Shown: one piece after another, positions 1 through 64,000 of the stretch | Numbering within the stretch: the first letter of the stretch is position 1 | How the letters are laid out: each line of letters begins with the position of its first letter | Assembly (NCBI RefSeq): GCF_037892425.1 | Contig: NZ_JBBKTT010000001.1 | Coordinates: forward strand, 868,001 to 932,000 | Origin: Lacibacter sp. H375 | Lineage (GTDB): Bacteria; Bacteroidota; Bacteroidia; Chitinophagales; Chitinophagaceae | Reading direction: 5' to 3' | Length of the DNA: 64,000 nt | Notes under the pieces: generated by a model | Seen by the model: the letters and a program-made list of their open reading frames with translations, nothing else | Database searches by the model: none | What the model was told of the DNA's origin: nothing | Program-made: the position numbers and the translations under genes

Positions 1-1
1 T

Positions 2-367
2 GTTCCTGATGTAGCAGCCTATTGCGTGGCCAATGATATATTCTATGCGCCGGGTTGTATGACGCCGAGTGAAATTATTGCAGCAGAAAATGCAGGCATT
101 AAATTCATTAAGTTATTCCCCGGTAATATGCTGGGCACAGAGTTTTTAACCACTATTAAAGATATCTTCCCTAAATTGTTGTTTATGCCAACAGGTGGCG
201 TTGACACAACCAAAGAAAGTATTGAGAGTTGGTACAAAGCAGGTGTATGTGCAGTGGGCATGGGCAGCAAACTCATCAGCAAAAAATTAATGGAAGCAAA
301 AGATTATGCGGCCATGGAAGAAGCAACCAAACAGGTGCTTGCCATCATTGCATCAGTAAAAAAATAA
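2..367 (+). CDS. eda: KDPG/KHG aldolase, C-terminal part (5' end outside window)
   Basis: The frame is open from the first bases of the window, so only about the last 121 residues are present. The family is the class I aldolase that splits 2-keto-3-deoxy-6-phosphogluconate into pyruvate and glyceraldehyde 3-phosphate. Visible signatures are the KLFPGN segment holding the Schiff-base lysine region, the phosphate-binding loop MPTGGVD, and the late GMGSKL loop. The gene lies about 60 bases upstream of a hexuronate-type permease on the same strand. That fits a uronate degradation operon (inference). Family call is secure; the N-terminus cannot be judged. Confidence 0.9.
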   Translation, partial: VPDVAAYCVANDIFYAPGCMTPSEIIAAENAGIKFIKLFPGNMLGTEFLTTIKDIFPKLLFMPTGGVDTTKESIESWYKAGVCAVGMGSKLISKKLMEAKDYAAMEEATKQVLAIIASVKK

Positions 368-428
368 TAACCCATTCCCGTTCAAGAACGAATCAAATCG
401 TTTGAAAGCGGCGGATAAAACAACGAAC

Positions 429-2009
429 ATGCAACAAGCCATAGGTAAATACAGGTGGACGATCTGTGCTCTACTCTTCTTTGCTACAACCATCAACTAT
501 CTCGACAGACAGGTGTTGAGTTTGTTACAACCTACTCTGGAAGGAGAATATGGCTGGACCAATTCAAATTATGCAAACATCACCATCGTATTTCAATTGG
601 TGTATGCAATTTCTATGCTCTTTGCGGGAAAGGTGATCGATAAACTCGGTACTAAAAAAGGGTTTGTCGTAGCAATTATTGTATGGTCTGTTGGTGCAAT
701 GATCCATGCCGCAGCTATTCCACTTGGTACAGGTTTCAGTAAACTGGTGGCTGCCTTTGGTATGACCATTGGTTCTGTTTCTGTATTAGGGTTTATGTTG
801 GCAAGAGCAGTACTTGCAATTGGTGAAGCCGGAAACTTCCCTGCTGCTATTAAAGCAACAGCGGAATACTTTCCTAAGAAAGAACGTTCACTGGCAACAG
901 GTATTTTTAACTCTGGTGCAAATATTGGTGCCATCGTTGCTGCTCCCGTTGTAAACTTTTTATTGGGTGTTTGGAATTGGCAAGGCTCATTTATTGTGGT
1001 TGGTGGTGTAGGTTTTATCTGGATGGGTTTGTGGATCTGGTTTTACGATAAACCCGAAGAACAAAAAAGATTATCGGCTGCGGAATTAAACTATATACAA
1101 AGTGGTGAAGACGAAGTTGCAGCTCCTCAAAACGACAAGCAAAAAGAAAAAGTATCATGGGGTAAACTGCTTGGTTATAAACAAACATGGGCATTTGCTT
1201 TTGGTAAGTTTATGACCGATGGTGTATGGTGGTTCTTTCTCTTCTGGCTTCCGGCTTTTTTGAAAGCACAATACGGCATGACGAAGGCTGATATTAATAT
1301 TCCGATCATGACTTTATATAGTATGACCATGATCGGCAGTATTGGTGGCGGCTGGCTTCCGATGTACTTTATCAAGAAAGGTTATCTCGCTTATGATGGT
1401 CGCATGAAAGCCATGTTACTGATCGCCTTGGTTCCTTTGGTGGTATTACTGGCTCAACCATTTGGTCATATCAGTTATTGGGTGCCCGTATTATTAATTG
1501 GTATTGGAGCATCGGCTCACCAGGCATGGAGCGCCAACATCTTTACGACCGTGAGTGATATGTTTCCGAAAAAAGCAATTGGTTCGGTGGTAGGTATCGG
1601 TGGTATGGCCGGAGGTTTTGGTGGTGTTATCCTTTCTAAACTCGGTGGTTATTTATTTGATACTTATAAAGCGGCCGGTATTGCAGAAGCATGGGTAAAA
1701 GCCCAGGCAAATGGATTAGGTAATTATGTTACACAGATCCGTGACCTGAAACTTGTGACCAAATATGGAGATGCAGTAAATCTTAATCAAACAGACCTGA
1801 ACGGTTTAACAAAAGAAGTAGCCGAACAATTAAAAAATATCGATGCATCTGCCTTTGACCAATTAATGCAATTACAAAAACCACTGGTGCAGGCGCAGAT
1901 GACCACATCTTACACGATTATGTTTACCATTTGTGCGGTTGCATATTTAGTGGCATGGGGAGTAATGAAAACATTAGTGCCGAAGTATAAAGTGATTAAT
2001 GATTTGTAA
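429..2009 (+). CDS. MFS transporter, hexuronate (ExuT-like, anion:cation symporter) family
   Basis: Inner-membrane permease of about 526 residues. The first helix region carries the NYLDRQVLS motif and the loop after helix 2 has GKVIDKLGTKKG, both typical of the ACS/ExuT branch that imports glucuronate or galacturonate with protons. Start: the ATG at 429 is preferred. An in-frame TTG at 402 would add nine charged residues, and no Shine-Dalgarno site decides between them. Odd feature: roughly 75 hydrophilic residues lie between the penultimate helix (ending GGYLFD) and the last helix (from TSYTIMF), where E. coli-type ExuT has a short loop. A terminator follows at 2037. Substrate is inferred from family and the adjacent KDPG aldolase. 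Confidence 0.85.
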   Translation: MQQAIGKYRWTICALLFFATTINYLDRQVLSLLQPTLEGEYGWTNSNYANITIVFQLVYAISMLFAGKVIDKLGTKKGFVVAIIVWSVGAMIHAAAIPLGTGFSKLVAAFGMTIGSVSVLGFMLARAVLAIGEAGNFPAAIKATAEYFPKKERSLATGIFNSGANIGAIVAAPVVNFLLGVWNWQGSFIVVGGVGFIWMGLWIWFYDKPEEQKRLSAAELNYIQSGEDEVAAPQNDKQKEKVSWGKLLGYKQTWAFAFGKFMTDGVWWFFLFWLPAFLKAQYGMTKADINIPIMTLYSMTMIGSIGGGWLPMYFIKKGYLAYDGRMKAMLLIALVPLVVLLAQPFGHISYWVPVLLIGIGASAHQAWSANIFTTVSDMFPKKAIGSVVGIGGMAGGFGGVILSKLGGYLFDTYKAAGIAEAWVKAQANGLGNYVTQIRDLKLVTKYGDAVNLNQTDLNGLTKEVAEQLKNIDASAFDQLMQLQKPLVQAQMTTSYTIMFTICAVAYLVAWGVMKTLVPKYKVINDL

Positions 2010-2036
2010 GATAAAAACGATATTAATTGAGCTAAA

Positions 2037-2070
2037 AATGCTAACCCTAAAAAGGTTGGCATTTTTTTTT
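2037..2070 (+). terminator. Rho-independent terminator after the uronate permease
   Basis: A ten-base stem (AATGCTAACC pairing with GGTTGGCATT, one G-T pair) is followed by a run of T residues. It sits 27 bases after the permease stop. Confidence 0.85.
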
Positions 2071-2137
2071 ACAGAAGATTCACTTCGCAAATAGACTGCA
2101 AGCTACCCTCCTAGTTTCGTATTCTAAATAACAACGC

Positions 2138-2491
2138 ATGATCCTTATTGCACAACTTACCGCTCAGCAACCCGAAATTAAACTGCTTATTCACGGAGCT
2201 TATGTGAACTGCAGTATTCTCAGTAAACAGCTCAATACAAAAGATCCCAATCAACCACCGCTCAATATCGGCTGGCGCATCATCGACCGATCACAAACAG
2301 CTGCTTCACCCGATTGTCTTGTATTGGCAAACCATGCTGAACATGCGGAGATGTATCAATTACAACCTATGGGCGAAGTGATGCATCATTCGCCGCATAA
2401 TCTCAAGGAATTTTGTGTGAACACCGGCGACTATAAATTAGCTGGCTATGAACAGGTAACCGTGTTGCTGGAAATTGATACGGCAGTTTAG
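2138..2491 (+). CDS. Conserved hypothetical protein (117 aa)
   Basis: A small soluble protein that I do not recognise. It has no signal peptide or membrane segment. The middle is rich in His, Cys and acidic residues (for example NHAEHAEMY and MHHSPHN), which could be metal-binding, but no known motif is complete. It starts 67 bases after the preceding terminator and ends 11 bases before the aminoacyl-tRNA transferase-like gene. The two are therefore probably co-transcribed, and a role linked to N-end rule modification is possible but only by position. Codon use matches the neighbours, so it looks like a real gene. Confidence 0.6.
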   Translation: MILIAQLTAQQPEIKLLIHGAYVNCSILSKQLNTKDPNQPPLNIGWRIIDRSQTAASPDCLVLANHAEHAEMYQLQPMGEVMHHSPHNLKEFCVNTGDYKLAGYEQVTVLLEIDTAV

Positions 2492-2502
2492 GGGTCAACT
2501 AA

Positions 2503-3264
2503 ATGCTGCCTGCCGTATCTTTCCTGCTGAAGCAGTTTTGCCGTTCCATGATCTATTACCAGCATTTTTATCCGGAAGAAGTGAGTCCGCAATTGCTTGA
2601 TGCGTATTTAAGCAAGGGCTGGTACCGTATTCATCAAATGCTCATCACTACTGATCTTATTGCAAAAGAAGATGAGTTCTTTGCCGTGTTCTGGTTGCGT
2701 TACCGTTTAAAAGATTATCAACACAGTAAAAAAAGTGAGAAGCTTTTACGTGCATGTGAACAATTCAGTTGCAGCATTGAACCTTTACAATTCACCGATG
2801 AGTTGGAAGAGCTTTTTACCAACTACCGTGAGCAGCTTGATTTCGACATGAGTGATTCAGCAAGGGCTTATTTACTGGGCGACAGAACTGAAAATGTATT
2901 CAACACTAAACTACTCACCCTTCGTTACAAGGGGCAGCTGATTGCCGCAGGTTGTTATGATGAAGCGGAGACATCGCTCATGGGTTTATTAAGTATTTAT
3001 GATCCTGCTTTTAAGAAATACAGTTTGGGAAAAGTGTTGCTCTTAAAAAAATTAGAAGAGGCCATGCGTTTACAAAAAACATATTTCTATCCCGGTTATA
3101 TCAGTCTGCATACAACTAAGTTTGATTACAAATTATTTCCTGCTAAAGATGCAACAGAAGTGTATAACCGTTTAACAGATGCATGGCAGCCTTATATTAG
3201 CTGCAACCTGCAGGAGTTGTATGATGCGATGCTGATGGAGTTTTTGAAAGAACAGCAGGGATAA
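2503..3264 (+). CDS. Leucyl/arginyl-tRNA-protein transferase-like protein (Bpt/ATE family, GNAT fold)
   Basis: These enzymes move an amino acid from aminoacyl-tRNA to the N-terminus of a protein to mark it for Clp degradation. Supporting features are the C-terminal GNAT-like half with SLGKVLLLKKLEEAMRL followed by YFYPGYIS and KFDYKLFP. This matches the pattern in Bpt/ATE1 proteins of a conserved helix, then a YxGYxI segment, then (M/F)xYK. The family N-terminal cysteine cluster is only weakly seen (FCRSMIYY near the start). An alternative start at 2548 (MIYYQHF) would remove it. The protein is 253 residues, close to bacterial Bpt. Amino-acid specificity cannot be told from the sequence. Confidence 0.7.
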   Translation: MLPAVSFLLKQFCRSMIYYQHFYPEEVSPQLLDAYLSKGWYRIHQMLITTDLIAKEDEFFAVFWLRYRLKDYQHSKKSEKLLRACEQFSCSIEPLQFTDELEELFTNYREQLDFDMSDSARAYLLGDRTENVFNTKLLTLRYKGQLIAAGCYDEAETSLMGLLSIYDPAFKKYSLGKVLLLKKLEEAMRLQKTYFYPGYISLHTTKFDYKLFPAKDATEVYNRLTDAWQPYISCNLQELYDAMLMEFLKEQQG

Positions 3265-3275
3265 AGAAAGAGCTG

Positions 3276-3899
3276 CTATTCCGGCTCAAGCTCAATATAT
3301 GATTCTCTGGCATAACCAAGGTATTCGCCTGTAGGGTTCATATTCGTTTCAACATAATGATCCAACCAAACCATTTTCTCATGCCTTAATTCCTGCAGCT
3401 GACAAAGAAAATGATTAAATGTCTCTCGATATAAAATCCAGTATCTCTGCTGTCCCATTGAAATGGGCAAATTTCGTTCAATATTAATGTAGATCAACTC
3501 CCTGTGCTTCTTACCTCCACCCCTTATGTTAAAAGCCCAGGTGCCTGTAAGTATGGATGTATCCTTTTCGCCTCTGTAGTCATACATTTCAAAATGCCCA
3601 CCTTTTGTGAAATAATAAAGCACTCTCCGGTTGATTTTTGTACTGGATGTAACCTGAACTCCATTTATATATTCAACGACTGAGTCTGTATGTATACCGT
3701 TTTTAATTGTTTGAAAAAACTCATCTGTATATGTCTTATAAATGTTCGATTGCTTAATTGAAAGAGTTTTTACTTTCCACTTCCCCTCCACCCTGGCTTT
3801 TCTCGAACGTAAAGAAATAAAAGGATCATCCTCTCCTTTTCTGAAACAGGATAATAAAGCAGAACTGATAATTAAAAACAGAATAAAGTATGTTCTCAT
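3276..3899 (-). CDS. Lipoprotein, tandem paralogue A (lipocalin-like)
   Basis: A 207-residue predicted lipoprotein. A hydrophobic signal of about 17 residues ends in LLSC, giving lipid attachment at Cys18. The next segment, RKGEDDPFISLRSRKARV, is shared almost exactly with the adjacent paralogue. After it comes a beta-rich domain with spaced W and Y residues (EGKWKV, GTWAFN), reminiscent of the lipocalin-like beta-barrels common in Bacteroidota. It is 43 bases downstream of its paralogue and probably in the same transcript. Ligand unknown. Localisation is likely the outer membrane, inner leaflet or surface. Confidence 0.7.
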   Translation of the reverse strand: MRTYFILFLIISSALLSCFRKGEDDPFISLRSRKARVEGKWKVKTLSIKQSNIYKTYTDEFFQTIKNGIHTDSVVEYINGVQVTSSTKINRRVLYYFTKGGHFEMYDYRGEKDTSILTGTWAFNIRGGGKKHRELIYINIERNLPISMGQQRYWILYRETFNHFLCQLQELRHEKMVWLDHYVETNMNPTGEYLGYARESYIELEPE

Positions 3900-3942
3900 T
3901 TGTTATAGTGATTCATAAATAATAATGATGGGTGTTCGGCAA

Positions 3943-4569
3943 TTATCTCGGCTCCAGCGTTACAACCGAATTGCTCTTCGCTGTGGTAAAAGAGGTACCG
4001 CTCACATCAGGTTTATACTCATAAAAATCTTCCCAAACCATTTTCTTATGACGCAGCTCACGTATGTTACAGAGGTATTGGCCACCGCTTAACAGATATG
4101 AAGTGCGGGTTCCATCAAAAAATAAATTTGTAGAATAGGCTTCTGACGGATAGATGTAAATACCGATTTTCTTTTTGACGTATTCCGACTTATCGTTAAA
4201 AGTCCATTTACCTTTTACAATCGTTGTATCACTATCTGTATAATCATACATACGATAGCCCCTGTTCTTCTCAAATTCATAATAAAGTATCCGCTTCCCT
4301 TTTTTCACTCTTATCTCTCTTACCTGGTAATTTAAAACATACACATACGAATCAATGTACTCCCCTTCGTTCAGTTTGTAAAACCATTTGTTCACTTGCG
4401 AACCATCTCCGTAAGAAGTACTATCAACCTTATTTATAGACGTTACCCTCCACTTCCCTGCAACACGGTCTTTACGTGTACGCAGCGAAACAAAAGGATC
4501 ATCTTCACCTTTTTTAAAACAGGAGTCAAGTAACAGGAGAAGTAAAAAGCAAATAATCAAACGCAGCAT
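3943..4569 (-). CDS. Lipoprotein, tandem paralogue B (lipocalin-like)
   Basis: A 208-residue paralogue of the gene just downstream. The signal peptide is a run of leucines ending LLDSC, with the lipid cysteine at position 17, followed by KKGEDDPFVSLRTRKDRV. The core motif GKWRV...KGKWTFN recurs at the same spacing as in copy A, and both end in a short TLEP(R)/ELEP(E) tail. The pair clearly arose by tandem duplication, then diverged in the middle (residues 45-150). Function unknown; a ligand-binding beta-barrel is a guess from the pattern. Confidence 0.7.
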   Translation of the reverse strand: MLRLIICFLLLLLLDSCFKKGEDDPFVSLRTRKDRVAGKWRVTSINKVDSTSYGDGSQVNKWFYKLNEGEYIDSYVYVLNYQVREIRVKKGKRILYYEFEKNRGYRMYDYTDSDTTIVKGKWTFNDKSEYVKKKIGIYIYPSEAYSTNLFFDGTRTSYLLSGGQYLCNIRELRHKKMVWEDFYEYKPDVSGTSFTTAKSNSVVTLEPR

Positions 4570-4948
4570 AAGAAAAGCGGTTAAACCGGTTATACAATGT
4601 CCTTTTCAAAATAGCGCTTGTTTCTGCAAAATCAAAATGCACGGCTTTGCATTTTCTTCTTTCTTTATATCTGTGTTTAAAAAAGCATGTGCGTGTCATT
4701 GTCCTATTGCCTTGCTGATACTTTATGTATGCCTTTGCGTAGGCTTTACATGGGAGTAAGGCCTTTCCGGCATAGCTATACATTTTCGGCTTAAACAATC
4801 ACTTTTGGCATAATGCGGCAAAAACGGCGGGTTGATTTCTGTTCGCTTTATTGTGTTTGTAATCTTGTTGTGTCGTTGCAACTGACGGGTTTTAAAAAAA
4901 TGTACCCCTGAAACATTTTCATTTTATTCAGTTTTAAATTTTAAACCG
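4570..4948. other. Intergenic stretch with no convincing gene
   Basis: The 379 bases between the divergent lipoprotein pair and the next plus-strand gene hold no ORF with protein-like composition. The only structure seen is a small hairpin, AAAATGCA (4634-4641) with TGCATTTT (4648-4655). Promoters for both flanking genes should lie here, but no clear TAnnTTTG element was identified. Confidence 0.5.
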
Positions 4949-5704
4949 ATGGCACAACAAAAAGGAATCCTTCCATTGAAGGGTACAATCGGTAACATCA
5001 CTTTTTACAAAAGCAAAGACGGGTATCTCGCAAGAGAGAAGGGCAGCCTGAATGCAGAGCGTATTGCCAATGATCCTGCGTTTGCACGTACCCGTGAGAA
5101 TGGTGCAGAGTTTGGCAGGGCCGGACAGGCGGGCAAAGTATTACGCACTGCCCTGCGTTCTTTATTACTTAACACAGCAGACAGTCGAATGCTTAGTCGT
5201 TTAACACGTGAGATGATGAAAGTGATCCAGGCGGATGCGATCAATGAACGTGGATTGCGTAACGTGATTGACGGTGAAGCTGAATTGCTGGAAGGTTTTG
5301 AATTCAACGCTAACAGCAAACTTGGCACTTCATTGTTTGCGCCTTACACTACGACCATTGATCGTGTAAGTGGTGAGCTGAGTGTGAGTATCCCTTCATT
5401 TGTTCCAACGAACATGGTGGCTGCACCAAGTGGTGCCACGCATTTCAAATTGGTTTCTGCAGGTGTTGAAATTGATTTTGAAAACAAGACGTACGTGGTT
5501 GCGGTTGCAGACATCAATTCGTTGCCGATGAATTCCACTCCCACTGCCGTGGTGAATATCAGTCACCAGGTGACTGCAAACAGTACGAAGCCTTTGTTTC
5601 TTGCATTGGGTATTGAGTTTTACCAGGAGGTGAATGGTAACCAGTACAGTTTGAAGAATGGAGCGTTTAATGCATTGAGCCTTGTTAAGGTGAACGGAGG
5701 TTAA
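4949..5704 (+). CDS. Conserved Bacteroidota protein of unknown function (KGTIGNITFYK family)
   Basis: A 251-residue cytoplasmic protein of a type seen repeatedly in Bacteroidota genomes. The N-terminus has the hallmark KGTIGNITFYKSKDGYLAREK, followed by RIANDPAFARTRENGAEFGRAG, a helical arginine-rich segment (residues 55-95), and a beta-rich C-terminal half from about residue 115. There is no signal peptide, membrane segment or catalytic motif. The first half looks like a nucleic-acid or scaffold interaction region by charge. The gene heads a same-strand cassette with two tiny hydrophobic proteins downstream. Function is unknown; a domesticated phage structural protein is one possibility, unproven. 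Confidence 0.75.
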   Translation: MAQQKGILPLKGTIGNITFYKSKDGYLAREKGSLNAERIANDPAFARTRENGAEFGRAGQAGKVLRTALRSLLLNTADSRMLSRLTREMMKVIQADAINERGLRNVIDGEAELLEGFEFNANSKLGTSLFAPYTTTIDRVSGELSVSIPSFVPTNMVAAPSGATHFKLVSAGVEIDFENKTYVVAVADINSLPMNSTPTAVVNISHQVTANSTKPLFLALGIEFYQEVNGNQYSLKNGAFNALSLVKVNGG

Positions 5705-6045
5705 GGAAAGGCACAAGGGACAAGGAACAAGGTGCAAGGCACAAGGTACAAGGTGCAAGGTGCAAGGAAGAAAAATCCAAGGCCTAATGTCCAAAAGACA
5801 AAATCCAAGGATGAAAAGCTAATGGGCAATGGACAATTGGCAACAGGTAAGGAAGAAAAGCCGATAGGCGGTAGTCATTAGTTGTTAGTGAAAACAAAGG
5901 GTAGTCGTTTCTTTCTCTGACGGAGCCTTATCCAAGATTGGATTCAGCAATGATTTATTGCGTTAAAAAATAACTCCTGAGCGGATGAGGAATTGTATTG
6001 CCCTTTGTTTTTTCATTTCATTTTTTCAAATCACAAATTCAAAAC
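5705..6045. other. Intergenic stretch of 341 bases: tandem repeat, otherwise no gene
   Basis: Begins with the tandem repeat and continues through low-complexity purine-rich sequence up to about 5880. No supported ORF is present on either strand. The 3' part (5940-6045) should carry the promoter for the small membrane protein at 6046, but no distinct element stands out. Confidence 0.5.
5709..5769 (+). repeat. Degenerate tandem repeat, unit about 7-14 bases (ACAAGGTGCAAGG-like)
   Basis: Immediately after the preceding stop, about eight variants of (G/A)CAAGG follow one another with almost no pyrimidine except T and C inside each unit. It is a purine-rich simple repeat of the kind slipped-strand mispairing creates. 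It is not a CRISPR: units are too short and there are no spacers. Confidence 0.8.
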
Positions 6046-6261
6046 ATGAAAAAGATTTTGAAACGTGCGAAGCGACGTACGCCGAAGTTCTTTAAACAGG
6101 TACGGAATATTGGTGTGGCCCTGGCGGGTGTGAGTGCAGCCATTCTTGCAGCGCCTGTTGCATTGCCTGCTGTGCTGATTAAAGTGGCCGGTTACTTAGC
6201 AGTTGCCGGTGCGGTTGCAGGGAGTGTGAGCCAGACGGCTGTTACGAATGAACGCAACTAG
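6046..6261 (+). CDS. Small hydrophobic protein with basic N-terminus (holin-like, 71 aa)
   Basis: The start is the ATG at 6046 (MKKILKRAKRR). The longer frame from 5998 begins in AT-rich non-coding sequence. The protein has a strongly basic first 25 residues followed by two hydrophobic, alanine-rich segments (about 27-47 and 49-64) with a short turn at LPAVLIK. That is a helical hairpin in the membrane, as in small phage holins or membrane-active peptides. The next small membrane protein overlaps its 3' end. Function is inferred only from topology. Confidence 0.6.
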   Translation: MKKILKRAKRRTPKFFKQVRNIGVALAGVSAAILAAPVALPAVLIKVAGYLAVAGAVAGSVSQTAVTNERN

Positions 6262-6436
6262 TATGCAGCATCCGTCTTTTTTGAAAACAGGAACGGCCGG
6301 TGGAACGATCACGATTCTTTTTGCAAATATCAATGCAGATGATTTGTTGAAGACAGTGGTGCTAGCTGCTGTTGGTGCGGCGGTGAGTTTGGTTGTGAGT
6401 TTTGTGTTGAAGAAGATGTTTGGGAAGAAGAAATAG
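6248..6436 (+). CDS. Small single-pass membrane protein (62 aa)
   Basis: The reading frame overlaps the end of the preceding gene by 14 bases if the ATG at 6248 is used, or follows it by one base if the ATG at 6263 is used; translational coupling is likely either way. A short glycine-rich start (KTGTAGGTI) leads to one transmembrane helix (about 35-53) and a lysine tail (KKMFGKKK). A terminator follows directly. Together with the upstream protein it forms a two-peptide membrane cassette. Confidence 0.6.
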   Translation: MNATSMQHPSFLKTGTAGGTITILFANINADDLLKTVVLAAVGAAVSLVVSFVLKKMFGKKK

Positions 6437-6450
6437 TTACACTGGTTTGA

Positions 6451-6479
6451 GAGCCCCGATTTATTTCGGGGCTTTTTTA
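6451..6479 (+). terminator. Rho-independent terminator after the small membrane protein pair
   Basis: The stem GAGCCCCGA / TCGGGGCTT with a short ATTTATT loop is followed by a T run. It ends the small-protein cassette 15 bases after its last stop. Confidence 0.85.
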
Positions 6480-6793
6480 TGATGCTACGCTGCGCTTGCA
6501 TTTTCTTTTGTCACTTTTTGCTCCCGAAGATGCTTCGCTCATCGGGACAGGTTGTCCAAAAAGTAACCAAAAAGGAGCCCGAAAACCAATATACAGCCTG
6601 GTTTTCGGTTTACGCCTTGATCGAGTTTTGTACTACTGTGATGAAGTGCATTAGTACTTGCATGAACATTTCATGTGTGGCATGTTGCTTTTATGCAACT
6701 TGTTTCCTACGTGCGTATTTGCGATCCCTGATTGTTTGGCGAAGCAATCTGAGAAAATAATGAAGAATGAACAATGAATGTTGAAGTGATGTG
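6480..6793. other. Intergenic stretch: dispersed repeat, no gene
   Basis: Contains the dispersed repeat and then about 140 bases without a supported ORF. The 93-residue open frame through it lies inside the repeat and is Cys-rich and unlike a protein, so it is not called. Confidence 0.5.
6486..6650 (+). repeat. Dispersed Bacteroidota repeat, copy A
   Basis: A non-coding stretch with inverted blocks (TTTTTGCTCCCGAAG...AAAAAGTAACCAAAAAGGAGC). It ends in TTTTGTACTACTGT (6626-6639), which recurs exactly at 12611-12624 in a second diverged copy with the same layout. The type is common between genes in Chitinophagaceae-like genomes; no encoded product. Confidence 0.65.
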
Positions 6794-7009
6794 TCAGGAT
6801 TGGAGGAAGTCTTTGATGAGTTCTTCATCGATGCCGGTGAAGAGGGCGAATTCTTTGATGGTGATGAATTCGTCTTTGGATTTGCCGAGGGCGTTGCGGA
6901 TCTTTTGAAGAAGCTGGCGTGCTGTGCGACCACGACGGCCGGTGATATTCTCAACATCTTTTGGATAGAGTACAACACGGGGAGGAATCCGGTTGGGTAC
7001 TGTTTTCAT
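6794..7009 (-). CDS. Small conserved DNA-binding-like protein (71 aa)
   Basis: The start is set at the ATG at 7009 (MKTVPNRIPPRVV), because the family-like segment PPRVVLYPKDVENITGRRxRTAR begins there; ten further upstream residues look non-coding. The protein is basic and helical, with a helix-turn-helix-like arrangement: YPKDVENITG, then RTARQLLQKIRNALG, then EFITIKEFALFTGIDEELI. The layout is that of short MerR/excisionase-like DNA binders. It is divergent from the gene at 7266 with a cluster of palindromes between them, which it could bind (inference). It sits beside the KGTIGNITFYK and holin-like genes. Confidence 0.65.
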   Translation of the reverse strand: MKTVPNRIPPRVVLYPKDVENITGRRGRTARQLLQKIRNALGKSKDEFITIKEFALFTGIDEELIKDFLQS

Positions 7010-7077
7010 GGTTTGGTGTTTGGTCAGGGAATAATTCAATTACTCTAAGCTATTTTATGGTGATCGTAATTACAACA

Positions 7078-7212
7078 GGGTTTACCCTCTTGTGATGAAA
7101 AATATAGTTATGTATTTTGACCGGGAAGCGGAGGGTTTACCCTCCTGCTGCGGCAGGGTAAACCCTCCCGTTAAAGGAGGGTAAGCATATCATATGTGGA
7201 GGGTTAACCCGC
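7078..7212. promoter_or_regulatory. Cluster of GGGTTTACCC-type palindromes between divergent genes
   Basis: Five related sites lie within 135 bases: GGGTTTACCCTC (7078-7089), GAGGGTTTACCCTC (7131-7144), AGGGTAAACCCTCC (7155-7168), the half-site GGAGGGTAA (7176-7184) and GGAGGGTTAACCCGC (7198-7212). Sites two and three also face each other across CTGCTGCGGCAG and can form one larger hairpin. They fill the space between the start of a small HTH-like gene (minus) and a plus-strand gene, so an operator array is the simplest reading; a REP-like element is the alternative. Confidence 0.5.
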
Positions 7213-7265
7213 TTGTTCTATGTTTTATAAATGTGGTGCTTTGTAGTTCACCAAATCTATATTTT

Positions 7266-7622
7266 ATGAGCCATTTTATTTCCCTCCAAGAAGCCATTGA
7301 TATGACCACATTGTATCGTCAGGAACATGAAAACATTCTGAAGTCTGCTTACCAGAACCAGAATATTTTAGCCCGTTCGGAAGCTTTTGACCGTGCAGCT
7401 TTTGATACGTTGTTAGCAAAAAACGGTTGTGCCGGCTTACGTATTTATTATGGTATGGATGAGCAATTGAAAGTACATGCCATTATTGTACCCACAGATG
7501 CGAACGGCAATGATATTCTGCCATCGCAATCATTAACATCAACCGAAGAGGGAGACGATATTGCAGAGCGAGGTTTACGATGCCCGGATATATGCCCGGA
7601 TCCATCAGTCTTAAACAGTTAA
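7266..7622 (+). CDS. Conserved hypothetical protein (118 aa)
   Basis: The start is the ATG at 7266 (MSHFISLQEAIDMTTLYR); the 24 residues of open frame before it cross a palindrome cluster. The N-terminal 45 residues are helical, and the middle (AGLRIYYGMDEQLKVHAIIVPTDANG) is beta-rich. The C-terminus ends in CPDICPDPSVLN, a short paired-cysteine motif that could bind a metal. It is followed after ten bases by a polytopic membrane protein and then a two-component pair on the same strand. It may belong to that signalling operon; function unknown. Confidence 0.65.
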   Translation: MSHFISLQEAIDMTTLYRQEHENILKSAYQNQNILARSEAFDRAAFDTLLAKNGCAGLRIYYGMDEQLKVHAIIVPTDANGNDILPSQSLTSTEEGDDIAERGLRCPDICPDPSVLNS

Positions 7623-7632
7623 AGATTGCTTT

Positions 7633-8286
7633 ATGGTTTTTGAAACACATGTGATTTTCAGTTTAACGGCAGGTGCCGGTGCATTGATTGGCTGGATCAG
7701 GATTAAAAAAACTGATCCGGCCTATTTGCCTTTTATTCTCTTGCTGACTGCAGGTTTTGTAACTGAGCTGGTCAGTTTGATTGTGATGGAAAACGGTTAT
7801 TCGAATGCTGTTTATTATAACCTGTTTGCTTTGGCAGAGGCCCTACTTGTAACGCAATTGTTTTACCGTTTAGGATTATTCAAGAATAAGAAACGATACG
7901 TGGCCCTGCAAGTGTTTTATGTTGTTCTCTGGTTGTGTGAATGTGTGTATCACCTAAGCACTACCAGTTTTAATACTTACTTTATTGTGATTTACTCAAC
8001 CGTACTTGTGTTTCTGGCCATTGACCTGCTGCATGAATTATTATTTCAGATGCCTCATAAGTTATACCGTAATCCTGTTTTCCTGATCTGTATGGGTATG
8101 ATTGTTTATTTTACTTATACCATTATTGTGGAATTATTCTGGTTTTACGGACTCAATCAAAGCAGTACATTCAGGATACGTATTTATGAGGTGTTCTCTT
8201 ATATTAACCTTTTTACAAACATCCTTTTTATCCTGGCCACATTATGGATACCATTGAAACGAGAATATATACTGCATTCATTATAA
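7633..8286 (+). CDS. Polytopic membrane protein next to a histidine kinase (217 aa)
   Basis: About seven hydrophobic segments (residues ~6-24, 32-50, 60-78, 88-108, 114-132, 146-168, 188-206) make this an integral inner-membrane protein. No known transporter or enzyme signature was found. The 3' end overlaps the kinase gene by 43 bases. The kinase itself has only one short membrane segment and no sensor domain. This protein is therefore a reasonable candidate for the signal-receiving partner of the kinase (inference from overlap and topology). Confidence 0.65.
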   Translation: MVFETHVIFSLTAGAGALIGWIRIKKTDPAYLPFILLLTAGFVTELVSLIVMENGYSNAVYYNLFALAEALLVTQLFYRLGLFKNKKRYVALQVFYVVLWLCECVYHLSTTSFNTYFIVIYSTVLVFLAIDLLHELLFQMPHKLYRNPVFLICMGMIVYFTYTIIVELFWFYGLNQSSTFRIRIYEVFSYINLFTNILFILATLWIPLKREYILHSL

Positions 8287-8996
8287 GTGCTGCAGTTATC
8301 GGGGCTTTGCTACTATATTTTGCGGTTAAGATGTATCGCAACCACCGAAAGCACTTTATTTTTTTAAGCAACTTTTATCTGCAGGAAGTGGAGTTGCTGG
8401 AGCAGGAACGCAACCGGATAGCCCGTGATCTTCATGATGAATTGGGACCACTTGTATCTATTGCACATTTGCTGATCCATAACAGTAAGGGAGCTGCAGA
8501 GGAAGACCGTGAATATTTAAGTAAAGCCGAACAGAGTTTGCATGAGTTAACTGAACGTTTCCGTGAAATTGCCAAAAACCTTACGCCGGATGTATTAAGC
8601 GGTAAAGGGTTGCATTTGAGTATTGAACGTTTTCTTAACCGGTACAGCAGCGTGAGTACAATTCAATTTCAATTTAACTGTAAGCTGAGTAAAGAACCTG
8701 CGCAAAATTTCGGTTTACAAATTTACCGGCTTGTACAAGAGCTGGTACATAATGCCATTAAACATTCTGATGCGAAAGAGGTTACACTCACTCTCGTTGA
8801 GCGAAACGGACTGATTCATCTTTTTTATAAGGATGACGGTAAAGGCATGGAAAGTGATTTCAGCAAAGATGGTATTGGCATTAAGAGTATGCGCAGCAGA
8901 GTGACCATGCTTAACGGTTATATGGAGATGAACAGTAAGCATGGCAAGGGAACAGAATTTTATTTTGCACTACCAATAAACAAACATTATGAGTAA
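8244..8996 (+). CDS. Sensor histidine kinase, NarL/LuxR-type (HisKA_3 + HATPase)
   Basis: A 250-residue membrane-anchored kinase. One transmembrane helix (about 9-29) precedes the dimerisation/phosphoacceptor helix with ERNRIARDLHDELGP; the phosphorylated His is residue 64. The ATPase domain follows, with N box ELVHNAIKH (Asn170), G1 box DDGKGM and G2 box GIGIKSM. There is no extracytoplasmic sensor. It shares a 43-base overlap with the upstream membrane protein and an eight-base overlap with the response regulator downstream, so the three are translationally linked. Confidence 0.9.
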   Translation: MDTIETRIYTAFIISAAVIGALLLYFAVKMYRNHRKHFIFLSNFYLQEVELLEQERNRIARDLHDELGPLVSIAHLLIHNSKGAAEEDREYLSKAEQSLHELTERFREIAKNLTPDVLSGKGLHLSIERFLNRYSSVSTIQFQFNCKLSKEPAQNFGLQIYRLVQELVHNAIKHSDAKEVTLTLVERNGLIHLFYKDDGKGMESDFSKDGIGIKSMRSRVTMLNGYMEMNSKHGKGTEFYFALPINKHYE

Positions 8997-9639
8997 CCCC
9001 ATCAAAATTGTAATTGCCGATGATCATTCGCTTTTCAGAGAAGGTATTCAATTGCTGCTGAAAAAAGAAAAAAGTATTGAACTGGCGGGAGAAGCATGTG
9101 ACGGAGAGGCATTGCTTGCTTTAATTGAAGATGTAAAGCCGGATGTTGTTATTACAGATATTGATATGCCGATCAAAAACGGCGTTGAAGTGACACGTAT
9201 TGTAAAGCGTGCACAACCCAATACAGGTGTATTAGCATTGACGATGTTTGGACAAGAAGAGCTTGTGGTTGATATGATGGAAGCAGGTGCGAATGGCTAT
9301 TTATTAAAAAGCAGCAAGAAGGAAGAATTGCTGCAGGCTATACAGACTGCCAGTGAAGGAGGTTCTTATTTCTGTGAGCAAACCAGTGTGCAGTTGAGTA
9401 AAATGATTGCTGCAAGCAAAGTGTCCAAGAAACAGGAAGAAGCAGATTTATCCGCTACTGAAATTGAAGTTATGCGGCTTATCTGTGAACAAAAGGCTAA
9501 CAAGGAAATCGCAGATCAGTTAGAACTGGCTGTAAAAACAATTGAGAAAATAAGGACTAAGATATTTGAAAAGACAGGATCAACCAATTTAGTGGGTGTT
9601 GCGATCTATGCGATTAAGCATGGTTATTACAAGCCCTGA
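8989..9639 (+). CDS. Response regulator, NarL/FixJ family
   Basis: The partner of the overlapping kinase gene. An N-terminal receiver domain has the acidic pair D11/D12, the phosphoacceptor D57 (in VVITDIDMP) and the conserved Lys in YLLKSSK. A C-terminal LuxR-type HTH spans about 150-212, with LSATEIEVMRLICEQKANKEIADQL and VKTIEKIRTKIFEKTG. The length of 216 is typical. Targets are unknown. The adjacent AraC-type gene and the MauE-like gene are on the same strand and could be part of its regulon, but no binding site can be assigned. Confidence 0.92.
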   Translation: MSNPIKIVIADDHSLFREGIQLLLKKEKSIELAGEACDGEALLALIEDVKPDVVITDIDMPIKNGVEVTRIVKRAQPNTGVLALTMFGQEELVVDMMEAGANGYLLKSSKKEELLQAIQTASEGGSYFCEQTSVQLSKMIAASKVSKKQEEADLSATEIEVMRLICEQKANKEIADQLELAVKTIEKIRTKIFEKTGSTNLVGVAIYAIKHGYYKP

Positions 9640-9686
9640 TAACAGCGGAAAGATGCATCAATCAGTGGTGGTTTGTTTGCATCGAT

Positions 9687-10055
9687 ATGAAGAAGACAAC
9701 AATATTTATAATAAGCCGTGAAGAACGGAAAGTACTTGCTTCGTTAAAGAGCCGTATGCGAAAAATGCCGTGGCTTGACTACGGCATTCAAAAGCTTGTG
9801 ATTGAAACAGGCATTAACCGGACCAAGCTTCAACAAAGCTTTTATTTTTTATTTGGTGTGCCTATTCATGTGTACCTGCTTGAGCAGCGAATGACATTTG
9901 CAAAAAAATTACTCAGACAAACAACGTTACCTGTGAAAGCAGTAGCTACTCAAAGCGGATTTAAAAGCGAAAAGTATTTCTTTCGATTCTTTAAGCAGAA
10001 GACATCCTCTACACCCATCGCCTACCGCAAACGAAGTAAGAACCCAAAACCCTGA
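9687..10055 (+). CDS. AraC-type DNA-binding domain protein (122 aa)
   Basis: Essentially a stand-alone AraC/XylS DNA-binding domain with two helix-turn-helix units: the first around TGINRTKLQQSFYFLFGVP (residues ~40-58) and the second around VKAVATQSGFKSEKYFFRFFKQKTSSTPIAYR (~88-118). There is no ligand or dimerisation domain, which makes it short for the family. It starts 47 bases after the response regulator. Just past its stop are two exact 13-base direct repeats spaced 21 bases apart, the classical spacing of AraC half-sites, ahead of the MauE-like gene. Confidence 0.8.
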   Translation: MKKTTIFIISREERKVLASLKSRMRKMPWLDYGIQKLVIETGINRTKLQQSFYFLFGVPIHVYLLEQRMTFAKKLLRQTTLPVKAVATQSGFKSEKYFFRFFKQKTSSTPIAYRKRSKNPKP

Positions 10056-10063
10056 TTGTTAAA

Positions 10064-10097
10064 AGTGCACTTCTTTCTGACAATAGTGCACTTCTTT
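10064..10097 (+). promoter_or_regulatory. Pair of direct repeats AGTGCACTTCTTT, 21 bases apart (probable AraC-type site)
   Basis: AGTGCACTTCTTT occurs at 10064-10076 and again exactly at 10085-10097. The 21-base period equals two helical turns, as in AraC I1/I2 half-sites. It lies between an AraC-type gene and the MauE-like gene it probably controls. Confidence 0.55.
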
Positions 10098-10170
10098 TAT
10101 TTGCATTTCAATTTTTGAATTCAGAATTTTAATCTTTGATACAGTGGTTGATTCGTCTTTAACTAATAAG

Positions 10171-10620
10171 ATGAAAAAGCTACCTGTACTACAAATTGCA
10201 TCGAGCCTGCTGATACTGCTGTTTGCCTACACCGCTTTCAGTAAGCTATTTGATTACCGGGCATTCACCCAAACACTTTCGGAATCACCACTGATTCATA
10301 ATGGAGCAGACACTATTGCCTGGTTGCTACCCGCAACTGAGTTAGTAGTTGTTCTGCTCCTGTTTTTTGAACAAACAAGAAAGGCCGGCTTGTATGCTTC
10401 GCTTGTGTTGCTATCTGTTTTTACTCTTTATATCGGGATCATGTTGTTGTTTGTTAAAGAACTGCCTTGCAGTTGTGGTGGTGTGCTGAACAAGATGAGC
10501 TGGAAGGAACACTTGTTTTTTAATGCTGGGTTTCTTGTTATTAATCTTATTGCTATTGGAAGATTTCAGTTATATGAACTTCTCAACTTTCTACGTAGGC
10601 AGGGTATGCCGAAAACCTGA
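10171..10620 (+). CDS. MauE/DoxX-like redox-associated membrane protein
   Basis: The start is the ATG at 10171 (MKKLPVLQIASS); the in-frame GTG at 10144 adds a polar stub. Four membrane helices are visible (about 6-24, 46-64, 70-90, 112-132 of the short form). A PCSCGG cysteine motif after helix 3 is typical of the MauE family, which supports disulfide or cofactor chemistry at the membrane in methylamine dehydrogenase systems and, in Bacteroidota, occurs beside small secreted proteins. The next gene, 34 bases on, is such a small exported protein. Confidence 0.75.
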   Translation: MKKLPVLQIASSLLILLFAYTAFSKLFDYRAFTQTLSESPLIHNGADTIAWLLPATELVVVLLLFFEQTRKAGLYASLVLLSVFTLYIGIMLLFVKELPCSCGGVLNKMSWKEHLFFNAGFLVINLIAIGRFQLYELLNFLRRQGMPKT

Positions 10621-10654
10621 AACAGAGTAGGCGATCATTTTTAAATTTTAGTTT

Positions 10655-11038
10655 ATGAAAAAGTATTTATTGAGTATGAGTGCAGTTGTAATTGCTGTAT
10701 TGCTTGTTGCCTTTACGCAACCAAGGAAAAGTGCCACGCAAGAAGACATGTATGTGTTTGAATTTGATCATACACAAAGCGGTGGTTATGATGAAGCCAA
10801 TGTTGAAAATGAAAGCAATACTTACTGGAAGTATATCGGTAAGAATCTTTCATTATGTGACAATGATCCTACAAAAGCCTGTCGTGTAGCTGTAACCAGT
10901 TCGTATGTCAATAACCCTACTACACCAACAGCTTTATCAGGTGTGACCATTCAAGCTACTGAAAGCTCGACAGGTGTTGCTTATGTAACAAGTATTACAG
11001 ATGCTCCATCGATCAATCAACTTTCGAATAAGGAATAG
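10655..11038 (+). CDS. Small exported protein with paired cysteines (127 aa)
   Basis: An N-terminal signal segment (residues 1-20, ending VAFTQ) leads to a mature part of about 105 residues, which contains two cysteines in LCDNDPTKACRVAV. The gene directly follows the MauE-like gene and is probably in the same transcript. It resembles the small Cys-containing secreted proteins found next to MauE-like genes in Bacteroidota, which may be substrates of that membrane redox protein. Function unknown. A strong bidirectional terminator follows. Confidence 0.65.
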   Translation: MKKYLLSMSAVVIAVLLVAFTQPRKSATQEDMYVFEFDHTQSGGYDEANVENESNTYWKYIGKNLSLCDNDPTKACRVAVTSSYVNNPTTPTALSGVTIQATESSTGVAYVTSITDAPSINQLSNKE

Positions 11039-11060
11039 TAAGAAGAGCATGTATGAAAAC

Positions 11061-11091
11061 AGAAGAGGCCTGCGATGCAGGCCTCTTCTTT
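11061..11091. terminator. Bidirectional terminator between convergent genes
   Basis: A perfect stem, AGAAGAGGCCTGC / GCAGGCCTCTTCT, surrounds a tiny GAT loop. It is followed by TT on the plus strand and is A/T-rich on the other side. It separates the plus-strand MauE cassette from the minus-strand SusD gene and partly overlaps the last SusD codon region. Confidence 0.8.
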
Positions 11092-12451
11092 AATTCTGTT
11101 GTATTCCAGTTATTTGGATAATATCGGTTGGCAGCGGCAGGGCATAATAGTTTGCATTTGGTTGCAGTGTATATATTTGACCTGCTATTTTTCTGGTAAG
11201 TATAATTGCTGCATTTTCTTTGTTGAGACGTTTGATATCCATCCAACGAAGGGCACGCATACACAATTCTTTACGACGTTCGGCAAGTATGATTGTGAGG
11301 GCTTCTTCTTTTGTATTAGCTGTGAAAGCAGGAAAGGGAACTGTATTCTTCCAACGTTTTATCATGAGCTTATTGACATCGTTCATCGCTTCTGTTACCC
11401 GACCTGCCCGTGCATGTGTTTCTGCTCTTATCAATAACAGTTCAGCTGTTGTTATTCCTGAAAAGAACTGTGAACCACTTCCCGTATAATTTCCTTTGAA
11501 CTGATAGTAACCTGTGACCGGACGGAAGAACGCTGTTTTGCGTAAATCGTTATTGTTGTATTGTGCATACAGCATTGTGTCGATTCTACCGGTTGATGTG
11601 CGGTGAATAGCAAAGTTTGTATTTGTTTCGGTATAGAAGATGGTTTCTTTATTAAACCGTTTAAACGGAACGTTTGACGTAATGCTTCCATTGATATCAC
11701 TATCGGCATTGTAATCTATCAACTCATTTCTCAGCTGCAAACAACGACCGGCATATACAAAGGCACTATCATATTTTCGCATTGATAAGTATGCACGGGC
11801 CAGCAAGCCATAAGCTGCGGCTTTTGATGGACGCATGCAATGAACCGGATGATCGGGTAAAAGCATGATGGCTTGTTTTGAATCGTTAATTACTGCATTG
11901 TATGAATCCAGTACAGTTGCTCTTACAGAAGGCACATTAAAGTCGGAGCTGTTACGAAGGACAATACCCAGATCGGTTGTTGCTGCAGCTTCATCAAATG
12001 CTTTTGCGAAGACCCATAGTAAGTTGAGGTAGTTATACGCCTTGAAGAACAGCGCTGAGCCTTTGACATTTTTCCATGCTGTTTCATTGGTTGTATTTAC
12101 CGGGATTTTATCCAGTTGTTCCAAACAAAAATTTGCATTGTAAACAGGCAGGTATGCTTTGGACCAATCGTTTTGAAATTTATACTCACCCCTATTCCAT
12201 GTGTATATTCCCTGTTGTTCGACCGGTAATGCGTTAAAATTAGCGTCTGGTAAAAAATAGTCATCGGCTGATGCTTCTCCGAAGGAAGGCGATTGTTGAA
12301 TATTCATGTATTGTGATTGATCGAGCAATGCCTGGAGGTCTTGCAGTTTGGTTGGTACTGCGAGTTTGTCATCGGGTTTTTTATCGAGATATTTTTTGCA
12401 GGAACTGATTGAGAGGATAAGTAACAAGTATAGAAATGATTTGTATTTCAT
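11090..12451 (-). CDS. RagB/SusD family nutrient-uptake outer membrane lipoprotein
   Basis: A surface lipoprotein that caps a SusC channel and captures substrate. The signal peptide ends SISSC (lipid Cys18), followed by KKYLDKKPDDKL, the usual start of SusD proteins. The TPR-like helical body follows, with KAYLPVYNANFCLEQLDKI and SALFFKAYNYLNLLWVFAKAF, and the C-terminal segment LTIILAERRKELCMRALRWMDIKRLNK is highly characteristic of the family. At 453 residues it is slightly short. It lies 250 bases downstream of susC, with a dispersed repeat in the gap. Substrate unknown: no glycoside hydrolase or peptidase gene is nearby. Confidence 0.92.
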   Translation of the reverse strand: MKYKSFLYLLLILSISSCKKYLDKKPDDKLAVPTKLQDLQALLDQSQYMNIQQSPSFGEASADDYFLPDANFNALPVEQQGIYTWNRGEYKFQNDWSKAYLPVYNANFCLEQLDKIPVNTTNETAWKNVKGSALFFKAYNYLNLLWVFAKAFDEAAATTDLGIVLRNSSDFNVPSVRATVLDSYNAVINDSKQAIMLLPDHPVHCMRPSKAAAYGLLARAYLSMRKYDSAFVYAGRCLQLRNELIDYNADSDINGSITSNVPFKRFNKETIFYTETNTNFAIHRTSTGRIDTMLYAQYNNNDLRKTAFFRPVTGYYQFKGNYTGSGSQFFSGITTAELLLIRAETHARAGRVTEAMNDVNKLMIKRWKNTVPFPAFTANTKEEALTIILAERRKELCMRALRWMDIKRLNKENAAIILTRKIAGQIYTLQPNANYYALPLPTDIIQITGIQQN

Positions 12452-12485
12452 GTTTTGTTGTTTTGATTGATTAATGTTTTTTTCT

Positions 12486-12625
12486 TTGTCCCTTTTTTGC
12501 GGAAAAAAGTAACTCCCGCAGGGACGGGACAGGCAAAAAGCCGCCCGAAAAACCCCGCCTGCGTCGGGCAGGGATTACCCCCCGTTTTCGGGATTGTACC
12601 CTGATTGAACTTTTGTACTACTGTC
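12486..12625 (+). repeat. Dispersed Bacteroidota repeat, copy B
   Basis: Lies in the SusC-SusD gap. It shares with copy A (6486-6650) the AAAAAGTAACTCCCGCAGGGACGGGAC-like block and the exact end TTTTGTACTACTGT (12611-12624), in the same orientation on the plus strand. Since susC-susD are read on the other strand, it would be transcribed as part of their mRNA. Confidence 0.65.
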
Positions 12626-12701
12626 GCTTCAACTTTTGTTGATTGTTGTACACTTTGTGTGCTACAGGTTGATGAATAGCATAGTTTCTGGATTTTGATG
12701 A

Positions 12702-15700
12702 TTAAAATGTAGCTCTGAGACCAAAGGCAAATGATGCAGGCGGTTTAGGACCTGATGGAAAATCGGGATCAATACGCTCTTTGTTGGCCGTCCACAGGAT
12801 GCCAAGGCCCGAAGCATTGAACCATGCTTCGATTTTTTCTACATTTTTATTTTTCATTAATGATGGTAATGTGTAATTGAGATTAATATATTGCAGGCGC
12901 AACTGATCGCCTTTGCGAATGTGTATTTCTGCACTACCGTAGAACCCATCTCTATTGCTATTGGCAGGGTATTGAAAAGAAGGCACATTCGTGAATGCTT
13001 CATCGCCTGGTTTGAGCCACCTGTTGCTGTATTCTTTATTACCATAACCGTTACTGATTAAGCCGCTATAACTTATTGCAGGTTTGCTGAACCAGTACCC
13101 GAGTTTATATGCGATGTTGAAGGAGAGCTCGAGCTGTTTGTATGAAACGGTATTGATGACTGAACCGAAGTAAACAGGAATGGATGAACCAATATAAAAG
13201 ACCGTTCCATTTTTTAATCCTGATTGAGCGCCTTCCATAGCGATGGCAGAATAATTGGTACTCAGCTGACCATTGAGATAGCCCTGGGGATTTCCAAACT
13301 GATCGAGACCGCCCCATTTGTAAGCCGCTTTGCTATACAATGGTTTACCAATAACTGGTGTGATGTTTTTTCCTCCACCTAATAAGCGGCTGAGCCTTAG
13401 TGATGCCGCTTCGTAATAACGGGTGGTTTTACTCGTGTTGTAATTAAACAGAAGAGTTGTTGACCATTTAAACGATTGATTGATGTTGAGTGTTGTGAGC
13501 TGGAGATCGATTCCCCTGCCTTCCATATCGCCAGCATTTGTAACAATTGTATTGAGTACTCCCCATGTTGTATAATCGTAAGGTGTTTCTGCATAGAGAT
13601 CTGTTCCTTTTTTGATGAAGTATGCTGCAGTTAATGCAATGCGATTGTTTTTTGAAGCAGCTTCCACTGCGATGTTTAACTGACTTACTTTTTCCCAACG
13701 AAGGCCGGGATTGTTGAGCGTGCCAATGGCAGCAGCAGGCAGGTTTGTATTGAAATCACGGCCATAGGATGCGACGGGTAAAGCTGTTCTGCTTAAATCG
13801 ACATTGCCGCTATAGCCAAAGGTTGATTTGAGTTTTATGTAAGGCAGCCAAGTAAGCTTATAGAATTTTTCTTTTGAAAGTTCCCAACCCAGACCAGCTG
13901 ACCAAAGCGGTTTCCATTTATCGTTTGTGGTGGCACCAAAGAGATTGGAGCCATCTTTCCGTGCACTTGCCGTGAGCGTATAACGCTGGCGAAAGGTATA
14001 TGCAAGATTTGCGTAGAATGAAAGAAACCTGTTTGCTGTTGCGGCAAATGCCGGGGGGCCAGCAATGCGTTCATAATTGCCTGTTATAAACGTTGGATAA
14101 CGATTTACATGATCGACGTTTGTAAATGCCAAGGGATCACTGTTATAACCATAATAGATGAAACCGTTTTTGTTTGCCAGCACTTCCCTTATCTCTGTTC
14201 CTGCTAAAGCGGTTACCCGATGATTTGCCCAGGTTTTATTTGCATTTAACTGTGCCCTTGCATTCTGACTTTTGATTGAACCGTTGAAGATGTTGATGAT
14301 ATCTCCAACCGGAACAATGTAGTTGACAATGCCTGTTGACCTGTTTAACTGACTGAATAGATTTATGGTATTGCGAGTATCAAAACTTTGTATACCTGCC
14401 CTTGACTCTGTTGTGCTATTTTGTAACTGGTACTGGTATTTGAGATCGAGGTTTAACCATTTTGTAATTGTGTAGTTGAGACCAAGCGATGCCATGAGCT
14501 CATTGGTGTGGGTGGTGCCTTTGTTGTGTTTGTAATCTTCAAGCGGATTGTATTGCCAACTGAGCAGTTTGCCTGCACCGGCAGTATCCGTATAGTTTTT
14601 ATTATACAATGTGGATATGGGTAAGGGATTGCCATCGGGATCAGCAAATTGCATGTAAGGAACATAGCGGCCATTGATGCCCGTTAGTGTATTGTACGCC
14701 GGTTTGCCTGTTACTGATTTACTGTTAGTATAATATACTGCTACATCGATGAGCAGTTTCTTATGTGGTTTGTAGGTATTATTAAAGCGAAGATTGAGTT
14801 TATCGAAAGTGCTGCTTAGATGATCATTGCTTTTATCGTAAGCGGCTGCCAGTAACCATGCAAGATTTGTGGTGCCGCCCCTGAGATTAAGTGCATATTG
14901 TTGTGTGGCTGCTTTACTGTACACCTGTTTTTCATAGAGCTCCCTGCTATTGATATTTTTTAATGCATTGATCTGTGCAGCAGAATCGGCAGCGGAAAGC
15001 AGGCCGGTTTTACGTTTATTAAATACATCTACAGCCGGAGAAAAAGCCCTGTATTGCTCGGCAATTATGCTATTAAAGTAACCTTTGTTAAACAGAAACT
15101 CTTCGAGATCGATGTACTCAGTGCTGCTGATTTCGGGGATGGCCGACATGCCTGGTTTGTTTGTAACAATAAATGATGAAGAGAATTCGAGTTTCATCTT
15201 TTGATTGAAGCGGCTCTTTTTTGTTGTGATGACAATAACGCCGTTGCCTGCCCGTGCACCCCAGATGGACGCAGCGGCAGCGTCTTTTAATACTATTATG
15301 CTCTCGACATCATTCGGGTTGATATTAGCGATGTTGCCTTCGTAAATAAAATTGTCGACAACAATGAGGGGGTCGAGCGGGCCGTTGATGGTGCCGAGAC
15401 CACGTACGGAAATACCCGTTTTACTTTGTGCATTGCCGTTGCTGTATCCTTCGTTGAACGACAGCCCTGCTGTGACCCCCTCGAGGCGTTTCAAGATATT
15501 GGTACCGACTTGCTGGTTGAGTTGTTTGTTGGTTATGGTAGTGATGGCACCGTTGGTTTCGTTTGGTTTCAGTTGCTGGTAGCCGGTGTTGATAGTTATT
15601 GTTTCAAGGTCGACAGTTAAGGGTTGAAAGTTAAGGGTTATGGGTTGGGTTACCGATGCGGCAGTGATCACTATTGATTGCGGCTGGTAACTGATGTGTG

Positions 15701-15902
15701 TGATTAACAAAGAGTCGGGTAAGGTGGAAAGTGTGATGCTGAATGTGCCTTTGTTATTTGTTGTAACTGTTGTTTTGTTTTTGACAGCAGTTACTGTTGC
15801 ATTGGGGACGGGTTGGTTTTCGTGGTTGCGGATGGTGCCGGTGAGGGTTTGGGCTTTTACAGATGTTGTAAGTAGTGTGAGGAAGATGATTAGTATTCTC
15901 AT
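12702..15902 (-). CDS. SusC/RagA family TonB-dependent outer membrane receptor
   Basis: A 1066-residue outer-membrane channel powered by TonB. The signal peptide ends SVKAQ (about 18). A carboxypeptidase-regulatory-like beta-sandwich follows (about 20-100, with [16 protein letters not shown]). The plug domain (about 115-230) has the SusC signatures [20 protein letters not shown] and [28 protein letters not shown] 22-strand barrel ends in the usual aromatic terminus (FGLRATF). It is transcribed toward susD and follows the TlpA-like gene by about 120 bases, giving a three-gene unit. Substrate cannot be read from the sequence. Confidence 0.93.
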
Positions 15903-16022
15903 GATTTAGATAGTTAAAGGTTATGAGTTAAAAGGATCGTGAGTGGTGAGTCGTGAGTGGTGAGGCCCCCTCTGTATCTCCCCCTTGAAGGGGAGAAAAG
16001 AAGTCTTCGTAGGATGCAGTTT

Positions 16023-16847
16023 TTATGGCGAGTGCCCTTCGGCTGCGCTCAGGATGTCGTTTTTTGTTTTCATGGGGTTGGGTTTGCCAGAGAGGACTGA
16101 CTGAATGTTTTCTTTTGTGAGTGCGGAAGAGGCTGTGATGGCGACGACTTTGTTTTGATAAAGCCATACATAGTGCGGCAGGAAGAGGCGTGGAAAAAGT
16201 TGCTGCAACTCAGGACCATCTTCGATGGCTATGGGAAAACGGATGGTGGTTTTGGGTGAACTGTTTCTTTTGATGAGATAGTTGTGAATGGCCTCACCAG
16301 TATCTGCAGTTGTAAGGGTGTTGTTGACAAGGATGGGTTGTAACTGTAAAGGAAACTGCTTTTGCAATGAATCGAGCTTTGAAAAGCCTTTTAGACAGGA
16401 GCTGCACCAGGTGGCCCAAAAATCGAGGATGACGAGTTTGTGGGGGAGTTGTGAAAGATCGATCTGCTGCTGGTACGTGTTGAGGAGATTGGATAATAAA
16501 AACGGGGGCATGGTATCGCCAATGGCGAGGGGTTTTAACGTGTGGTTCTCTGCTTTATTAAAGTTTCGTTTGAGCAGCACCGTTATGAGACCCCTCTCAT
16601 TGTTAGGAACGGTTTCTGTTTTGTAACCATGGCAGGTGATGCGGATGGAATCGAGAGCAGAAGTGTTTTTTAGAACAAACTCTCCCTGTTTGTTTGTGAG
16701 GGTTGTGTTGTTACTGTAGAGCACAGTTACTGTTGCGCCAGCAATCGGAAGGCCGGAAGCGTTGATGACATTGCCTTTGATGGTGACGGGCCTACACATG
16801 CTTAAGCAAGGACAAAGCATTGCCAGGCAATAAATGAGATGTTTCAT
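16023..16847 (-). CDS. Carboxypeptidase-regulatory-like + thioredoxin (TlpA-like) protein, short C-terminus
   Basis: The start is the ATG at 16847 (MKHLIYCLAML), which gives a proper signal peptide. A beta-sandwich like the one at the SusC N-terminus (about 20-100) is followed by a thioredoxin domain whose redox motif is WCSSC in LDFWATWCSSCLKGF. Such proteins often pair with SusC/SusD in Bacteroidota, probably reducing or isomerising disulfides in the periplasm. Odd: homologues commonly run on past this point. Here the frame ends SAAEGHSP, and those last codons are read through a dispersed repeat (CCTGAGCGCAGCCGAAGG on the coding strand). The native C-terminus was probably lost. Confidence 0.8.
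   Translation of the reverse strand: MKHLIYCLAMLCPCLSMCRPVTIKGNVINASGLPIAGATVTVLYSNNTTLTNKQGEFVLKNTSALDSIRITCHGYKTETVPNNERGLITVLLKRNFNKAENHTLKPLAIGDTMPPFLLSNLLNTYQQQIDLSQLPHKLVILDFWATWCSSCLKGFSKLDSLQKQFPLQLQPILVNNTLTTADTGEAIHNYLIKRNSSPKTTIRFPIAIEDGPELQQLFPRLFLPHYVWLYQNKVVAITASSALTKENIQSVLSGKPNPMKTKNDILSAAEGHSP
16035..16055. repeat. Dispersed TCCTGAGCGCAGCCGAAGG repeat fragment
   Basis: A short sequence widespread between Bacteroidota genes. Here it forms the last codons of the TlpA-like gene, which suggests the repeat replaced the original 3' end. Confidence 0.5.
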
Positions 16848-17348
16848 TTTTGCAGAATGGTTTAGGTGTTTGCAACTAAGAAGAAGCAAACGGGTGATTA
16901 AATAGCCGGGAAGTTTGTAGTAAGGCGGGAAGAAATAAGTACTACAAAATGTATTAACCGTGATCCTGTGGTTTGCAAGTGAACTTCGTTAAGAGCAAAT
17001 AAAATGCTTTGTGAATGAAATAAACTTTCATAGCAAAATATAATTAGCTAAGAAAGTCATATGTAAGGGGGCGAAAAAGAACGAACCCGTCTTACCGTCA
17101 GTGGTACCGCCAGGCACCCGGAACACGATAAGCTGATAGGGCCCGTTCTAAGCAAATATAGAACGGGCTTGCTCTATCATCTCGTGTTCCTAAAATAACT
17201 GGCGGTTTTCTGAACGAGACTCTTTAGCGAAGCACCTACTTTTTATTTTGAAGCAGGTTAAATTAATAATGAGATCAAATATAATACTATTTTTGAAAGT
17301 AGTCTATATGGCTTACCTATTTTTTTTAAATAAACACCAGCTTGCATT
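16848..17348. other. Non-coding stretch of 501 bases at the left edge of the AT-rich region
   Basis: No supported ORF on either strand. It holds the promoter region of the minus-strand TlpA-SusC-SusD unit (16848-17040), the long palindrome at 17106-17206, and about 140 AT-rich bases that should carry the promoter of the HTH gene at 17349. Confidence 0.6.
17106..17206. repeat. 101-base imperfect palindrome (multi-step hairpin)
   Basis: Four nested arm pairs are in register: ACCGCCAG (17106-17113) with CTGGCGGT (17199-17206); GGAACACGA (17120-17128) with TCGTGTTCC (17182-17190); TGATAG (17134-17139) with CTATCA (17174-17179); and GCCCGTTCTA (17141-17150) with TAGAACGGGC (17159-17168), around the eight-base loop AGCAAATA. 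All arms pair perfectly and are separated by unpaired bulges. It lies between the SusC locus and the first gene of the AT-rich accessory region. It could be an RNA structure, a recombination site or a mobile-element end; none is proven. Confidence 0.75.
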
Positions 17349-17609
17349 ATGCCTGCTAAGCTGGACAATATTGATATTAGTTTGAAACTCGCAATTGCTA
17401 AGAGATTTGCAGAAATTAGAAAAGATTCTGGCAAAACACAAGAGGCTTTTGCCCACGAGTCGGGGAGAGATAAACAGTCTTATAATAAGAATGAAAAGGG
17501 TAAAGGAGCAACTATTTATACAATAAATAAATTCTGTATTGAGAATGGTATGACACTTAAAGAATTCTTTGATTCGCCATTATTTCACACAAAAAGGGGA
17601 AAGAAATAA
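17349..17609 (+). CDS. XRE-family helix-turn-helix protein (86 aa)
   Basis: A short DNA-binding protein of the Cro/CI type. The HTH is at about residues 17-60 (IAKRFAEIRKDSGKTQEAFAHESGRDKQSYNKNEKG), then a helical tail ending in KRGKK. It is the first gene of the AT-rich cluster and is likely its regulator. No ligand domain is present. The recognition helix region (SGRDKQSYNKNEKG) departs from common XRE members (usually xSxxxISxxExG) but keeps the pattern. Its own upstream region is AT-rich, and the large palindrome ends 142 bases before the start. Confidence 0.8.
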   Translation: MPAKLDNIDISLKLAIAKRFAEIRKDSGKTQEAFAHESGRDKQSYNKNEKGKGATIYTINKFCIENGMTLKEFFDSPLFHTKRGKK

Positions 17610-17676
17610 TTACAAAAGGGTGAAAACACTATAGTTTATTTCATAACTATTTTGCATATTGGCGAGAAACTAATTT

Positions 17677-18042
17677 ATGAGAATCCTTTTAATCCCATTG
17701 CTTTTGCTATTTGTAGCCAAAAAGAGCTATTCGCAAAAAGTTATACCACTTGAAGATATAAATAAACACATTGGAGATAGTGTAACCGTATGCGGCAAAG
17801 TAAGTGGTGTACGTTTTTTAGAAACCTCAAAGAATACTCCCACCTTTATTAACCTTGGCCAAGCTTTCCCTAATCATACTTTAACAATAGTTATCTGGAG
17901 TGATGTAAGGAAGCAATTTGAAACTGTACCGGAAGTATTGTTTAAAGATAAAGAGGTATGCGTTACCGGTAGGATTGAGTTGTTTCGGGAGAAAGCGCAG
18001 ATTGTGTTGAGGAGGAAAGACGATGTATTTGGGAGAGACTGA
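17677..18042 (+). CDS. Exported OB-fold (tRNA_anti-like) protein (121 aa)
   Basis: A signal peptide of about 19 residues (MRILLIPLLLLFVAKKSYSQ) targets it to the periplasm. The mature part is a compact beta-barrel pattern typical of bacterial OB-folds: INKHIGDSVTVCGKVSGV, TFINLGQAFPNHTLTIVIW, then KDKEVCVTGRIELFREKAQIVL. The two cysteines could form a disulfide. Proteins like this bind DNA or oligonucleotides outside the cytoplasm, or serve as small binding domains. Its place in the cluster is unclear, and it may be an unrelated neighbour. It is 67 bases after the HTH gene. Confidence 0.65.
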   Translation: MRILLIPLLLLFVAKKSYSQKVIPLEDINKHIGDSVTVCGKVSGVRFLETSKNTPTFINLGQAFPNHTLTIVIWSDVRKQFETVPEVLFKDKEVCVTGRIELFREKAQIVLRRKDDVFGRD

Positions 18043-18200
18043 TATTGTGGAGTTGTACTTTACGCCTGAGAGCGTATTTGAATTGGCATATGAACAATTG
18101 AGTTGAAAATACCGTGGAAAGACGAGTTAGAGGCTGAGGGCAGTTTTTATATTGAGTTTTGCAAATACACACTTTAGTTGTCATTTAAACCCCAATTATC

Positions 18201-19088
18201 ATGTTCGTAGATTCCATCGAAGAGGTCTCTAGATTTACAAGACCTGTTCACATAATTACTAGAAATTATAAAGAGACAATTGTAAGCCCAGGTGCAGCGA
18301 CATTATTCTTTATTAACGAGGAAGGTGTTGCTATTACTTGTAGGCACGTTATAGATCTAATAGGTAATCGACACGCAATTAACGATCACTATGAAAAATT
18401 CAAAGTTGAAAAAAAAGCAATAGGAAAAAACAATAAATATAATCAAAGAATAAAGGCATTGGAAGCTTCCTATAACTTTAAGGATGGCGTAACTATTCAA
18501 CTTCAAGAATTATTTGTTGCAGTTACAAGTGAACAATCTTTAAGTTACCGGTGGATAAATCACCCCAAATATGATTTATCAATAGTGATTTTTGAAGACT
18601 TCAAGAGCCCACTTTATCAATCTTATGCAAGGTTTTTGAAAGATAGCAGCAGTTTAAAGCAAGGCAAGTTCCTTTGCAGATTGGGATTTCCATTCCCAGA
18701 ATTTACAAATTTTCAATATGATGCAGCCACCGATAATATTATGTGGACACAGGTTGGGCAAATTGATACACCAAGATTCCCAATAGAAGGTATGTTAACA
18801 AGACATTTAATAAATGACGGAGAAATATTTGGTATTGAGCTAAGTACTCCAGGCTTAAGAGGGCAAAGCGGCGGCCCACTATTTAACAACGACGGCATAA
18901 TTTGTGGGATGCAAACAAGCACGAATCATTTGCATCTTGGTTTCGATATGAAAAATTTTGAGTATAATTCAAATGGGCATAAAATAAAAGTAACCAACCA
19001 GCCCTTTTTACATGTTGGACAGTGTATTCATGTCAACGTCATAAAAGATTTTTTAAAGGCCAATAAAATAAAATTCTACGAGGAATAA
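18201..19088 (+). CDS. Trypsin-like serine protease, copy 1 (295 aa)
   Basis: A cytoplasmic (no signal peptide) chymotrypsin-fold protease. The catalytic triad is complete: His49 in ITCRHVID, Asp125 in KYDLSIVI, Ser223 in LRGQSGGPLF. This is the pattern of trypsin/DegP-type domains used without a PDZ domain. An insertion of about 40 lysine-rich residues separates His and Asp. It is followed after 48 bases by a second trypsin-like gene of independent sequence. Intracellular trypsin-like domains often act as effectors or processing proteases in bacterial conflict systems, and the location between an HTH regulator and a KAP NTPase fits that (inference). Confidence 0.8.
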   Translation: MFVDSIEEVSRFTRPVHIITRNYKETIVSPGAATLFFINEEGVAITCRHVIDLIGNRHAINDHYEKFKVEKKAIGKNNKYNQRIKALEASYNFKDGVTIQLQELFVAVTSEQSLSYRWINHPKYDLSIVIFEDFKSPLYQSYARFLKDSSSLKQGKFLCRLGFPFPEFTNFQYDAATDNIMWTQVGQIDTPRFPIEGMLTRHLINDGEIFGIELSTPGLRGQSGGPLFNNDGIICGMQTSTNHLHLGFDMKNFEYNSNGHKIKVTNQPFLHVGQCIHVNVIKDFLKANKIKFYEE

Positions 19089-19136
19089 GATTGTGTTCAA
19101 TGACATTTATCAAATTCAACTATAAATGCACTTCAG

Positions 19137-19910
19137 ATGTTTCATGAGCCTTCAATTCATTTCCTCTATTCTTCTTATAAAATTCAGGTAGAGCATACTG
19201 ATGGATATAAAGTAAAGACTGGTACTGCAACAGCGTTCTTACTTGAGATCGGCAAAAATTTTCCTTGGATTATTACCAACAGGCATGTTGTTGATCTTGA
19301 CTACAACCAACCAACTGCACAATATAAAGACTTTAAACTATCCAAATTTCAAATAACTGGACGTAAGCCAGATGATAGTGAATATACATATCAACTGTAC
19401 GAAAAAGCAGATATATATTATCATGATGACTATGAAAATGATGTTGCAATTATTAAGGCACATGTAGACTTAGTAGAAGGCCAATCATTTCATTGGCATT
19501 TTGGGATGGAGCACCTTGCGGACGAAGAGATATTTAAACAAATTCAGCCTTTTGATCTTATCTGTTATTCTGGATTTCCTGATAGTCACGACAAACTGGC
19601 GAACAGACCAATTTTAAGAAGCGGTCACATTGCAAGTGATCCTAAATTTCATTATTCTTGGAATAAAAAATTTCAAGGACAATGCGTAGCATATGAGGGA
19701 TTTTCTTCTCCCGGTGCCTCGGGGAGCCCGGTTTTTGCCCCGCCACGAGGGTTGAGAAATATTCCAAATTCACGGCATGGATATTTAATTGGAGTAAACG
19801 CTGGTCATATTCCTGAAAATTATGGACATAGTGGGATCTCATATTTTTACAAATCAACTGTAATAAAAGAAATTATCGAAAAACATAGACTGAAGGATTT
19901 TTCATTTTAA
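19137..19910 (+). CDS. Trypsin-like serine protease, copy 2 (257 aa)
   Basis: A second chymotrypsin-fold protease without signal peptide. The triad is complete: His50 in IITNRHVVD, Asp102 in YENDVAII, Ser195 in SPGASGSPVF. It shares the fold but little sequence with copy 1, so this is not a recent duplication; the two may cleave different targets or act as a heteromer. It starts 48 bases after copy 1 and ends 38 bases before a putative nuclease gene, consistent with one operon. The ordered GASGSP loop and intact oxyanion glycine suggest it is active. Confidence 0.8.
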   Translation: MFHEPSIHFLYSSYKIQVEHTDGYKVKTGTATAFLLEIGKNFPWIITNRHVVDLDYNQPTAQYKDFKLSKFQITGRKPDDSEYTYQLYEKADIYYHDDYENDVAIIKAHVDLVEGQSFHWHFGMEHLADEEIFKQIQPFDLICYSGFPDSHDKLANRPILRSGHIASDPKFHYSWNKKFQGQCVAYEGFSSPGASGSPVFAPPRGLRNIPNSRHGYLIGVNAGHIPENYGHSGISYFYKSTVIKEIIEKHRLKDFSF

Positions 19911-19948
19911 CATGCAGTTAAATCACTCACTAATATTTTAGAATATAA

Positions 19949-21286
19949 ATGAAGTTTGAATATAAATATTTAGGAAATCGGCAACCATACAGCAATATTG
20001 AACCGGTGGAGTTGGATGATTGTTTCCGAATACTACGTGAAACTTTTGGTGATGCATGGCTTGATGAGCGCAACAATAATGTTTTACAAAAACTTTGGAC
20101 AAGAAGAGACAGCCTAGCTACACGTGAGCTGTTTAGCCTTGGCTTTTCAATTCGTGCTTTATCAAAATTTTCCGATTTTATAAAGGAAAAGGTAGAATTG
20201 ATCAAAACAAACGATCCAAAAAACTGGAATGGCGCACTGTTTGAAATATTTGCCTTAAGTTTTTTTTTACGACATAATACTGTGCCAGCTAAAAGAAACC
20301 AAGCTGGTTATGACGGCGTCATTAATTTAAATACCGATAAGAAAATTAGACTTTCAATTAAAAACTATTCAATTTCCAAACACCATGAGATTTTTCTAAA
20401 AGAGTCGGAGCTTATAAATAGCCTAACTCAAAAAAATATACAAGATTATAATTGTTCTCCAATCGAGGTTATTATTAATAAAAAAAACGGCTATCCCTCT
20501 TCAGGAGATTGGCAACTGCTAAAAGACAACTATCATGGTATATTTATAGAGTACAATAAAAGAGGGAAAAACTTCATGCAGGCTGATATTGGTGATTGGG
20601 GTGTCATTGTTCAAGGTTTGCGGCAAACAGGCAAGCCTTATTCGAATCAAAAAAAATCTTATACACTCATCTTGTCTGCACCCTTCCATACTAATGAAGA
20701 AAAGAATATATTTGATAAATTGGAAGAAGCTTGCGCCAATTTAGTTAAACATGGTGGGGCTGAAACTGGCGACGAAAAAAACATGGTAATAATTCATCTG
20801 CCTAAAATTGCCAGCAGGCAAAATTGCGAAAAATGGATTAAAAATTATTTTGAATTGTTCCCTGCAAAACCGATCTCTGCAGTCATCTTATATCAACCAC
20901 TTGTTCTTAGTATAAAAGAGGGCAAAGGGACATATATCTCAAATGGAATATCAATAATTTCCCGTGAAAGTTTTGAAAAAGACTTCGAATCTCTAATTCC
21001 TTTGGATATTGTTTTTCCAATGGGAACTCCTGAAACAGAATTTCCAAGTCATAAAATATTTGTTCAAGAAACGTTGGCTACCGCTTTTGAAATTAGTTTG
21101 ACAAATTTCTATGTATTTCAACAAGGTCACCATTATCATGACGCTCAAAAGGTTGGAGCATCTATGGAAGGTTCGCTTAATAAAGTTGCATCAGGAATTT
21201 TCACACATAGCATTTTTGAAATAGATGGGCAGCATGTGGAGTTTTCTGGACATTTCGAACCTTTGGATCAACTAGATATAATGTGA
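19949..21286 (+). CDS. Putative PD-(D/E)XK-like nuclease or effector protein (445 aa)
   Basis: Not a family I recognise with certainty. In the N-terminal third a restriction-endonuclease-like layout is visible: helix with Glu99 (NGALFEIFALSFFLR), then Asp122 in AGYDGVINL, then a strand ending SIK (Ser136, Lys138) in IRLSIKNYS. The order E...D...xxK fits PD-(D/E)XK enzymes, but the usual acidic residue two before Lys is a serine, so activity is uncertain. The C-terminal 250 residues are mixed alpha/beta without motifs. It lies in the run of protease, nuclease-like and KAP genes on one strand. Confidence 0.55.
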   Translation: MKFEYKYLGNRQPYSNIEPVELDDCFRILRETFGDAWLDERNNNVLQKLWTRRDSLATRELFSLGFSIRALSKFSDFIKEKVELIKTNDPKNWNGALFEIFALSFFLRHNTVPAKRNQAGYDGVINLNTDKKIRLSIKNYSISKHHEIFLKESELINSLTQKNIQDYNCSPIEVIINKKNGYPSSGDWQLLKDNYHGIFIEYNKRGKNFMQADIGDWGVIVQGLRQTGKPYSNQKKSYTLILSAPFHTNEEKNIFDKLEEACANLVKHGGAETGDEKNMVIIHLPKIASRQNCEKWIKNYFELFPAKPISAVILYQPLVLSIKEGKGTYISNGISIISRESFEKDFESLIPLDIVFPMGTPETEFPSHKIFVQETLATAFEISLTNFYVFQQGHHYHDAQKVGASMEGSLNKVASGIFTHSIFEIDGQHVEFSGHFEPLDQLDIM

Positions 21287-21372
21287 GCGGAGCCGAACAG
21301 TATTTGTATGCATTAGAAGGTTGCATATGCTGGTGATCGCAAAGCCAATTCTATACTACTATAGGTTACAAA

Positions 21373-22284
21373 ATGAAGGAATTAAATTTTGAATATGATT
21401 TACAGGAGGAGTTAAAAAGGCTTTCTTCTTCCATTGGATTTAAAGTTGCAAATTATAAGCCACTGGACAAAATGCTTTTGGACTACTTAACGGTGAGAAC
21501 TAAAATTATTGAGCCCTTAAATAGAACTGTCTTAATAAATCCTCGCTTTAAACTTGAAATACTTACTCATCCCAAAAAGAAAGAAATTGAGTTTGTTATC
21601 AATGCCGCAGCAGAAGGTAGAAATTTGAACGTCTTCCAAAACAAACGACTTTTGGAATCAAACTTTCACGATCACTTACAAAATGAGTGGAATATTTTTC
21701 ACTTTCACCTATCATTAAAGAAAGAAAAGAAATCGAAATTTGTAAAGCAGGTAAATTCATTGCTATTTGCCTATATTAATAAAGAGCATATCGTTTTTTT
21801 AGGCTCAGATACGCATAATGACGATGTTTTTGGCAACCCAAAATGGATTGAGGTTTTACATGATTTCTTTCCAGATATCATTAAAGAATATAGAAACGAT
21901 GAGATAGTTTCAGTTTATCCTAAAGTTAATTCAAAGGAGCGTCAAACCTTGTGGAACAAAGGGTATACGTTGGGTATGACTGAGATTAGGGGAGTAGTAT
22001 ACCATAGTCCCGGAGTTGGAAGGGCTACAAGCGGCCACAGTCTGATGAATTCCAGGACAGCAGACGAAATCTTGCGGTGGATTTATAAACTAAAGGAGCA
22101 GGTTCTTGACTCACACCATTTGCTTTGTAAATATCTTCAGATAGATGAGCATTTGGCAAAATTTAAGATAAGGTTTGGAGAAGAAACTTTGGAGCTGTAC
22201 GAAAGAACAACCGAAGAAACACTTGTAGTTTTTCCAGATATTTTGCAAGAAAAGACAGAATTAGAGAAAAGGATAATCCCTTAG
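21373..22284 (+). CDS. Accessory-region protein with NEWNIFHFHLS motif (303 aa)
   Basis: A soluble protein of unknown function. Residues 104-114 contain WNIFHFHLS, followed 20 residues later by SLLFAYIN and EHIVFLGSDTHND. I associate this WxxxHxHL(S/G) pattern with uncharacterised proteins of bacterial accessory and defence regions, but I cannot name the family. The spaced histidines and later acidic residues are compatible with a metal-dependent or RNase-like active site (inference). It sits 86 bases after the putative nuclease gene and 96 bases before the KAP NTPase. The gap holds no gene. Confidence 0.55.
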   Translation: MKELNFEYDLQEELKRLSSSIGFKVANYKPLDKMLLDYLTVRTKIIEPLNRTVLINPRFKLEILTHPKKKEIEFVINAAAEGRNLNVFQNKRLLESNFHDHLQNEWNIFHFHLSLKKEKKSKFVKQVNSLLFAYINKEHIVFLGSDTHNDDVFGNPKWIEVLHDFFPDIIKEYRNDEIVSVYPKVNSKERQTLWNKGYTLGMTEIRGVVYHSPGVGRATSGHSLMNSRTADEILRWIYKLKEQVLDSHHLLCKYLQIDEHLAKFKIRFGEETLELYERTTEETLVVFPDILQEKTELEKRIIP

Positions 22285-22380
22285 GATCACGACAAATTTT
22301 GTAGTTTCGTTTAACCTGCACAGTTATGCAAAATTAAATAGACATAACTTCATATTTCAACCCTTAATCTCCAAGTAATA

Positions 22381-25300
22381 GTGTCAAAATCAGTTACATA
22401 CCCAAGATTTATCAGCAATCTACCCTGCGGCGACGATTTATTCGAAAGTAAGTCACAGGAGAGAACGGCCAAGCAAATTGCAGAGCATATTACAGCCGGT
22501 GATAAGGATTATCAATTGATAGGCCTTGATGGTGAATGGGGATCAGGTAAATCGAATGCGATTAGTATTGTAAGAAAGCAATTAGAAAAAAAACATCACC
22601 TATTTATATACGACACATGGGCACATCAGGAGGATCTTCAGAGACGGTCTTTTCTTGAAGAACTTACAGACGACCTACAAAAAAATCATATTGTTGATCA
22701 GGTAGAGTGGCGAACCCGACTGAATGACTTGCTAGCCAAGAAGAAAGTCACGATTACAAAAACAATCCCAAGATTAAGTTATGCAATTATAGCTTCTCTT
22801 CTCGTTGCAATATTGACGCCGTTAACAAAGGTGATTTCAGACGAAGTGCCTGATGATAAGCCTATTTACAAATTTCTTATTGCTGCAGCACCTCTGATGA
22901 TTGCAATTGGCGTATGGATTATAGCAGCCCTCCGGGATAAGCAACTTTGGAACATTACGCAGCTGTTTAGTATATATGAAAAACAGGATCTGCAAAAGAT
23001 CACCGATGAAACAATTTCAGAAAATGAACCTTCTGTTCGGGAATTTCGAAACTGGATGCATCAACTTGACCAGGCTTCTAACAAGAAAATTGTTATTGTA
23101 TTCGATAACATGGATCGTCTGCCATCTGAAAAGATAAAAATAATATGGGCGCTGCTTCACACATTCTTTTCGGCAGGATACTATTCAAATATTTGGGTGA
23201 TTGTGCCGTTTGATCGATCACATGTAAGACAAGCATTTGAAAAAGACGGAGGAGACAACAATTTTGAAAAAACGAATCATTTTATTAATAAAACGTTTTC
23301 GGTAATATTTACTATATCTCCGGCTGTACTAACCGATTGGAAAAAGTTTTTTGAAATAAAGTTCAAAGATGCATTTGGAGAGGAAGAGAAAGCAGAATTT
23401 ATCATCGCAAGGAAAATATTTGATTTGCATCACGCTTCAATTACCCCACGAAAAATAATTGCCTTTCTAAATGATATTGTATCTCAAAAAATGATCTGGC
23501 GGGAGCAAATTAAGTTACGTTATATTGCTACATTTGTTTTGAACAGGCAGGAGATTGCTGCCTCGCCTTTATTTGAAATTTTCAACAAAAAGTTTCTTGG
23601 AAAAGCAAAGGGCCTTTTTGCAGGTGATGACACTGTTTCTAACAATATTGCGGCTTTGCTTTATAACATCCCTTTAGAAAAAGCGGCTCAGGTTGCCCTA
23701 CAACGTGAAATAGAAATTACGATTAGGGAACGAAGAATAGATGATCTTAAAAAAATGGCTGACTCCCCAGATTTTATCAGCATTTTAGAACAGCTTGAGG
23801 TTGAAGATATTGATATTGAAGCGACAACAATATGTTTGAATGAGATACAAAAAGCGCTACCAACTACAAATGAAGATTCATTCCAAGTAATATGGGATCG
23901 CATAATAGGTTCACAACTAGCTACACAAATTCAGGCGGTTGAATTTACTGAAATCCATAAAATACTTATTCAGCAATCACGGCCGGAACAGCGCAAATAC
24001 TTTGTTGCGTATCTGCTAAAGGGATTCTCTGGGGCTTCAGAATTTGCAGGTTCAAGATATTTTTCGGCGCTGTCGGGCATAGAGGAATTCCTGAAAGTAA
24101 ATAATTTTAATATCGATTATTTATTGCTGGTAAAACCAAAACAACTATCGCCGGAGCAATTTCTTGACTATCTTGATAAAGCTGGCAGCAACTATAAGAA
24201 ATATAAAGCTAGTTCCGCTAGCGCTTCCGTTGAAGAATATCTTCTTAATAAAACACCAGGAGACCTTGCCAACGCTTCTGTTATTCAGCATCTAAAAGAC
24301 GAATTTCAGTTCACTGAACTTAAACATAAAATTGAAAGTACTATAAACAACAAGCAAGTGACTTTGCAAAATGTTTATTCATTGTTTGCGACTTACAGTG
24401 CGGTTTCACCTGAGTTGCTTCTAAGTGCAAAATTGCAAGATCAACAGATATACGATTTGTTGGCTGAGGCAGAGGAGGATTCAAATGAATACAACGAGCT
24501 TGCTACTATGAGGATTGCACGTGCGAATAAATTTGCGAATAACGGTCCGGCGATGAATACACTGCTTTCCGTGGTTGATGATGACTATATTTCAGCCATT
24601 TACTCCCGGATTCAATGTTATGCAGATTACGGCGGTCTTTTGGTATCTGTTTGTAACTGGCAAAAGCCGGCTTTACAAGCAGTGCTGAAGAAAATGATAC
24701 TCAGTAGCAATGGGCAGTCCTTGAGAATATTAGAAATACTTTCGAGGTTTAGTCAAATCGCTGTCGCTGTAGGGGTTAGCAAAGAGGACTTGTTGAAGGA
24801 CTTGAATCGTTGGGTGGATAGCTTAAGAGATCAACTAACAATTGACTATTTAAAATCAGCGATACCGGATGAGGAGTTTTACAAAGATGCACTCTCCATT
24901 GAATGCGAGTTGTCAGACCTAGTCTTAAAAATTGCCGTTAAATATGTCGAACAGGAGTCCGAAGATCATTGGAACGAGGCATTTAAAGGAAATGACCCTT
25001 ATTTGCTCAATGTCTTAAACATTCTGCTACCTTCTGATAAGATTGTAGAATTTCCCCAAAGTTTATTTGCCGCATATAAAACTGCTCTTAAAGCAATAGC
25101 CGATGGTGATGATGATTATGATATTTCCAATGTCCCACATGGTTTGTGGGACATGCTGTTCGTTAAGTGTGACAAATCTCATTTACAGGCAACTGTTAAA
25201 GACATCAGAGACATTTTTTTAAGAGATTCGAAAATATTGGAAACGCAATTTCTATTTTTTGAACCCATGTTGAGGGAACTTGGAGGACTGCAGGAATGGA

Positions 25301-25767
25301 GTGGTGAGGTTGTAAGGAAGATTTTAACTTCTTGCTATTCTTCAACCGAATGCCTTGAAATATTGGTTGCTAACAAAGATTATTATTCTTCCTTGATAGA
25401 TAAAGCCGGCGATGATGCCCTTGAATTTATCGACATTATACGTGGTAATCTTGAAAAAAATACAGGAAACACTTTGCTGAAAGAGTTCAGTACAAAAATT
25501 GACGAGGAACTAGCAGAGAATATTACTATATCCTATGTTGATTATTTTTCACCTGATAGGAAATCAAGCGGTTCTGACAAAATCCCAAATTTGATAAAAC
25601 GAAAAATTGAAAAGGGCCGTATGCTTCATTTCCTTGTTGATAACAATATGGTAGATGGAGATGACCCACATGTAGGTGAGTTAAAAAGGCTTCATATAAA
25701 ATACATATATAAAGGTGAGAAAAAGGAAAAAATAGTGACAGAAGGAAATTGGATGAGTTTACCGTAG
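22381..25767 (+). CDS. KAP family P-loop NTPase with two membrane helices (1128 aa)
   Basis: The start is GTG at 22381. Upstream in-frame stops and the early position of the P-loop leave no room for another start. The Walker A motif GEWGSGKS is at residues 51-58, and Walker B is in KIVIVFDNMDRLP (about 236-247). Two transmembrane helices (about 135-151 and 165-185) are inserted between them, the hallmark of KAP NTPases, which are membrane-anchored STAND-like ATPases often found in defence loci. The remaining 800 residues are a large helical region that may act as sensor. It closes a cluster with two proteases and is the probable ATP-driven core (inference). Confidence 0.85.
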   Translation: MSKSVTYPRFISNLPCGDDLFESKSQERTAKQIAEHITAGDKDYQLIGLDGEWGSGKSNAISIVRKQLEKKHHLFIYDTWAHQEDLQRRSFLEELTDDLQKNHIVDQVEWRTRLNDLLAKKKVTITKTIPRLSYAIIASLLVAILTPLTKVISDEVPDDKPIYKFLIAAAPLMIAIGVWIIAALRDKQLWNITQLFSIYEKQDLQKITDETISENEPSVREFRNWMHQLDQASNKKIVIVFDNMDRLPSEKIKIIWALLHTFFSAGYYSNIWVIVPFDRSHVRQAFEKDGGDNNFEKTNHFINKTFSVIFTISPAVLTDWKKFFEIKFKDAFGEEEKAEFIIARKIFDLHHASITPRKIIAFLNDIVSQKMIWREQIKLRYIATFVLNRQEIAASPLFEIFNKKFLGKAKGLFAGDDTVSNNIAALLYNIPLEKAAQVALQREIEITIRERRIDDLKKMADSPDFISILEQLEVEDIDIEATTICLNEIQKALPTTNEDSFQVIWDRIIGSQLATQIQAVEFTEIHKILIQQSRPEQRKYFVAYLLKGFSGASEFAGSRYFSALSGIEEFLKVNNFNIDYLLLVKPKQLSPEQFLDYLDKAGSNYKKYKASSASASVEEYLLNKTPGDLANASVIQHLKDEFQFTELKHKIESTINNKQVTLQNVYSLFATYSAVSPELLLSAKLQDQQIYDLLAEAEEDSNEYNELATMRIARANKFANNGPAMNTLLSVVDDDYISAIYSRIQCYADYGGLLVSVCNWQKPALQAVLKKMILSSNGQSLRILEILSRFSQIAVAVGVSKEDLLKDLNRWVDSLRDQLTIDYLKSAIPDEEFYKDALSIECELSDLVLKIAVKYVEQESEDHWNEAFKGNDPYLLNVLNILLPSDKIVEFPQSLFAAYKTALKAIADGDDDYDISNVPHGLWDMLFVKCDKSHLQATVKDIRDIFLRDSKILETQFLFFEPMLRELGGLQEWSGEVVRKILTSCYSSTECLEILVANKDYYSSLIDKAGDDALEFIDIIRGNLEKNTGNTLLKEFSTKIDEELAENITISYVDYFSPDRKSSGSDKIPNLIKRKIEKGRMLHFLVDNNMVDGDDPHVGELKRLHIKYIYKGEKKEKIVTEGNWMSLP

Positions 25768-25922
25768 GTCAAACCAATTTATTCACTTCTTCTTATTTTG
25801 ACAGAAGTTCTAATTAAATAACCCCAAAGATAAAAATTTGAGGAAAGGCAACTGATAAAAGCTACAAATGAAATAGCGCTACTTATAACAACTATTAGCT
25901 TACTAGAACACACACGTAATCC

Positions 25923-26777
25923 ATGCTAAAGAAAATAATCGACTACTTGGTGCAAGACTTGGAAGTGCAACCCAATGTGGCAGTTACAATTATTTTATCA
26001 CTTCTGACATTTTGTTTGGGTTTTATCATAACATGGACTGCAGCAGGAGTTTCTAAATGGATCAAGAGGAGAAATTACAAAAGAAGCCTTAGAGTGGTTA
26101 TTCATAACTTTCTGGAATCCTGTAGGAAACAGTATTTACTTTTAGAGCCATTGACGAAACAAAAGGGATTTTTAGAAGGGGAGAATTACAATGTCTTTGT
26201 CAAGTCAAACTTTGGCCAACATTATCTATCGTCTATAGATATTAAAACTTTTATTGATAATTTTTCATCTTTTTTTAGCAAAAGGAGGCCACAAGAGATT
26301 GCTGATTTTTTTGAAATTGTAGAGACTGTGAGGGCAGTGAAGGATACTTCTAAAGAACAAATAACTATTTACCAATCAAGCTATGATGAAAACCTCAAAA
26401 AATACAACGAAAACCTTAACGAGTTAAGAAAGCTAAATGATGAATTTGCACTGGAATATTCTGGTAAGAATGTAAATCCACACTTGGTAAGCTATATTTC
26501 CAATTTTGCAAGCACTTTTATTAAATGGATTGAAGGCGGTGGCAATAAAAGTGTTCAAGCTACCAATTTTGAAATTGTAACACCTTTAATCGAAATTGCT
26601 AAATCTTTTCCTCACGGCCCTCATTCTCGAAAAATAATAGATCATTGTGTTCAATGTAGGGCTGCATTTGAAAACATTTACAATGTTGACGAGTATATGA
26701 AAGATGAGATCGGCAACCTGCGGAAAATTCATAAGAATTCTTACGATAGAGGTATCGCACTTGTAAAAAAATGGTAA
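25923..26777 (+). CDS. Single-pass membrane protein with coiled-coil region (284 aa)
   Basis: One transmembrane helix near the N-terminus (about residues 20-41), flanked by WIKRRNYKRSLR on the cytoplasmic side. The rest is soluble and mainly helical, with a coiled-coil-like stretch around ITIYQSSYDENLKKYNENLNELRKL (about 148-172). No catalytic motif. It lies 155 bases after the KAP gene on the same strand, in the same AT-rich composition. It might be a membrane partner of the KAP protein, but the wider gap leaves this open. Confidence 0.6.
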   Translation: MLKKIIDYLVQDLEVQPNVAVTIILSLLTFCLGFIITWTAAGVSKWIKRRNYKRSLRVVIHNFLESCRKQYLLLEPLTKQKGFLEGENYNVFVKSNFGQHYLSSIDIKTFIDNFSSFFSKRRPQEIADFFEIVETVRAVKDTSKEQITIYQSSYDENLKKYNENLNELRKLNDEFALEYSGKNVNPHLVSYISNFASTFIKWIEGGGNKSVQATNFEIVTPLIEIAKSFPHGPHSRKIIDHCVQCRAAFENIYNVDEYMKDEIGNLRKIHKNSYDRGIALVKKW

Positions 26778-26847
26778 TGCACGAAATAAGAGTATCTAAT
26801 AATTTTTTTGCATTATTCTAAGAGGCTTGAATTTTAAAAGCTGTAGC

Positions 26848-27036
26848 ATGAACGAAATGAAATTTCCAAAAGAAGAAATAGAACTGCTTTTTTACGAATG
26901 CTATTCTTCTGTAGAAGAAAAAACTATCCTTGAGTTGAATGAAAGAGAAGTAAATGGAAATATTTGTAATGTAGTAGTTGGCCTGGCAAAACATTGCTAT
27001 TGTACATTTCTGCTTACTGATAGCAAAGACGTGTAG
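26848..27036 (+). pseudogene. 5' fragment of a GIY-YIG gene, cut by an in-frame amber codon
   Basis: The ATG at 26848 opens a frame that meets TAG at 27034-27036. The same frame then runs on without further stops through 27093 and into the GIY-YIG gene that ends at 27657. The codons after the TAG (FQFLYINGGKTELEGD) look like normal protein, so a single sense-to-amber change in a gene of about 270 codons is the simplest reading. Reinitiation at 27094 could still give the nuclease-like half. Confidence 0.6.
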
Positions 27037-27093
27037 TTCCAGTTCCTATATATAAACGGCGGTAAAACAGAGCTTGAAGGTGATTGTTTAACA

Positions 27094-27657
27094 ATGTCTT
27101 TATCTACCAAGCATCATGATTATGTGTTGTTTTATTTTTGCAATTTTCTTGCCCACAACTATGAGGAAGTAGATTCAATTGATTCATCTAACACTTTTCA
27201 AAGTCAGTTAAGGACAATGATGGAGAAAATTAATTTTATAACTGTTGATAATTTCACTTTTGACAAGCTTGAGAATCCGATCTTCTTTGCTCCACATAAA
27301 CGAGGTGTAATAAAAATTAATTTGTTGGATCGATTACAGCTTTACCGAGATATATTTTATTCTTCGAAAAATGAAACAGAAACTGAATTTTCAGGCGATC
27401 ATGTGTATTTAATGCTAAATAAACGAAACAATTATATTAAGATAGGAAAAAGCAAAACCCTTGGTTTTAGGGAAAAAACACTTCAGGCGGATGAACCCGA
27501 AGTTGTATTAGTTGTAACTTGGCATGCACCTGCAAAAGTGGAAAAGGAATTGCATCGAATGTTTTCTGATAAAAGGAAAAGGGGAGAATGGTTTAATTTG
27601 AAATTAAAGGAACTTAAGATTATCAAAGAGTATATGAAGCTTTATTTAACTAAATGA
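27094..27657 (+). CDS. T5orf172/GIY-YIG-type domain protein (187 aa as reinitiated)
   Basis: The C-terminal half has the T5orf172/MUG113 version of the GIY-YIG fold: HVYLMLNKRNNYIKIGKS, then Arg in GFREKTLQ, then the Glu/His cluster KVEKELHRMFSDKRKRGEWFNL. Proteins with this domain occur in phages and accessory regions, alone or fused to other parts, and are presumed nucleases. The N-terminal 100 residues are unassigned. An amber codon 57 bases upstream in the same frame cuts off a longer N-terminus, so the annotated start at 27094 may be secondary. Confidence 0.7.
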   Translation: MSLSTKHHDYVLFYFCNFLAHNYEEVDSIDSSNTFQSQLRTMMEKINFITVDNFTFDKLENPIFFAPHKRGVIKINLLDRLQLYRDIFYSSKNETETEFSGDHVYLMLNKRNNYIKIGKSKTLGFREKTLQADEPEVVLVVTWHAPAKVEKELHRMFSDKRKRGEWFNLKLKELKIIKEYMKLYLTK

Positions 27658-27673
27658 TAGATCTTAACAGTCC

Positions 27674-27913
27674 ATGACACTTTATCAATTTAACAGGCTC
27701 GATGAATTAGAGCAGCTGGAAGCCGTTTGGGAGCATGGTGCATTGGTGGCAGAACGTGAAGATGAGGTGAACCGTTACAAGCTTTACCAGATCGATTCAT
27801 TTTATGTGGAAGTAGAATGGCACAAAGAGTATAATATGCGCAAGTCTTTTTATTCTTTTGCGAGTACCAATGCGGAGAAGATGAAGCCTTATTTGGAGAA
27901 GATTGATATTTAA
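27674..27913 (+). CDS. Small conserved hypothetical protein (79 aa)
   Basis: A small acidic cytoplasmic protein with a helical N-terminus (LDELEQLEAVWEHG) and a beta-hairpin (YKLYQIDSFYVEVEW). Proteins of this size and pattern are scattered in Bacteroidota genomes as lone genes. Base composition returns to that of the ordinary chromosome here, which suggests it lies outside the first accessory cluster. It follows the GIY-YIG gene by 16 bases. Function unknown. Confidence 0.6.
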   Translation: MTLYQFNRLDELEQLEAVWEHGALVAEREDEVNRYKLYQIDSFYVEVEWHKEYNMRKSFYSFASTNAEKMKPYLEKIDI

Positions 27914-27932
27914 AAAATTAAATACAGATAAG

Positions 27933-27952
27933 TAGCCACGAATTTCACGAAT
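27933..27952. repeat. Dispersed GCCACGAATTTCACGAAT repeat fragment
   Basis: A truncated copy of a short sequence often found between Bacteroidota genes. It marks another repeat insertion at the edge of the accessory cluster. Confidence 0.45.
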
Positions 27953-28022
27953 GGATACGAAAAGAAAGAATCGACTATGCATTCCCGTTAGTTATGTTGT
28001 TGAGTTGCGATAGATTGTAAGT

Positions 28023-28053
28023 CCCGGGGGGTCGGCTAAGGCCAGACCCCGGG
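28023..28053. terminator. G+C-rich hairpin between convergent genes
   Basis: The stem CCCGGGG(GG)TCGGC / GCCAGACCCCGGG has an imperfect match and a short loop. It lies between converging genes ending at 27913 and 28073. There is no T run on either side, so its role as a terminator is only probable. Confidence 0.5.
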
Positions 28054-28072
28054 TGAAGTATGACTTAATGTG

Positions 28073-28453
28073 TTATCCTAATACATGACTTGCCAGTAAT
28101 TTTTGCACTTCATACACATCCACCGATTTATTGAATTTTTTACTGATGCTTGGGGTTGCTTCACTGGAGACCCAAATCTTTAATTCAGCATCAAGATCGA
28201 ATGTGCCAGAAGTTTCGATACTGAATTTGGAAATGCTTTTATAGGTGAGCGATTTATACTCGACCTTACTCCCTGTGATGCCTTGCACATCGATAATAAT
28301 AAAACGCTTGTTGGTAAAGATGAATGTGTCACGGATGAGTTTGAAGCCCAATTCAATCTGTTCGTTTTGAATGAGCAGTTTCCCGTACTGTTTTTGTAAA
28401 TCATCATTACTGACTGAACCAGCGTTACCCATGAGTGCGGAAAGAAGACCCAT
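28073..28453 (-). CDS. PH domain-containing protein (bacterial PH, YvqH-like)
   Basis: A 126-residue cytoplasmic protein with the bacterial pleckstrin-homology layout: LLIQNEQIELGFKLIRDTFIFTNKRFIIIDVQGITGSKVEYKSLTYKSISKFSIE, then GTFDLDAELKIWV. This is the signature TNKR(F)I...YKSI(S)KFS...DLDAELKIW. Members form ring-like oligomers and are often stress-linked; the exact function is unknown. It is 18 bases after the exported protein gene on the same strand and could be co-expressed with it. Confidence 0.8.
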   Translation of the reverse strand: MGLLSALMGNAGSVSNDDLQKQYGKLLIQNEQIELGFKLIRDTFIFTNKRFIIIDVQGITGSKVEYKSLTYKSISKFSIETSGTFDLDAELKIWVSSEATPSISKKFNKSVDVYEVQKLLASHVLG

Positions 28454-28471
28454 TTTGTTTGATTTGTGTTT

Positions 28472-29500
28472 TTAGTTTTTTAAATATGCTACCTGGCTTT
28501 GATTTATTTTCATGTCGTCTACAATTCTTTTTGCTATTTGATTTTTTACAACCACAGCATTGACCTTTATATTTACCTGGATTGCATCCATTACATTGTC
28601 GTTGTATAAACCAAGGTATACTTTACCAACCAATGGGGCCGTCATTTTGGAAGCATCGTTTATTACATCGCCTTGTTTGTATTGATAATACGTTTGGTCT
28701 TTCATAAAGGCTAGTACGTTTTCCCAATTACTAATAAACCTATACTTTACGTTATCGCCACCCTGCGCTTTTTGGAATGCGTTGAAACCAAAAAGTGCCA
28801 GTGCACCCATAATACCATAGCCTGGAACCGAGGAGGCTTTATAAGCTGCTGTTTTTATAAATTCTGATTGACCTTTTTGGTAAGCTTCCTGACCTTCAAT
28901 GCCTACTCCAATATAGTAACTCCATGAAACTGTTCCTTGCGGCAATGTAAAATCGACAACTGTTTTATTGGTATTTCCATTTAACGCCGAGGTTGATGAG
29001 ACTTTTGCTATCTGATCAGTTATTGTTTCGATTGATGTATCGCTGCTTGCAATATAGAGTTCTTCTTTTGGCGTGATAATGGTGTCATAGACAGTTTTCC
29101 AATAAACAGAGGAATTAAACTTTGCTGTTTCCTGTGAGCCAGGTATCCGTTGAATATTAATTTTACATACCCTGCCTCCGATGGCTGAGTTGGAAAAGCG
29201 AAATTTATAAATACCTGTGTGATTTATTGTGATGGTTTTGTTTTGGATTTTTTTGGATTTATAGTCCATGAACTTGGAAGAACCAGGCATTTCAATGATT
29301 TCAACTTCTTTCAATTCCTTGCCATTCATTTCCTGGAAATTGAATACCAGTTGATCACCTTCTGCGAAGCCATAATAAAGGATTTGTTCACCAAAAGCAC
29401 CTATTTTGATTGTATTATCTGCAACTTCGACCGGGGATTGAGCAAAAAGATTAAGAGAAGTAAGCAGAAATAACAGGTGTAACGCTGTGGTTTTTTTCAT
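28472..29500 (-). CDS. Exported protein of unknown function (342 aa)
   Basis: The start is the ATG at 29500 (MKKTTALHLLFLLTSLNLFAQ), which gives a standard signal peptide cleaved after FAQ; the longer frame adds 14 polar residues. The mature protein starts with a beta-rich domain (about 25-120), with FGEQILYYGFAEGDQLVFNF and TINHTGIYKFRFSNS. That pattern resembles carbohydrate- or lectin-type sandwiches that stabilise against damage, but no family is assigned. A glycine-rich hydrophobic stretch (GYGIMGALALFGF) lies in the second half. Function unknown. Confidence 0.65.
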   Translation of the reverse strand: MKKTTALHLLFLLTSLNLFAQSPVEVADNTIKIGAFGEQILYYGFAEGDQLVFNFQEMNGKELKEVEIIEMPGSSKFMDYKSKKIQNKTITINHTGIYKFRFSNSAIGGRVCKINIQRIPGSQETAKFNSSVYWKTVYDTIITPKEELYIASSDTSIETITDQIAKVSSTSALNGNTNKTVVDFTLPQGTVSWSYYIGVGIEGQEAYQKGQSEFIKTAAYKASSVPGYGIMGALALFGFNAFQKAQGGDNVKYRFISNWENVLAFMKDQTYYQYKQGDVINDASKMTAPLVGKVYLGLYNDNVMDAIQVNIKVNAVVVKNQIAKRIVDDMKINQSQVAYLKN

Positions 29501-29679
29501 GATTTTGGATTTAGGGTACTTAAATAGGCTGTAATTATACAAACTGTTTTTTAAAAAATGAAATTTAAGGATAAGCGTATCATTTTCAATTACAGGTGCG
29601 TATTAAAACGCAGTATGTGTACTGATTAACCTTTTAAACTTCCGAATTTTATTAAACCGACTGATTCTCGCAAGAACAT

Positions 29680-29687
29680 TAAATTTG
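29680..29687 (+). promoter_or_regulatory. Probable -7 element TAAATTTG
   Basis: Matches the Bacteroidota -7 consensus TAnnTTTG and lies 21 bases before the ATG at 29709. Its last bases overlap the upstream TTG, which argues that the true start is 29709. A -33 TTTG is not clear. Confidence 0.45.
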
Positions 29688-29708
29688 CCTGATTCCAAAT
29701 TGATTTAC

Positions 29709-31697
29709 ATGCAGATTTTACATAAGATAGATGATTTTTTAGGCGAGCTTTTTCCGGGGTTTAAGACTTCTAGAAATAATCTCGAGATTTTAAAGGATGA
29801 AGTTGCCCGATACTATACTTATGGAGCGTTTAAACCAACAGTTACTATAAATGGAGACCTGGTTATCGTTGATGTTGATACTTCCAGTATTCTAAACCAG
29901 GATGCTGACTACAGAGAGGTTGTTTCATTGTGTGATAAAGGTAAATTTAGTGATGCGATTCTTATTTTAACAAAGCTGATTGCGGCTAATCCTACCAATT
30001 CGGAATATCATCGCATTTACGGACAGATACTATCAGAGCAAGGAAATCAAGACGCAGCGATCAACTCATTAATTGATGCATTAAGGTGGGATCCGAAAAA
30101 CGGCTATGCTTTGTTGATGATGGGGAATATCTATGGCCGTTATAAAGATGATGTAGCTACTGCTATGACGTTTTATAACAAGGTACTTGAACATAACCCA
30201 AGCGATTATATTGCGATGAACAATATCGGTGCTTTTTTACTGCAACTGCATAAATATGAAGAGGCAGCAGGTTATTTTGAAAAAGCGTTTGCCATAAATG
30301 ATCAATACCCCAATACTACGTATGGGCTGGCTTATGCGTACCATGAAATTGGAAGTCCATTGATTGCTTTTGATTTTGCGATTAAGAGTTTGAAAAGCTG
30401 TAAGAGCAGCAGTGACCAGCTCTACCGTAACAGTTACAGCCTGGCAGCAACTATTGCAGAAGCCTATTGCGATTCAGAAAAGGGGAACCATATTTTTGAA
30501 GGCTATAAAACAGCGCTTGAGAAAAAAGCAGGATTACCTATACGTGCAGAAGCAGACCAAAGTATTGCTACAGCGGCAAAGATTGAATTTGCAGAAAACT
30601 ATAACCGTGATTTCCACTTTATTAAATACAAACCCGGATATGAGGTCGTAGCTCATTTGATGATGCATGAGCTAGTGCACCTGGATTTTATGACTGATGC
30701 CCGTGCAGTTAATAATAATATGCTTTTTACTGCCGGCGGGGATATGCGTTTGCATTTTAAACGGGATTATGCAAAAGATATGCGAAGGTTGGCAGGTACA
30801 GGCATGAGTGAGGAAAGTATTGCCGGATTCATGGATGCTTTGTATAACGGTATTTGTAACCAGATTTTTAATGCGCCTACAGACCTGTTTATTGAAGATT
30901 ATTTGTTTAGCAAATATGAAGCGTTACGGCCGTACCAGTTTTTATCGGTACACAGGTTAATAGAAGAAGGCAAGAATGCTGTGACTGATAAACGTGTGGT
31001 ACAGTATAGCCCGGCGTTTATACTTTCTGCATCGAAAGTTTTAAATATGCTGAATGCGATACAGTTTAAAGATTTGTTTGGCGTAGACTTACTGAAAGCT
31101 TTTGACGCAACTTTAAAAGAGCAAAAACAAGCAGAGGCCTTATGGGAAGAGTATTTAGACTACAGGGCAGATAAAGAGCCCGGTGAAGAATATGAAATTA
31201 TACAGCATTGGGGCGAAGACCTTGGATTAGAAAAGTATTTTCAATTAATAGACGAGCAGGATTTTCGTAAGCGACCGAAAGATGTTGACAGTTTTCTTGA
31301 ATCGTTAGATAAAGACCCGTTAGGGCTTGAACAGGATACAAACCTGAAGGAACGGGAAATGAATAGATTTCAAGAGAACGAACAAAGCAAGGGCACCAAC
31401 CCTGCTGTACTGATGTATATGGTTGATGCATTGGGTTATTTTGAAGGGATGGGTAAAGACAAGATCAAAGCGATTGCTTTTGATATAGCCATGCTGGGAA
31501 CACAAGGTATTAACCCGGAGGAGGGGAATGTGTATAGTGTACCTTCAATTCAGGGCAAAGAATTTTCGGGTTATCATCTTTTAGCGTATTATTATGTTAG
31601 CTGGAAACTAGCTGTGCCAGAAATGTTGGGGCAATTAGGCTTGCCATTTGATGACGAGTATAAGCTGGCTGAGCAAATGTACCATGCAAAGAAATAG
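29709..31697 (+). CDS. TPR protein with HExxH metallopeptidase-like domain (662 aa)
   Basis: The start at 29709 is preferred because the earlier TTG falls in a -7 box. Tetratricopeptide repeats cover about residues 70-250 (for example GQILSEQGNQDAAINSLIDALRWDP and NNIGAFLLQLHKYEEAAGYFEKAF). Near residue 320 comes HELVHLDF, a zinc-binding HExxH motif inside a hydrophobic helix, which suggests a metalloprotease. The C-terminal 250 residues are helical and acidic. TPR plus peptidase suggests a target-binding protease. The stop is two bases before the MazG-like gene, so it heads a tight operon. Protease activity is inferred. Confidence 0.7.
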   Translation: MQILHKIDDFLGELFPGFKTSRNNLEILKDEVARYYTYGAFKPTVTINGDLVIVDVDTSSILNQDADYREVVSLCDKGKFSDAILILTKLIAANPTNSEYHRIYGQILSEQGNQDAAINSLIDALRWDPKNGYALLMMGNIYGRYKDDVATAMTFYNKVLEHNPSDYIAMNNIGAFLLQLHKYEEAAGYFEKAFAINDQYPNTTYGLAYAYHEIGSPLIAFDFAIKSLKSCKSSSDQLYRNSYSLAATIAEAYCDSEKGNHIFEGYKTALEKKAGLPIRAEADQSIATAAKIEFAENYNRDFHFIKYKPGYEVVAHLMMHELVHLDFMTDARAVNNNMLFTAGGDMRLHFKRDYAKDMRRLAGTGMSEESIAGFMDALYNGICNQIFNAPTDLFIEDYLFSKYEALRPYQFLSVHRLIEEGKNAVTDKRVVQYSPAFILSASKVLNMLNAIQFKDLFGVDLLKAFDATLKEQKQAEALWEEYLDYRADKEPGEEYEIIQHWGEDLGLEKYFQLIDEQDFRKRPKDVDSFLESLDKDPLGLEQDTNLKEREMNRFQENEQSKGTNPAVLMYMVDALGYFEGMGKDKIKAIAFDIAMLGTQGINPEEGNVYSVPSIQGKEFSGYHLLAYYYVSWKLAVPEMLGQLGLPFDDEYKLAEQMYHAKK

Positions 31698-31699
31698 TT

Positions 31700-32029
31700 A
31701 TGAGCGACCTGCAATTACTTACTGAGAAGATTCTTGCTTTTAGAAATGACCGTGATTGGGAACAGTTTCATAATGCAAAAGATTTAGCATTAGCATTAAA
31801 CGTTGAGGCCGGTGAATTGCTGGAACTGTTTTTATGGAAAGAAGCGGAGCAGGCAGATACGACGAAGGTTAAAGAGGAGCTGGCTGATGTGCTTATGTAT
31901 GCATTGTTACTTACGGAGAAATATCAATTGGATGTGAAGCAAATTATTTTGGATAAGCTGGAGAAGAATAACGAGAAGTATCCTGTTGATAAAGCGAAGG
32001 GAAATGCAAAAAAGTATAATGAACTCTGA
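31700..32029 (+). CDS. MazG-like nucleotide pyrophosphohydrolase (109 aa)
   Basis: All-alpha NTP pyrophosphatase of the MazG/dCTPase-like superfamily, which hydrolyses (d)NTPs to monophosphates. The metal-binding Glu residues are in LNVEAGELLELFLWKE and VKEELADVLMYALLL. An N-terminal helix (FRNDRDWEQFHNAKDLALAL) matches the short RS21-C6-type members. It begins two bases after the TPR-HExxH gene, and its stop overlaps the start of the next gene (TGATG), giving translational coupling. In a nuclease operon it could deplete or clean nucleotide pools (inference). Confidence 0.85.
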   Translation: MSDLQLLTEKILAFRNDRDWEQFHNAKDLALALNVEAGELLELFLWKEAEQADTTKVKEELADVLMYALLLTEKYQLDVKQIILDKLEKNNEKYPVDKAKGNAKKYNEL

Positions 32030-33117
32030 TGCAGCTTGAAGCATTACTAAAATATAAATCCCTTTATAAAATAACCGGCACCCCCGAAAATTTTCTAACT
32101 GCCTTGCGATTTATGCAATGGGGATTTAATGACAAAAATTATAAGTCCTGGAAAAAAATTCAAACAGGTGATATCGTTTGTTTTCATTCCAAAGCAGAGG
32201 ATTCGAAATTTATAAAGAAAGGAACCTCATGTGTTATTGGATTTGGAATTGTAGGCAACATAAAGTTTGAAACTAAAGAATTGCTTTGGATAGAAGAGTT
32301 TGAAAACCAGCAATTGATGTACCCGTATCATTTCAATTTTTCTGAAATAACATTTTTTACAGATGTAATAGTTGATGATACATGGGATTCCCAAACACTA
32401 AATAAAAGAGAACGAACAGCTGAGCTTATCAATAAGTTGTTGCAGAATGGAATCCCTTTGAGAGAACTGCCAGGATTTAACCAAATGGGCTCGTTTTCTA
32501 TTTTAAAGTCAGTTAATTCCGCACTACTATTTCAAAAACCAAAGGTGTTTTCTGTTTTTGACAATGAAAATGATGAGGTTCAAACTAATTCGCCACTTGA
32601 AAAAGTTGAACTAGCCGAAGAAATTTTTAGAAAAGCGACTTCACTCTCTGTTAGTGATGAGGTGCAACAAAAAATTATAAATAAGAAAAGTGTTACAACA
32701 ACAAAAGACCTGACGTTACTTGAAAGGGCTGAGAAAGAACATTTTGAAACATTGCAAAGGACTTTACTTTTTTTTAAGGATAAAGGCTTCGAAACATATT
32801 CAAATAAATATGTTGACTTATTTGCTATAAAAAATGATGAGTCGTTTTTGGTAGAAGTAAAAAGTCTGGAGAATAGAAATTTCAGAAGCCAAATGCGAAA
32901 AGCAATAGCACAGCTTTTTGAATACAATTATTTTGAAATCCAGAATTTCCAAAACGAAAGAAATATATTAGAACTAAATAATACAAACCTGCTTGTGACT
33001 TCAAGAAAACCAACACAAAAAGAATACATAAATTTTATAAATTCACTTAAAATTGAAATGGCCTATCGTGACAATGATGGAATTGTTGGCATAGGTACCA
33101 GAAATAGCTTCATTTAG
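32029..33117 (+). CDS. EVE-like domain + PD-(D/E)XK nuclease fusion (362 aa)
   Basis: The N-terminal half (about 1-160) has the PUA/EVE-like pattern NFLTALRFMQWGFN...WKKIQTGDIVCFHSK...CVIGFGIVG. Such domains read modified bases or nucleotides. The C-terminal domain is a PD-(D/E)XK nuclease: Asp in YVDLFAI, then EVK in FLVEVKSLENRNF, then the helix QMRKAIAQLFEYNYF with the QxxxY feature of Cas4/RecB-type enzymes. This is the arrangement of modification-dependent restriction enzymes. Its ATG overlaps the MazG-like stop by one base, and the helicase gene follows after 32 bases. Target modification is unknown. Confidence 0.75.
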   Translation: MQLEALLKYKSLYKITGTPENFLTALRFMQWGFNDKNYKSWKKIQTGDIVCFHSKAEDSKFIKKGTSCVIGFGIVGNIKFETKELLWIEEFENQQLMYPYHFNFSEITFFTDVIVDDTWDSQTLNKRERTAELINKLLQNGIPLRELPGFNQMGSFSILKSVNSALLFQKPKVFSVFDNENDEVQTNSPLEKVELAEEIFRKATSLSVSDEVQQKIINKKSVTTTKDLTLLERAEKEHFETLQRTLLFFKDKGFETYSNKYVDLFAIKNDESFLVEVKSLENRNFRSQMRKAIAQLFEYNYFEIQNFQNERNILELNNTNLLVTSRKPTQKEYINFINSLKIEMAYRDNDGIVGIGTRNSFI

Positions 33118-33149
33118 ACTTGCTATAACCCAAAAACACACCGCCAACC

Positions 33150-35003
33150 ATGATTGTATACCAAGCTACCAAAGCTGAGTTTTCTGACGACGTTTTAGAC
33201 GATCGGATTGATTTAAAAATACTAGAGTTTTTCAAAAAAAACTTAAAGCAAAGTACTTCAAAACAGGAGATAACTGCCTGGAAGAATTCCATGATTTACA
33301 TGGATAAAGTCCTCAATGATTCTGAATTGCCGGATGACTGCGGCGTGGCTATTGAATACCAGCTTCCACAATCTGCCAAGCGAATTGATTTTATTTTGAC
33401 CGGACTCGGAAATGACAATGAAGAGTATGCAATCCTTGTTGAGTTAAAGCAATGGAGCGAAGCAACGCTTTCGGATAAGGATGGTGTTATCAATTCATTT
33501 GTTGGTGGAAATATCCGTGAACTCACCCACCCTGCTTACCAGGCATGGTCTTATGCCAGCTTACTGCAGAATTTTAACCAGACTATTGAAGAAGAAAAAA
33601 TTCAACTGCAACCCTGTGCCTATTTACATAACTATATAGCAGATGATGTTATCACGAATGAATGTTACCAAGATTATATTGATAAAGCTCCTGTGTTTTT
33701 AAGAGGTGATGCTGTTAAGCTACGCAACTTTATTAAACAGTTTGTAAAACATGGAGATAAGACAAACATACTTTACCGAATTGACCAGGGTAAGATAAGA
33801 CCATCGAAGATGCTTGCTGACAGTATGGTTTCGATGCTGAAAGGCAATTCTGAATTTGTGATGATCGATGACCAGAAAATTGTTTATGAAACGGGGATTT
33901 CTTTGTCCGTTAAGGCAAGTGAGAAGAAGAAAAAAGTGCTGATCGTAAAAGGAGGGCCTGGAACCGGAAAGAGTGTTGTTGCTATTAATCTTTTGGTAGA
34001 GCTTACAAAACGTGGACTTCTTGCACAATATGTTTCCAAGAATGCAGCACCCCGTTCTGTTTATGAAAATAAGCTGACGGGTACATTTAAGAAGACAGTT
34101 ATCTCTAACATGTTCAGTGGTTCGGGTGCTTTCATTAGTACCGGGGCTAATACGTTTGATACATTGATTGTTGATGAAGCACACCGGTTAAATCAGAAAT
34201 CAGGCTTGTATGCTAATTTAGGAGAAAACCAGATCAAGGAAATTATTGATGCTGCTAAGTGTTCCATTTTCTTTTTGGATGAAGACCAGCGGGTAACGTT
34301 AAATGATATTGGTTCGTTCAAGGAAATTTATAAATGGGCCTCGAGGGTGGATGCAGAAATTGTAGAGATGGAGCTTTCCTCTCAATTTCGTTGTAATGGG
34401 TCGGATGGATATCTGGCATTTCTTGATCATATCCTTGATATTCGAGAAACGGCAAATACATCACTTGATGGGATTGATTATGACTTTAAAGTTTTCTCTG
34501 ACCCGAATGAAATGCGTGCAGCTATTGAGGAGAAAAACAAGATCAACAACAAATCGAGAATGGTGGCAGGGTATTGCTGGGAATGGAACAGCAAAAAGAA
34601 CCCGCAGTTGTACGATGTGGTGCTGCCAGAATATGATTTTAAAATGCAGTGGAACTTAACAACGGATGGCAGTCTTTGGATCATTAGCCCAGAATCGATT
34701 AACCAAATAGGGTGTATTCACACTTGCCAGGGCTTAGAGGTTGATTATATTGGCGTGGTGATTGGGCCGGATTTAATTTACAAGGACGGCAAAGTGTTAA
34801 CTCAACCTGCAGCAAGAGCGAAGGGAGATAAATCTGTTTTTGGCTACAAGAAATATATGGAACGACACCCGGAAGAAGCAAAGGCAACATTACGTTCCTT
34901 GATAAAAAATACTTACCGGACTTTGATGACAAGAGGAATGAAGGGTTGTTATGTGTATTGTGTAGATAAAGAGCTTGAGCGATACTTAAGAAGTGCTCTT
35001 TAA
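33150..35003 (+). CDS. PD-(D/E)XK nuclease-like domain fused to DUF2075-type SF1 helicase (617 aa)
   Basis: The N-terminal region (about 60-130) has a nuclease-like core, RIDFILTG...YAILVELKQW. The helicase/ATPase follows: Walker A GGPGTGKS (residue ~270), Walker B TLIVDEAHRL, motif III-like FFLDEDQRVT, and late motifs LSSQFRCNG and CIHTCQGLEVDYIGVVIG. This is the DUF2075 family of UvrD-like superfamily I proteins. It is the last gene of the TPR-HExxH/MazG/EVE operon and probably supplies translocation or unwinding. It is 617 residues, normal for the family. Confidence 0.8.
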   Translation: MIVYQATKAEFSDDVLDDRIDLKILEFFKKNLKQSTSKQEITAWKNSMIYMDKVLNDSELPDDCGVAIEYQLPQSAKRIDFILTGLGNDNEEYAILVELKQWSEATLSDKDGVINSFVGGNIRELTHPAYQAWSYASLLQNFNQTIEEEKIQLQPCAYLHNYIADDVITNECYQDYIDKAPVFLRGDAVKLRNFIKQFVKHGDKTNILYRIDQGKIRPSKMLADSMVSMLKGNSEFVMIDDQKIVYETGISLSVKASEKKKKVLIVKGGPGTGKSVVAINLLVELTKRGLLAQYVSKNAAPRSVYENKLTGTFKKTVISNMFSGSGAFISTGANTFDTLIVDEAHRLNQKSGLYANLGENQIKEIIDAAKCSIFFLDEDQRVTLNDIGSFKEIYKWASRVDAEIVEMELSSQFRCNGSDGYLAFLDHILDIRETANTSLDGIDYDFKVFSDPNEMRAAIEEKNKINNKSRMVAGYCWEWNSKKNPQLYDVVLPEYDFKMQWNLTTDGSLWIISPESINQIGCIHTCQGLEVDYIGVVIGPDLIYKDGKVLTQPAARAKGDKSVFGYKKYMERHPEEAKATLRSLIKNTYRTLMTRGMKGCYVYCVDKELERYLRSAL

Positions 35004-35095
35004 AAAAACATTTATTTTAGGTAGTCAATTGATTAATCCAAGTTGAATATAATATTTACTGCAGGTTATATTCATCATTGTAACAAACACATCTT

Positions 35096-35722
35096 ATGCA
35101 ATTTGAATTGGATGACTTAGGGATACAACATACATTAAACATTGTGGGTCATTTAGATATACTTCAAGTGATAGAAGGTCCGCCAATTGTTTTTCTAATA
35201 GATGAAAAGCATCATGATCAATCTATTAAAATCAATGTTTTAAATGCCCGAGAATTAATCAAATTTGCGAGTGTAGAGGTGATTGGCGTTGAAAGTCATG
35301 AGGGTGGCTTTGAATGGGATGAAAGTGATGAAACATATTATGAGGAATTTAATGATGGTAATATAAATAATCAACAAACTAATACATGCCCCGAATTCGC
35401 TAATTCATTAAAAGAATTATTGATCACTAATATTTACGGAGTTGAATGCCGTGGTATGTTAAATAAAATTGAATGTGATCTTTTTGACCAAAGTTTATTT
35501 GATGCAAATTCTATTGTAAATCATCCTCTGCAACTAGGACGATCAAAACACTTTATTCAAACATTGTTTGGACATAAAATTCGAAATAATAAAAAAGGTA
35601 ACTTGTTACTGAATTGCGGAAGCAATCATAATTCGCACATAGAACAATGGATAAAATCAGGAGAAATAAATGCAATTACAAATCATCCAGCAAGTTATAT
35701 CAGATTGAATGCCTTCAAGTAA
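35096..35722 (+). CDS. Hypothetical protein of the accessory region (208 aa)
   Basis: Unrecognised soluble protein. The first strand region has IVFLIDEKHHDQSIKINVLNARELIKFASVEVIGVES. This is loosely like the GExH...N...lElE start of TraB/ChaN-type folds, but it is too weak to assign. The middle is acidic (about 75-95) and the C-terminus is basic. It stands 92 bases after the helicase and 20 bases before a four-helix membrane protein, so it more likely belongs with the latter and the second KAP NTPase. Confidence 0.45.
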   Translation: MQFELDDLGIQHTLNIVGHLDILQVIEGPPIVFLIDEKHHDQSIKINVLNARELIKFASVEVIGVESHEGGFEWDESDETYYEEFNDGNINNQQTNTCPEFANSLKELLITNIYGVECRGMLNKIECDLFDQSLFDANSIVNHPLQLGRSKHFIQTLFGHKIRNNKKGNLLLNCGSNHNSHIEQWIKSGEINAITNHPASYIRLNAFK

Positions 35723-35742
35723 ACCCAACAATTTAAATTATA

Positions 35743-36498
35743 ATGAATCCAAAATCAGCGAGCCAAGAAGCACTAGACTATAAAAAGAAGACTGAATTTG
35801 AGAATGCTTTAAAGCAAAGGAACTTTGAAATAGATCTATTTTGGAAGAGAAGTTGGTTTTTCGGTGCTTTGATCATTGCAGAAATAGCAGCTTACTATAA
35901 GTTGAAGGTGGATTATAATGAAAATTTTCCTCCTGTTACTATTGCTTTCTTAACATGTCTTACTGTTTTAGCACAATGCCTTATGAACAGAGGTAGTAAA
36001 TACTGGCAAGAGCGTTGGGAATATATGACTATGAATAGAGAAGCTGCCCTAAATCTTGAATTGACAAGGTTAAAAAAGTTTGATGATGAAACTCTCAATT
36101 CGTGGTTATATAAACATTATAAAGACGACGATAGAAACGAATGGTTTTTTATCGATGCTTCAATCTTAGCAAAAGATGATAATCTATTGACTAAGGCTCG
36201 AAGGTTTTCAGTTTCAAAAATCACTTTTCTTGTTTGGGATATAATTTTAATAATTTCGGTTTTATGTTGGTTTAATGAATCACTTGGTCTATTATCATCG
36301 ACCCCAAATTGGATATTCACTATAAAACTCTCTATATTCTACTTTATCATTCTGGCTTATATTTTCCTTTTCTGGAGAAATGGAAGTGTTTATGAGAATT
36401 ACAAACAGTCTATTGCTGATTTAGGAAAAGAAAAATTAAAAGAAGTAAATAGCAACTACGCAAATGGAAAAATAAGTACCACATTCCCTTTACAATAA
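35743..36498 (+). CDS. Four-helix membrane protein beside KAP NTPase (251 aa)
   Basis: Two hydrophobic helices near the N-terminus (about 36-53 and 61-80) and two near the C-terminus (about 158-180 and 190-211) flank a cytoplasmic loop of about 75 residues. After helix 2 comes CLMNRGSKYWQERWEYM, a conserved-looking NRGSKxWQxxWE motif typical of a family of four-helix proteins found beside ATPases and in conflict systems, where they may act as membrane pores or anchors. It starts 20 bases after the upstream hypothetical gene and 54 bases before the KAP gene. Effector role is inferred. Confidence 0.6.
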   Translation: MNPKSASQEALDYKKKTEFENALKQRNFEIDLFWKRSWFFGALIIAEIAAYYKLKVDYNENFPPVTIAFLTCLTVLAQCLMNRGSKYWQERWEYMTMNREAALNLELTRLKKFDDETLNSWLYKHYKDDDRNEWFFIDASILAKDDNLLTKARRFSVSKITFLVWDIILIISVLCWFNESLGLLSSTPNWIFTIKLSIFYFIILAYIFLFWRNGSVYENYKQSIADLGKEKLKEVNSNYANGKISTTFPLQ

Positions 36499-36552
36499 AG
36501 AAATCTATAAAACTTATTATACTATTTGTCTAACCATTTAATGGCTCCGTAA

Positions 36553-37959
36553 ATGCAAATAAAACATAAAGAACTTACGATTACATCTGAGAAACCTTTT
36601 GAACATTGCAGACTCGAAAGGAAAAAGTATGCAGAAGTACTTACTAGCATTGTAAGCACCTATGAAGATGGATTTGTTTTAGCCATTAACAATGAATGGG
36701 GAACAGGCAAGACCACATTTGTAAAAATGTGGGAACAACACTTGAAGAATCAGCATTTCCATACTCTATATTTTAATGCTTGGGAAAATGACTTTGAGAT
36801 TGATCCACTAGCTGCATTGCTTGGTGAACTGAAGAAACTATTTCCTGAAACACAAAAAACTGCTTTTAAAAGTTTATTAGAAAAAGGTTCTATCCTTACA
36901 AAAAACATCGTTCCGGCCTTAATAAAATATTTAATAAAAAAACATACTGGAAAAGAAGATTTAGCAGACCTTCTTGAAGCGAGCGCTAAAGGTGCCACCG
37001 CTCTTCTTGAAGACGAGATTAATGCATATACAACCAAGAAAGATGGGATTGTTGAATTTAAAAGAGAGTTAGAAAAATACATTAGTGAGAGTGCCAAAGC
37101 AAAACCAATAATTTTTATCATTGATGAGTTAGATAGATGTCGACCAAGTTATGCAGTGGAAGTTTTAGAACAAATGAAACATTTTTTTAGTGTACCTGGA
37201 ATTGTTTTTGTTTTATCAATTGACAAAGAACAACTAGGGAATGCGGTAAGGGGTGTCTACGGTAGCGAGCAAATAAATGTTAATGAATATCTTCGAAGAT
37301 TTATTGATGTTGAATATAGCCTTCCTAATCCAACCATTAGTGCCTTTTGTAAGTATTTATTTCATTACTATGATTTTGACTCATTCTTTAAGTCGACAGA
37401 AAGAAATTTCATAACAGAATTTCATAATGACGGCAAGTCATTTTATGAGTTTTCTTCTCTACTGCTTGAAGAAAAGAATTTGACACTCAGACAAGTTGAA
37501 AAACTTTTTTCGTACTCAAGACTTGCACTTAACTTATTTAGCAAGGATAATTATATTTTTCCAAGTACTTTTCTGTTTTTAATTTATCTAAAAGACTACA
37601 ATAATAAAATATATCAACAGATTAAACTTAGAAAATATGATTTGCAACAATTTGTTGATAATACTTGCATACTACTCCCCTTTTTAAATACTGAAGAATA
37701 TTCAAACTATTTTTCAAAAATAGAGTCTTTACTGATTCTTACTTATTATAATTATTTAAAACAAAAACAATCTAGTATTAAGTTATTGATTCAACAACCT
37801 GATTATAAATTCAGGCTGAATATAAAATCATCAATTAAGACTGACGATTCAGACTCATTACTTTTACGATATTTAGAATCTTATAGATATAAGGACTTTT
37901 ATAACATTGGTATTGATCATTTGATATATCGTATTGATTTGCTAGAAGAAATAAAATAA
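36553..37959 (+). CDS. KAP family P-loop NTPase, soluble type (468 aa)
   Basis: Walker A NEWGTGKTT is at residues 47-55, and Walker B is in PIIFIIDELDRCRP (about 184-196), followed by VLSIDKEQLGNAVRG and YLRRFIDVEYSLP, all standard KAP features. Unlike the larger KAP protein at 22.4 kb it has no membrane helices, which the neighbouring four-helix protein may supply. The C-terminal 200 residues are helical and AT-rich in codon use. It ends the accessory region. The pair resembles a compact two-gene ATPase/membrane effector unit (inference). Confidence 0.8.
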   Translation: MQIKHKELTITSEKPFEHCRLERKKYAEVLTSIVSTYEDGFVLAINNEWGTGKTTFVKMWEQHLKNQHFHTLYFNAWENDFEIDPLAALLGELKKLFPETQKTAFKSLLEKGSILTKNIVPALIKYLIKKHTGKEDLADLLEASAKGATALLEDEINAYTTKKDGIVEFKRELEKYISESAKAKPIIFIIDELDRCRPSYAVEVLEQMKHFFSVPGIVFVLSIDKEQLGNAVRGVYGSEQINVNEYLRRFIDVEYSLPNPTISAFCKYLFHYYDFDSFFKSTERNFITEFHNDGKSFYEFSSLLLEEKNLTLRQVEKLFSYSRLALNLFSKDNYIFPSTFLFLIYLKDYNNKIYQQIKLRKYDLQQFVDNTCILLPFLNTEEYSNYFSKIESLLILTYYNYLKQKQSSIKLLIQQPDYKFRLNIKSSIKTDDSDSLLLRYLESYRYKDFYNIGIDHLIYRIDLLEEIK

Positions 37960-38271
37960 GAATTTAGAAAGAAGCAGAAACAAGAGCCGAGGGAAATGGT
38001 TAAACTATTTCCTTTTTGGAAACGGTGGCCGAGGTGAAATTATAAAACTGCAACTCAACGAAAATTTCGAGCAGTTAAAAACGTATTACGCTGGCCAGTT
38101 CACTTATATATGAATGATATGGATTATTAATTGTTCAGCCCATTGGAGCAATATTGCTGAGGTGTTCCGGAAAAATGCTGTTAGTAAAAAGAACCAGTGA
38201 TTGAAGGTGGTTGTAACTATGCCAGCAGACGGGAGGATTTTTCTTTTTAAAATGCAACCATTAAAAAAAAT

Positions 38272-38285
38272 ATACCAATCGGTAT
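38272..38285. promoter_or_regulatory. TetR operator 1 (ATACCAATCGGTAT)
   Basis: A 14-base inverted repeat (ATACC / GGTAT arms) located 24 bases before the tetR start, upstream of the -7 element. The identical site in reverse orientation precedes the thioesterase gene. Confidence 0.75.
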
Positions 38286-38294
38286 TTATTTTCC

Positions 38295-38302
38295 TATATT
38301 TG
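38295..38302 (+). promoter_or_regulatory. -7 element TATATTTG of the tetR promoter
   Basis: Matches TAnnTTTG and lies only seven bases before the ATG at 38310, implying a very short or absent leader. The operator occupies the spacer to the -33 region, as expected for autorepression. Confidence 0.45.
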
Positions 38303-38309
38303 TTTTGCT

Positions 38310-38912
38310 ATGAACGATGCACTTTCAAAATCGGAACGGACGAAGCAATTTATCATTGAGAAAACAGCCCCTGTTTTCAATGCAAAGGGTTTTGCCGGTA
38401 CCTCACTTACCGACCTCACAAAAGCAACCGGATTAACGAAAGGAAGTATTTATGGAAACTTTGAGAACAAAGATGAAGTGGCGCTGGCGGCGTTTGACTA
38501 CAACTTTGCAAGGATAACTGCGTATATGAAAGCGAAGATACTGGCATCGGAACATTCCATTGACCGGTTGCTGGCTTATCCGAAAGTATACAGGGATTTT
38601 TTAAAGATCCCTTTTCTGCAACCCGGCTGTCCGATTTTAAATACATCAACTGAAGCGGATGATACGCACCCCATGTTAAGAGCGAGGGCGGCGGAAGCTT
38701 TGGCCTTCTGGAAAAAGTCGATTGAGAACCAGGTGAAAAGAGGAATTGAACGTAAGGAAATTAAGGCGGGAACAAATGCCACTGCGGTTGCAGTTATTAT
38801 GATGTCGATTATTGAAGGCGCCATTATGCAGGCCAAGGTAACGGGAAAATCCACGGAGTTAAAAATAGCAATGGACTACCTGCAGCAACTGATTAACGAT
38901 TTACGTGTTTGA
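38310..38912 (+). CDS. TetR/AcrR family transcriptional regulator (200 aa)
   Basis: An N-terminal HTH (about 12-58) with TAPVFNAKGFAGTSLTDLTKATGLTKGSIYGNFENKDEVALAAF, typical of TetR proteins, then an all-helical ligand domain with PGCPILNTSTEADDTHP, a TetR_C subgroup motif seen in regulators of small-molecule stress. Identical 14-base operators lie before its own start and before the next gene, so it probably represses both itself and the following thioesterase/PEBP genes until an inducer binds. It is 200 residues, normal for the family. Inducer unknown. Confidence 0.9.
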   Translation: MNDALSKSERTKQFIIEKTAPVFNAKGFAGTSLTDLTKATGLTKGSIYGNFENKDEVALAAFDYNFARITAYMKAKILASEHSIDRLLAYPKVYRDFLKIPFLQPGCPILNTSTEADDTHPMLRARAAEALAFWKKSIENQVKRGIERKEIKAGTNATAVAVIMMSIIEGAIMQAKVTGKSTELKIAMDYLQQLINDLRV

Positions 38913-38930
38913 TTTTTTTTGCACTAAAAT

Positions 38931-38944
38931 ATACCGATTGGTAT
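38931..38944. promoter_or_regulatory. TetR operator 2 (ATACCGATTGGTAT)
   Basis: The exact reverse complement of operator 1, placed 15 bases before the thioesterase start and 18 bases after the tetR stop. Two identical 14-base palindromes flanking one tetR gene strongly indicate its binding site. Confidence 0.75.
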
Positions 38945-38958
38945 AAAATAAAAAATGT

Positions 38959-39444
38959 ATGACTGAACTGAAAAAGGTTTTAGAAAGTAAAAAGAAAATC
39001 CGCTTTCATGATTGTGACCCTTACAATCATTTGAACAACTCACGGTATATCGATTATATCGTAACTGCCAGAGGTGATCAGTTGCTGGATAACTACCAGC
39101 TTGATATTTACAAACTGGCGGCGGAGCAGGGCATTGGCTGGGTATCGGCCCAAACACAGATCTCTTATCTGTATCCCGCCTACCTGATGGAAGAGGTGGT
39201 GATACAAACTCAACTACTGGCATTTTCTGAAAAGAGTTTGCTGCTTGAAGCGTTTATGTGGAACAACAGCAAGACCATCTTAAAGGCTGTGATGTGGACG
39301 AAGCTTGTGCATTATCATTTAAAGGCACAAAAAAGTTATGCGCATTCAGATGAATTGCTGCAGCTGTTCGGGCAGGTAGTAAACCCGCTGCCTGCTGCTA
39401 TGGATTTTGAAACAAGGATAAAAAGTTTAAAACAAACCACATGA
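38959..39444 (+). CDS. Acyl-CoA thioesterase, 4HBT hotdog family (161 aa)
   Basis: The hotdog-fold pattern of the YbgC/FadM-like group: KIRFHDCDPYNHLNNSRYIDYIV (catalytic Asp region DCDPYNHLNN), then VSAQTQISYLYPAYLMEEVVIQTQLL. Such enzymes hydrolyse acyl-CoA thioesters. The gene is controlled by a TetR operator directly upstream, which suggests response to an acyl compound or stress. It overlaps the next gene by four bases (ATGA). Substrate unknown. Confidence 0.8.
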   Translation: MTELKKVLESKKKIRFHDCDPYNHLNNSRYIDYIVTARGDQLLDNYQLDIYKLAAEQGIGWVSAQTQISYLYPAYLMEEVVIQTQLLAFSEKSLLLEAFMWNNSKTILKAVMWTKLVHYHLKAQKSYAHSDELLQLFGQVVNPLPAAMDFETRIKSLKQTT

Positions 39445-39983
39445 TACCATTACTATTAGTTGTTGCTGTTCTTGCGGGAAAAGTATGCAGCTCACAAACC
39501 TTTACACTTAAGTCGAGAGATTTAGGTGGACAGGCAACGCAAAAGCAGATACTTCCGGGATTTGGATGTACCGGTGAAAATATCTCTCCTCAATTATATT
39601 GGGAACAGGCACCGGCCGGTACGAAAAGTTTTGCGGTTACCATGTATGATGAGGATGCGCCAACCGGCAGTGGCTGGTGGCATTGGTTGATATTTGATAT
39701 CAATAAGTCTGTTACTGAACTTTCATCAGATGCAGGTAATAGTAAAAGCAAACTGGCGCCAAAAGGTTCGGTACAAAGCAAAACAGATTTTGGCCGGGAA
39801 GGTTATAGCGGGCCCTGCCCTCCTGCCGGCAGCGGGTTTCACCGGTATGTGATCACTGTATATGCTTTAAAGGTGGAGAAACTTGGACTGGATGAAAACG
39901 CAAGCCCGGCAATGGTTGGGTATTACCTGCATGAGCACACAATACAAAAAGCATCCCTATTATTTTACTATAAGCACTCATGA
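39441..39983 (+). CDS. YbhB/YbcL family Raf kinase inhibitor-like (PEBP) protein
   Basis: A phosphatidylethanolamine-binding-protein fold. It shows an N-terminal signal-like segment (PLLLVVAVLAGKVCS), then FGCTGENISPQLYWEQAPAGTKSFAVTMYDEDAPTGSGWWHWL, which contains the DPDAP-like (here DEDAP) and GxxxHW motifs of the family. GYSGPCPPAGSGFHRYVITVYAL is also characteristic. Biochemical function in bacteria is unclear. Its ATG overlaps the thioesterase stop, so the pair is translated together under the TetR operator. Confidence 0.9.
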   Translation: MIPLLLVVAVLAGKVCSSQTFTLKSRDLGGQATQKQILPGFGCTGENISPQLYWEQAPAGTKSFAVTMYDEDAPTGSGWWHWLIFDINKSVTELSSDAGNSKSKLAPKGSVQSKTDFGREGYSGPCPPAGSGFHRYVITVYALKVEKLGLDENASPAMVGYYLHEHTIQKASLLFYYKHS

Positions 39984-40092
39984 GTGAATGATGGCAGCAG
40001 ACCATTTTTGGAAGAAAAGAAATGGTTTGTCTGAACACTTATGTACAGCCATGAAAAGACCGACTGCAGGTAATTTATAAAAGAATACGCCA

Positions 40093-40614
40093 ATGAAATT
40101 TGAATTAGAGGAGACGCTTAAAATTATTGAGGCAACACCTGAAACGCTTTATGTATTGCTTCATGGTCTTTCACGGGACTGGATATATGCCAATGAAGGC
40201 GAACATACCTGGAGTGCTTTTGATGTGGTTGGGCATTTAATTGTTTGTGAGAAAACAGATTTTATTACCCGAACAGAAATCATTCTTTCTGCATCTGATA
40301 ACAAATTATTTCCTCTTATTGATATGACGGCCCAGTTTGAACTGAATAAGGGGAAGAGTATAGCTGAGTTATTACAGGAGTTTCAACAACTCAGAAGAGA
40401 GAATATCAAAAAATTACTTGCCTTTGAGCTCACAGAAAGTGATTTTAAGAAAACGGGGATACATCCAAAAATCGGAGAAGTAACACTTGCTGAATTACTT
40501 GCCGGCTGGGCCGCCCACGATCTGAATCATCTTTCACAGATAGCAAGAGTAATGGCAAAGCAATACAAACATGCCATGGGGCCATTTATGGAATTTGTAA
40601 GTATAGTAAAATAA
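40093..40614 (+). CDS. DinB family protein (173 aa)
   Basis: Four-helix-bundle DinB-type protein, a fold of putative metal-dependent thiol S-transferases. The metal ligands expected in this family are visible as the first-helix His (DVVGHLI) and the C-terminal HDLNHLSQIARV (two His). The protein is 173 residues, as usual. It begins 109 bases after the PEBP gene and ends five bases before the racemase gene. Substrate unknown; many Bacteroidota carry several such proteins with poorly known detoxification roles. Confidence 0.8.
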   Translation: MKFELEETLKIIEATPETLYVLLHGLSRDWIYANEGEHTWSAFDVVGHLIVCEKTDFITRTEIILSASDNKLFPLIDMTAQFELNKGKSIAELLQEFQQLRRENIKKLLAFELTESDFKKTGIHPKIGEVTLAELLAGWAAHDLNHLSQIARVMAKQYKHAMGPFMEFVSIVK

Positions 40615-40619
40615 ATACA

Positions 40620-41312
40620 ATGAAAACAATCGGACTTGTAGGTGGTATCAGCTGGACTTCAACCATTGACTATTACCGTTTTATTAATGAGGAAACAAAT
40701 AAGGTGCTTGGCAGTTTAAACTTTGCCGAATGCATTATCTATTCTGTAAACTTTGAGCATTTCAGAAAAAGTAATGCTGCCTACAACTGGGATGCCACAT
40801 TCGAATTATTATTAAAGGCTGCGTTGCATTTAGAACAAGCGGGTGCCGAGGTACTTCTGTTAGGTGCAAACACAGCGCATATTGTTGCAGACAGAATTCG
40901 TGCATGTGTACAGCTGCCGCTGATTGATATAAGGGAAGCTACCTCTAATGCCATTCATGAAAAGGGACTTAAAAAAGTTGGATTGATGGGAACATCCTAT
41001 ACAATGGAACTTGATTTTTACAAAGAGAAACTTTCAGCAAGTGATATTGAAGTTCTAACACCTTCAAATAAAACAGACAGGGATTATATAGAAGAAACGC
41101 TTGTGCATGAGTTAGGCAGAGGAATCCTGTCAGAAGAAACCAAAAAAAACTATTTGACGATTGCCAACAGGTTAATTGCGGAAGGTGCGGAAGGAATTGT
41201 ATTAGGATGTACTGAAATTCCACTCATTATTCAACAAGCCGATCTGCCTGTACCTGTTTTTAATACCACGCAGATTCATGCAAAAGCAGCTGTTGATTTT
41301 GCCTTACAGTAA
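40620..41312 (+). CDS. Aspartate/glutamate racemase family protein (230 aa)
   Basis: Members interconvert D- and L-amino acids with two cysteines. The N-terminal GLVGGISWTSTIDYYRFIN and the C-terminal LGCTEIPLII are typical, and the second catalytic Cys is retained in GCTE. The first position, normally (C)xNTxH, reads GANTAH. The first Cys is therefore Ala, so the protein may be a one-sided deaminase/isomerase-like enzyme or inactive as a racemase. It is five bases after the DinB gene. Confidence 0.8.
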   Translation: MKTIGLVGGISWTSTIDYYRFINEETNKVLGSLNFAECIIYSVNFEHFRKSNAAYNWDATFELLLKAALHLEQAGAEVLLLGANTAHIVADRIRACVQLPLIDIREATSNAIHEKGLKKVGLMGTSYTMELDFYKEKLSASDIEVLTPSNKTDRDYIEETLVHELGRGILSEETKKNYLTIANRLIAEGAEGIVLGCTEIPLIIQQADLPVPVFNTTQIHAKAAVDFALQ

Positions 41313-41339
41313 ATGACGTTCATTGATTAAAGAAGTAAC

Positions 41340-42806
41340 ATGTATTTCAGAAAATTTCTACGGCGAAAGCCTCTTGCTGCTTATAACGATGACATCAAGA
41401 CAAGCCAGTTAAAAAGAACATTGGGTAAATGGGAGTTAACCGCCATTGGGGTTGGAGCAGTTATTGGTGGTGGCATTTTCGTTTTAACAGGTGTAGCAGC
41501 TAATCAATATGCCGGACCGGCGTTGGCTTTGTCGTTTGTATTGGCCGGGGTTGGTTGTCTGTTAGCAGCTTTGTGTTATGCTGAGTTTGCAAGCATTTTA
41601 CCTGTTTCGGGATCGGCTTATGCATATTCTTACGGAACGGTTGGCGAATTGTTTGCGTGGTTTGTTGGCTGGAACCTGATACTTGAATACATGATGGGCG
41701 CTACTACAGTTGCAGTGAGCTGGTCGAAATATTTTATAAAGCTGCTGCACTTATGTGGAATCTCTAACCTTCCTGTATGGTTACTTAATGACCCCATAAC
41801 GGCGAAAGAGGAGGCAGCAAGACTTGGCACTACGGCTCCTGTTTTTTCCATTAATCTGCCGGCTGCTTTGATTGTATGGGTTGTTACGTATATTCTTGTA
41901 AAAGGGATTAAAGAATCAGCAAGGGCAAATAATTTAATTGTTGCATTGAAGGTAGCAGCTGTTTTGTTTGTGATTGTTGCAGGAGCGTCATATATCAATC
42001 CCTCCAATTGGGAGCCGTTTGTACCCAACAGAATTGTGGATAGTTCGGGCATGAGCCACTATGGAATGCCCGGCGTTATCACCGCAGCAGGAATTGTATT
42101 TTTTGCTTTTATCGGATTCGATGCGGTGTCGACACAGGCACAGGAAGCTATTCATCCTACTAAAGACATTCCGTTTGCAATTATTGCTTCATTGATCATT
42201 TGCACCACATTATACCTGCTGGTTTCATTGGTGCTGACAGGCATGGTTAACTATACATCAATTGAATTGGGTGCACCGGTGGCATCGGCCTTTGAAGCTG
42301 TTGGTTTGAGGTGGGCGTCGTTGTTAGTAACGGTTGCAGCCGTTGTAGGTTTGATTTCTGTGATGCTGGTGATGTTACTATCACAAACAAGAGTTTTCCT
42401 GAACATGGCCAAGGATGGATTGCTACCTTCCAAAATTTTTGCTGCTATTCATCCTGAATATAAGACCCCATGGAAAAGCACCATTTTGTTAGGCGCCATT
42501 GCATCGCTGGTAGCTGCAGTAACACCAATAGAGAAAGCAACGAAGATGACAAGTATCGGTACACTGCTGGCTTTTGCAATGATCTGTTGTGCAGTACTCA
42601 TACTCAGAAAAAAGCAGCCTGATCTTCACCGACCCTATAAAGTGAAGTACCTGCCATGGGTTGCCTCACTGGGATTTCTCTTTAATGTTTTGCTGATGTT
42701 GAGCCTTGACAGTGCCACCTGGCTTCGATTGATCATATGGAGTGCTGCCGGACTTCTGGTTTACTTTTTATATAGTGCAAAGAACAGTAAGCTTTCTAAA
42801 AAATAA
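41340..42806 (+). CDS. APC superfamily amino-acid permease, cationic amino acid transporter type (488 aa)
   Basis: Twelve-helix inner-membrane permease. The helix 1 motif GVGAVIGGGIFVLTGVAA is the APC substrate site, followed by LCYAEFASILPVSGSAYAYSYGTVGELFAWFVGWNLILEY, characteristic of the CAT/YhdG group; FFAFIGFDAVSTQAQEAIHPTKDIP is the helix 6 region. Members take up arginine, lysine or other neutral amino acids. It starts 27 bases after the racemase-like gene, so coordinated amino-acid handling is plausible. Substrate cannot be assigned. Confidence 0.9.
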   Translation: MYFRKFLRRKPLAAYNDDIKTSQLKRTLGKWELTAIGVGAVIGGGIFVLTGVAANQYAGPALALSFVLAGVGCLLAALCYAEFASILPVSGSAYAYSYGTVGELFAWFVGWNLILEYMMGATTVAVSWSKYFIKLLHLCGISNLPVWLLNDPITAKEEAARLGTTAPVFSINLPAALIVWVVTYILVKGIKESARANNLIVALKVAAVLFVIVAGASYINPSNWEPFVPNRIVDSSGMSHYGMPGVITAAGIVFFAFIGFDAVSTQAQEAIHPTKDIPFAIIASLIICTTLYLLVSLVLTGMVNYTSIELGAPVASAFEAVGLRWASLLVTVAAVVGLISVMLVMLLSQTRVFLNMAKDGLLPSKIFAAIHPEYKTPWKSTILLGAIASLVAAVTPIEKATKMTSIGTLLAFAMICCAVLILRKKQPDLHRPYKVKYLPWVASLGFLFNVLLMLSLDSATWLRLIIWSAAGLLVYFLYSAKNSKLSKK

Positions 42807-42862
42807 AATCAACCAATCTTATTCTGCGGTCAAAACTTTTCACATGAATAAAATGATGAAAC

Positions 42863-43375
42863 ATGCAAACGAGAATAATGCCTGCTACGGCAGCAGATTC
42901 AGACACTATTTGCCAACTATTTGAACAGGCGATAGCCTACCAAAAAGAACATAACTACATAGGTTGGGAAAGCTATGACAAATTGCGTATCGAAAAAGAT
43001 ATTGATGCGCAACTGTTATTTAAGATCTTGAGTAATGATCAGGTAGTTGGCATCTTTACTATTTATTACAGCGATCCATTAATCTGGAGAGAAATGGAAA
43101 AAAATGATGCGATCTACATACACCGTGTTGTTTTGAACAGGAAATTTCAAGGTATAAAACTGTTTAAATTGGCACTTGACTGGACGATGGAACATGCCCG
43201 TGAAAGAGGATTGAACTATATACGGATAGATACGTGGGCAGCAAATGAAAAAATTATCAGCTACTATAAAAATTATGGTTTCCGGTTTATTGAGAATTAT
43301 ACAACCGGTGACACTGAAGAACTACCTGTACCACACCGGAACCTTAACGTAACATTACTGGAGTTAGCTGTGTAA
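42863..43375 (+). CDS. GNAT family N-acetyltransferase (170 aa)
   Basis: Acetyl-CoA-dependent acetyltransferase fold: N-terminal TRIMPATAADSDTICQLFEQAI, the beta4 strand with YIHRVVLNRKFQGIKLFKLALDWTMEHARERG (in which RKFQGIKL stands in for the R/QxxGxG/A pyrophosphate loop), and the late NEKIISYYKNYGFRFIENYTTG, typical of GNATs. The acetyl-acceptor substrate is unknown. It is 56 bases after the permease gene. The RKFQGIKL loop is less canonical, so CoA binding may be weak. Confidence 0.8.
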   Translation: MQTRIMPATAADSDTICQLFEQAIAYQKEHNYIGWESYDKLRIEKDIDAQLLFKILSNDQVVGIFTIYYSDPLIWREMEKNDAIYIHRVVLNRKFQGIKLFKLALDWTMEHARERGLNYIRIDTWAANEKIISYYKNYGFRFIENYTTGDTEELPVPHRNLNVTLLELAV

Positions 43376-43427
43376 GCTTTTCAGCAACTGATGATTGTTA
43401 TATGAATAAAGAAATAATACTTGCAAT

Positions 43428-43787
43428 ATGGAGAAAGTAAATATCATCGACGAACTATCGACCATTAAAAAATACTGGACTCAAAAAATTATTGGGGTTG
43501 CCAATGGTCAATTAATCAAACTTGCAAAAGGAGTTGGTGAAATAAACTGGCATAAGCATGACGATCAGGATGAGTTGTTTCTCCTTTACAAAGGACATTT
43601 GACTATTCAGCTAAGAGATCAAGCTATTGACCTGTACCCCAATGATCTGTTCATTGTTCCTAAGGGAGTGGAGCATTGTCCGAAAGCAGACGGTGAAGTT
43701 GAATTTTTGATCATGGGAATAAACATCACATCGAATGCTGCTGGTGGACGCCCAAGTAACCGGACGTTTAATGATTCTTCAATTTAG
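43428..43787 (+). CDS. Cupin domain protein (119 aa)
   Basis: A small single-domain beta-barrel. The first cupin motif is visible as EINWHKHDDQDELFLLYKGHL (metal ligands in HKHDDQDE) and the second as PNDLFIVPKGVEHCP (His). Such proteins often bind a metal and act as isomerases, dioxygenases or sensors. No partner gene indicates a substrate. It is 52 bases after the GNAT gene, in a run of small plus-strand genes. Confidence 0.88.
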   Translation: MEKVNIIDELSTIKKYWTQKIIGVANGQLIKLAKGVGEINWHKHDDQDELFLLYKGHLTIQLRDQAIDLYPNDLFIVPKGVEHCPKADGEVEFLIMGINITSNAAGGRPSNRTFNDSSI

Positions 43788-43850
43788 CGTGATTGTATAA
43801 AATGAACGTAAACCTGACTAATTCAGGATTAAGTAAAAAAATACCGGACC

Positions 43851-44435
43851 ATGCAATTTAATTTTGACCAGGATATTCTACTTGAAAGCGAACATCTCTT
43901 ATTAAGACCGCTTTCTGTAGCTGATATCGAAAACCTGTTGGGTGTTGCCACAGCGGATAAATCGTTGTTGCAGTTTTCTCCTAAGCAGGTTTATACCAAG
44001 GAGCTTTTGTCGGAATATATCAGCGAAGCTATGCTGGCAAGAGTTGCTAAAACCAGATATCCGTTCAGTATTTTCAATAAGACTTCGAATTGTTATGCAG
44101 GCAGCACTTCATTTTTGAATATTTCCAATGCCGATGACCGGCTTGAAATCGGAGCTACCTGGATAGACAGGTCGTTTCATGGCACCGGATTGAACCGGCA
44201 ATGTAAGTTCCTGTTGTTGCAGTATGCGTTTTATGAAGCAGGAGCTCACCGTGTAGAATTCAGAACTGATGAGCGGAATATACGTTCGAGAAAAGCGATT
44301 GAGAAAACAGGTGGGGTTTTTGAAGGGATTTTAAAAGAGCACACTTTAATGTATGATGGTTTCAGGCGTAACACCTGTTGTTACCGGATTTTAAAAAGTG
44401 AGTGGGAACAGATGAAACCTTCGTTTATACTATAA
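43851..44435 (+). CDS. GNAT acetyltransferase, RimJ/RimL type (194 aa)
   Basis: N-terminal region LESEHLLLRPLSVADIENLL and the mid-strand TSFLNISNADDRLEIGATWIDRSFHGTGLNRQCKFLLLQYAFYEAGAHRVEFRTDERNIRSRKAIEKTGGVFEGIL match the RimJ/RimL branch, which acetylates ribosomal protein N-termini or small amines. The acetyl-CoA loop reads HGTGLNRQ. The length is typical. It is 63 bases after the cupin gene. Substrate unknown. Confidence 0.88.
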   Translation: MQFNFDQDILLESEHLLLRPLSVADIENLLGVATADKSLLQFSPKQVYTKELLSEYISEAMLARVAKTRYPFSIFNKTSNCYAGSTSFLNISNADDRLEIGATWIDRSFHGTGLNRQCKFLLLQYAFYEAGAHRVEFRTDERNIRSRKAIEKTGGVFEGILKEHTLMYDGFRRNTCCYRILKSEWEQMKPSFIL

Positions 44436-44467
44436 AATAGTTAACCTTAATTACAAATTTTATTGAA

Positions 44468-44899
44468 ATGGAAACAAACAATCTGCTTCTTATACATGCT
44501 GTTAAAGTAATTGAATATCGATTTATAAAAGCTACAAACGGTTCAACAGAAAGTTTCGGTGACTTTAAAATCAGTGAGCATACACGAACGCCGACTGAAA
44601 TCATCAACCACATGTTTGACTTAGTTGCCAAAACAAAGTCGTTGATTGTTGATGGACATTTTAACATAGCTCCCATCGAATTGTTCGATTTTGAACAGGA
44701 GAAAGAACGTTTACTATTTGGCTTGAGGGATTTGCAGACGATTATTAAAATAGCTGAAATTGATTTTGAAATAATAAAAAAAATACTTCAAGGGCCTGTC
44801 ATGGATATCACAACACATATAGGTCAAATAGCAATGCTGAATGGACTGCATGGCAATAAAATACCCAAAGAGAGCTACTATGATTCAATTATAAATTAG
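44468..44899 (+). CDS. DinB superfamily protein (143 aa)
   Basis: A second, shorter and diverged DinB-like four-helix bundle in the same cluster. Metal-type residues appear as HMFDLVAKTK (first His) and MDITTHIGQIAMLNGLHG (paired His). The gene follows the RimL-like acetyltransferase by 32 bases. It lacks some of the conserved pattern of the 40.1 kb copy, so the two are not recent duplicates. Activity unknown. Confidence 0.7.
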   Translation: METNNLLLIHAVKVIEYRFIKATNGSTESFGDFKISEHTRTPTEIINHMFDLVAKTKSLIVDGHFNIAPIELFDFEQEKERLLFGLRDLQTIIKIAEIDFEIIKKILQGPVMDITTHIGQIAMLNGLHGNKIPKESYYDSIIN

Positions 44900-44906
44900 T
44901 GCTGCA

Positions 44907-45839
44907 ATGAAAACGCAGAAAACAATTTACATTATTGGTGCAGGGGCAATAGGAAAAGCCCTTGCAACATTTCTGAGTTATGAAGGAAAAGAGGTAATTA
45001 TTCTACGGGGAAGTGTTGACGATCATTCAGACTACGTTGAGAAAATTAGTATTGAATTGAATAACAGTGCAGAGATACAAGCCGATTTGAGGATCAGTAC
45101 GATCAGTAATGTTTCACAGTTAGATGGAATTGTTGTTTTAACCAATAAATCATACGGGAATCAACGTCTTGCGGGATTGCTTAAAATGAAGATTAAGAAT
45201 TCGCCAATCATTCTTTTACAAAATGGTCTGGCTATTGAGGAACCATTCATTCATGAGGGATACAGTCAAATCTACCGATGCGTTCTTTTCGCTACAAGTC
45301 AATTTTCATCAATCAATAAACTAAGGTTTAAGCCGGTTGCAGTTTCACCTGTTGGCGTAATTAAAGGGGATTCAGAAACACTGTTCATGATCATCAACGC
45401 AATAAACACTACCTGGTTTCGCTTCATTGCGGAGCAGACTATTCAACCTGTTATCTGGACAAAAGCAATTGTAAACTGCGTTTTTAATTCTATCTGTCCG
45501 CTTTTGGAAACTGATAACGGAATTTTTTACCGGGATAAAGAGGCTCTGCATATTGCAAGGAGAATCATTGCCGAATGTATCGCTGTCGCTTCATTGCATG
45601 GAGTTATTTTAGATATAAAAAAAGTAGAGGAAAGTCTTTTGCTAATAAGCAGGGAGTCTGAAGGCCAGCTTATTTCCACTTATCAAGACATTGCCAATAA
45701 ACGACGAACAGAAATCGACAGCCTGAATTTTACATTTGTTCATCTTGCAGATGAATTGAAGAAACACGAGCTGACAAAAGAAACGAAGTTGTTGGGTGAA
45801 TTGATTAGGATAAAATCGGGACTTAACTGCAATTTTTGA
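44907..45839 (+). CDS. Ketopantoate reductase family (ApbA/PanE-like) protein (310 aa)
   Basis: An N-terminal NADP-binding Rossmann fold with the GxGxxG motif in IIGAGAIGKALATFLSYEG and a C-terminal helical domain with VIWTKAIVNCVFNSICPLLE, including the catalytic-type Lys and Asn of the family. True PanE makes pantoate for coenzyme A, but many paralogues act on other 2-oxo acids. It starts seven bases after the DinB-like gene and is the last gene of the plus-strand run; the next gene converges on it. Confidence 0.85.
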   Translation: MKTQKTIYIIGAGAIGKALATFLSYEGKEVIILRGSVDDHSDYVEKISIELNNSAEIQADLRISTISNVSQLDGIVVLTNKSYGNQRLAGLLKMKIKNSPIILLQNGLAIEEPFIHEGYSQIYRCVLFATSQFSSINKLRFKPVAVSPVGVIKGDSETLFMIINAINTTWFRFIAEQTIQPVIWTKAIVNCVFNSICPLLETDNGIFYRDKEALHIARRIIAECIAVASLHGVILDIKKVEESLLLISRESEGQLISTYQDIANKRRTEIDSLNFTFVHLADELKKHELTKETKLLGELIRIKSGLNCNF

Positions 45840-45926
45840 TTGACTTGAGATTTTAGCTACCCCCGGCGAACCTTATATTATTAAGTAACTGAATTTGAGC
45901 TGTTAAAACAGTAATATGCAGCTAAT

Positions 45927-45959
45927 CCTGTCGCACATTTAGTAACAATTTGCGACGGG
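45927..45959. terminator. Hairpin between converging genes
   Basis: CCTGTCGCACA pairs with TTTGCGACGGG (about nine of eleven positions) around an 11-base loop. It lies between genes ending at 45839 (plus) and 45981 (minus). A T run is missing, so termination is only probable. Confidence 0.45.
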
Positions 45960-45980
45960 ATGATGAGTAAAAAGGCATTG

Positions 45981-48950
45981 TTACGACTTCGCTGTTTCCA
46001 CCTGCTTAATCGCTTCAATTGCCGCCAGCATCTCACTCATAAAAATAGGAGGAAGCTGATCAAAGGCAACCAGTTTTTCATCTTCTTCATTCTTAGGATA
46101 GGTATCCCACTTGGTTGTGGTTTTAGTTTTATCAATTACATAAAGTCGGCCAAGTTTTTCATCCATCCCCCAGCCATAACCGGCACCCACGCCTTCCACT
46201 TCCAGAATTGCTTCGAGCTTTTTCTCGAAATACAATAAGCGCATCGACTCAAGCATACCACCATCTCCGGTGGGTCCTTTGTGCCAGCCATAACGTTCCA
46301 GTGTGGAGCGGATGGAACCTGTTTGCATATGTCTGCCTTCGTATTGATGCAGGATGGTTGTGTGCAGATTAATTGCTGAGAGATCGGGTATCTTCCGATC
46401 GAGCTGCGGAAATACCTGGTCTACTTTTTCATCAAATAAAAACTGTTGCCATTGTTGTAGAACAGCCGGCGCAAGTTGTGTGGGATGAACCATGCCGATC
46501 ATTGCCTCGTCAGGTATCGATACTTCATCATGATTCACATCAATCAATGAACTGTCTTCGTTGCAGGTGAAGGTGGTTTCAATTGTATGTTCGTTTGCAT
46601 ACACAGCCCACACAAGTTTCGTGGCATAAATAAACATCACAGGGTTGTTGAGGAAAAAAGCCTGCCATGCATCAAAGCTCCAGCGGCGCTGCACAATGAG
46701 ATAATACTCCATGCGTGGCGATTGTGATTTCACCACATCTCTTACTTCTTTGGCAATAGCTTTAAACTCTTCTTTCAACGCTGCATCAGCCGCAGCAGGA
46801 ATTGCTTTGAGTTGTTTATTGTCTTCATTAAAGAAAGCAAGTTTAAACTTACTGTCAATAAAGGCCCGGTACTCTTCATTGCCAATGGTAAAGCTTTTGT
46901 ATAAGCCGTCAAATCCAAAGTCGGGTACAATACGATCACCCAATTCATGCGTGCTGATGTTCAGTTCTTCGGCCGCCTGCTCTAATGCAGCCAATGCTGC
47001 TGCGCCTACGTTTGCTTTTTTGCTTCTGTATTTACGGCTATACCATTCTACCCAACGAAGGGCTTTATCGCTTCCCTGTAAAGCGAGGGCACCTACTCCA
47101 TGTTCTGCCATTTTGTAACGGTTCTCCTCCATCCAGTTGTTGATGGTCGCCCTTATTTTATCTACAACCTCATCGTTACCCAATAAAGCAGCTAATGCCA
47201 TCAGGTATTTATGTTCGGGTTTAGCGCCTTTCTCTTTATACAGTTTGATCAGTTCTAATGCAAAAGGGGCTGCTTTTTCTTTATCCAGGAATTGGAGAAT
47301 ATACCTTGCTTCCATATCACTCCGCATACCCTTCACCCTGCTCATACGATATAACAGAAACCGTCTTTCATCTTTGCTCAGTTCTTTACCTGTTGTATAA
47401 TACAATGATGGCAATTCATCTTCATCTAACCAGGCTTCAACTGGTTTATTAAGTTTGCCTCTTTTCCTGGCAGCTTCTACTGTATCAGCAATTATTTCCA
47501 AACTTGCCTTTGTTGGCAAATGATCAGCTATCGACCCTAATAAAATATCTCTTGCGTTATCGTTTGTTTCACTATTAATAACTTTCATAACTGCATTCAT
47601 TGCTTCTTTTGACGAAGAGTAACTGAGAATTAAAGCAGCAGTTTGCCTGGTATCAGCATTTTTACTTTCCAATAAATCAATTGCTCTCTCTTCTGCGCCT
47701 GCATCTTTTTCAGAAAGCACTTTCGCTACCAATTCACGAACCGGCTTTGATTTGCTGTTGACCAAACTCCATATAGTTTGTAAATATTGATTGGCATCAA
47801 AATGTTGCTGTATAAACCCTACCACTTCCCTGGTATAGTCAATTCCACCAGTAGTAGTTTCTGTCTTTAAAGCAGATTCAAAATAGATAAATGAATCTTT
47901 TTGCAAATGCTGGTACAGGATGCGGAGTACTTTGGCATGTATGAATACTTTACTGTTCACCCACTTATCAATCAACTCCACCGCTTTATCTTTCTCAATC
48001 AGCAAAAGCAAATGAACGGCACAGGCTGTATAAGGCAGATAGCTTATATATGTATCTGTAAACTCCTGCATGTGGAACCCATTCTCCCATTTTTCTTTAA
48101 GATGATTGTCACTGCAATATTCAATATACTGACGAGCCATTTGAACTACCAGTTCTGTAAATCGTTTTGAATCTGCTTCATACAATCTGATTGCAGAAGA
48201 AAATTTTAATTGTAGTGTTTGAATATTTTGATTTTGCTGATTGGTAATAAAAGAACGGATAGCCGGTAAGTACTGACCTTGCTTATAGTCCATAAAAAAT
48301 ACTACCGGGTTATTTCTGTCTGAATGTAAACCATAGAGTGCATACTCAACAGCAAATTCAGAAGAAGCCTCTTCCAGTAAAGTAAAATAGAAAAAACTCC
48401 AGTCATTGTGCCAGGAGAGGTATCCCTGTGTGGGGTAAATAAGTTGCTTTGCATTCTTAATATGGTTTAGTAAGAATTGTTTAAGTGGCGTATCATGAAT
48501 AGCAACCGACTTTGTACTTCCAAAGCCAATCGAAAAGACAAGATGTTGAAAAATTTCATCATCGTTCATGCCTTGCTTTCTGAATTGATTCAATGCAGCC
48601 TGAAATGCCTCGTCTGATGGATTGTTGTATACGTACAGGAGCAACCAGCCATTTAAGTTATGTTGCATATAAGGAAATAGTACCGGATGATAAATAACAT
48701 CCAACACTAATTGCTCCTTTGCAGGAGGATTAACTAAGTCGGTTAACAGGTTAATGACCGTACCCCAATGATAAATCATATCATCCAGCTGAAAACCGCT
48801 TAGAGAATTTGACTTACCCGTTAAATAATCGGATATAACTGTATAGTTTAAGCTGCTTTTAAAATCTGCATTCTGTGGAAAGTACATTGGCCATTCTTCC
48901 CGAGGTGTAACTAATGCCCTCTCTATCTCTTCAATCGTAAATGTGTTCAT
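45981..48950 (-). CDS. DUF4132 domain protein with HEAT-like repeats (989 aa)
   Basis: Large cytoplasmic protein. The middle (about 350-620) contains HEAT-like helical repeats such as ELVAKVLSEKDAGAEERAIDLLES and ALILSYSSSKEAMNAVMKVI. The C-terminal third has DUF4132 features, including RRWSFDAWQAFFLNNPVMFIYATKLVWAVY. DUF4132 proteins occur beside MoxR/VWA chaperone-like operons and may present or recognise target proteins. It is the last gene of the MoxR-VWA module, six bases after the VWA gene, and is read toward the convergent ketopantoate-reductase gene. Function unproven. Confidence 0.8.
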   Translation of the reverse strand: MNTFTIEEIERALVTPREEWPMYFPQNADFKSSLNYTVISDYLTGKSNSLSGFQLDDMIYHWGTVINLLTDLVNPPAKEQLVLDVIYHPVLFPYMQHNLNGWLLLYVYNNPSDEAFQAALNQFRKQGMNDDEIFQHLVFSIGFGSTKSVAIHDTPLKQFLLNHIKNAKQLIYPTQGYLSWHNDWSFFYFTLLEEASSEFAVEYALYGLHSDRNNPVVFFMDYKQGQYLPAIRSFITNQQNQNIQTLQLKFSSAIRLYEADSKRFTELVVQMARQYIEYCSDNHLKEKWENGFHMQEFTDTYISYLPYTACAVHLLLLIEKDKAVELIDKWVNSKVFIHAKVLRILYQHLQKDSFIYFESALKTETTTGGIDYTREVVGFIQQHFDANQYLQTIWSLVNSKSKPVRELVAKVLSEKDAGAEERAIDLLESKNADTRQTAALILSYSSSKEAMNAVMKVINSETNDNARDILLGSIADHLPTKASLEIIADTVEAARKRGKLNKPVEAWLDEDELPSLYYTTGKELSKDERRFLLYRMSRVKGMRSDMEARYILQFLDKEKAAPFALELIKLYKEKGAKPEHKYLMALAALLGNDEVVDKIRATINNWMEENRYKMAEHGVGALALQGSDKALRWVEWYSRKYRSKKANVGAAALAALEQAAEELNISTHELGDRIVPDFGFDGLYKSFTIGNEEYRAFIDSKFKLAFFNEDNKQLKAIPAAADAALKEEFKAIAKEVRDVVKSQSPRMEYYLIVQRRWSFDAWQAFFLNNPVMFIYATKLVWAVYANEHTIETTFTCNEDSSLIDVNHDEVSIPDEAMIGMVHPTQLAPAVLQQWQQFLFDEKVDQVFPQLDRKIPDLSAINLHTTILHQYEGRHMQTGSIRSTLERYGWHKGPTGDGGMLESMRLLYFEKKLEAILEVEGVGAGYGWGMDEKLGRLYVIDKTKTTTKWDTYPKNEEDEKLVAFDQLPPIFMSEMLAAIEAIKQVETAKS

Positions 48951-48956
48951 AGCTTA

Positions 48957-50096
48957 TTATTTCTTCAATACAAGATCTTCTTTCGCTGCCCATATACCAA
49001 TATCCTGTTTGCTTAATGCTGCTGCCATCAGGTCGGGAAATTTATCGGGTGTGCAGGCAAACACAGGAATGCCGAGTGTTGCCAGGAAGTTGGCGTTCTC
49101 ATGATCGTAAGAAGGTGCACCTTCATCATTCAATGCTAACAATACAACTACCTGTACACCTGCAGCTGCCAGCTCCGTTGCACGTTTACGCATACCGGCC
49201 ACATCACCACCTTCATACAAATCGGTGATCAACACCAACACGGTATCTGTTGGACGTGTAATAATTTGCTGGCAATAAGTAAGTGCTGCATCAATATCCG
49301 TTCCGCCACCTAACTGCACACCAAATAATAATTCAACCGGATCAGTGAGTTCTTCCGTAAGATCAGCAACCGCTGTATCAAACACCACCATCTTTGTTTT
49401 GATGGCAGGGATAGAAGCCATCACCGATCCAAAAATACCGGAGTACACAACCGATGTACCCATGGAACCACTCTGGTCTAAACAAAGCACCACATCTTTT
49501 AACGATGTACGCTTGCGGCCATAACCGATTCTTGTTTCAGGAATAATGGTTTTATACTCGGGTTGATAATGTTTGAGATTTTTCTGAATAGTGGCATGCC
49601 AATTAATCTCGTTATGCTTGGGTCTTCTGTTTCTTGTACTTCTGTTTAAACTTCCAACAACAGCTTGTTGCGTAGGTTGCGCCAGCTTCTTCATCAAATC
49701 ATCCACTACTTTCCGCACCACCATGCGTGCCGTATCTTTTGTCTTATCAGGTATCACATGGCTTAAGGTCATGAGTGTTGCTACAAGATGCACATCGGGT
49801 TCTACATTTTCCAGCATCTCTTTTTCAAACAGCATTTGCGTGAGCTCCAGTCGTTGCAATGCATCTCTTTGCATCACCTGTACAACCGTGTTGGGGAAGA
49901 AGGTTCTGATATCACCCAACCATCGGCTTACATTGGGCGATGATGGACCAAGCCCGCCTTTGCGATCTGAATCATACAAAGCGCCGAGTGTTTTGTCCAT
50001 CTGCAGATCATTGCCCTGCAACGTGAAACCTGTTCCATCACTTTGTTCTCCACCGAGGATCATCCGCCATTTACGTATCAGTTGTTCGTTTGCCAT
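48957..50096 (-). CDS. CoxE-like VWA domain protein (379 aa)
   Basis: The C-terminal half is a von Willebrand A domain with an intact metal-ion-dependent adhesion site: DQSGSMG (about residue 208), the Thr in GGGTDIDAAL and the Asp in VLITDLYEGG. The N-terminal half is helical. VWA proteins of this type act with MoxR AAA+ ATPases, as ViaA does with RavA. The MoxR partner is encoded upstream in the same operon. The 132-base gap before it holds the palindromic CCCCTCCCGGGAGGGG repeat, an exception to otherwise tight spacing. Confidence 0.9.
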   Translation of the reverse strand: MANEQLIRKWRMILGGEQSDGTGFTLQGNDLQMDKTLGALYDSDRKGGLGPSSPNVSRWLGDIRTFFPNTVVQVMQRDALQRLELTQMLFEKEMLENVEPDVHLVATLMTLSHVIPDKTKDTARMVVRKVVDDLMKKLAQPTQQAVVGSLNRSTRNRRPKHNEINWHATIQKNLKHYQPEYKTIIPETRIGYGRKRTSLKDVVLCLDQSGSMGTSVVYSGIFGSVMASIPAIKTKMVVFDTAVADLTEELTDPVELLFGVQLGGGTDIDAALTYCQQIITRPTDTVLVLITDLYEGGDVAGMRKRATELAAAGVQVVVLLALNDEGAPSYDHENANFLATLGIPVFACTPDKFPDLMAAALSKQDIGIWAAKEDLVLKK

Positions 50097-50144
50097 GTTA
50101 CATCATTCTTCTGTTTACACAATTAAAACATTAACCCACCCCAA

Positions 50145-50160
50145 CCCCTCCCGGGAGGGG
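50145..50160. repeat. Perfect palindrome CCCCTCCCGGGAGGGG (dispersed repeat)
   Basis: A 16-base palindrome following CCCACCCCAA. It is a G+C-rich element of the type repeated between Bacteroidota genes and sits in the only long gap of the MoxR-VWA module (50097-50228). Confidence 0.55.
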
Positions 50161-50228
50161 AAACCGTTCTATTCAGCTATTGTATATGTATTGATCAAGT
50201 TGCATCTATTGATATGAAGATTATCATT

Positions 50229-52505
50229 TTAATAGCCCAATAGTTTCATTACAATCGGTATTCCTTTTGCTGCACGTTCTTCATCAATACCTGTATGCAC
50301 TTGTTTTGTAATGATGGCTGTTCCACCTGTTTTTACTTTCTCACCTAACTTCCTGCGTTCGGGTTTGGAGAATTCAGCAAAGGTTCTTCGCAATAAAGGA
50401 AGTACTTCAATAAATACTTCGTCTTCCAATTTCTCCACCCAACTGTTTACTACAGCCCACAGATCTTCATCCAGTAATAAAATGGTTCCGCTTCCTTTCA
50501 AAAAACCTTCGAGCCAGGAAGCAGCAACTGCAGCGGCTGTTGAGTGCGACATGGAATAGTAAAATACTTTCACCAACTCATCGCCCTGTAACAATTGATG
50601 ATCGTGTAACAAGCGTGTGCAGTAACCGGCCAATACAGGTGAACTGTTTTTGTTGGCTGAAATAGTTTGCAGTGTTTGTTCCCACTCCTCTTCTATTTCT
50701 TTGTGTTGCAACAACTGAACAGATTCGTTCATACTTACAAACAAAGGCAGTAAATCCAGTGCAGCATCATCTGCAATACCCGTGCTTGCTGCAGGTAAAC
50801 TGATGCAGGTGCGGGTAATCATACTCTCCACAATACCTGTTACCAGTTCTGCATCTGTTTTACGTACGTTACCATAACGGGTAACATTTACCAGCCCGGG
50901 TATTACTCCCATAAACTGGATCACATCAGTTCCTGTTGCTGCAAGGTTGTTGATTTGTGTAATGAGTTGCTCAATAGCAAGCGGAAGTTCGGCAGGTAAT
51001 GTGCGTTCCAATAAACCACATACTTCATTTAATGATTGTGATTCCCCTGCTTTTGAAACAATGTATTTTGATGTTGCTTCTTCAACCGTATTACCCCAGT
51101 TTCCTTTTTCAATGATCTGGATCGATAACTCCGGTTGCCATTGCAAACGCCATTGTTCTTTAAAGGTTCCTTTACCTGCTACATCACTTCGTTGTCCCCA
51201 ATGAATACCGAGTAACTGCAGACGATGCAATAACACACTTCGTTCGAGATCAGTTTCTTTCCGTAAGTCGAGTGTATAATCTTTCCAATCGGCAGTGGAT
51301 GGTAACCGTAATCGCTTTTGTTGTTTTTCAATATCTGTTTGAAGAGGAGGCTTTGGAATATCAACCGGCACTTCACCGATCTTATCACTTACAATCAATT
51401 CATCATGCACAAGCGACATACGGATCACTTCACCATTACAAATAACACTAAGTGTTGCTTCATTCAATTCTTCCAATCCTGCTTTGGGTAGATTACGCAA
51501 AGCTGCTAATGATTCAGACAGCCTTACTGCTTCCATTACATGTGCAACAGAAGTGTCCATTTGTTTTGAACGAAACAGCTTCGCTACTTTAGCCATCCAT
51601 CTTGTTCCATCATCGTATGGATAATGCCAGATATGATCGTACCAACCCGGCGATGCAATACCGGCACCATAACCACTGTACATACTTAAGCGGTTATATG
51701 TCCACGGTACCCATGTACATTCTACTTTTACTTTCGGTAATCCTTTCAGCAGATCATTATCTTCTTTTTGTTTGGGCATGTTGAGCAAAGCAGGTGCATG
51801 CCATGCGCCACAGATAACGGCAATGTTTTGAAACATTTCTTTTTCTGCCTGTCGGATTGTTTTACGCATATATGCTTCACGTAAACTTTCTGTGCGGTCA
51901 TCCTTCGAAGGAACTTCCTCACGCAATACCTGCATCGCTTCGTTTACTGCATCAAACACTTCTTCGTTTTGATGACGATGCTCAAACATATGCTCCCACC
52001 ATTTCTCTCCATCATCATAACCTGCCGCTTCTGCTAAATAAGAAACAGGATCTTTCCTTATGATGACGATGGGTTCAGCTTCATTATTGCTGATGCTGTA
52101 ATTGTTGATGGTATCAATCACATCTTCTTCATCTTTTTCATCCGATGCTGTCTGTTGTTCTGCTGCTTTCTTTTGTTCTTCAGCATCAAGCGCAAATTGG
52201 TGTGCTGCCGGCAGATCCATGAAGCGGACATGAATATTATTTTTTCGTGCATACAGAATGGCTTGCCACTCGGGTGAAAATTCTGCAAAGGGATAGAACG
52301 AAGATTGTTTGGTATTATCGGGTTGAAAACAAAGTATAGCCACCGGTGGTTTCAACTCACTGTGCGATACCCATTGCAAAACAGGATCAGCATCGGGCGG
52401 ACCTTCCACCAAAACAATATCCGGTTTTGTTTTCTCCAAAAACTCTTTTACGTTTCTGGCAGAACCCGGACCATGATGTCGTATACCAAGAATATGAATT
52501 GCCAC
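50229..52505 (-). CDS. DUF5682 family protein (758 aa), TraB/ChaN-like N-terminus
   Basis: The N-terminus has the typical DUF5682 start IHILGIRHHGPGSARNVKEFLEKTKPDIVLVEGPPDAD, a TraB/EreA-like fold with HHGPGS and the VEGPPDAD acidic loop. The region VICGAWHAPALLNMPK around residue 230 supports the same family. A long helical C-terminus follows. These proteins are stable members of MoxR-VWA-SWIM operons and are thought to be hydrolase-like components, but no activity is known. It sits 30 bases downstream of the DEDDh exonuclease gene. Confidence 0.8.
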   Translation of the reverse strand: MAIHILGIRHHGPGSARNVKEFLEKTKPDIVLVEGPPDADPVLQWVSHSELKPPVAILCFQPDNTKQSSFYPFAEFSPEWQAILYARKNNIHVRFMDLPAAHQFALDAEEQKKAAEQQTASDEKDEEDVIDTINNYSISNNEAEPIVIIRKDPVSYLAEAAGYDDGEKWWEHMFEHRHQNEEVFDAVNEAMQVLREEVPSKDDRTESLREAYMRKTIRQAEKEMFQNIAVICGAWHAPALLNMPKQKEDNDLLKGLPKVKVECTWVPWTYNRLSMYSGYGAGIASPGWYDHIWHYPYDDGTRWMAKVAKLFRSKQMDTSVAHVMEAVRLSESLAALRNLPKAGLEELNEATLSVICNGEVIRMSLVHDELIVSDKIGEVPVDIPKPPLQTDIEKQQKRLRLPSTADWKDYTLDLRKETDLERSVLLHRLQLLGIHWGQRSDVAGKGTFKEQWRLQWQPELSIQIIEKGNWGNTVEEATSKYIVSKAGESQSLNEVCGLLERTLPAELPLAIEQLITQINNLAATGTDVIQFMGVIPGLVNVTRYGNVRKTDAELVTGIVESMITRTCISLPAASTGIADDAALDLLPLFVSMNESVQLLQHKEIEEEWEQTLQTISANKNSSPVLAGYCTRLLHDHQLLQGDELVKVFYYSMSHSTAAAVAASWLEGFLKGSGTILLLDEDLWAVVNSWVEKLEDEVFIEVLPLLRRTFAEFSKPERRKLGEKVKTGGTAIITKQVHTGIDEERAAKGIPIVMKLLGY

Positions 52506-52535
52506 TATAAAAAAATTTACTACTATCTACATTGT

Positions 52536-53063
52536 TTATTTCGATGGCATTTTCAATCCCATCTTTTTCATTGCAAGTAACGCTTCTGCATTTCCTTTTG
52601 CGTCATTAACAGGATTATGGTCGTGAACAGTTTTACGGAACAACTTCTTCCATTCGCTATTTACCCCTGTGTCCATTTTCATTCCGCAATACAAGTCACC
52701 TATTCTTCTTCCTGAAAATCCAAATGGATTCTTTCCTGTAAAAAAATGGAAATAATAATTGATCCATTGCCAGTCGAATGCAAGGTTATCGCTTATAAAT
52801 ATGGGGCGTCCATCAGAGTTTACAGATAGCCATTCTGAAAAACGCTCCATCGTTTCTTTTGGTTCGTCAAACTGTTCGTGTTGTTCCCTTGATATACTGC
52901 TTACTGCAAGCGCCTCTGGAATCCATTGTGTTGAAATTGGTTTCACCTTGCCATAGAATGTTTTTGTAAGAGTGGGCTCAACCACAACTGCACCAAAACA
53001 AATCATTGAATACTTGTTTGGAATAGGTCCATCCGATTCAACATCCACAACGATATAACTCAT
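52536..53063 (-). CDS. DEDDh 3'-5' exonuclease (RNase T-like, 175 aa)
   Basis: The four acidic residues and the His of DEDDh exonucleases are visible: D7 and E9 in VVDVESDG, the Asp in LAFDWQWINYYF, and His plus Asp in VHDHNPVNDAKGNAEAL. It is a stand-alone domain of about the size of RNase T or Orn. It is placed between the MoxR and DUF5682 genes with only 15 and 30 bases on either side, so it is part of the operon. This is unusual for the MoxR-VWA set and adds a nucleic-acid activity (inference). Confidence 0.85.
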   Translation of the reverse strand: MSYIVVDVESDGPIPNKYSMICFGAVVVEPTLTKTFYGKVKPISTQWIPEALAVSSISREQHEQFDEPKETMERFSEWLSVNSDGRPIFISDNLAFDWQWINYYFHFFTGKNPFGFSGRRIGDLYCGMKMDTGVNSEWKKLFRKTVHDHNPVNDAKGNAEALLAMKKMGLKMPSK

Positions 53064-53078
53064 GTTTATTTTATTTAA

Positions 53079-54161
53079 TTAAATGCCAAGATCACGACAA
53101 GCCCTGTAAATATCTTTCCATTCATCTCTTGGCTTTACGACTGTTTCCAAATATTCCTGCCATACAATTTTATCCTGCACCGGATCTTTTACCACAGCTC
53201 CAATAATACCTGCAGCCAGATCATTTGCTTTTAATTGTCCATCGCCAAAGTAAGCGGCCATGGCTAACCCATTATTCACAACAGAAATTGCTTCTGCAGT
53301 ACTAAGTGTACCACTGGGCATTTTAATTTTTGTTTTCCCATCCATCGTAACACCACTTCTTAATTCACGGAAGATGGTAACGATGCGACGGATCTCCTGC
53401 AACGCAGGTGGCTCAGCAGGCAACTCCATAATTTTTTCAAAACTTTCAACCCTGCGTTTTACAATATCAATTTCTTCATCCATTGAATCAGGCACAGGAA
53501 GAATCACCGTATTGAAACGTCTTTTTAATGCACTGCTCAATTCGTTTACACCTTTATCTCTGTTGTTGGCAGTTGCAATTACGTTGAAGCCTCTTACTGC
53601 CTGCACTTCTGTATTCAATTCCGGAATGGGTAATGATTTTTCTGAAAGAATAGTAATCAATGCATCCTGCACATCTGCGCCAATACGTGTCAACTCTTCA
53701 ATACGAACGATCTTACCATCTTTCATTGCACGCATCACCGGTGTTTCCACCAATGCTTTTTCAGTTGGACCTTCTGCTAATAATCTTGCATAGTTCCAAC
53801 CATAGCGGATAGCTTCTTCACCTGTGCCTGCTGTTCCCTGTACAATTAATGTTGAATCGCCACTAATAGCAGCCGCTAAATGTTCACTCACCCAGCTCTT
53901 GGCAGTACCGGGCAAACCATATAATAACAAAGCACGGTCGGTAGTTAATGTAGCTACGGCAATTTCCATCAGTCGTTTATTACCGATATATTTTGGTGTT
54001 ACTTCAAAACCATTTTTCAGTTTACCGCCGATGAGGTAAGTAACTGCTGATTGTGGAGACAGATGCCAGTTCGCAGGTCGTTTATCCTGATCTTGTTTCC
54101 TTAACTCTTCCAGTTCCAATGCGTATAATTCTTCTGCATGCTGACGTAAGATGGTTGCCAT
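53079..54161 (-). CDS. MoxR-type AAA+ ATPase (360 aa)
   Basis: The AAA+ core is complete. Walker A is GLPGTAKSW (about residues 80-88), Walker B-like is KIVRIEELTRIGADVQDALITILSEK, sensor 1 is FNVIATANNRDKGVNELSSALKRRFN, and the sensor 2 region follows (MPSGTLSTAEAISVVNNGLAMAAYFGDGQ). MoxR ATPases remodel or assemble protein complexes together with VWA-domain partners; the partner here is the gene at 48957. It lies ten bases after the DUF5691 gene, within the operon. Clients are unknown. Confidence 0.92.
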   Translation of the reverse strand: MATILRQHAEELYALELEELRKQDQDKRPANWHLSPQSAVTYLIGGKLKNGFEVTPKYIGNKRLMEIAVATLTTDRALLLYGLPGTAKSWVSEHLAAAISGDSTLIVQGTAGTGEEAIRYGWNYARLLAEGPTEKALVETPVMRAMKDGKIVRIEELTRIGADVQDALITILSEKSLPIPELNTEVQAVRGFNVIATANNRDKGVNELSSALKRRFNTVILPVPDSMDEEIDIVKRRVESFEKIMELPAEPPALQEIRRIVTIFRELRSGVTMDGKTKIKMPSGTLSTAEAISVVNNGLAMAAYFGDGQLKANDLAAGIIGAVVKDPVQDKIVWQEYLETVVKPRDEWKDIYRACRDLGI

Positions 54162-54171
54162 AATGATGTAT

Positions 54172-55662
54172 TTAAGCGGTAAAGGTTGTTGTGATTTGAT
54201 TTTTTAAGTTGATGAGTTTCCCTAAATATTCTTTCGTTTTATTCCAGCTGTTCCGTTGGTATTCTTCAGCAGGCATAATCAAACCCAGTTCTCTTTCAAT
54301 GGCAGAAGGGATGCGTTCAATATGTTGACTAAAGAATGATCGTGTATAGTGATAAGGATTATTTGCAGCGTGCGTTAAAATCTTTTTCGTCATCTCAATA
54401 CTCCATTCCCTCTTGAATTCAACAGCATAGCGAATGATGGCATCTGCATGATCGGCAAATGACCGGTTTGAATAATATTCCTGTTGCTGTGCAGGCAACA
54501 TCGGAATGAGATCAATATAAAATGTGCTGCAATACTGCATCATAAATACTGCCCATTGATGCTGTTTGAATTGCAACGTAGCCAGCACTAATGCCGTGAT
54601 CATTTTTTTACCCGTAGCATCTTTCTCAAATAACTCAATGATCTGTTGGGGCGATTTACCTAACTGCTGCTCCCAAAATGTTGGTGGCACAAACTGTATG
54701 AGTTGATAAATGATAAACTCATCATCGCTAAACTCTTTACTGTTACTGCTCAGCTTTTCAATTCCTGATTTGAATATTTCAGGATCAATATCTGCAGGCA
54801 CCTGGAACGAAAGTGAGGTCTTACTCATCATGCCCAATAATGCCTTTTCGGTTTTTATGGTAACGGCTTTTTCTAAGACGCCTATATACTGTTGTACCAA
54901 TGCAGAGCCGGGAATCTGCTTTAGTAATTTCAGTGCTTCTTCTTTTACTTTCTTACTCTTTTCGTTTTGTAATGATTCAAGAAATACAAGATCCTCATTG
55001 CTGACATTGATTGACAGTATTTCTAAAAAAGAAACTTTTGTTGCGGCATCTTCCTGTGCCCATGTTTGTTCAAGTAAAACTCTTGCAGCAGCAGGATCAG
55101 CAGAGCGCAATTCAGTAAGTACAGCTTTGCGTTGATCTGTTGTACCTGTATTCCAAAGTTCTTCCTGTGATTGTGATACAGAAAAATTCCACTCCGGATT
55201 AAACTGGCATAACCATTCACCACGTTTACCCGTACATGGTGCGATAGCGGCTCGCAGCTGTTTATATTGTTTACCGATTGCAAATAAAGAGGGAATCATT
55301 TCAGGCGATACCAGCCTGTTTGCCTTTGCACAGGCGGTTAACCATAACTGCAACAACGATTGGCTTTCTTCAAACAGTATATCTTTTAATACCTGCATGG
55401 CTGCAGGACTGCAGTATTGTTTTTCTTCAGCTGGTGCCTTGTCAATAGTGATCGTTTCTTTTTTCAATGGCAGTATTGCACACTGGCGATAGTTATACGT
55501 GAGTGATGCCAGTTGCAGAAACTTCTCTTCCTTATCAATCGTGGTATTTTCTGTAATAACAGCTCCTGCTCCGGCAAGTTTTGGCGCAAGCTCTTCCACA
55601 CCGATTATTTTTTTATCGGTGCCCATCATTGCCGTGTGTATAATCTTATTCCATGCTTCCAT
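54172..55662 (-). CDS. DUF5691 family protein (496 aa)
   Basis: A soluble, helical, repeat-rich protein that starts MEAWNKIIHTAMMGTDKK, the usual beginning of DUF5691. HEAT-like helices are visible in the middle (EILSINVSNEDLVFLESLQNEKSKKVKEEALKLLKQI). The C-terminal half ends with the YHYTRSFFSQHIERIPSAIERELG segment. It belongs to the conserved SWIM/DUF5691/MoxR set and may serve as a scaffold or client recogniser (inference). It is 18 bases after the SWIM gene and ten before MoxR. Confidence 0.75.
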   Translation of the reverse strand: MEAWNKIIHTAMMGTDKKIIGVEELAPKLAGAGAVITENTTIDKEEKFLQLASLTYNYRQCAILPLKKETITIDKAPAEEKQYCSPAAMQVLKDILFEESQSLLQLWLTACAKANRLVSPEMIPSLFAIGKQYKQLRAAIAPCTGKRGEWLCQFNPEWNFSVSQSQEELWNTGTTDQRKAVLTELRSADPAAARVLLEQTWAQEDAATKVSFLEILSINVSNEDLVFLESLQNEKSKKVKEEALKLLKQIPGSALVQQYIGVLEKAVTIKTEKALLGMMSKTSLSFQVPADIDPEIFKSGIEKLSSNSKEFSDDEFIIYQLIQFVPPTFWEQQLGKSPQQIIELFEKDATGKKMITALVLATLQFKQHQWAVFMMQYCSTFYIDLIPMLPAQQQEYYSNRSFADHADAIIRYAVEFKREWSIEMTKKILTHAANNPYHYTRSFFSQHIERIPSAIERELGLIMPAEEYQRNSWNKTKEYLGKLINLKNQITTTFTA

Positions 55663-55680
55663 TATTCAATGCTGTATCGC

Positions 55681-56985
55681 TTATTGTAATAGTTTATATT
55701 CATCGTGCAGCCAAACACCAACTGCTTCGTATTGATCTTCCCTTCCGATCAATGCCATGTCTAATGCTTCGCCTCCGCTGATCGCTAACAGTTTCCAGAT
55801 GTAGCGTTGTTCATTTTTCAACAGCATCATTTTCTGTTCTGCATCCTGCAACCACCATTGCTGATTGTATTGTACGGGTTTTAATTTGCTGATGAGATAA
55901 GGCCGTTCGCCTCGCACCGGCAACTGACTGTTTAATGTTGTTTCTGCAGCCAACACTTCATCCCAGTTTTGATAACCGCTGAAACTTGCTTTCATGGTTG
56001 AAGCAATCTGTCGTTTTACAATTGCACGTAAAGGAGAAACAGAAGGAAAGAATACCAACTCCGCCTGTACAAATATTCCGGGCGTGAATGTTAATTGACC
56101 TCCTTGTCCACGTACAATGAACTGCAAGATCAATGCATATTGTTTCGATGTAGTGCCATACAACCAATAACGTTCGGTGGTAATATTATCTACTTCTGAA
56201 GTTTGTTTGGCCAATACAAGCCATGTATCGGTTACACCTGTTTGTTCTTTTAACTCTTCCTGGTTTTGTGTAAAGCCGATCCAGGTGCGAATATCTTGCT
56301 GCAAGGTTTCATCCAACGATGCTGTGCTCTGAAAAGCTTTCGTGGAAAGATAGATGACAGCTAACTGATCCATGAACTTACTCTGCCAGCCTTCTGCATA
56401 AAAGTTGATCTCTCCTAATGAACGCACCATGCCTGCTAAGCCCGGTGCCTGCGCATCTACCATTCGCTTCGCCATATTTTCAAACCAAACTGATCCTTTG
56501 TCGGGCATGGTTAAAATACCGTTCCGTACAATATCCTTTAACCACAATTGTAATTCTTCAATACCATCTGTTACTTTCAGCTCACGTGCCTGTGTGCGTT
56601 TTGCTCTCGCCGCTTCATCAACAGGTTTCTCTTCTTTCTCTACCTGCTTCTCTTTCTTCTCTACACGTTTACTGATCCAGTCTTCTACCCATGCCGGCAT
56701 AGTTGAAGCACTGAAATCATTTGGCTGACGGGCATTGTATAACAACAAGCCCAATCCATGTTTGCAAGGAAATTTTCTACTGGGGCAGGAACATTTGAAG
56801 GCAATATTCTGCAGATCGATCTGGGTTTGATAGGGCTTGCTGCCGCTTCCCTGGCACTCGCCCCATAAAGCCTGTTCATTAGCGCCTTTGCTTACCCATT
56901 TGGATGGGTTCGCTAAATCTTTTCCTGATTTTTTGGAAGACTCATCGGGGGCAAGATTAAATATTTGTTCTTCGGTGAATTGCAA
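55681..56985 (-). CDS. SWIM zinc-finger protein (434 aa)
   Basis: An N-terminal SWIM zinc finger is complete: the CxC in AFKCSCPSRKFPCKHGLGLLLY gives Cys-x-Cys followed by Cys-x-His (PCKH). Such fingers bind DNA or proteins. The next 60 residues are a charged lysine/glutamate linker (EKKEKQVEKEEKPVDEAARAK). The C-terminal 250 residues form a WGR-like or unassigned domain with GSVWFENMAKRM and PYLISKLKPVQYNQQWW. It is the first gene of the MoxR-VWA module, 88 bases after the NAD operon's metallophosphatase gene, and may share that transcript. Confidence 0.88.
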   Translation of the reverse strand: MQFTEEQIFNLAPDESSKKSGKDLANPSKWVSKGANEQALWGECQGSGSKPYQTQIDLQNIAFKCSCPSRKFPCKHGLGLLLYNARQPNDFSASTMPAWVEDWISKRVEKKEKQVEKEEKPVDEAARAKRTQARELKVTDGIEELQLWLKDIVRNGILTMPDKGSVWFENMAKRMVDAQAPGLAGMVRSLGEINFYAEGWQSKFMDQLAVIYLSTKAFQSTASLDETLQQDIRTWIGFTQNQEELKEQTGVTDTWLVLAKQTSEVDNITTERYWLYGTTSKQYALILQFIVRGQGGQLTFTPGIFVQAELVFFPSVSPLRAIVKRQIASTMKASFSGYQNWDEVLAAETTLNSQLPVRGERPYLISKLKPVQYNQQWWLQDAEQKMMLLKNEQRYIWKLLAISGGEALDMALIGREDQYEAVGVWLHDEYKLLQ

Positions 56986-57073
56986 GAGGAAAAATTTGTC
57001 ATGAAGTTATAGGACAAGACATTTCCTGCAAATATTTTTTTCGTGTTTTAGTTAACAGCAACAACAAAATTTA

Positions 57074-57808
57074 TCAATCTCTATTTCTCCCTTTTTCTTG
57101 CGGGTATAAATCTTTTACAGGATCGCTCTGCCAAAACTCTTTACTATCAACATCCATAATCGTTAACGGACCGGTAAACGCCGCACCTGTATCAATATTC
57201 CACACGTTACAACCCTGCATTGGCACAGTTATGTTGTAAGCAACAGTTGGCGTATGGCCAATATAGATTTCTGAAAATAATTTCAACCGTTTCGGAAAAA
57301 GAAGAGAATCTTTTTGAATCCTTTTATCCATGGTTAAGGCCATTTCCCAAAGTGTTCTGTCCCAGGTAAAGTTTGTTGAGTAGAATTCCTGCTCCGGTCC
57401 ATGCATAGATGTGAAGCCTGCATGAATGAATAAGCGGTTCTGTTCATCCACATGAAACATTTTAGTTTGCTCAAAGAATTGAAGATGCCTCAATCGTTCT
57501 TCTTCACTAAAGCCATCATAACTTTTTCTAGTTTCTTCACCGCCATTAAATAACCATCTGTTTTCTGCTGCACCAGTTCTCAGCCAATCCTCAGTCCACG
57601 CATCATGATTACCTTTTATAAAAATGCAAGATTGTTCCTTTGCCAACCCAATAAGGAATGCAACTGTTTGTGCTGATTCGCTCCAACCATCTACATAGTC
57701 ACCGAGAAAAATCAAACTGACATCTTTTGTTACAGCTGCTTTTTGCAACACTTGTTCCAAGGCTTTTAATCCGCCATGTATATCACCAATTACTAATGTT
57801 CTTTTCAT
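57074..57808 (-). CDS. Calcineurin-like metallophosphoesterase (PP1/ApaH-type, 244 aa)
   Basis: The metal-binding motifs are all present: GDIHG (about residues 7-12), GDYVDG (about 36-41) and GNHDAW (about 65-70), with the later His in FIHAGFTSMHGPE and GHTP. This is the pattern of prokaryotic PP1-like phosphatases and diadenosine tetraphosphatase-type enzymes. Its gene starts two bases after the kptA stop, in the NAD/ADP-ribose operon. A role in removing phosphate from ADP-ribose-cyclic-phosphate products or other nucleotides is an inference. Confidence 0.88.
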   Translation of the reverse strand: MKRTLVIGDIHGGLKALEQVLQKAAVTKDVSLIFLGDYVDGWSESAQTVAFLIGLAKEQSCIFIKGNHDAWTEDWLRTGAAENRWLFNGGEETRKSYDGFSEEERLRHLQFFEQTKMFHVDEQNRLFIHAGFTSMHGPEQEFYSTNFTWDRTLWEMALTMDKRIQKDSLLFPKRLKLFSEIYIGHTPTVAYNITVPMQGCNVWNIDTGAAFTGPLTIMDVDSKEFWQSDPVKDLYPQEKGRNRD

Positions 57809-57810
57809 AC

Positions 57811-58350
57811 TTAAAAGCGAATGTATTGAACCGGCACTTCATCTGTTAGCCAGACTTCGTTTTCGGATAAATAAAACTTATGCCCGTCAGCATACATCTT
57901 TGCTGATTCAATAGTGAGAATAAATGGCTTGCCCCTTCTGCTGCCAACATTAACAGCCGTTTCCGTGTCTTTGCTTAAGTGCACATGATGACGCTCCATC
58001 TTTTTCAATCCATCTTTGCGTATTGCCTCTACAAATTTTTCAACTGTCCCGTGGTACAGTAATTCGGGAGGCTGCACTTCTTTCAAATTCAGTTCAACAT
58101 CTATGCTATGCCCCTGATTTGCACGAATCATTGTTTTGTCTTCACTAAGAACAAAACGTTTTTTATCGTTCGTTTCCACGATGGTATTGATCAGTTCAAG
58201 TGTTACATCTGCACCCGTTGCATTCATTTTATCGATCAGCTCCTGCACATCTGACCATCCATTTTCGTTCAATTGTAAGCCAATCGTCTCCGGTTTATGC
58301 CGAAGCACAAGGCTCATAAATTTGCTTATCTGTTTAAGTTGTTTTTCCAT
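57811..58350 (-). CDS. kptA: RNA 2'-phosphotransferase (KptA/Tpt1)
   Basis: An NAD-dependent enzyme that removes an internal 2'-phosphate from RNA, releasing nicotinamide and ADP-ribose 1'',2''-cyclic phosphate. The family catalytic tetrad and motifs are visible: ISKFMSLVLRHKPE (Arg), LYHGTVEKFVEAIRKDGL (His), MERHHVHLSKD and VGSRRGKPFIL (Arg, Arg), then the FYLSENEVWLTDEVP C-terminus. It is 179 residues, as in E. coli KptA. It sits two bases after NADAR and two before the phosphatase gene. In an NAD salvage operon its nicotinamide product could be recycled by NadV. Confidence 0.93.
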   Translation of the reverse strand: MEKQLKQISKFMSLVLRHKPETIGLQLNENGWSDVQELIDKMNATGADVTLELINTIVETNDKKRFVLSEDKTMIRANQGHSIDVELNLKEVQPPELLYHGTVEKFVEAIRKDGLKKMERHHVHLSKDTETAVNVGSRRGKPFILTIESAKMYADGHKFYLSENEVWLTDEVPVQYIRF

Positions 58351-58352
58351 TT

Positions 58353-58901
58353 CTACTTTTTTAAATTATCACGCACTTCCATTAATGCAAACCCCAACAG
58401 GTTCGTACCCTTCCATTGAAACGGATTGTTTGCTTCACTTGCATCTTGTGACAAACCAATACTCCAAATGGAATCTGTGGGACTTGCTTCTACAATTACT
58501 TTATCTCCTGTGTACAATAGAAATTGTTTCAATTTTTCATCTTGCGAAAACTTATGTTGATTCCCTTCAACAACGAGAGCATAGGCGGAAGCATTCCAAC
58601 TATCTGCATCAAAATTCTTTACTTCTCTGCCGAGAGCTTTAACAACAGCCGGCTTTTCAGTAATAACGATCTTTTGAAATATCTCTTCATCATTAAACAG
58701 TTTAGCTTTTTGCGCCATCATCCAATGTTCTGCAGTTGAATAGGTAATTCCATCAACTACAAATGGAGATGGGTACCATTGACTGAAACAGGATTTATCA
58801 ACTACTCCTTCTCTTTTGGGAGTATGCCCCCAAAAGAACAAATAGTCAAAGTGCTTACCTTTTTCAATTTCAGATTGAAGGCAGTCTATTGAATACTTCA
58901 T
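58353..58901 (-). CDS. NADAR domain protein (YbiA-like, 182 aa)
   Basis: Conserved NADAR layout: YLFFWGHTPKREG at the start, then FSQWYPSPFVVDGITYSTAEHWMMAQKAKLFND, then KALGREVKNFDADSWNASAYALVVEGNQHKFSQD, and SIWSIGLSQDASEANNPFQWKGTNLLGFALMEVR at the C-terminus. NADAR proteins hydrolyse N-glycosidic bonds of ADP-ribosylated or related substrates and are often coded with NAD-metabolism genes. It overlaps the preceding ART-like gene by four bases and is followed by kptA after two. The substrate in this operon is not known. Confidence 0.9.
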   Translation of the reverse strand: MKYSIDCLQSEIEKGKHFDYLFFWGHTPKREGVVDKSCFSQWYPSPFVVDGITYSTAEHWMMAQKAKLFNDEEIFQKIVITEKPAVVKALGREVKNFDADSWNASAYALVVEGNQHKFSQDEKLKQFLLYTGDKVIVEASPTDSIWSIGLSQDASEANNPFQWKGTNLLGFALMEVRDNLKK

Positions 58902-59269
58902 TGCTTTCTAAATTTTTCTCCATAAAAACTATTCACAACTCTTATCTCTCCAACAATATTATTATTGAATTCATCGAGTTGTTCTGCGGGCACCCACAGC
59001 TCGTTATGAATTTCGCCTCCTACATTTTGTACAGGAAATTGTTGTAGATAATCATCCGGCAAATTAAACGCTGTTACATAGCCAGCATAACCTGAAAACT
59101 CATCGTTTGTGTTCCACTCCAATGCAATCTGTTCAGCATAGGCCTGGTTCATAACAGGATAAAAAATAGGCTGCCACTCCAAACGGGGTGGAAACCGTTT
59201 GTTGCCTGAATCCTTGATGAGGTCAAGTTCCTTCTGTCCAACAGGACGATATAATGTAACTAAGTTCAT
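58898..59269 (-). CDS. Conserved protein, possible ART-like fold (123 aa)
   Basis: Begins [15 protein letters not shown], then [27 protein letters not shown], then [40 protein letters not shown]. The early LYR, the mid strand GYVTAF and the late Glu in HNELW are in the order of the R-S-E residues of ADP-ribosyltransferases, but the Ser strand is not certain. The frame overlaps macrodomain and NADAR genes by four bases on both sides. A protein that adds or reads ADP-ribose is plausible there (inference). It is a widespread small protein of unknown activity. Confidence 0.6.
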
Positions 59270-59778
59270 TTAAAATATGCTTTGTAGATCCTTTCATACT
59301 GATCAAATTCTTTTTGTCCGAATACAACCAGAAATACTTTTTCTATTGAATTGTTCATCTTTAAAAACTCATCAATTGTTGACAATGCAATACTTGCGGC
59401 TTTATTAAACGGAAAACGATAAGCTCCAGTACTAATGCAGGGAAAAGCAATTGTTCGGATATTATTTTCATTTGCTAATTGCAAACTATTTTCATAACAC
59501 TTACGCAAAAGCTCTTCTTCATTTTCTGTACCATTATTCCAAACAGGGCCTACTGTATGAATTATATACTTCGCTTTCAATTTAAAGCCTGGACTAATTT
59601 TAGCATGCCCGGTTTTACAACCTTTGAGTGTAATACAATAGTCTCTCAGTTGCGGACCGGCCGCTCTGTGAATAGCACCATCAACACCGCCACCACCGGT
59701 AAGTGAGCTATTAGCAGCATTTACAATTGCATCAACCGCAAGTATTGTAATATCGGTATTGATTATTTCTAGTTTCAT
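59266..59778 (-). CDS. Macrodomain protein (O-acetyl-ADP-ribose deacetylase-like, 170 aa)
   Basis: Full macrodomain: [36 protein letters not shown] (substrate loop), then TAKHTV-type strand [10 protein letters not shown], then [22 protein letters not shown] (the phosphate-binding ISTGAYR loop). This subgroup removes acetyl groups from O-acetyl-ADP-ribose or ADP-ribose from proteins and also binds ADP-ribose-1''-phosphate. The gene overlaps the following one by four bases and starts 18 bases after nadV. Processing of the KptA product Appr>p or of ADP-ribosyl groups fits the operon (inference). Confidence 0.92.
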
Positions 59779-59796
59779 TTTATACTTTGGTTTCCA

Positions 59797-61251
59797 TCAG
59801 CTCACTAATAAAGCTCTAATTTCTGCTAAAGAAAACTCTTTTACAAGCTTACCGTCTTTAAAAACTGTTTTCAATTCACTTTCATTTTCCTCCTCCCATG
59901 TAACTTTATCGTACAACACAAAACGTCCGTTTTCTTTTTTTACATTCAACAAACCGGTAGCAGAACGTTTTGTACCATCATCTGTTACAGGATCTTTGTA
60001 AATCTCCTGTCCTTCTCCGTCAATCACTACATACGTTGCTTTCATCGCTGTACCAAACGTATCACGTGTATTATATTGATAGGTATAACTTCCAATACCA
60101 AATACAACCTGGGTAGCAAAACCTTTTGCTTTCAATCCTTCACAAATACGTGTTGCACGGTCGATATTAATACTGTCACCATAAATAGCACCAATATGCG
60201 CATCCAGTAATTTATATCCCTTCGCTGTAATTGTTCCGCCAAAAATATCCCACAACAGTTCAACCACACCTTTCCGTTCCACTTCAGTTTCTCCATCAGG
60301 ATCACCACAAATAATTTTTACCGGATCTCCACTATCTGGCCGAATTACTACTTTCCCATCACGACTTAAAACTGTTTCTTTTAAAGCAAAAAGATATTCT
60401 GTACACACTTTCCATAAATCCCATGTATCGCTAACAATACTTACAATACCTGAAGGATACACTTCTGTAATTAAGCGTCTGAATGTTTCCAGTTCGCCAT
60501 CTTTACTACCACTGCACATTACACTATGTTCTGTTGCTGCAACACTACCACCAATCAATTCTGCATCAGCATTTGCATTGTAATATTGTTCCATTGCGTC
60601 GATAGCTGGAATAGTATCAGTACCGGTAAAACTCAACAAGTGCCCCATACCACTCAGTACTGCTGTTTCCAACGAACTCATTCCTCTGAAAGAAAAGTCA
60701 TGTCCCTGCCATTGTACAAAGTCCATTGGCATACCCGTTTCTTCTGCATATTTATTTAGTAGCTTTCTGTAAGTGTACGCAATGGTTGCACTGGTACAAG
60801 GTTGCCAAATAACTGAACTTAACAAGGTTTCCAGAAAATTTGTAAGCCAGTAAAACTCTGCCTTTGTATTTACAATTGTTAAGCAAGGAACACGCATAGG
60901 TACTTTACTCCCTTCGGGCAATGCTTTTATTTCAACAGGTAAATAACCTAAATCATGCAAAGCTGAAATATGCTCGTACGATGGCAGGTGTGTGCCTAAA
61001 GAAGTAACGATTCTCCGCTTATACTCCGTCATCACTTTTTCTTTTGGCTGTTGAAAAAAGTTTTCATTGAAATAATTGATCAAATACTCTTTCATGAAAT
61101 ATTGCAAACCAAAGAAGACCATTTCATCAACTCCGTTAATACGACTCTTGCGTGGAGTAAGATTGCTATAAACCAGTTCAGTTTTGTCTGGGTATTGGAA
61201 TACGTGGCCAACTTTATAGTAATCGGTCAATAAAAAAGGATTCGTTTTCAT
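59797..61251 (-). CDS. nadV: Nicotinamide phosphoribosyltransferase (NAMPT/NadV)
   Basis: 484 residues, the size of NAMPT/NadV, which joins nicotinamide and PRPP to make NMN for NAD salvage. Motifs matching human NAMPT: YKVGHVFQYPDKTELVYSNLTPRKS, then QGHDFSFRGMSSLETAVLSGMGHLLSFTGTDTIPAI (with the Asp of GTDT, which selects nicotinamide over nicotinate), GGSVAATEHSVM, and VIRPDSGDPVKIICGD. It lies ten bases after prs and 18 before the macrodomain gene. prs supplies its PRPP; the same pair is found in some phages. Confidence 0.93.
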   Translation of the reverse strand: MKTNPFLLTDYYKVGHVFQYPDKTELVYSNLTPRKSRINGVDEMVFFGLQYFMKEYLINYFNENFFQQPKEKVMTEYKRRIVTSLGTHLPSYEHISALHDLGYLPVEIKALPEGSKVPMRVPCLTIVNTKAEFYWLTNFLETLLSSVIWQPCTSATIAYTYRKLLNKYAEETGMPMDFVQWQGHDFSFRGMSSLETAVLSGMGHLLSFTGTDTIPAIDAMEQYYNANADAELIGGSVAATEHSVMCSGSKDGELETFRRLITEVYPSGIVSIVSDTWDLWKVCTEYLFALKETVLSRDGKVVIRPDSGDPVKIICGDPDGETEVERKGVVELLWDIFGGTITAKGYKLLDAHIGAIYGDSINIDRATRICEGLKAKGFATQVVFGIGSYTYQYNTRDTFGTAMKATYVVIDGEGQEIYKDPVTDDGTKRSATGLLNVKKENGRFVLYDKVTWEEENESELKTVFKDGKLVKEFSLAEIRALLVS

Positions 61252-61261
61252 GTTTGTTCTT

Positions 61262-62059
61262 TTAGAAAGTTGTTTTAAATGGTATTACCTGAACAATAGG
61301 TGAATTATACTCCTGCTGATAACTGTTGCTTACAATGATCTGATCAAATGATTTCTCCAATTCTGTAAACCCTTTGCTGAAGATGCCGTGTGTAACAATC
61401 AATGTGAGATGTGCAGGCCTTATCTGTTGCGCAATGGCAAGGAAGGTTCCACCACCATCGCACAGATCATCAATGATCACGCAATTTCTGTTCGTGCATT
61501 TTTCAGGTTCTATTACCTGTAAGCTGATTCGTCCGTTATTTAAATCACGGGTTTTATTACAGTAAACAGTTTCAACGAGATTTCTATTCCAGCCAGCATA
61601 ACTACTGATTTTTTTTGCAGCGCCTTTATCCGGACAGATAAGTATTGCGTTCTCTTTTGTATAAGATTTTACCAATGCTTCGTTTGTGATATTGACTGAA
61701 TTATGAATTAATTCCAGTGAAACTTCGGAATGAACATCGTACAAGTAAACTTTATCAAACTGCATATTGTTGATCAGATCAGCAATTACTTTCAAATCGA
61801 AACTATCTCCCTGTAACATCAAGCGGTCATATCTGGCGCCCATGAGATAGGGAATGATCAGATTCGTTTTTTTAGCGTTTACATTTTCAATAGCATTCGC
61901 TGTTTGTAATAACTGAAGTAACACTGTGCTATCTGTAATTGAACAGATGACAGTAACCTCATCGTCTTTACTAATATCCTGAATAACAACGTGGGGTTGG
62001 TTATCTGGAAACACAAACCGTTTTAAACCCCGGTTATTATTGATATGAATTGTTTTCAT
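61262..62059 (-). CDS. Ribose-phosphate pyrophosphokinase-like (PRPP synthetase), short divergent form
   Basis: The start at 62059 is set by two operators lying in what would be codons of a longer frame from 62119. Two Rossmann-like halves are visible. Recognisable sites are GARYDRLMLQGDS (the ATP-loop region, with RYDR where classic enzymes have RQDR), YLYDVHSE (the DLHS site) and NCVIIDDLCDGGGTFLAIA (PRPP loop). It is 265 residues, about 45 shorter than housekeeping Prs. Phages that carry nadV also carry short prs genes. It heads the NAD operon and would provide PRPP to NadV. Confidence 0.8.
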   Translation of the reverse strand: MKTIHINNNRGLKRFVFPDNQPHVVIQDISKDDEVTVICSITDSTVLLQLLQTANAIENVNAKKTNLIIPYLMGARYDRLMLQGDSFDLKVIADLINNMQFDKVYLYDVHSEVSLELIHNSVNITNEALVKSYTKENAILICPDKGAAKKISSYAGWNRNLVETVYCNKTRDLNNGRISLQVIEPEKCTNRNCVIIDDLCDGGGTFLAIAQQIRPAHLTLIVTHGIFSKGFTELEKSFDQIIVSNSYQQEYNSPIVQVIPFKTTF

Positions 62060-62080
62060 TTTGCTTAATTTATAAGCAAA
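62060..62080 (-). promoter_or_regulatory. Operator 1 of the NAD operon (8-5-8 inverted repeat)
   Basis: TTTGCTTA and TAAGCAAA (plus strand) are separated by ATTTA, directly abutting the prs ATG. It is the same palindrome type as operator 2, whose centre is 50 bases away. Likely target of the NrtR-like regulator at the window edge (inference). Confidence 0.65.
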
Positions 62081-62109
62081 TTTAATACGGCTTACTGAGA
62101 TGACCAAAT

Positions 62110-62130
62110 TTTGCTTCATTTTGAAGCAAA
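62110..62130 (-). promoter_or_regulatory. Operator 2 of the NAD operon (8-5-8 inverted repeat)
   Basis: TTTGCTTC and GAAGCAAA separated by ATTTT. Same size and consensus as operator 1 (TTTGCTTM-N5-KAAGCAAA), placed in the intergenic space shared with the divergent DUF1963 gene at 62199, so it could act on both promoters. Confidence 0.65.
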
Positions 62131-62198
62131 TTAATTTTAGGTCCCTTTCAACTGTCTGAATAATTATTTCCTTTAATTTGTTCTAAAACCGGAATGTT

Positions 62199-63080
62199 AT
62201 GGGCTTATTTGATTCATTGTTTGGCCGAAATAATAAAAAACAGGAAATACCAGATGATAAGCATCTCCTGGAAAAAGTAGAAGTTGCCCCGGGAATTGTA
62301 CTTCCAAAACTCTTTGCCGACCACTGGCCTGCAATAGAAAAAACAGCCATTCCGTTTGTTTCGATTAAGGCACTTCCAAAAGACGACCTTGCTCTGGAAG
62401 AAAGCAAATTTGGTCATTATCCCTGCATGCCATTAAATTTTGAGTACCCGAAAGATAATCAAGGCAGATTCATGTATCCACTTGCGCAAATCAATTGCAG
62501 TGATATCCCTCATTTGGAAGGTTATCCTCAATCGGGCTACTTACAATTTTATATTTCCGGTTTCGATGATGTCTATGGTTTGGATTTCGACAATCAACAA
62601 AATCAAACTAATTTTCGTGTTCTATACTTTCCAGAGAATGAGGTTGAACAGTTTAAAGTTGATTTCTCTTTTCTTGATGAGGTAATGCAAAGTGATATGC
62701 TGCCTGTATTTAAGCCACATGGCCTTGCATTTTCGAAAAGCGTTGAATATGTAGGTTTACAAGATGTGCATTACGACAAAGTCCCAACAAACCTGCACAA
62801 TTTTGCACTCCCTTACCCTGAGCTAGAAGATGATTTAATGGATATGGCTTATGATACATTTACTAATAATGGTCATAAGATCGGTGGTTATGCATACTTC
62901 ACACAAGAGGACCCAAGAAAATACAAAAATGAATTTAAGGATTACATTCTCTTATTTCAACTGGATTCAGATGATCATATTATGTGGGGAGATGTTGGTG
63001 TAGCTAATTTCTTTATTCATCCGGATGATTTGGCAAAAAGAGATTTCAGCAAAGTGATGTACAACTGGGATTGCAGTTAA
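62199..63080 (+). CDS. DUF1963 (YwqG-like) protein (293 aa)
   Basis: Cytoplasmic protein with the YwqG/DUF1963 pattern. ESKFGHYPCMPLNFEYPKDNQGRFMYPLAQINCSDIPHLEGYPQSGYLQFYISGFDDVYGLDFD is the core, and the C-terminal DYILLFQLDSDDHIMWGDVGVANFFIHPDDLAKRDFSKVMYNWDCS is typical. The function of this family is unknown. It is transcribed away from prs with two palindromic operators between, and its stop overlaps the HD gene's stop by three bases (convergent). It may be unrelated to NAD. Confidence 0.88.
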   Translation: MGLFDSLFGRNNKKQEIPDDKHLLEKVEVAPGIVLPKLFADHWPAIEKTAIPFVSIKALPKDDLALEESKFGHYPCMPLNFEYPKDNQGRFMYPLAQINCSDIPHLEGYPQSGYLQFYISGFDDVYGLDFDNQQNQTNFRVLYFPENEVEQFKVDFSFLDEVMQSDMLPVFKPHGLAFSKSVEYVGLQDVHYDKVPTNLHNFALPYPELEDDLMDMAYDTFTNNGHKIGGYAYFTQEDPRKYKNEFKDYILLFQLDSDDHIMWGDVGVANFFIHPDDLAKRDFSKVMYNWDCS

Positions 63081-63691
63081 AGAGATTCGATTTCTCTTTC
63101 CATATTTTTCTTAGCCGATTCCTCATACCTTTTATGAAAGTGTTCGGTTTTAAAAATCCGCTGCATGGAAAGGAAATGCTGCAAAGCTTTCTTTCGTCCA
63201 GGCTTGTATAACAGATCAGGATAGATCGCATACTCCTTCCGAACATTGTAGCAATAGGTATGGTATGTTTCCCAATCTTTCCCAAGAATACTCAAATCAG
63301 CATCGGTAAAAAGATTCACATCTGCGTCATCAGATAATTGGTGAGACTTTGTTGCAAGTATCAACTTATTTACCTGATCAATTAACGCAGCCTGGCAATT
63401 GAGTTGTTGTAAATGCGTATTTGCTAACAATGCACTTTGTTCTTCATTATCTTTTCGATGTGCTTTGTAAACAACGTCGTGATAAAAGATTGCTAATACA
63501 ATTGCATCCCAATTATTCACGATAGTTTTCAACTCTATTAACTCTGCAAGAAGATTTTCTAAATGCTTGAGGTTATGGTAATGTCTTTTCTTACCCGAAT
63601 AATTCTTTTCAATTTCCAACCACAACTTTTGTTGCAAATCGATGTCGTTGTTATATTGACTGATTACTGAAAGAAAAAGCTCTTTTAGCAT
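63077..63691 (-). CDS. HD-domain metal-dependent phosphohydrolase (204 aa)
   Basis: HD-type hydrolase pattern: the first His in KRHYHNLKHLENLLAELIEL, then the HD doublet in AIFYHDVVYKAHRKDNEEQSA, then NKLILATKSHQLSDDADVNLFTDADLSILG with the last metal-binding Asp. Proteins like this act on nucleotides or cyclic dinucleotides; the substrate is unknown. The gene follows the NrtR-like gene by ten bases on the minus strand and converges on DUF1963. Confidence 0.85.
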   Translation of the reverse strand: MLKELFLSVISQYNNDIDLQQKLWLEIEKNYSGKKRHYHNLKHLENLLAELIELKTIVNNWDAIVLAIFYHDVVYKAHRKDNEEQSALLANTHLQQLNCQAALIDQVNKLILATKSHQLSDDADVNLFTDADLSILGKDWETYHTYCYNVRKEYAIYPDLLYKPGRKKALQHFLSMQRIFKTEHFHKRYEESAKKNMEREIESL

Positions 63692-63701
63692 AGTGTGCTG
63701 A

Positions 63702-64000
63702 TTAGATTTCGAAGTGAAAGCCTTCCTTCAACAATTCTTTGTACCGCTTTTGATTAAACTGGTACATTTTACTGGGGCGGCCTTTGCCTTCCGACTTTGA
63801 TAACTCGCCTGTTTCTTCCAGAAAATCAAAGGAGAGTATTTTCTTACTGAAGTTTCGTCGGTTAATTTCCTTATCCAATAAAGCTGTATAGAGTTTCTCC
63901 AGATCGGAGAAGGGGAATTTTTTATCCAGTAGTTCAAAGCCAACCGGCTGATAACGAACTTTTGCACGCAAGCGCTCAATGGCCACCTGCAAAATTTGTT
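63702..64000 (-). CDS. NrtR-like NUDIX transcriptional regulator, C-terminal winged helix (5' end outside window)
   Basis: Only the last ~99 residues are present; the frame runs open to the window edge. The sequence IERLRAKVRYQPVGFELLDKKFPFSDLEKLYTALLDKEINRRNFSKKIL followed by GRPSKMYQF is the winged-helix DNA-binding domain of NrtR-type regulators, in which a Nudix domain (here off window) senses NAD-pathway metabolites. It is ten bases before the HD gene. The NAD operon with two palindromic operators lies 1.6 kb away, which makes autonomous control of NAD salvage likely (inference). Confidence 0.8.
   Translation of the reverse strand, partial: QILQVAIERLRAKVRYQPVGFELLDKKFPFSDLEKLYTALLDKEINRRNFSKKILSFDFLEETGELSKSEGKGRPSKMYQFNQKRYKELLKEGFHFEI

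What the first reader, a model, noticed from the sequence alone, without database searches (positions are those of the whole stretch)
29709..35003. Candidate new defence operon: TPR-HExxH protease, MazG-like, EVE-PD(D/E)XK, PD(D/E)XK-helicase
Four genes with gaps of 2, -1 and 32 bases. The MazG-like stop and EVE start overlap, so they are translated together. The domains make a logical set: a modified-base reader with a nuclease, a helicase with its own nuclease-like domain, a nucleotide pyrophosphohydrolase, and a TPR protein with an HExxH zinc motif. I know EVE-nuclease restriction and DUF2075 helicases, but I do not recognise this four-gene combination as a described system. It lies in an AT-rich region beside two KAP NTPases.
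Basis: partly seen in the sequence, partly recalled or inferred. Interest (0 to 1): 0.82.

Follow-up and report, generated by a model that had tools for sequence, protein, structure and literature searches.

The report
Shared protease on modified-DNA defence operon
Four co-expressed bacterial genes look like a compact anti-virus system that attacks foreign DNA, and two of its parts, a protease and a nucleotide-cleaning enzyme, are reused beside other bacterial DNA-defence systems, which suggests shared safety or control devices.

Summary
The four genes and their spacing are confirmed. Exactly this block (29674-34987) recurs at 87% DNA identity with different immediate flanks in a genus-mate, and the same gene order recurs in a genome of another class (EVE protein 43% identical). 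It is a real cassette, but not a closed system. The MazG-helicase pair is a common core without the other two genes. The TPR-HExxH protein ('TPRz') belongs to an unnamed zincin-like family (H320, E321, H324, D392, E396 in 59 of 59). In 67 of 75 usable loci it lies near a DNA-targeting module: SLFN-g3 helicase 30, type III 11, McrBC-like 10, type I 5, BREX 4, helicase+IIG 4, other 3. Its best tree needs 22 partner changes. The MazG is closest to dCTP pyrophosphatase 1. It is present in 39 of 40 TPRz loci with methyltransferase-less modules and 1 of 25 with methyltransferase-type systems. Best reading: a modification-dependent (type IV-like) restriction cassette, with a dCTP-pool cleaner for self-tolerance and an interchangeable control or abort protease. 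Anti-phage activity, enzyme substrates, the zincin fold and the EVE fold remain unproven.

The parts
29709..31697 (+). TPRz: TPR-repeat protein with C-terminal HExxH zincin-like domain (662 aa)
29877..30482 (+). TPR solenoid of TPRz (residues 57-258)
30666..30680 (+). HELVH zinc motif (residues 320-324)
   Evidence: H320, E321, H324 identical in 59 of 59 sequences of 600 aa or more
30870..30896 (+). N388..D392..E396: candidate third zinc ligand E396 (role inferred)
   Evidence: D392 and E396 identical in 59 of 59, N388 at 1.00
31700..32029 (+). MazG-like, DCTPP1-type nucleotide pyrophosphohydrolase (109 aa)
   Evidence: PF12643 1.9e-18; best PDB hit dCTP pyrophosphatase 1 / RS21-C6, 3.2e-19
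32029..33117 (+). EVE-like reader fused to PD(D/E)XK-like nuclease (362 aa)
   Evidence: homologues in G201 (92%) and G450 (43%)
32080..32352 (+). EVE-like domain (residues 18-108)
   Evidence: profile match to PH1033 0.016 and MJECL36 0.063; PRK00809 6.8e-4, below cut-off
32815..32862 (+). PD(D/E)XK-like motif VDLF..VEVK (residues 263-278), read by eye
   Evidence: D37, E50, K52 of alignment A7 identical in 3 of 3; no significant Pfam hit
33150..35003 (+). Schlafen group 3 helicase with N-terminal nuclease-like region (617 aa)
   Evidence: PF09848 5.3e-108; PADLOC PDC-S41 1.8e-17, AbiO 4.9e-12, Nhi 1.9e-11
33930..34967 (+). SLFN-g3 helicase domain (residues 261-606)

Best explanation
A DNA-targeting immune cassette of the modification-dependent (type IV-like) sort, built from three separable layers. 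(1) Attack layer: the EVE-PD(D/E)XK protein reads a modified base and nicks DNA, and the Schlafen-group-3 helicase with its own N-terminal nuclease region translocates and degrades that DNA. (2) Self-tolerance layer: the MazG protein is a DCTPP1-type dCTP pyrophosphatase that removes 5-modified dCTP from the pool. The host then does not build the trigger base into its own DNA, or a phage making modified dCTP is starved of it. This layer replaces the methyltransferase that other restriction systems use. (3) Control layer: TPRz is a zinc protease with a TPR docking surface. It is shared by unrelated DNA-targeting systems and acts on a component common to their activated state, either to limit the attack or to abort the cell. 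Shown: gene content, transfer of the block, family assignments, invariant motif residues, partner swapping, and the MazG/methyltransferase split. Inferred: every biochemical step, and the direction of the protease's effect.
For: Block 29674-34987 is 87% identical in G201, with unrelated DNA on both immediate sides. Same order in G450, same phylum but another class (PF09848 3.4e-89 and PF12643 1.7e-17). MazG's best PDB match is dCTP pyrophosphatase 1; MazG residues R18, W20, H24, E39, W46, E60 and D63 are 52 of 52, and E36 51 of 52. MazG is near TPRz in 39 of 40 loci with SLFN-g3 or McrBC-like modules and in 1 of 25 with type I/III/IIG/BREX-type modules, Fisher 1.5e-15; of 6 phylogenetically independent pairs 4-5 agree and none disagrees. 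MazG also precedes an EVE-like-HNH gene (L197). In 32 TPRz genomes, 23 of 28 strong SLFN-g3 helicases, 23 of 24 strong MazG and 6 of 8 DUF2357 matches lie within 10.5 kb of TPRz, against about 0.04-0.15 expected. The best TPRz tree needs 22 partner changes, shuffled mean 29.3. DCTPP1 hydrolyses 5-methyl and 5-formyl dCTP in vitro (PMC7162842, passages).
Against: The EVE assignment is weak (best E 6.8e-4, below that model's cut-off), and its AlphaFold model failed (pLDDT 34). The nuclease domains are motif readings only. No TPRz substrate is known and its zincin fold was not tested alone. A conserved partner repressor, as in CapH-CapP, is not general: an XRE gene lies within 350 bp upstream in 10 of 80 loci and none was found in the window or G201. 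One type III locus also has MazG (L175), one McrBC-like locus lacks it (L117), and the phylogeny-controlled sign test has median p 0.0625 (range to 0.125). Two of the 40 'methyltransferase-less' loci hold a gene with an NPPY-like motif about 8 kb from TPRz (L118, L155). Plain dCTP depletion is equally compatible with DCTPP1-type chemistry. Partner types are not random on the tree (0 of 200 shuffles need as few changes). 8 of 75 usable TPRz loci show no recognised partner.
Confidence: 0.5

Rival explanations
1. TPRz is an abortive-infection effector: when the attached restriction module engages DNA, TPR docking switches on the protease, which cleaves host or phage proteins. MazG depletes dCTP to stop phage replication. 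Both are second-line killers and not safety devices.
For: TPRz sits with systems of very different recognition logic and its motif residues are invariant. Backup suicidal effectors attached to BREX are described (PMC12839542, passages). DCTPP1 hydrolyses plain dCTP (PMC7162842, passages).
Against: The MazG presence/absence split follows the lack of a methyltransferase, which plain dNTP depletion does not predict. No toxicity data.
Confidence: 0.28
2. TPRz is a transcriptional controller like CapH-CapP or PprI-DdrO: a DNA-damage-sensing zincin cleaves a repressor and induces the downstream immune operon.
For: No co-directional ORF within 100 bp upstream of TPRz in 37 of 52 loci examined, so it is often the first gene. 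An XRE-type gene within 350 bp upstream in 10 of 80 loci, 9-11 bp away in five (six of the ten seeded the search profile). CapP is ssDNA-activated and sits at diverse immune operons (PMC13373217, passages).
Against: No XRE match within 350 bp upstream of TPRz in the window, G201 or 70 of 80 loci. TPRz can be convergent to its module (L114, L144, L162, L164), where 5' control of the operon is unlikely. No recognisable similarity to a solved protease by sequence.
Confidence: 0.15
3. The four genes are an accidental pile-up in a defence island with no joint function.
For: The window is an island with two KAP NTPases and a strong PDC-S20 match, and the EVE gene is rare (full-length in 2 of 248 genomes of the order, and 2 of 395 of the phylum sample; the window's own genome is in both counts).
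Against: Same order at 43% EVE identity in a distant genome, exact co-transfer, overlapping or closely spaced genes, and proximity far above chance.
Confidence: 0.05

Closest known systems
Type IV / modification-dependent restriction (McrBC; EVE-HNH enzymes such as VcaM4I)
   Same: Reader plus nuclease plus motor, and no methyltransferase in the operon; MazG also stands in front of McrBC-like AAA_5 + DUF2357-PDDEXK_7 pairs and of an EVE-like-HNH gene.
   Different: The motor is a Schlafen-group-3 helicase, not an McrB GTPase; it carries a DCTPP1-type MazG and a TPR-zincin; modified-base dependence is untested.
Nhi / AbiO helicase-nucleases (SLFN-g3 helicase family)
   Same: Helicase region; PADLOC matches at 1.9e-11 and 4.9e-12.
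   Different: Only partial-length PADLOC matches; MazG beside it in 15 of 16 genomes of the order sample with an open strong helicase match (interrupted G089 and contig-edge G175 not counted); N-terminal nucleases PD(D/E)XK-like (by eye) or GIY-YIG.
CapH-CapP, CapW/BrxR and CapK-CapS shared immune-operon controllers
   Same: One small module reused beside unrelated immune operons; CapP is also a peptidase (PMC13373217, passages).
   Different: TPRz is a 660-aa TPR protein usually without an adjacent repressor, and is sometimes convergent to its module.
dCTP pyrophosphatase 1 (DCTPP1 / RS21-C6)
   Same: Closest solved relative (3.2e-19), shared RDWEQFH...WK and EEL-DV segments.
   Different: Encoded in bacterial defence cassettes; substrate not measured.
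RptR-RMS-DarTG-M48 island of EPEC
   Same: A predicted zinc metallopeptidase next to a type I R-M system (PMC12255303, passages).
   Different: M48 family, downstream end of the island; the term TPR does not occur in the paper's main text.

Membership tests
Type IV (modification-dependent) restriction | No cognate methyltransferase in the operon | tested here: met
   None among the four genes; none of the methyltransferase clusters in 40 related HEL/McrBC-like loci, but NPPY-like motifs about 8 kb away in two
Type IV (modification-dependent) restriction | Modified-base-binding domain | tested here: inconclusive
   EVE-like N-terminus, best E 6.8e-4 (below cut-off) and 0.016; Pfam silent; structure model failed
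Type IV (modification-dependent) restriction | Cleaves only modified DNA | not testable with these tools
   Needs phage or plasmid assays
SLFN-g3 helicase family (Nhi/AbiO-like) | SLFN-g3 helicase domain PF09848 over its full length | tested here: met
   5.3e-108, profile 1-354 of 354
SLFN-g3 helicase family (Nhi/AbiO-like) | Nuclease domain | tested here: inconclusive
   VELKQW motif read by eye; Pfam on residues 1-259 gives no significant hit; PDC-S41 match covers 22-299
DCTPP1-type MazG pyrophosphohydrolase | MazG-like domain with the E-E-E-D metal site and base-stacking tryptophans | tested here: met
   PF12643 1.9e-18; E39, E60, D63, W20 and W46 in 52 of 52, E36 in 51 of 52; roles of the residues recalled
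DCTPP1-type MazG pyrophosphohydrolase | Hydrolysis of dCTP / 5-modified dCTP | not testable with these tools
   Needs enzyme assay
CapH-CapP-type controller | Zincin with HExxH and downstream acidic ligand | tested here: inconclusive
   Motif residues identical in 59 of 59, but the fold of this domain was not tested alone
CapH-CapP-type controller | Adjacent HTH repressor | tested here: not met
   No XRE-profile match in the window or G201; within 350 bp upstream in 10 of 80 loci
CapH-CapP-type controller | ssDNA activation and cleavage of the repressor | not testable with these tools
   -
Any system modelled in PADLOC-DB 2.0.0 or NCBIfam | Full-length model for TPRz or for the EVE protein | tested here: not met
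   P0001 and P0003 have no PADLOC hit at 1e-3. Other TPRz members do match: 21 of 51 PDC-M16B (best 1.3e-7), 20 of 51 PDC-M71B (1.5e-7), 6 of 51 a TPR model; positions not shown, probably the TPRs (inferred). NCBIfam hits of P0001 lie in the TPRs, below cut-offs

The most novel reading that the evidence does not exclude
Two undescribed, interchangeable parts of prokaryotic immunity. First, a TPR-zincin protease that serves as a general post-translational control or abort device for mechanistically unrelated DNA-targeting systems (type I, type III and type IIG restriction, BREX, McrBC-like, Schlafen-helicase). Second, a DCTPP1-type pyrophosphatase that gives modification-dependent restriction its self-tolerance by keeping modified cytosine out of the host's own DNA, the functional counterpart of the missing methyltransferase.
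Probability: 0.35. Interest if true: 0.87.

Novelty: new variant of a known kind. Interest (0 to 1): 0.74.

Why it matters
If right, it explains how restriction systems without a methyltransferase avoid attacking their host: by policing the nucleotide pool and not by marking the chromosome. It also adds a protease to the short list of parts reused across immune systems. Both ideas can be tested directly with one enzyme assay (MazG on modified dCTPs) and one phage panel (modified against unmodified DNA). The TPRz family could serve as a marker for DNA-targeting defence modules, mostly in Bacteroidota, with a few loci from Nitrospirae, Chlorobi, Ignavibacteria and Opitutales.

Tried and rejected
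Full-TPRz searches return TPR proteins in most genomes (222 of 248); only 4 hits were full-length, so the zincin part alone was used for the large scan. Two scans of viral contigs with single-sequence queries, which find close relatives only, gave no TPRz or EVE relative. The EVE model was unusable. A sequence-profile search of the zincin part against solved structures gave one chance-level hit (0.39). An empty-site comparison in the genus (14 genomes) using window 38300-40700 gave two partial matches in G171 and short ones in four others and was not pursued. L180 (386 aa) and L074 (320 aa), partners of MazG, look like reader-nuclease fusions by eye, but Pfam (both) and PDB (L074) gave no support, so they are not counted. 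I considered and dropped a Qat system: the KAP gene downstream scores 68 bits against a QatA cut-off of 600.

Statements that something is not in print rest on searches (open-access PMC only).
Full report
1. The four ORFs lie where stated, with gaps of 2, -1 and 32 bases. Pfam finds TPR repeats in gene 1, a MazG-like domain (1.9e-18) in gene 2, nothing in gene 3 and a full-length Schlafen-group-3 helicase domain (5.3e-108) in gene 4. The HExxH motif (residues 320-324) is real. The EVE and nuclease labels of gene 3 were guesses that later found moderate support.

2. The block is a unit. In a genus-mate (G201, 19-kb locus L056) homology to the window runs from 29674 to 34987 at 87% identity, exactly the four genes, and stops on both sides. 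The only other shared DNA in that locus is a stretch matching window 16.4-18.0 kb, several kb upstream in both genomes, so the two cassettes probably occupy one variable site. A search of 395 genomes of the phylum with gene 3 found one more full-length homologue, G450 (43%, another class), and there the order TPR-zincin, MazG, EVE-nuclease, SLFN-g3 helicase is repeated. Chance pile-up is therefore unlikely. TPRz also lies on plasmids: a Hymenobacter plasmid typed as mobilizable (TPRz, MazG, AAA_5 gene), a second Hymenobacter record with an N-terminal fragment and MazG, and a Marivirga plasmid where the gene is interrupted.

3. Gene 3. Its N-terminus has a homologue in G504, where it is fused to an HNH nuclease (PF01844 6.4e-14) and again follows a MazG gene. 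A four-sequence profile picks PH1033 (0.016) and MJECL36 (0.063) from all solved structures. I treat EVE as likely, not proven. The C-terminal D..ExK motif is conserved in 3 of 3 sequences, but no database search supports a nuclease there.

4. The core is MazG-helicase. In 248 genomes of the order, 16 have a MazG hit of at least 129 bits. The helicase follows directly in 13, behind the EVE gene in 2 (G000, G201), and in G031 a GIY-YIG-bearing ORF breaks off. Of 16 open strong helicase matches (>=98 bits; G089, full of stops, and the contig-edge fragment in G175 left out), 15 have MazG; G077 does not. Two helicase types occur: the 617-aa type of the window and a ~736-aa type, of which two representatives show GIY-YIG and S24-like regions. 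Full-length TPRz is in 4 of 248 genomes, each time beside the MazG-helicase operon.

5. TPRz is a family of its own. A scan of genome contigs (84,980 species) with the zincin part gave 92 relatives, 80 kept (L104-L183): mostly Bacteroidota, a few from Nitrospirae (4 loci), Chlorobiaceae (4), Ignavibacteria (2) and Opitutales (1). H320, E321, H324, D392 and E396 are identical in 59 of 59 sequences of 600 aa or more, the window's included. The AlphaFold model is confident (pLDDT 89.3, pTM 0.70); residues 57-258 are a TPR solenoid. For the window protein no Pfam, NCBIfam or PADLOC model above its threshold covers the zincin part, and no solved structure matches it by sequence. Up to 21 of 51 family members match PADLOC candidate models at about 1e-7, positions not shown.

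6. Its neighbours. I clustered neighbouring proteins and identified cluster representatives with Pfam and PADLOC; not every protein was scanned. Of 80 loci, 5 end within 110 bases of TPRz. Of the other 75: SLFN-g3 helicase 30 (in L167, L170-L172 some kb away and not adjacent), type III 11 (L150 shows only a Res gene), McrBC-like (AAA_5 + DUF2357-PDDEXK_7) 10, type I 5 (L136 only an HsdR fragment), SNF2/PLD helicase + IIG 4, BREX 4, single others 3 (Eco57I MTase + T5orf172 helicase; DUF6079; DUF4062-HATPase, the last two loosely assigned), none recognised 8 (L124, L132, L165, L174, L177, L179, L180, L183). TPRz has no co-directional ORF within 100 bp upstream in 37 of 52 loci, but it can be convergent to its module (L114, L144, L162, L164).

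7. Controls. 34 of the 80 loci (my pick among those with long flanks) lead to 32 held genomes; L151 was not held and two loci share one genome; 32 handles were given. There 23 of 28 strong helicase matches (>150 bits), 23 of 24 strong MazG matches (>50 bits) and 6 of 8 DUF2357 matches lie within 10.5 kb of TPRz, against about 0.15, 0.13 and 0.04 expected (contig identity was taken from matching coordinates). A quick tree of 72 TPRz sequences (60 with a partner label) needs 22 partner changes where 6 is the least possible; shuffles average 29.3 and none of 200 is as low. Partners are thus inherited to some extent but swapped often. The tree has several long branches, L196 the longest. In Flavobacterium the same upstream genes precede TPRz with a helicase module, a type I system or a helicase-IIG pair (L135, L156, L158, L159).

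8. The MazG clue. Its best solved relatives are dCTP pyrophosphatase 1 / RS21-C6, with near-identical segments. MazG lies near TPRz in 44 of 80 loci (three of them partial: L119, L132, L177): 30 of 30 helicase loci and 9 of 10 McrBC-like loci, but 1 of 25 loci with methyltransferase-type systems (a methyltransferase gene is visible in 22 of those 25; the three others are cut by contig ends). Fisher p is 1.5e-15. With phylogeny controlled, 4-5 of 6 independent pairs agree, none disagrees, median p 0.0625. DCTPP1 acts on dCTP and on 5-methyl and 5-formyl dCTP in vitro (PMC7162842, passages). The economical reading is that MazG serves systems that cannot mark self by methylation and instead attack modified cytosine.

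9. TPRz function. Shared modules upstream of diverse immune operons are known: CapW/BrxR, CapH-CapP and CapK-CapS (PMC13373217, passages). PprI is a metallopeptidase that senses DNA damage by binding ssDNA (PMC10904395, title and start of abstract in a listing). A predicted M48 metallopeptidase beside a type I system is reported in EPEC (PMC12255303, passages). TPRz differs: an XRE-type gene lies within 350 bp upstream in only 10 of 80 loci, six of which seeded that search, and TPRz may be convergent. I therefore prefer direct action on proteins (control or abort) over repressor cleavage, without being able to choose the direction.

10. Literature. The term pairs MazG+DUF2075 and DUF2075+defense return no paper; MazG+McrBC+anti-phage returns one, on toxin-antitoxin systems (listing). 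In four relevant papers I saw only passages found by term. The EVE genomic-context paper PMC7641849 has no hit for MazG, schlafen or TPR. The BREX survey PMC12839542 has none for TPR, zincin, metallopeptidase or pyrophosphohydrolase. The CoCoNuT paper PMC11090510 has none for MazG, pyrophosphohydrolase or protease, but one figure legend lists an unspecified TPR protein among neighbours that include type I and III systems, which I cannot tell from TPRz. The YprA preprint PMC12458937 mentions TPR-cold-shock proteins, no protease. Not every term was asked of every paper, and supplements were not readable. Prior description elsewhere is possible.

Noticed in passing
window 35743-37959: 8xMP membrane protein plus KAP NTPase; the KAP gene matches PADLOC candidate system PDC-S20 at 2.6e-164: an independent candidate defence pair.
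   Followed up: no
window 18201-25767: Two trypsin-like peptidase genes followed by two genes without a Pfam hit and a 1128-aa KAP NTPase; may be a further conflict-system operon.
   Followed up: partly
window 27094-27657: Small protein with a MUG113/T5orf172 domain (GIY-YIG-like by recall).
   Followed up: no
window 10599-10633: DUF805b RNA motif, the only Rfam match at gathering threshold in the window.
   Followed up: no
L067 10083-12308, L058 10095-12299: Two ~736-aa helicases carry a weak GIY-YIG match at the N-terminus and an S24 peptidase-like region at the C-terminus: a possible self-cleaving switch.
   Followed up: no
L135, L156, L158, L159: Flavobacterium loci share the same genes upstream of TPRz but have different modules downstream (helicase, type I, helicase+IIG): a cassette-swapping site.
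   Followed up: partly
L107, L108, L125, L127, L129, L138, L145, L150 (within 40 bp); L120, L148 (within 350 bp): XRE-type helix-turn-helix gene upstream of TPRz, 9-11 bp away in five.
   Followed up: partly
L165 5985-7304: TPRz beside a Y-family polymerase (IMS) gene in a Chlorobiaceae genome; same cluster also in L111, L146 and L183 (not scanned).
   Followed up: no
L056 4979-7582 (G201): Upstream of the cassette in G201 lie a QueC-like protein and neighbours that resemble, by eye only, a base-modification or CBASS-ancillary set (sequences).
   Followed up: no
L114 5552-7564: BrxL with a C-terminal MIT_C phospholipase-D-like domain.
   Followed up: no
L151 11148-11855, L063 4709-5419: In two TPRz-MazG-helicase loci an Exo_endo_phos-type nuclease gene is inserted between TPRz and MazG, perhaps a stand-in for the EVE nuclease (Pfam for L151; the other by clustering of the same genome's L120).
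   Followed up: partly
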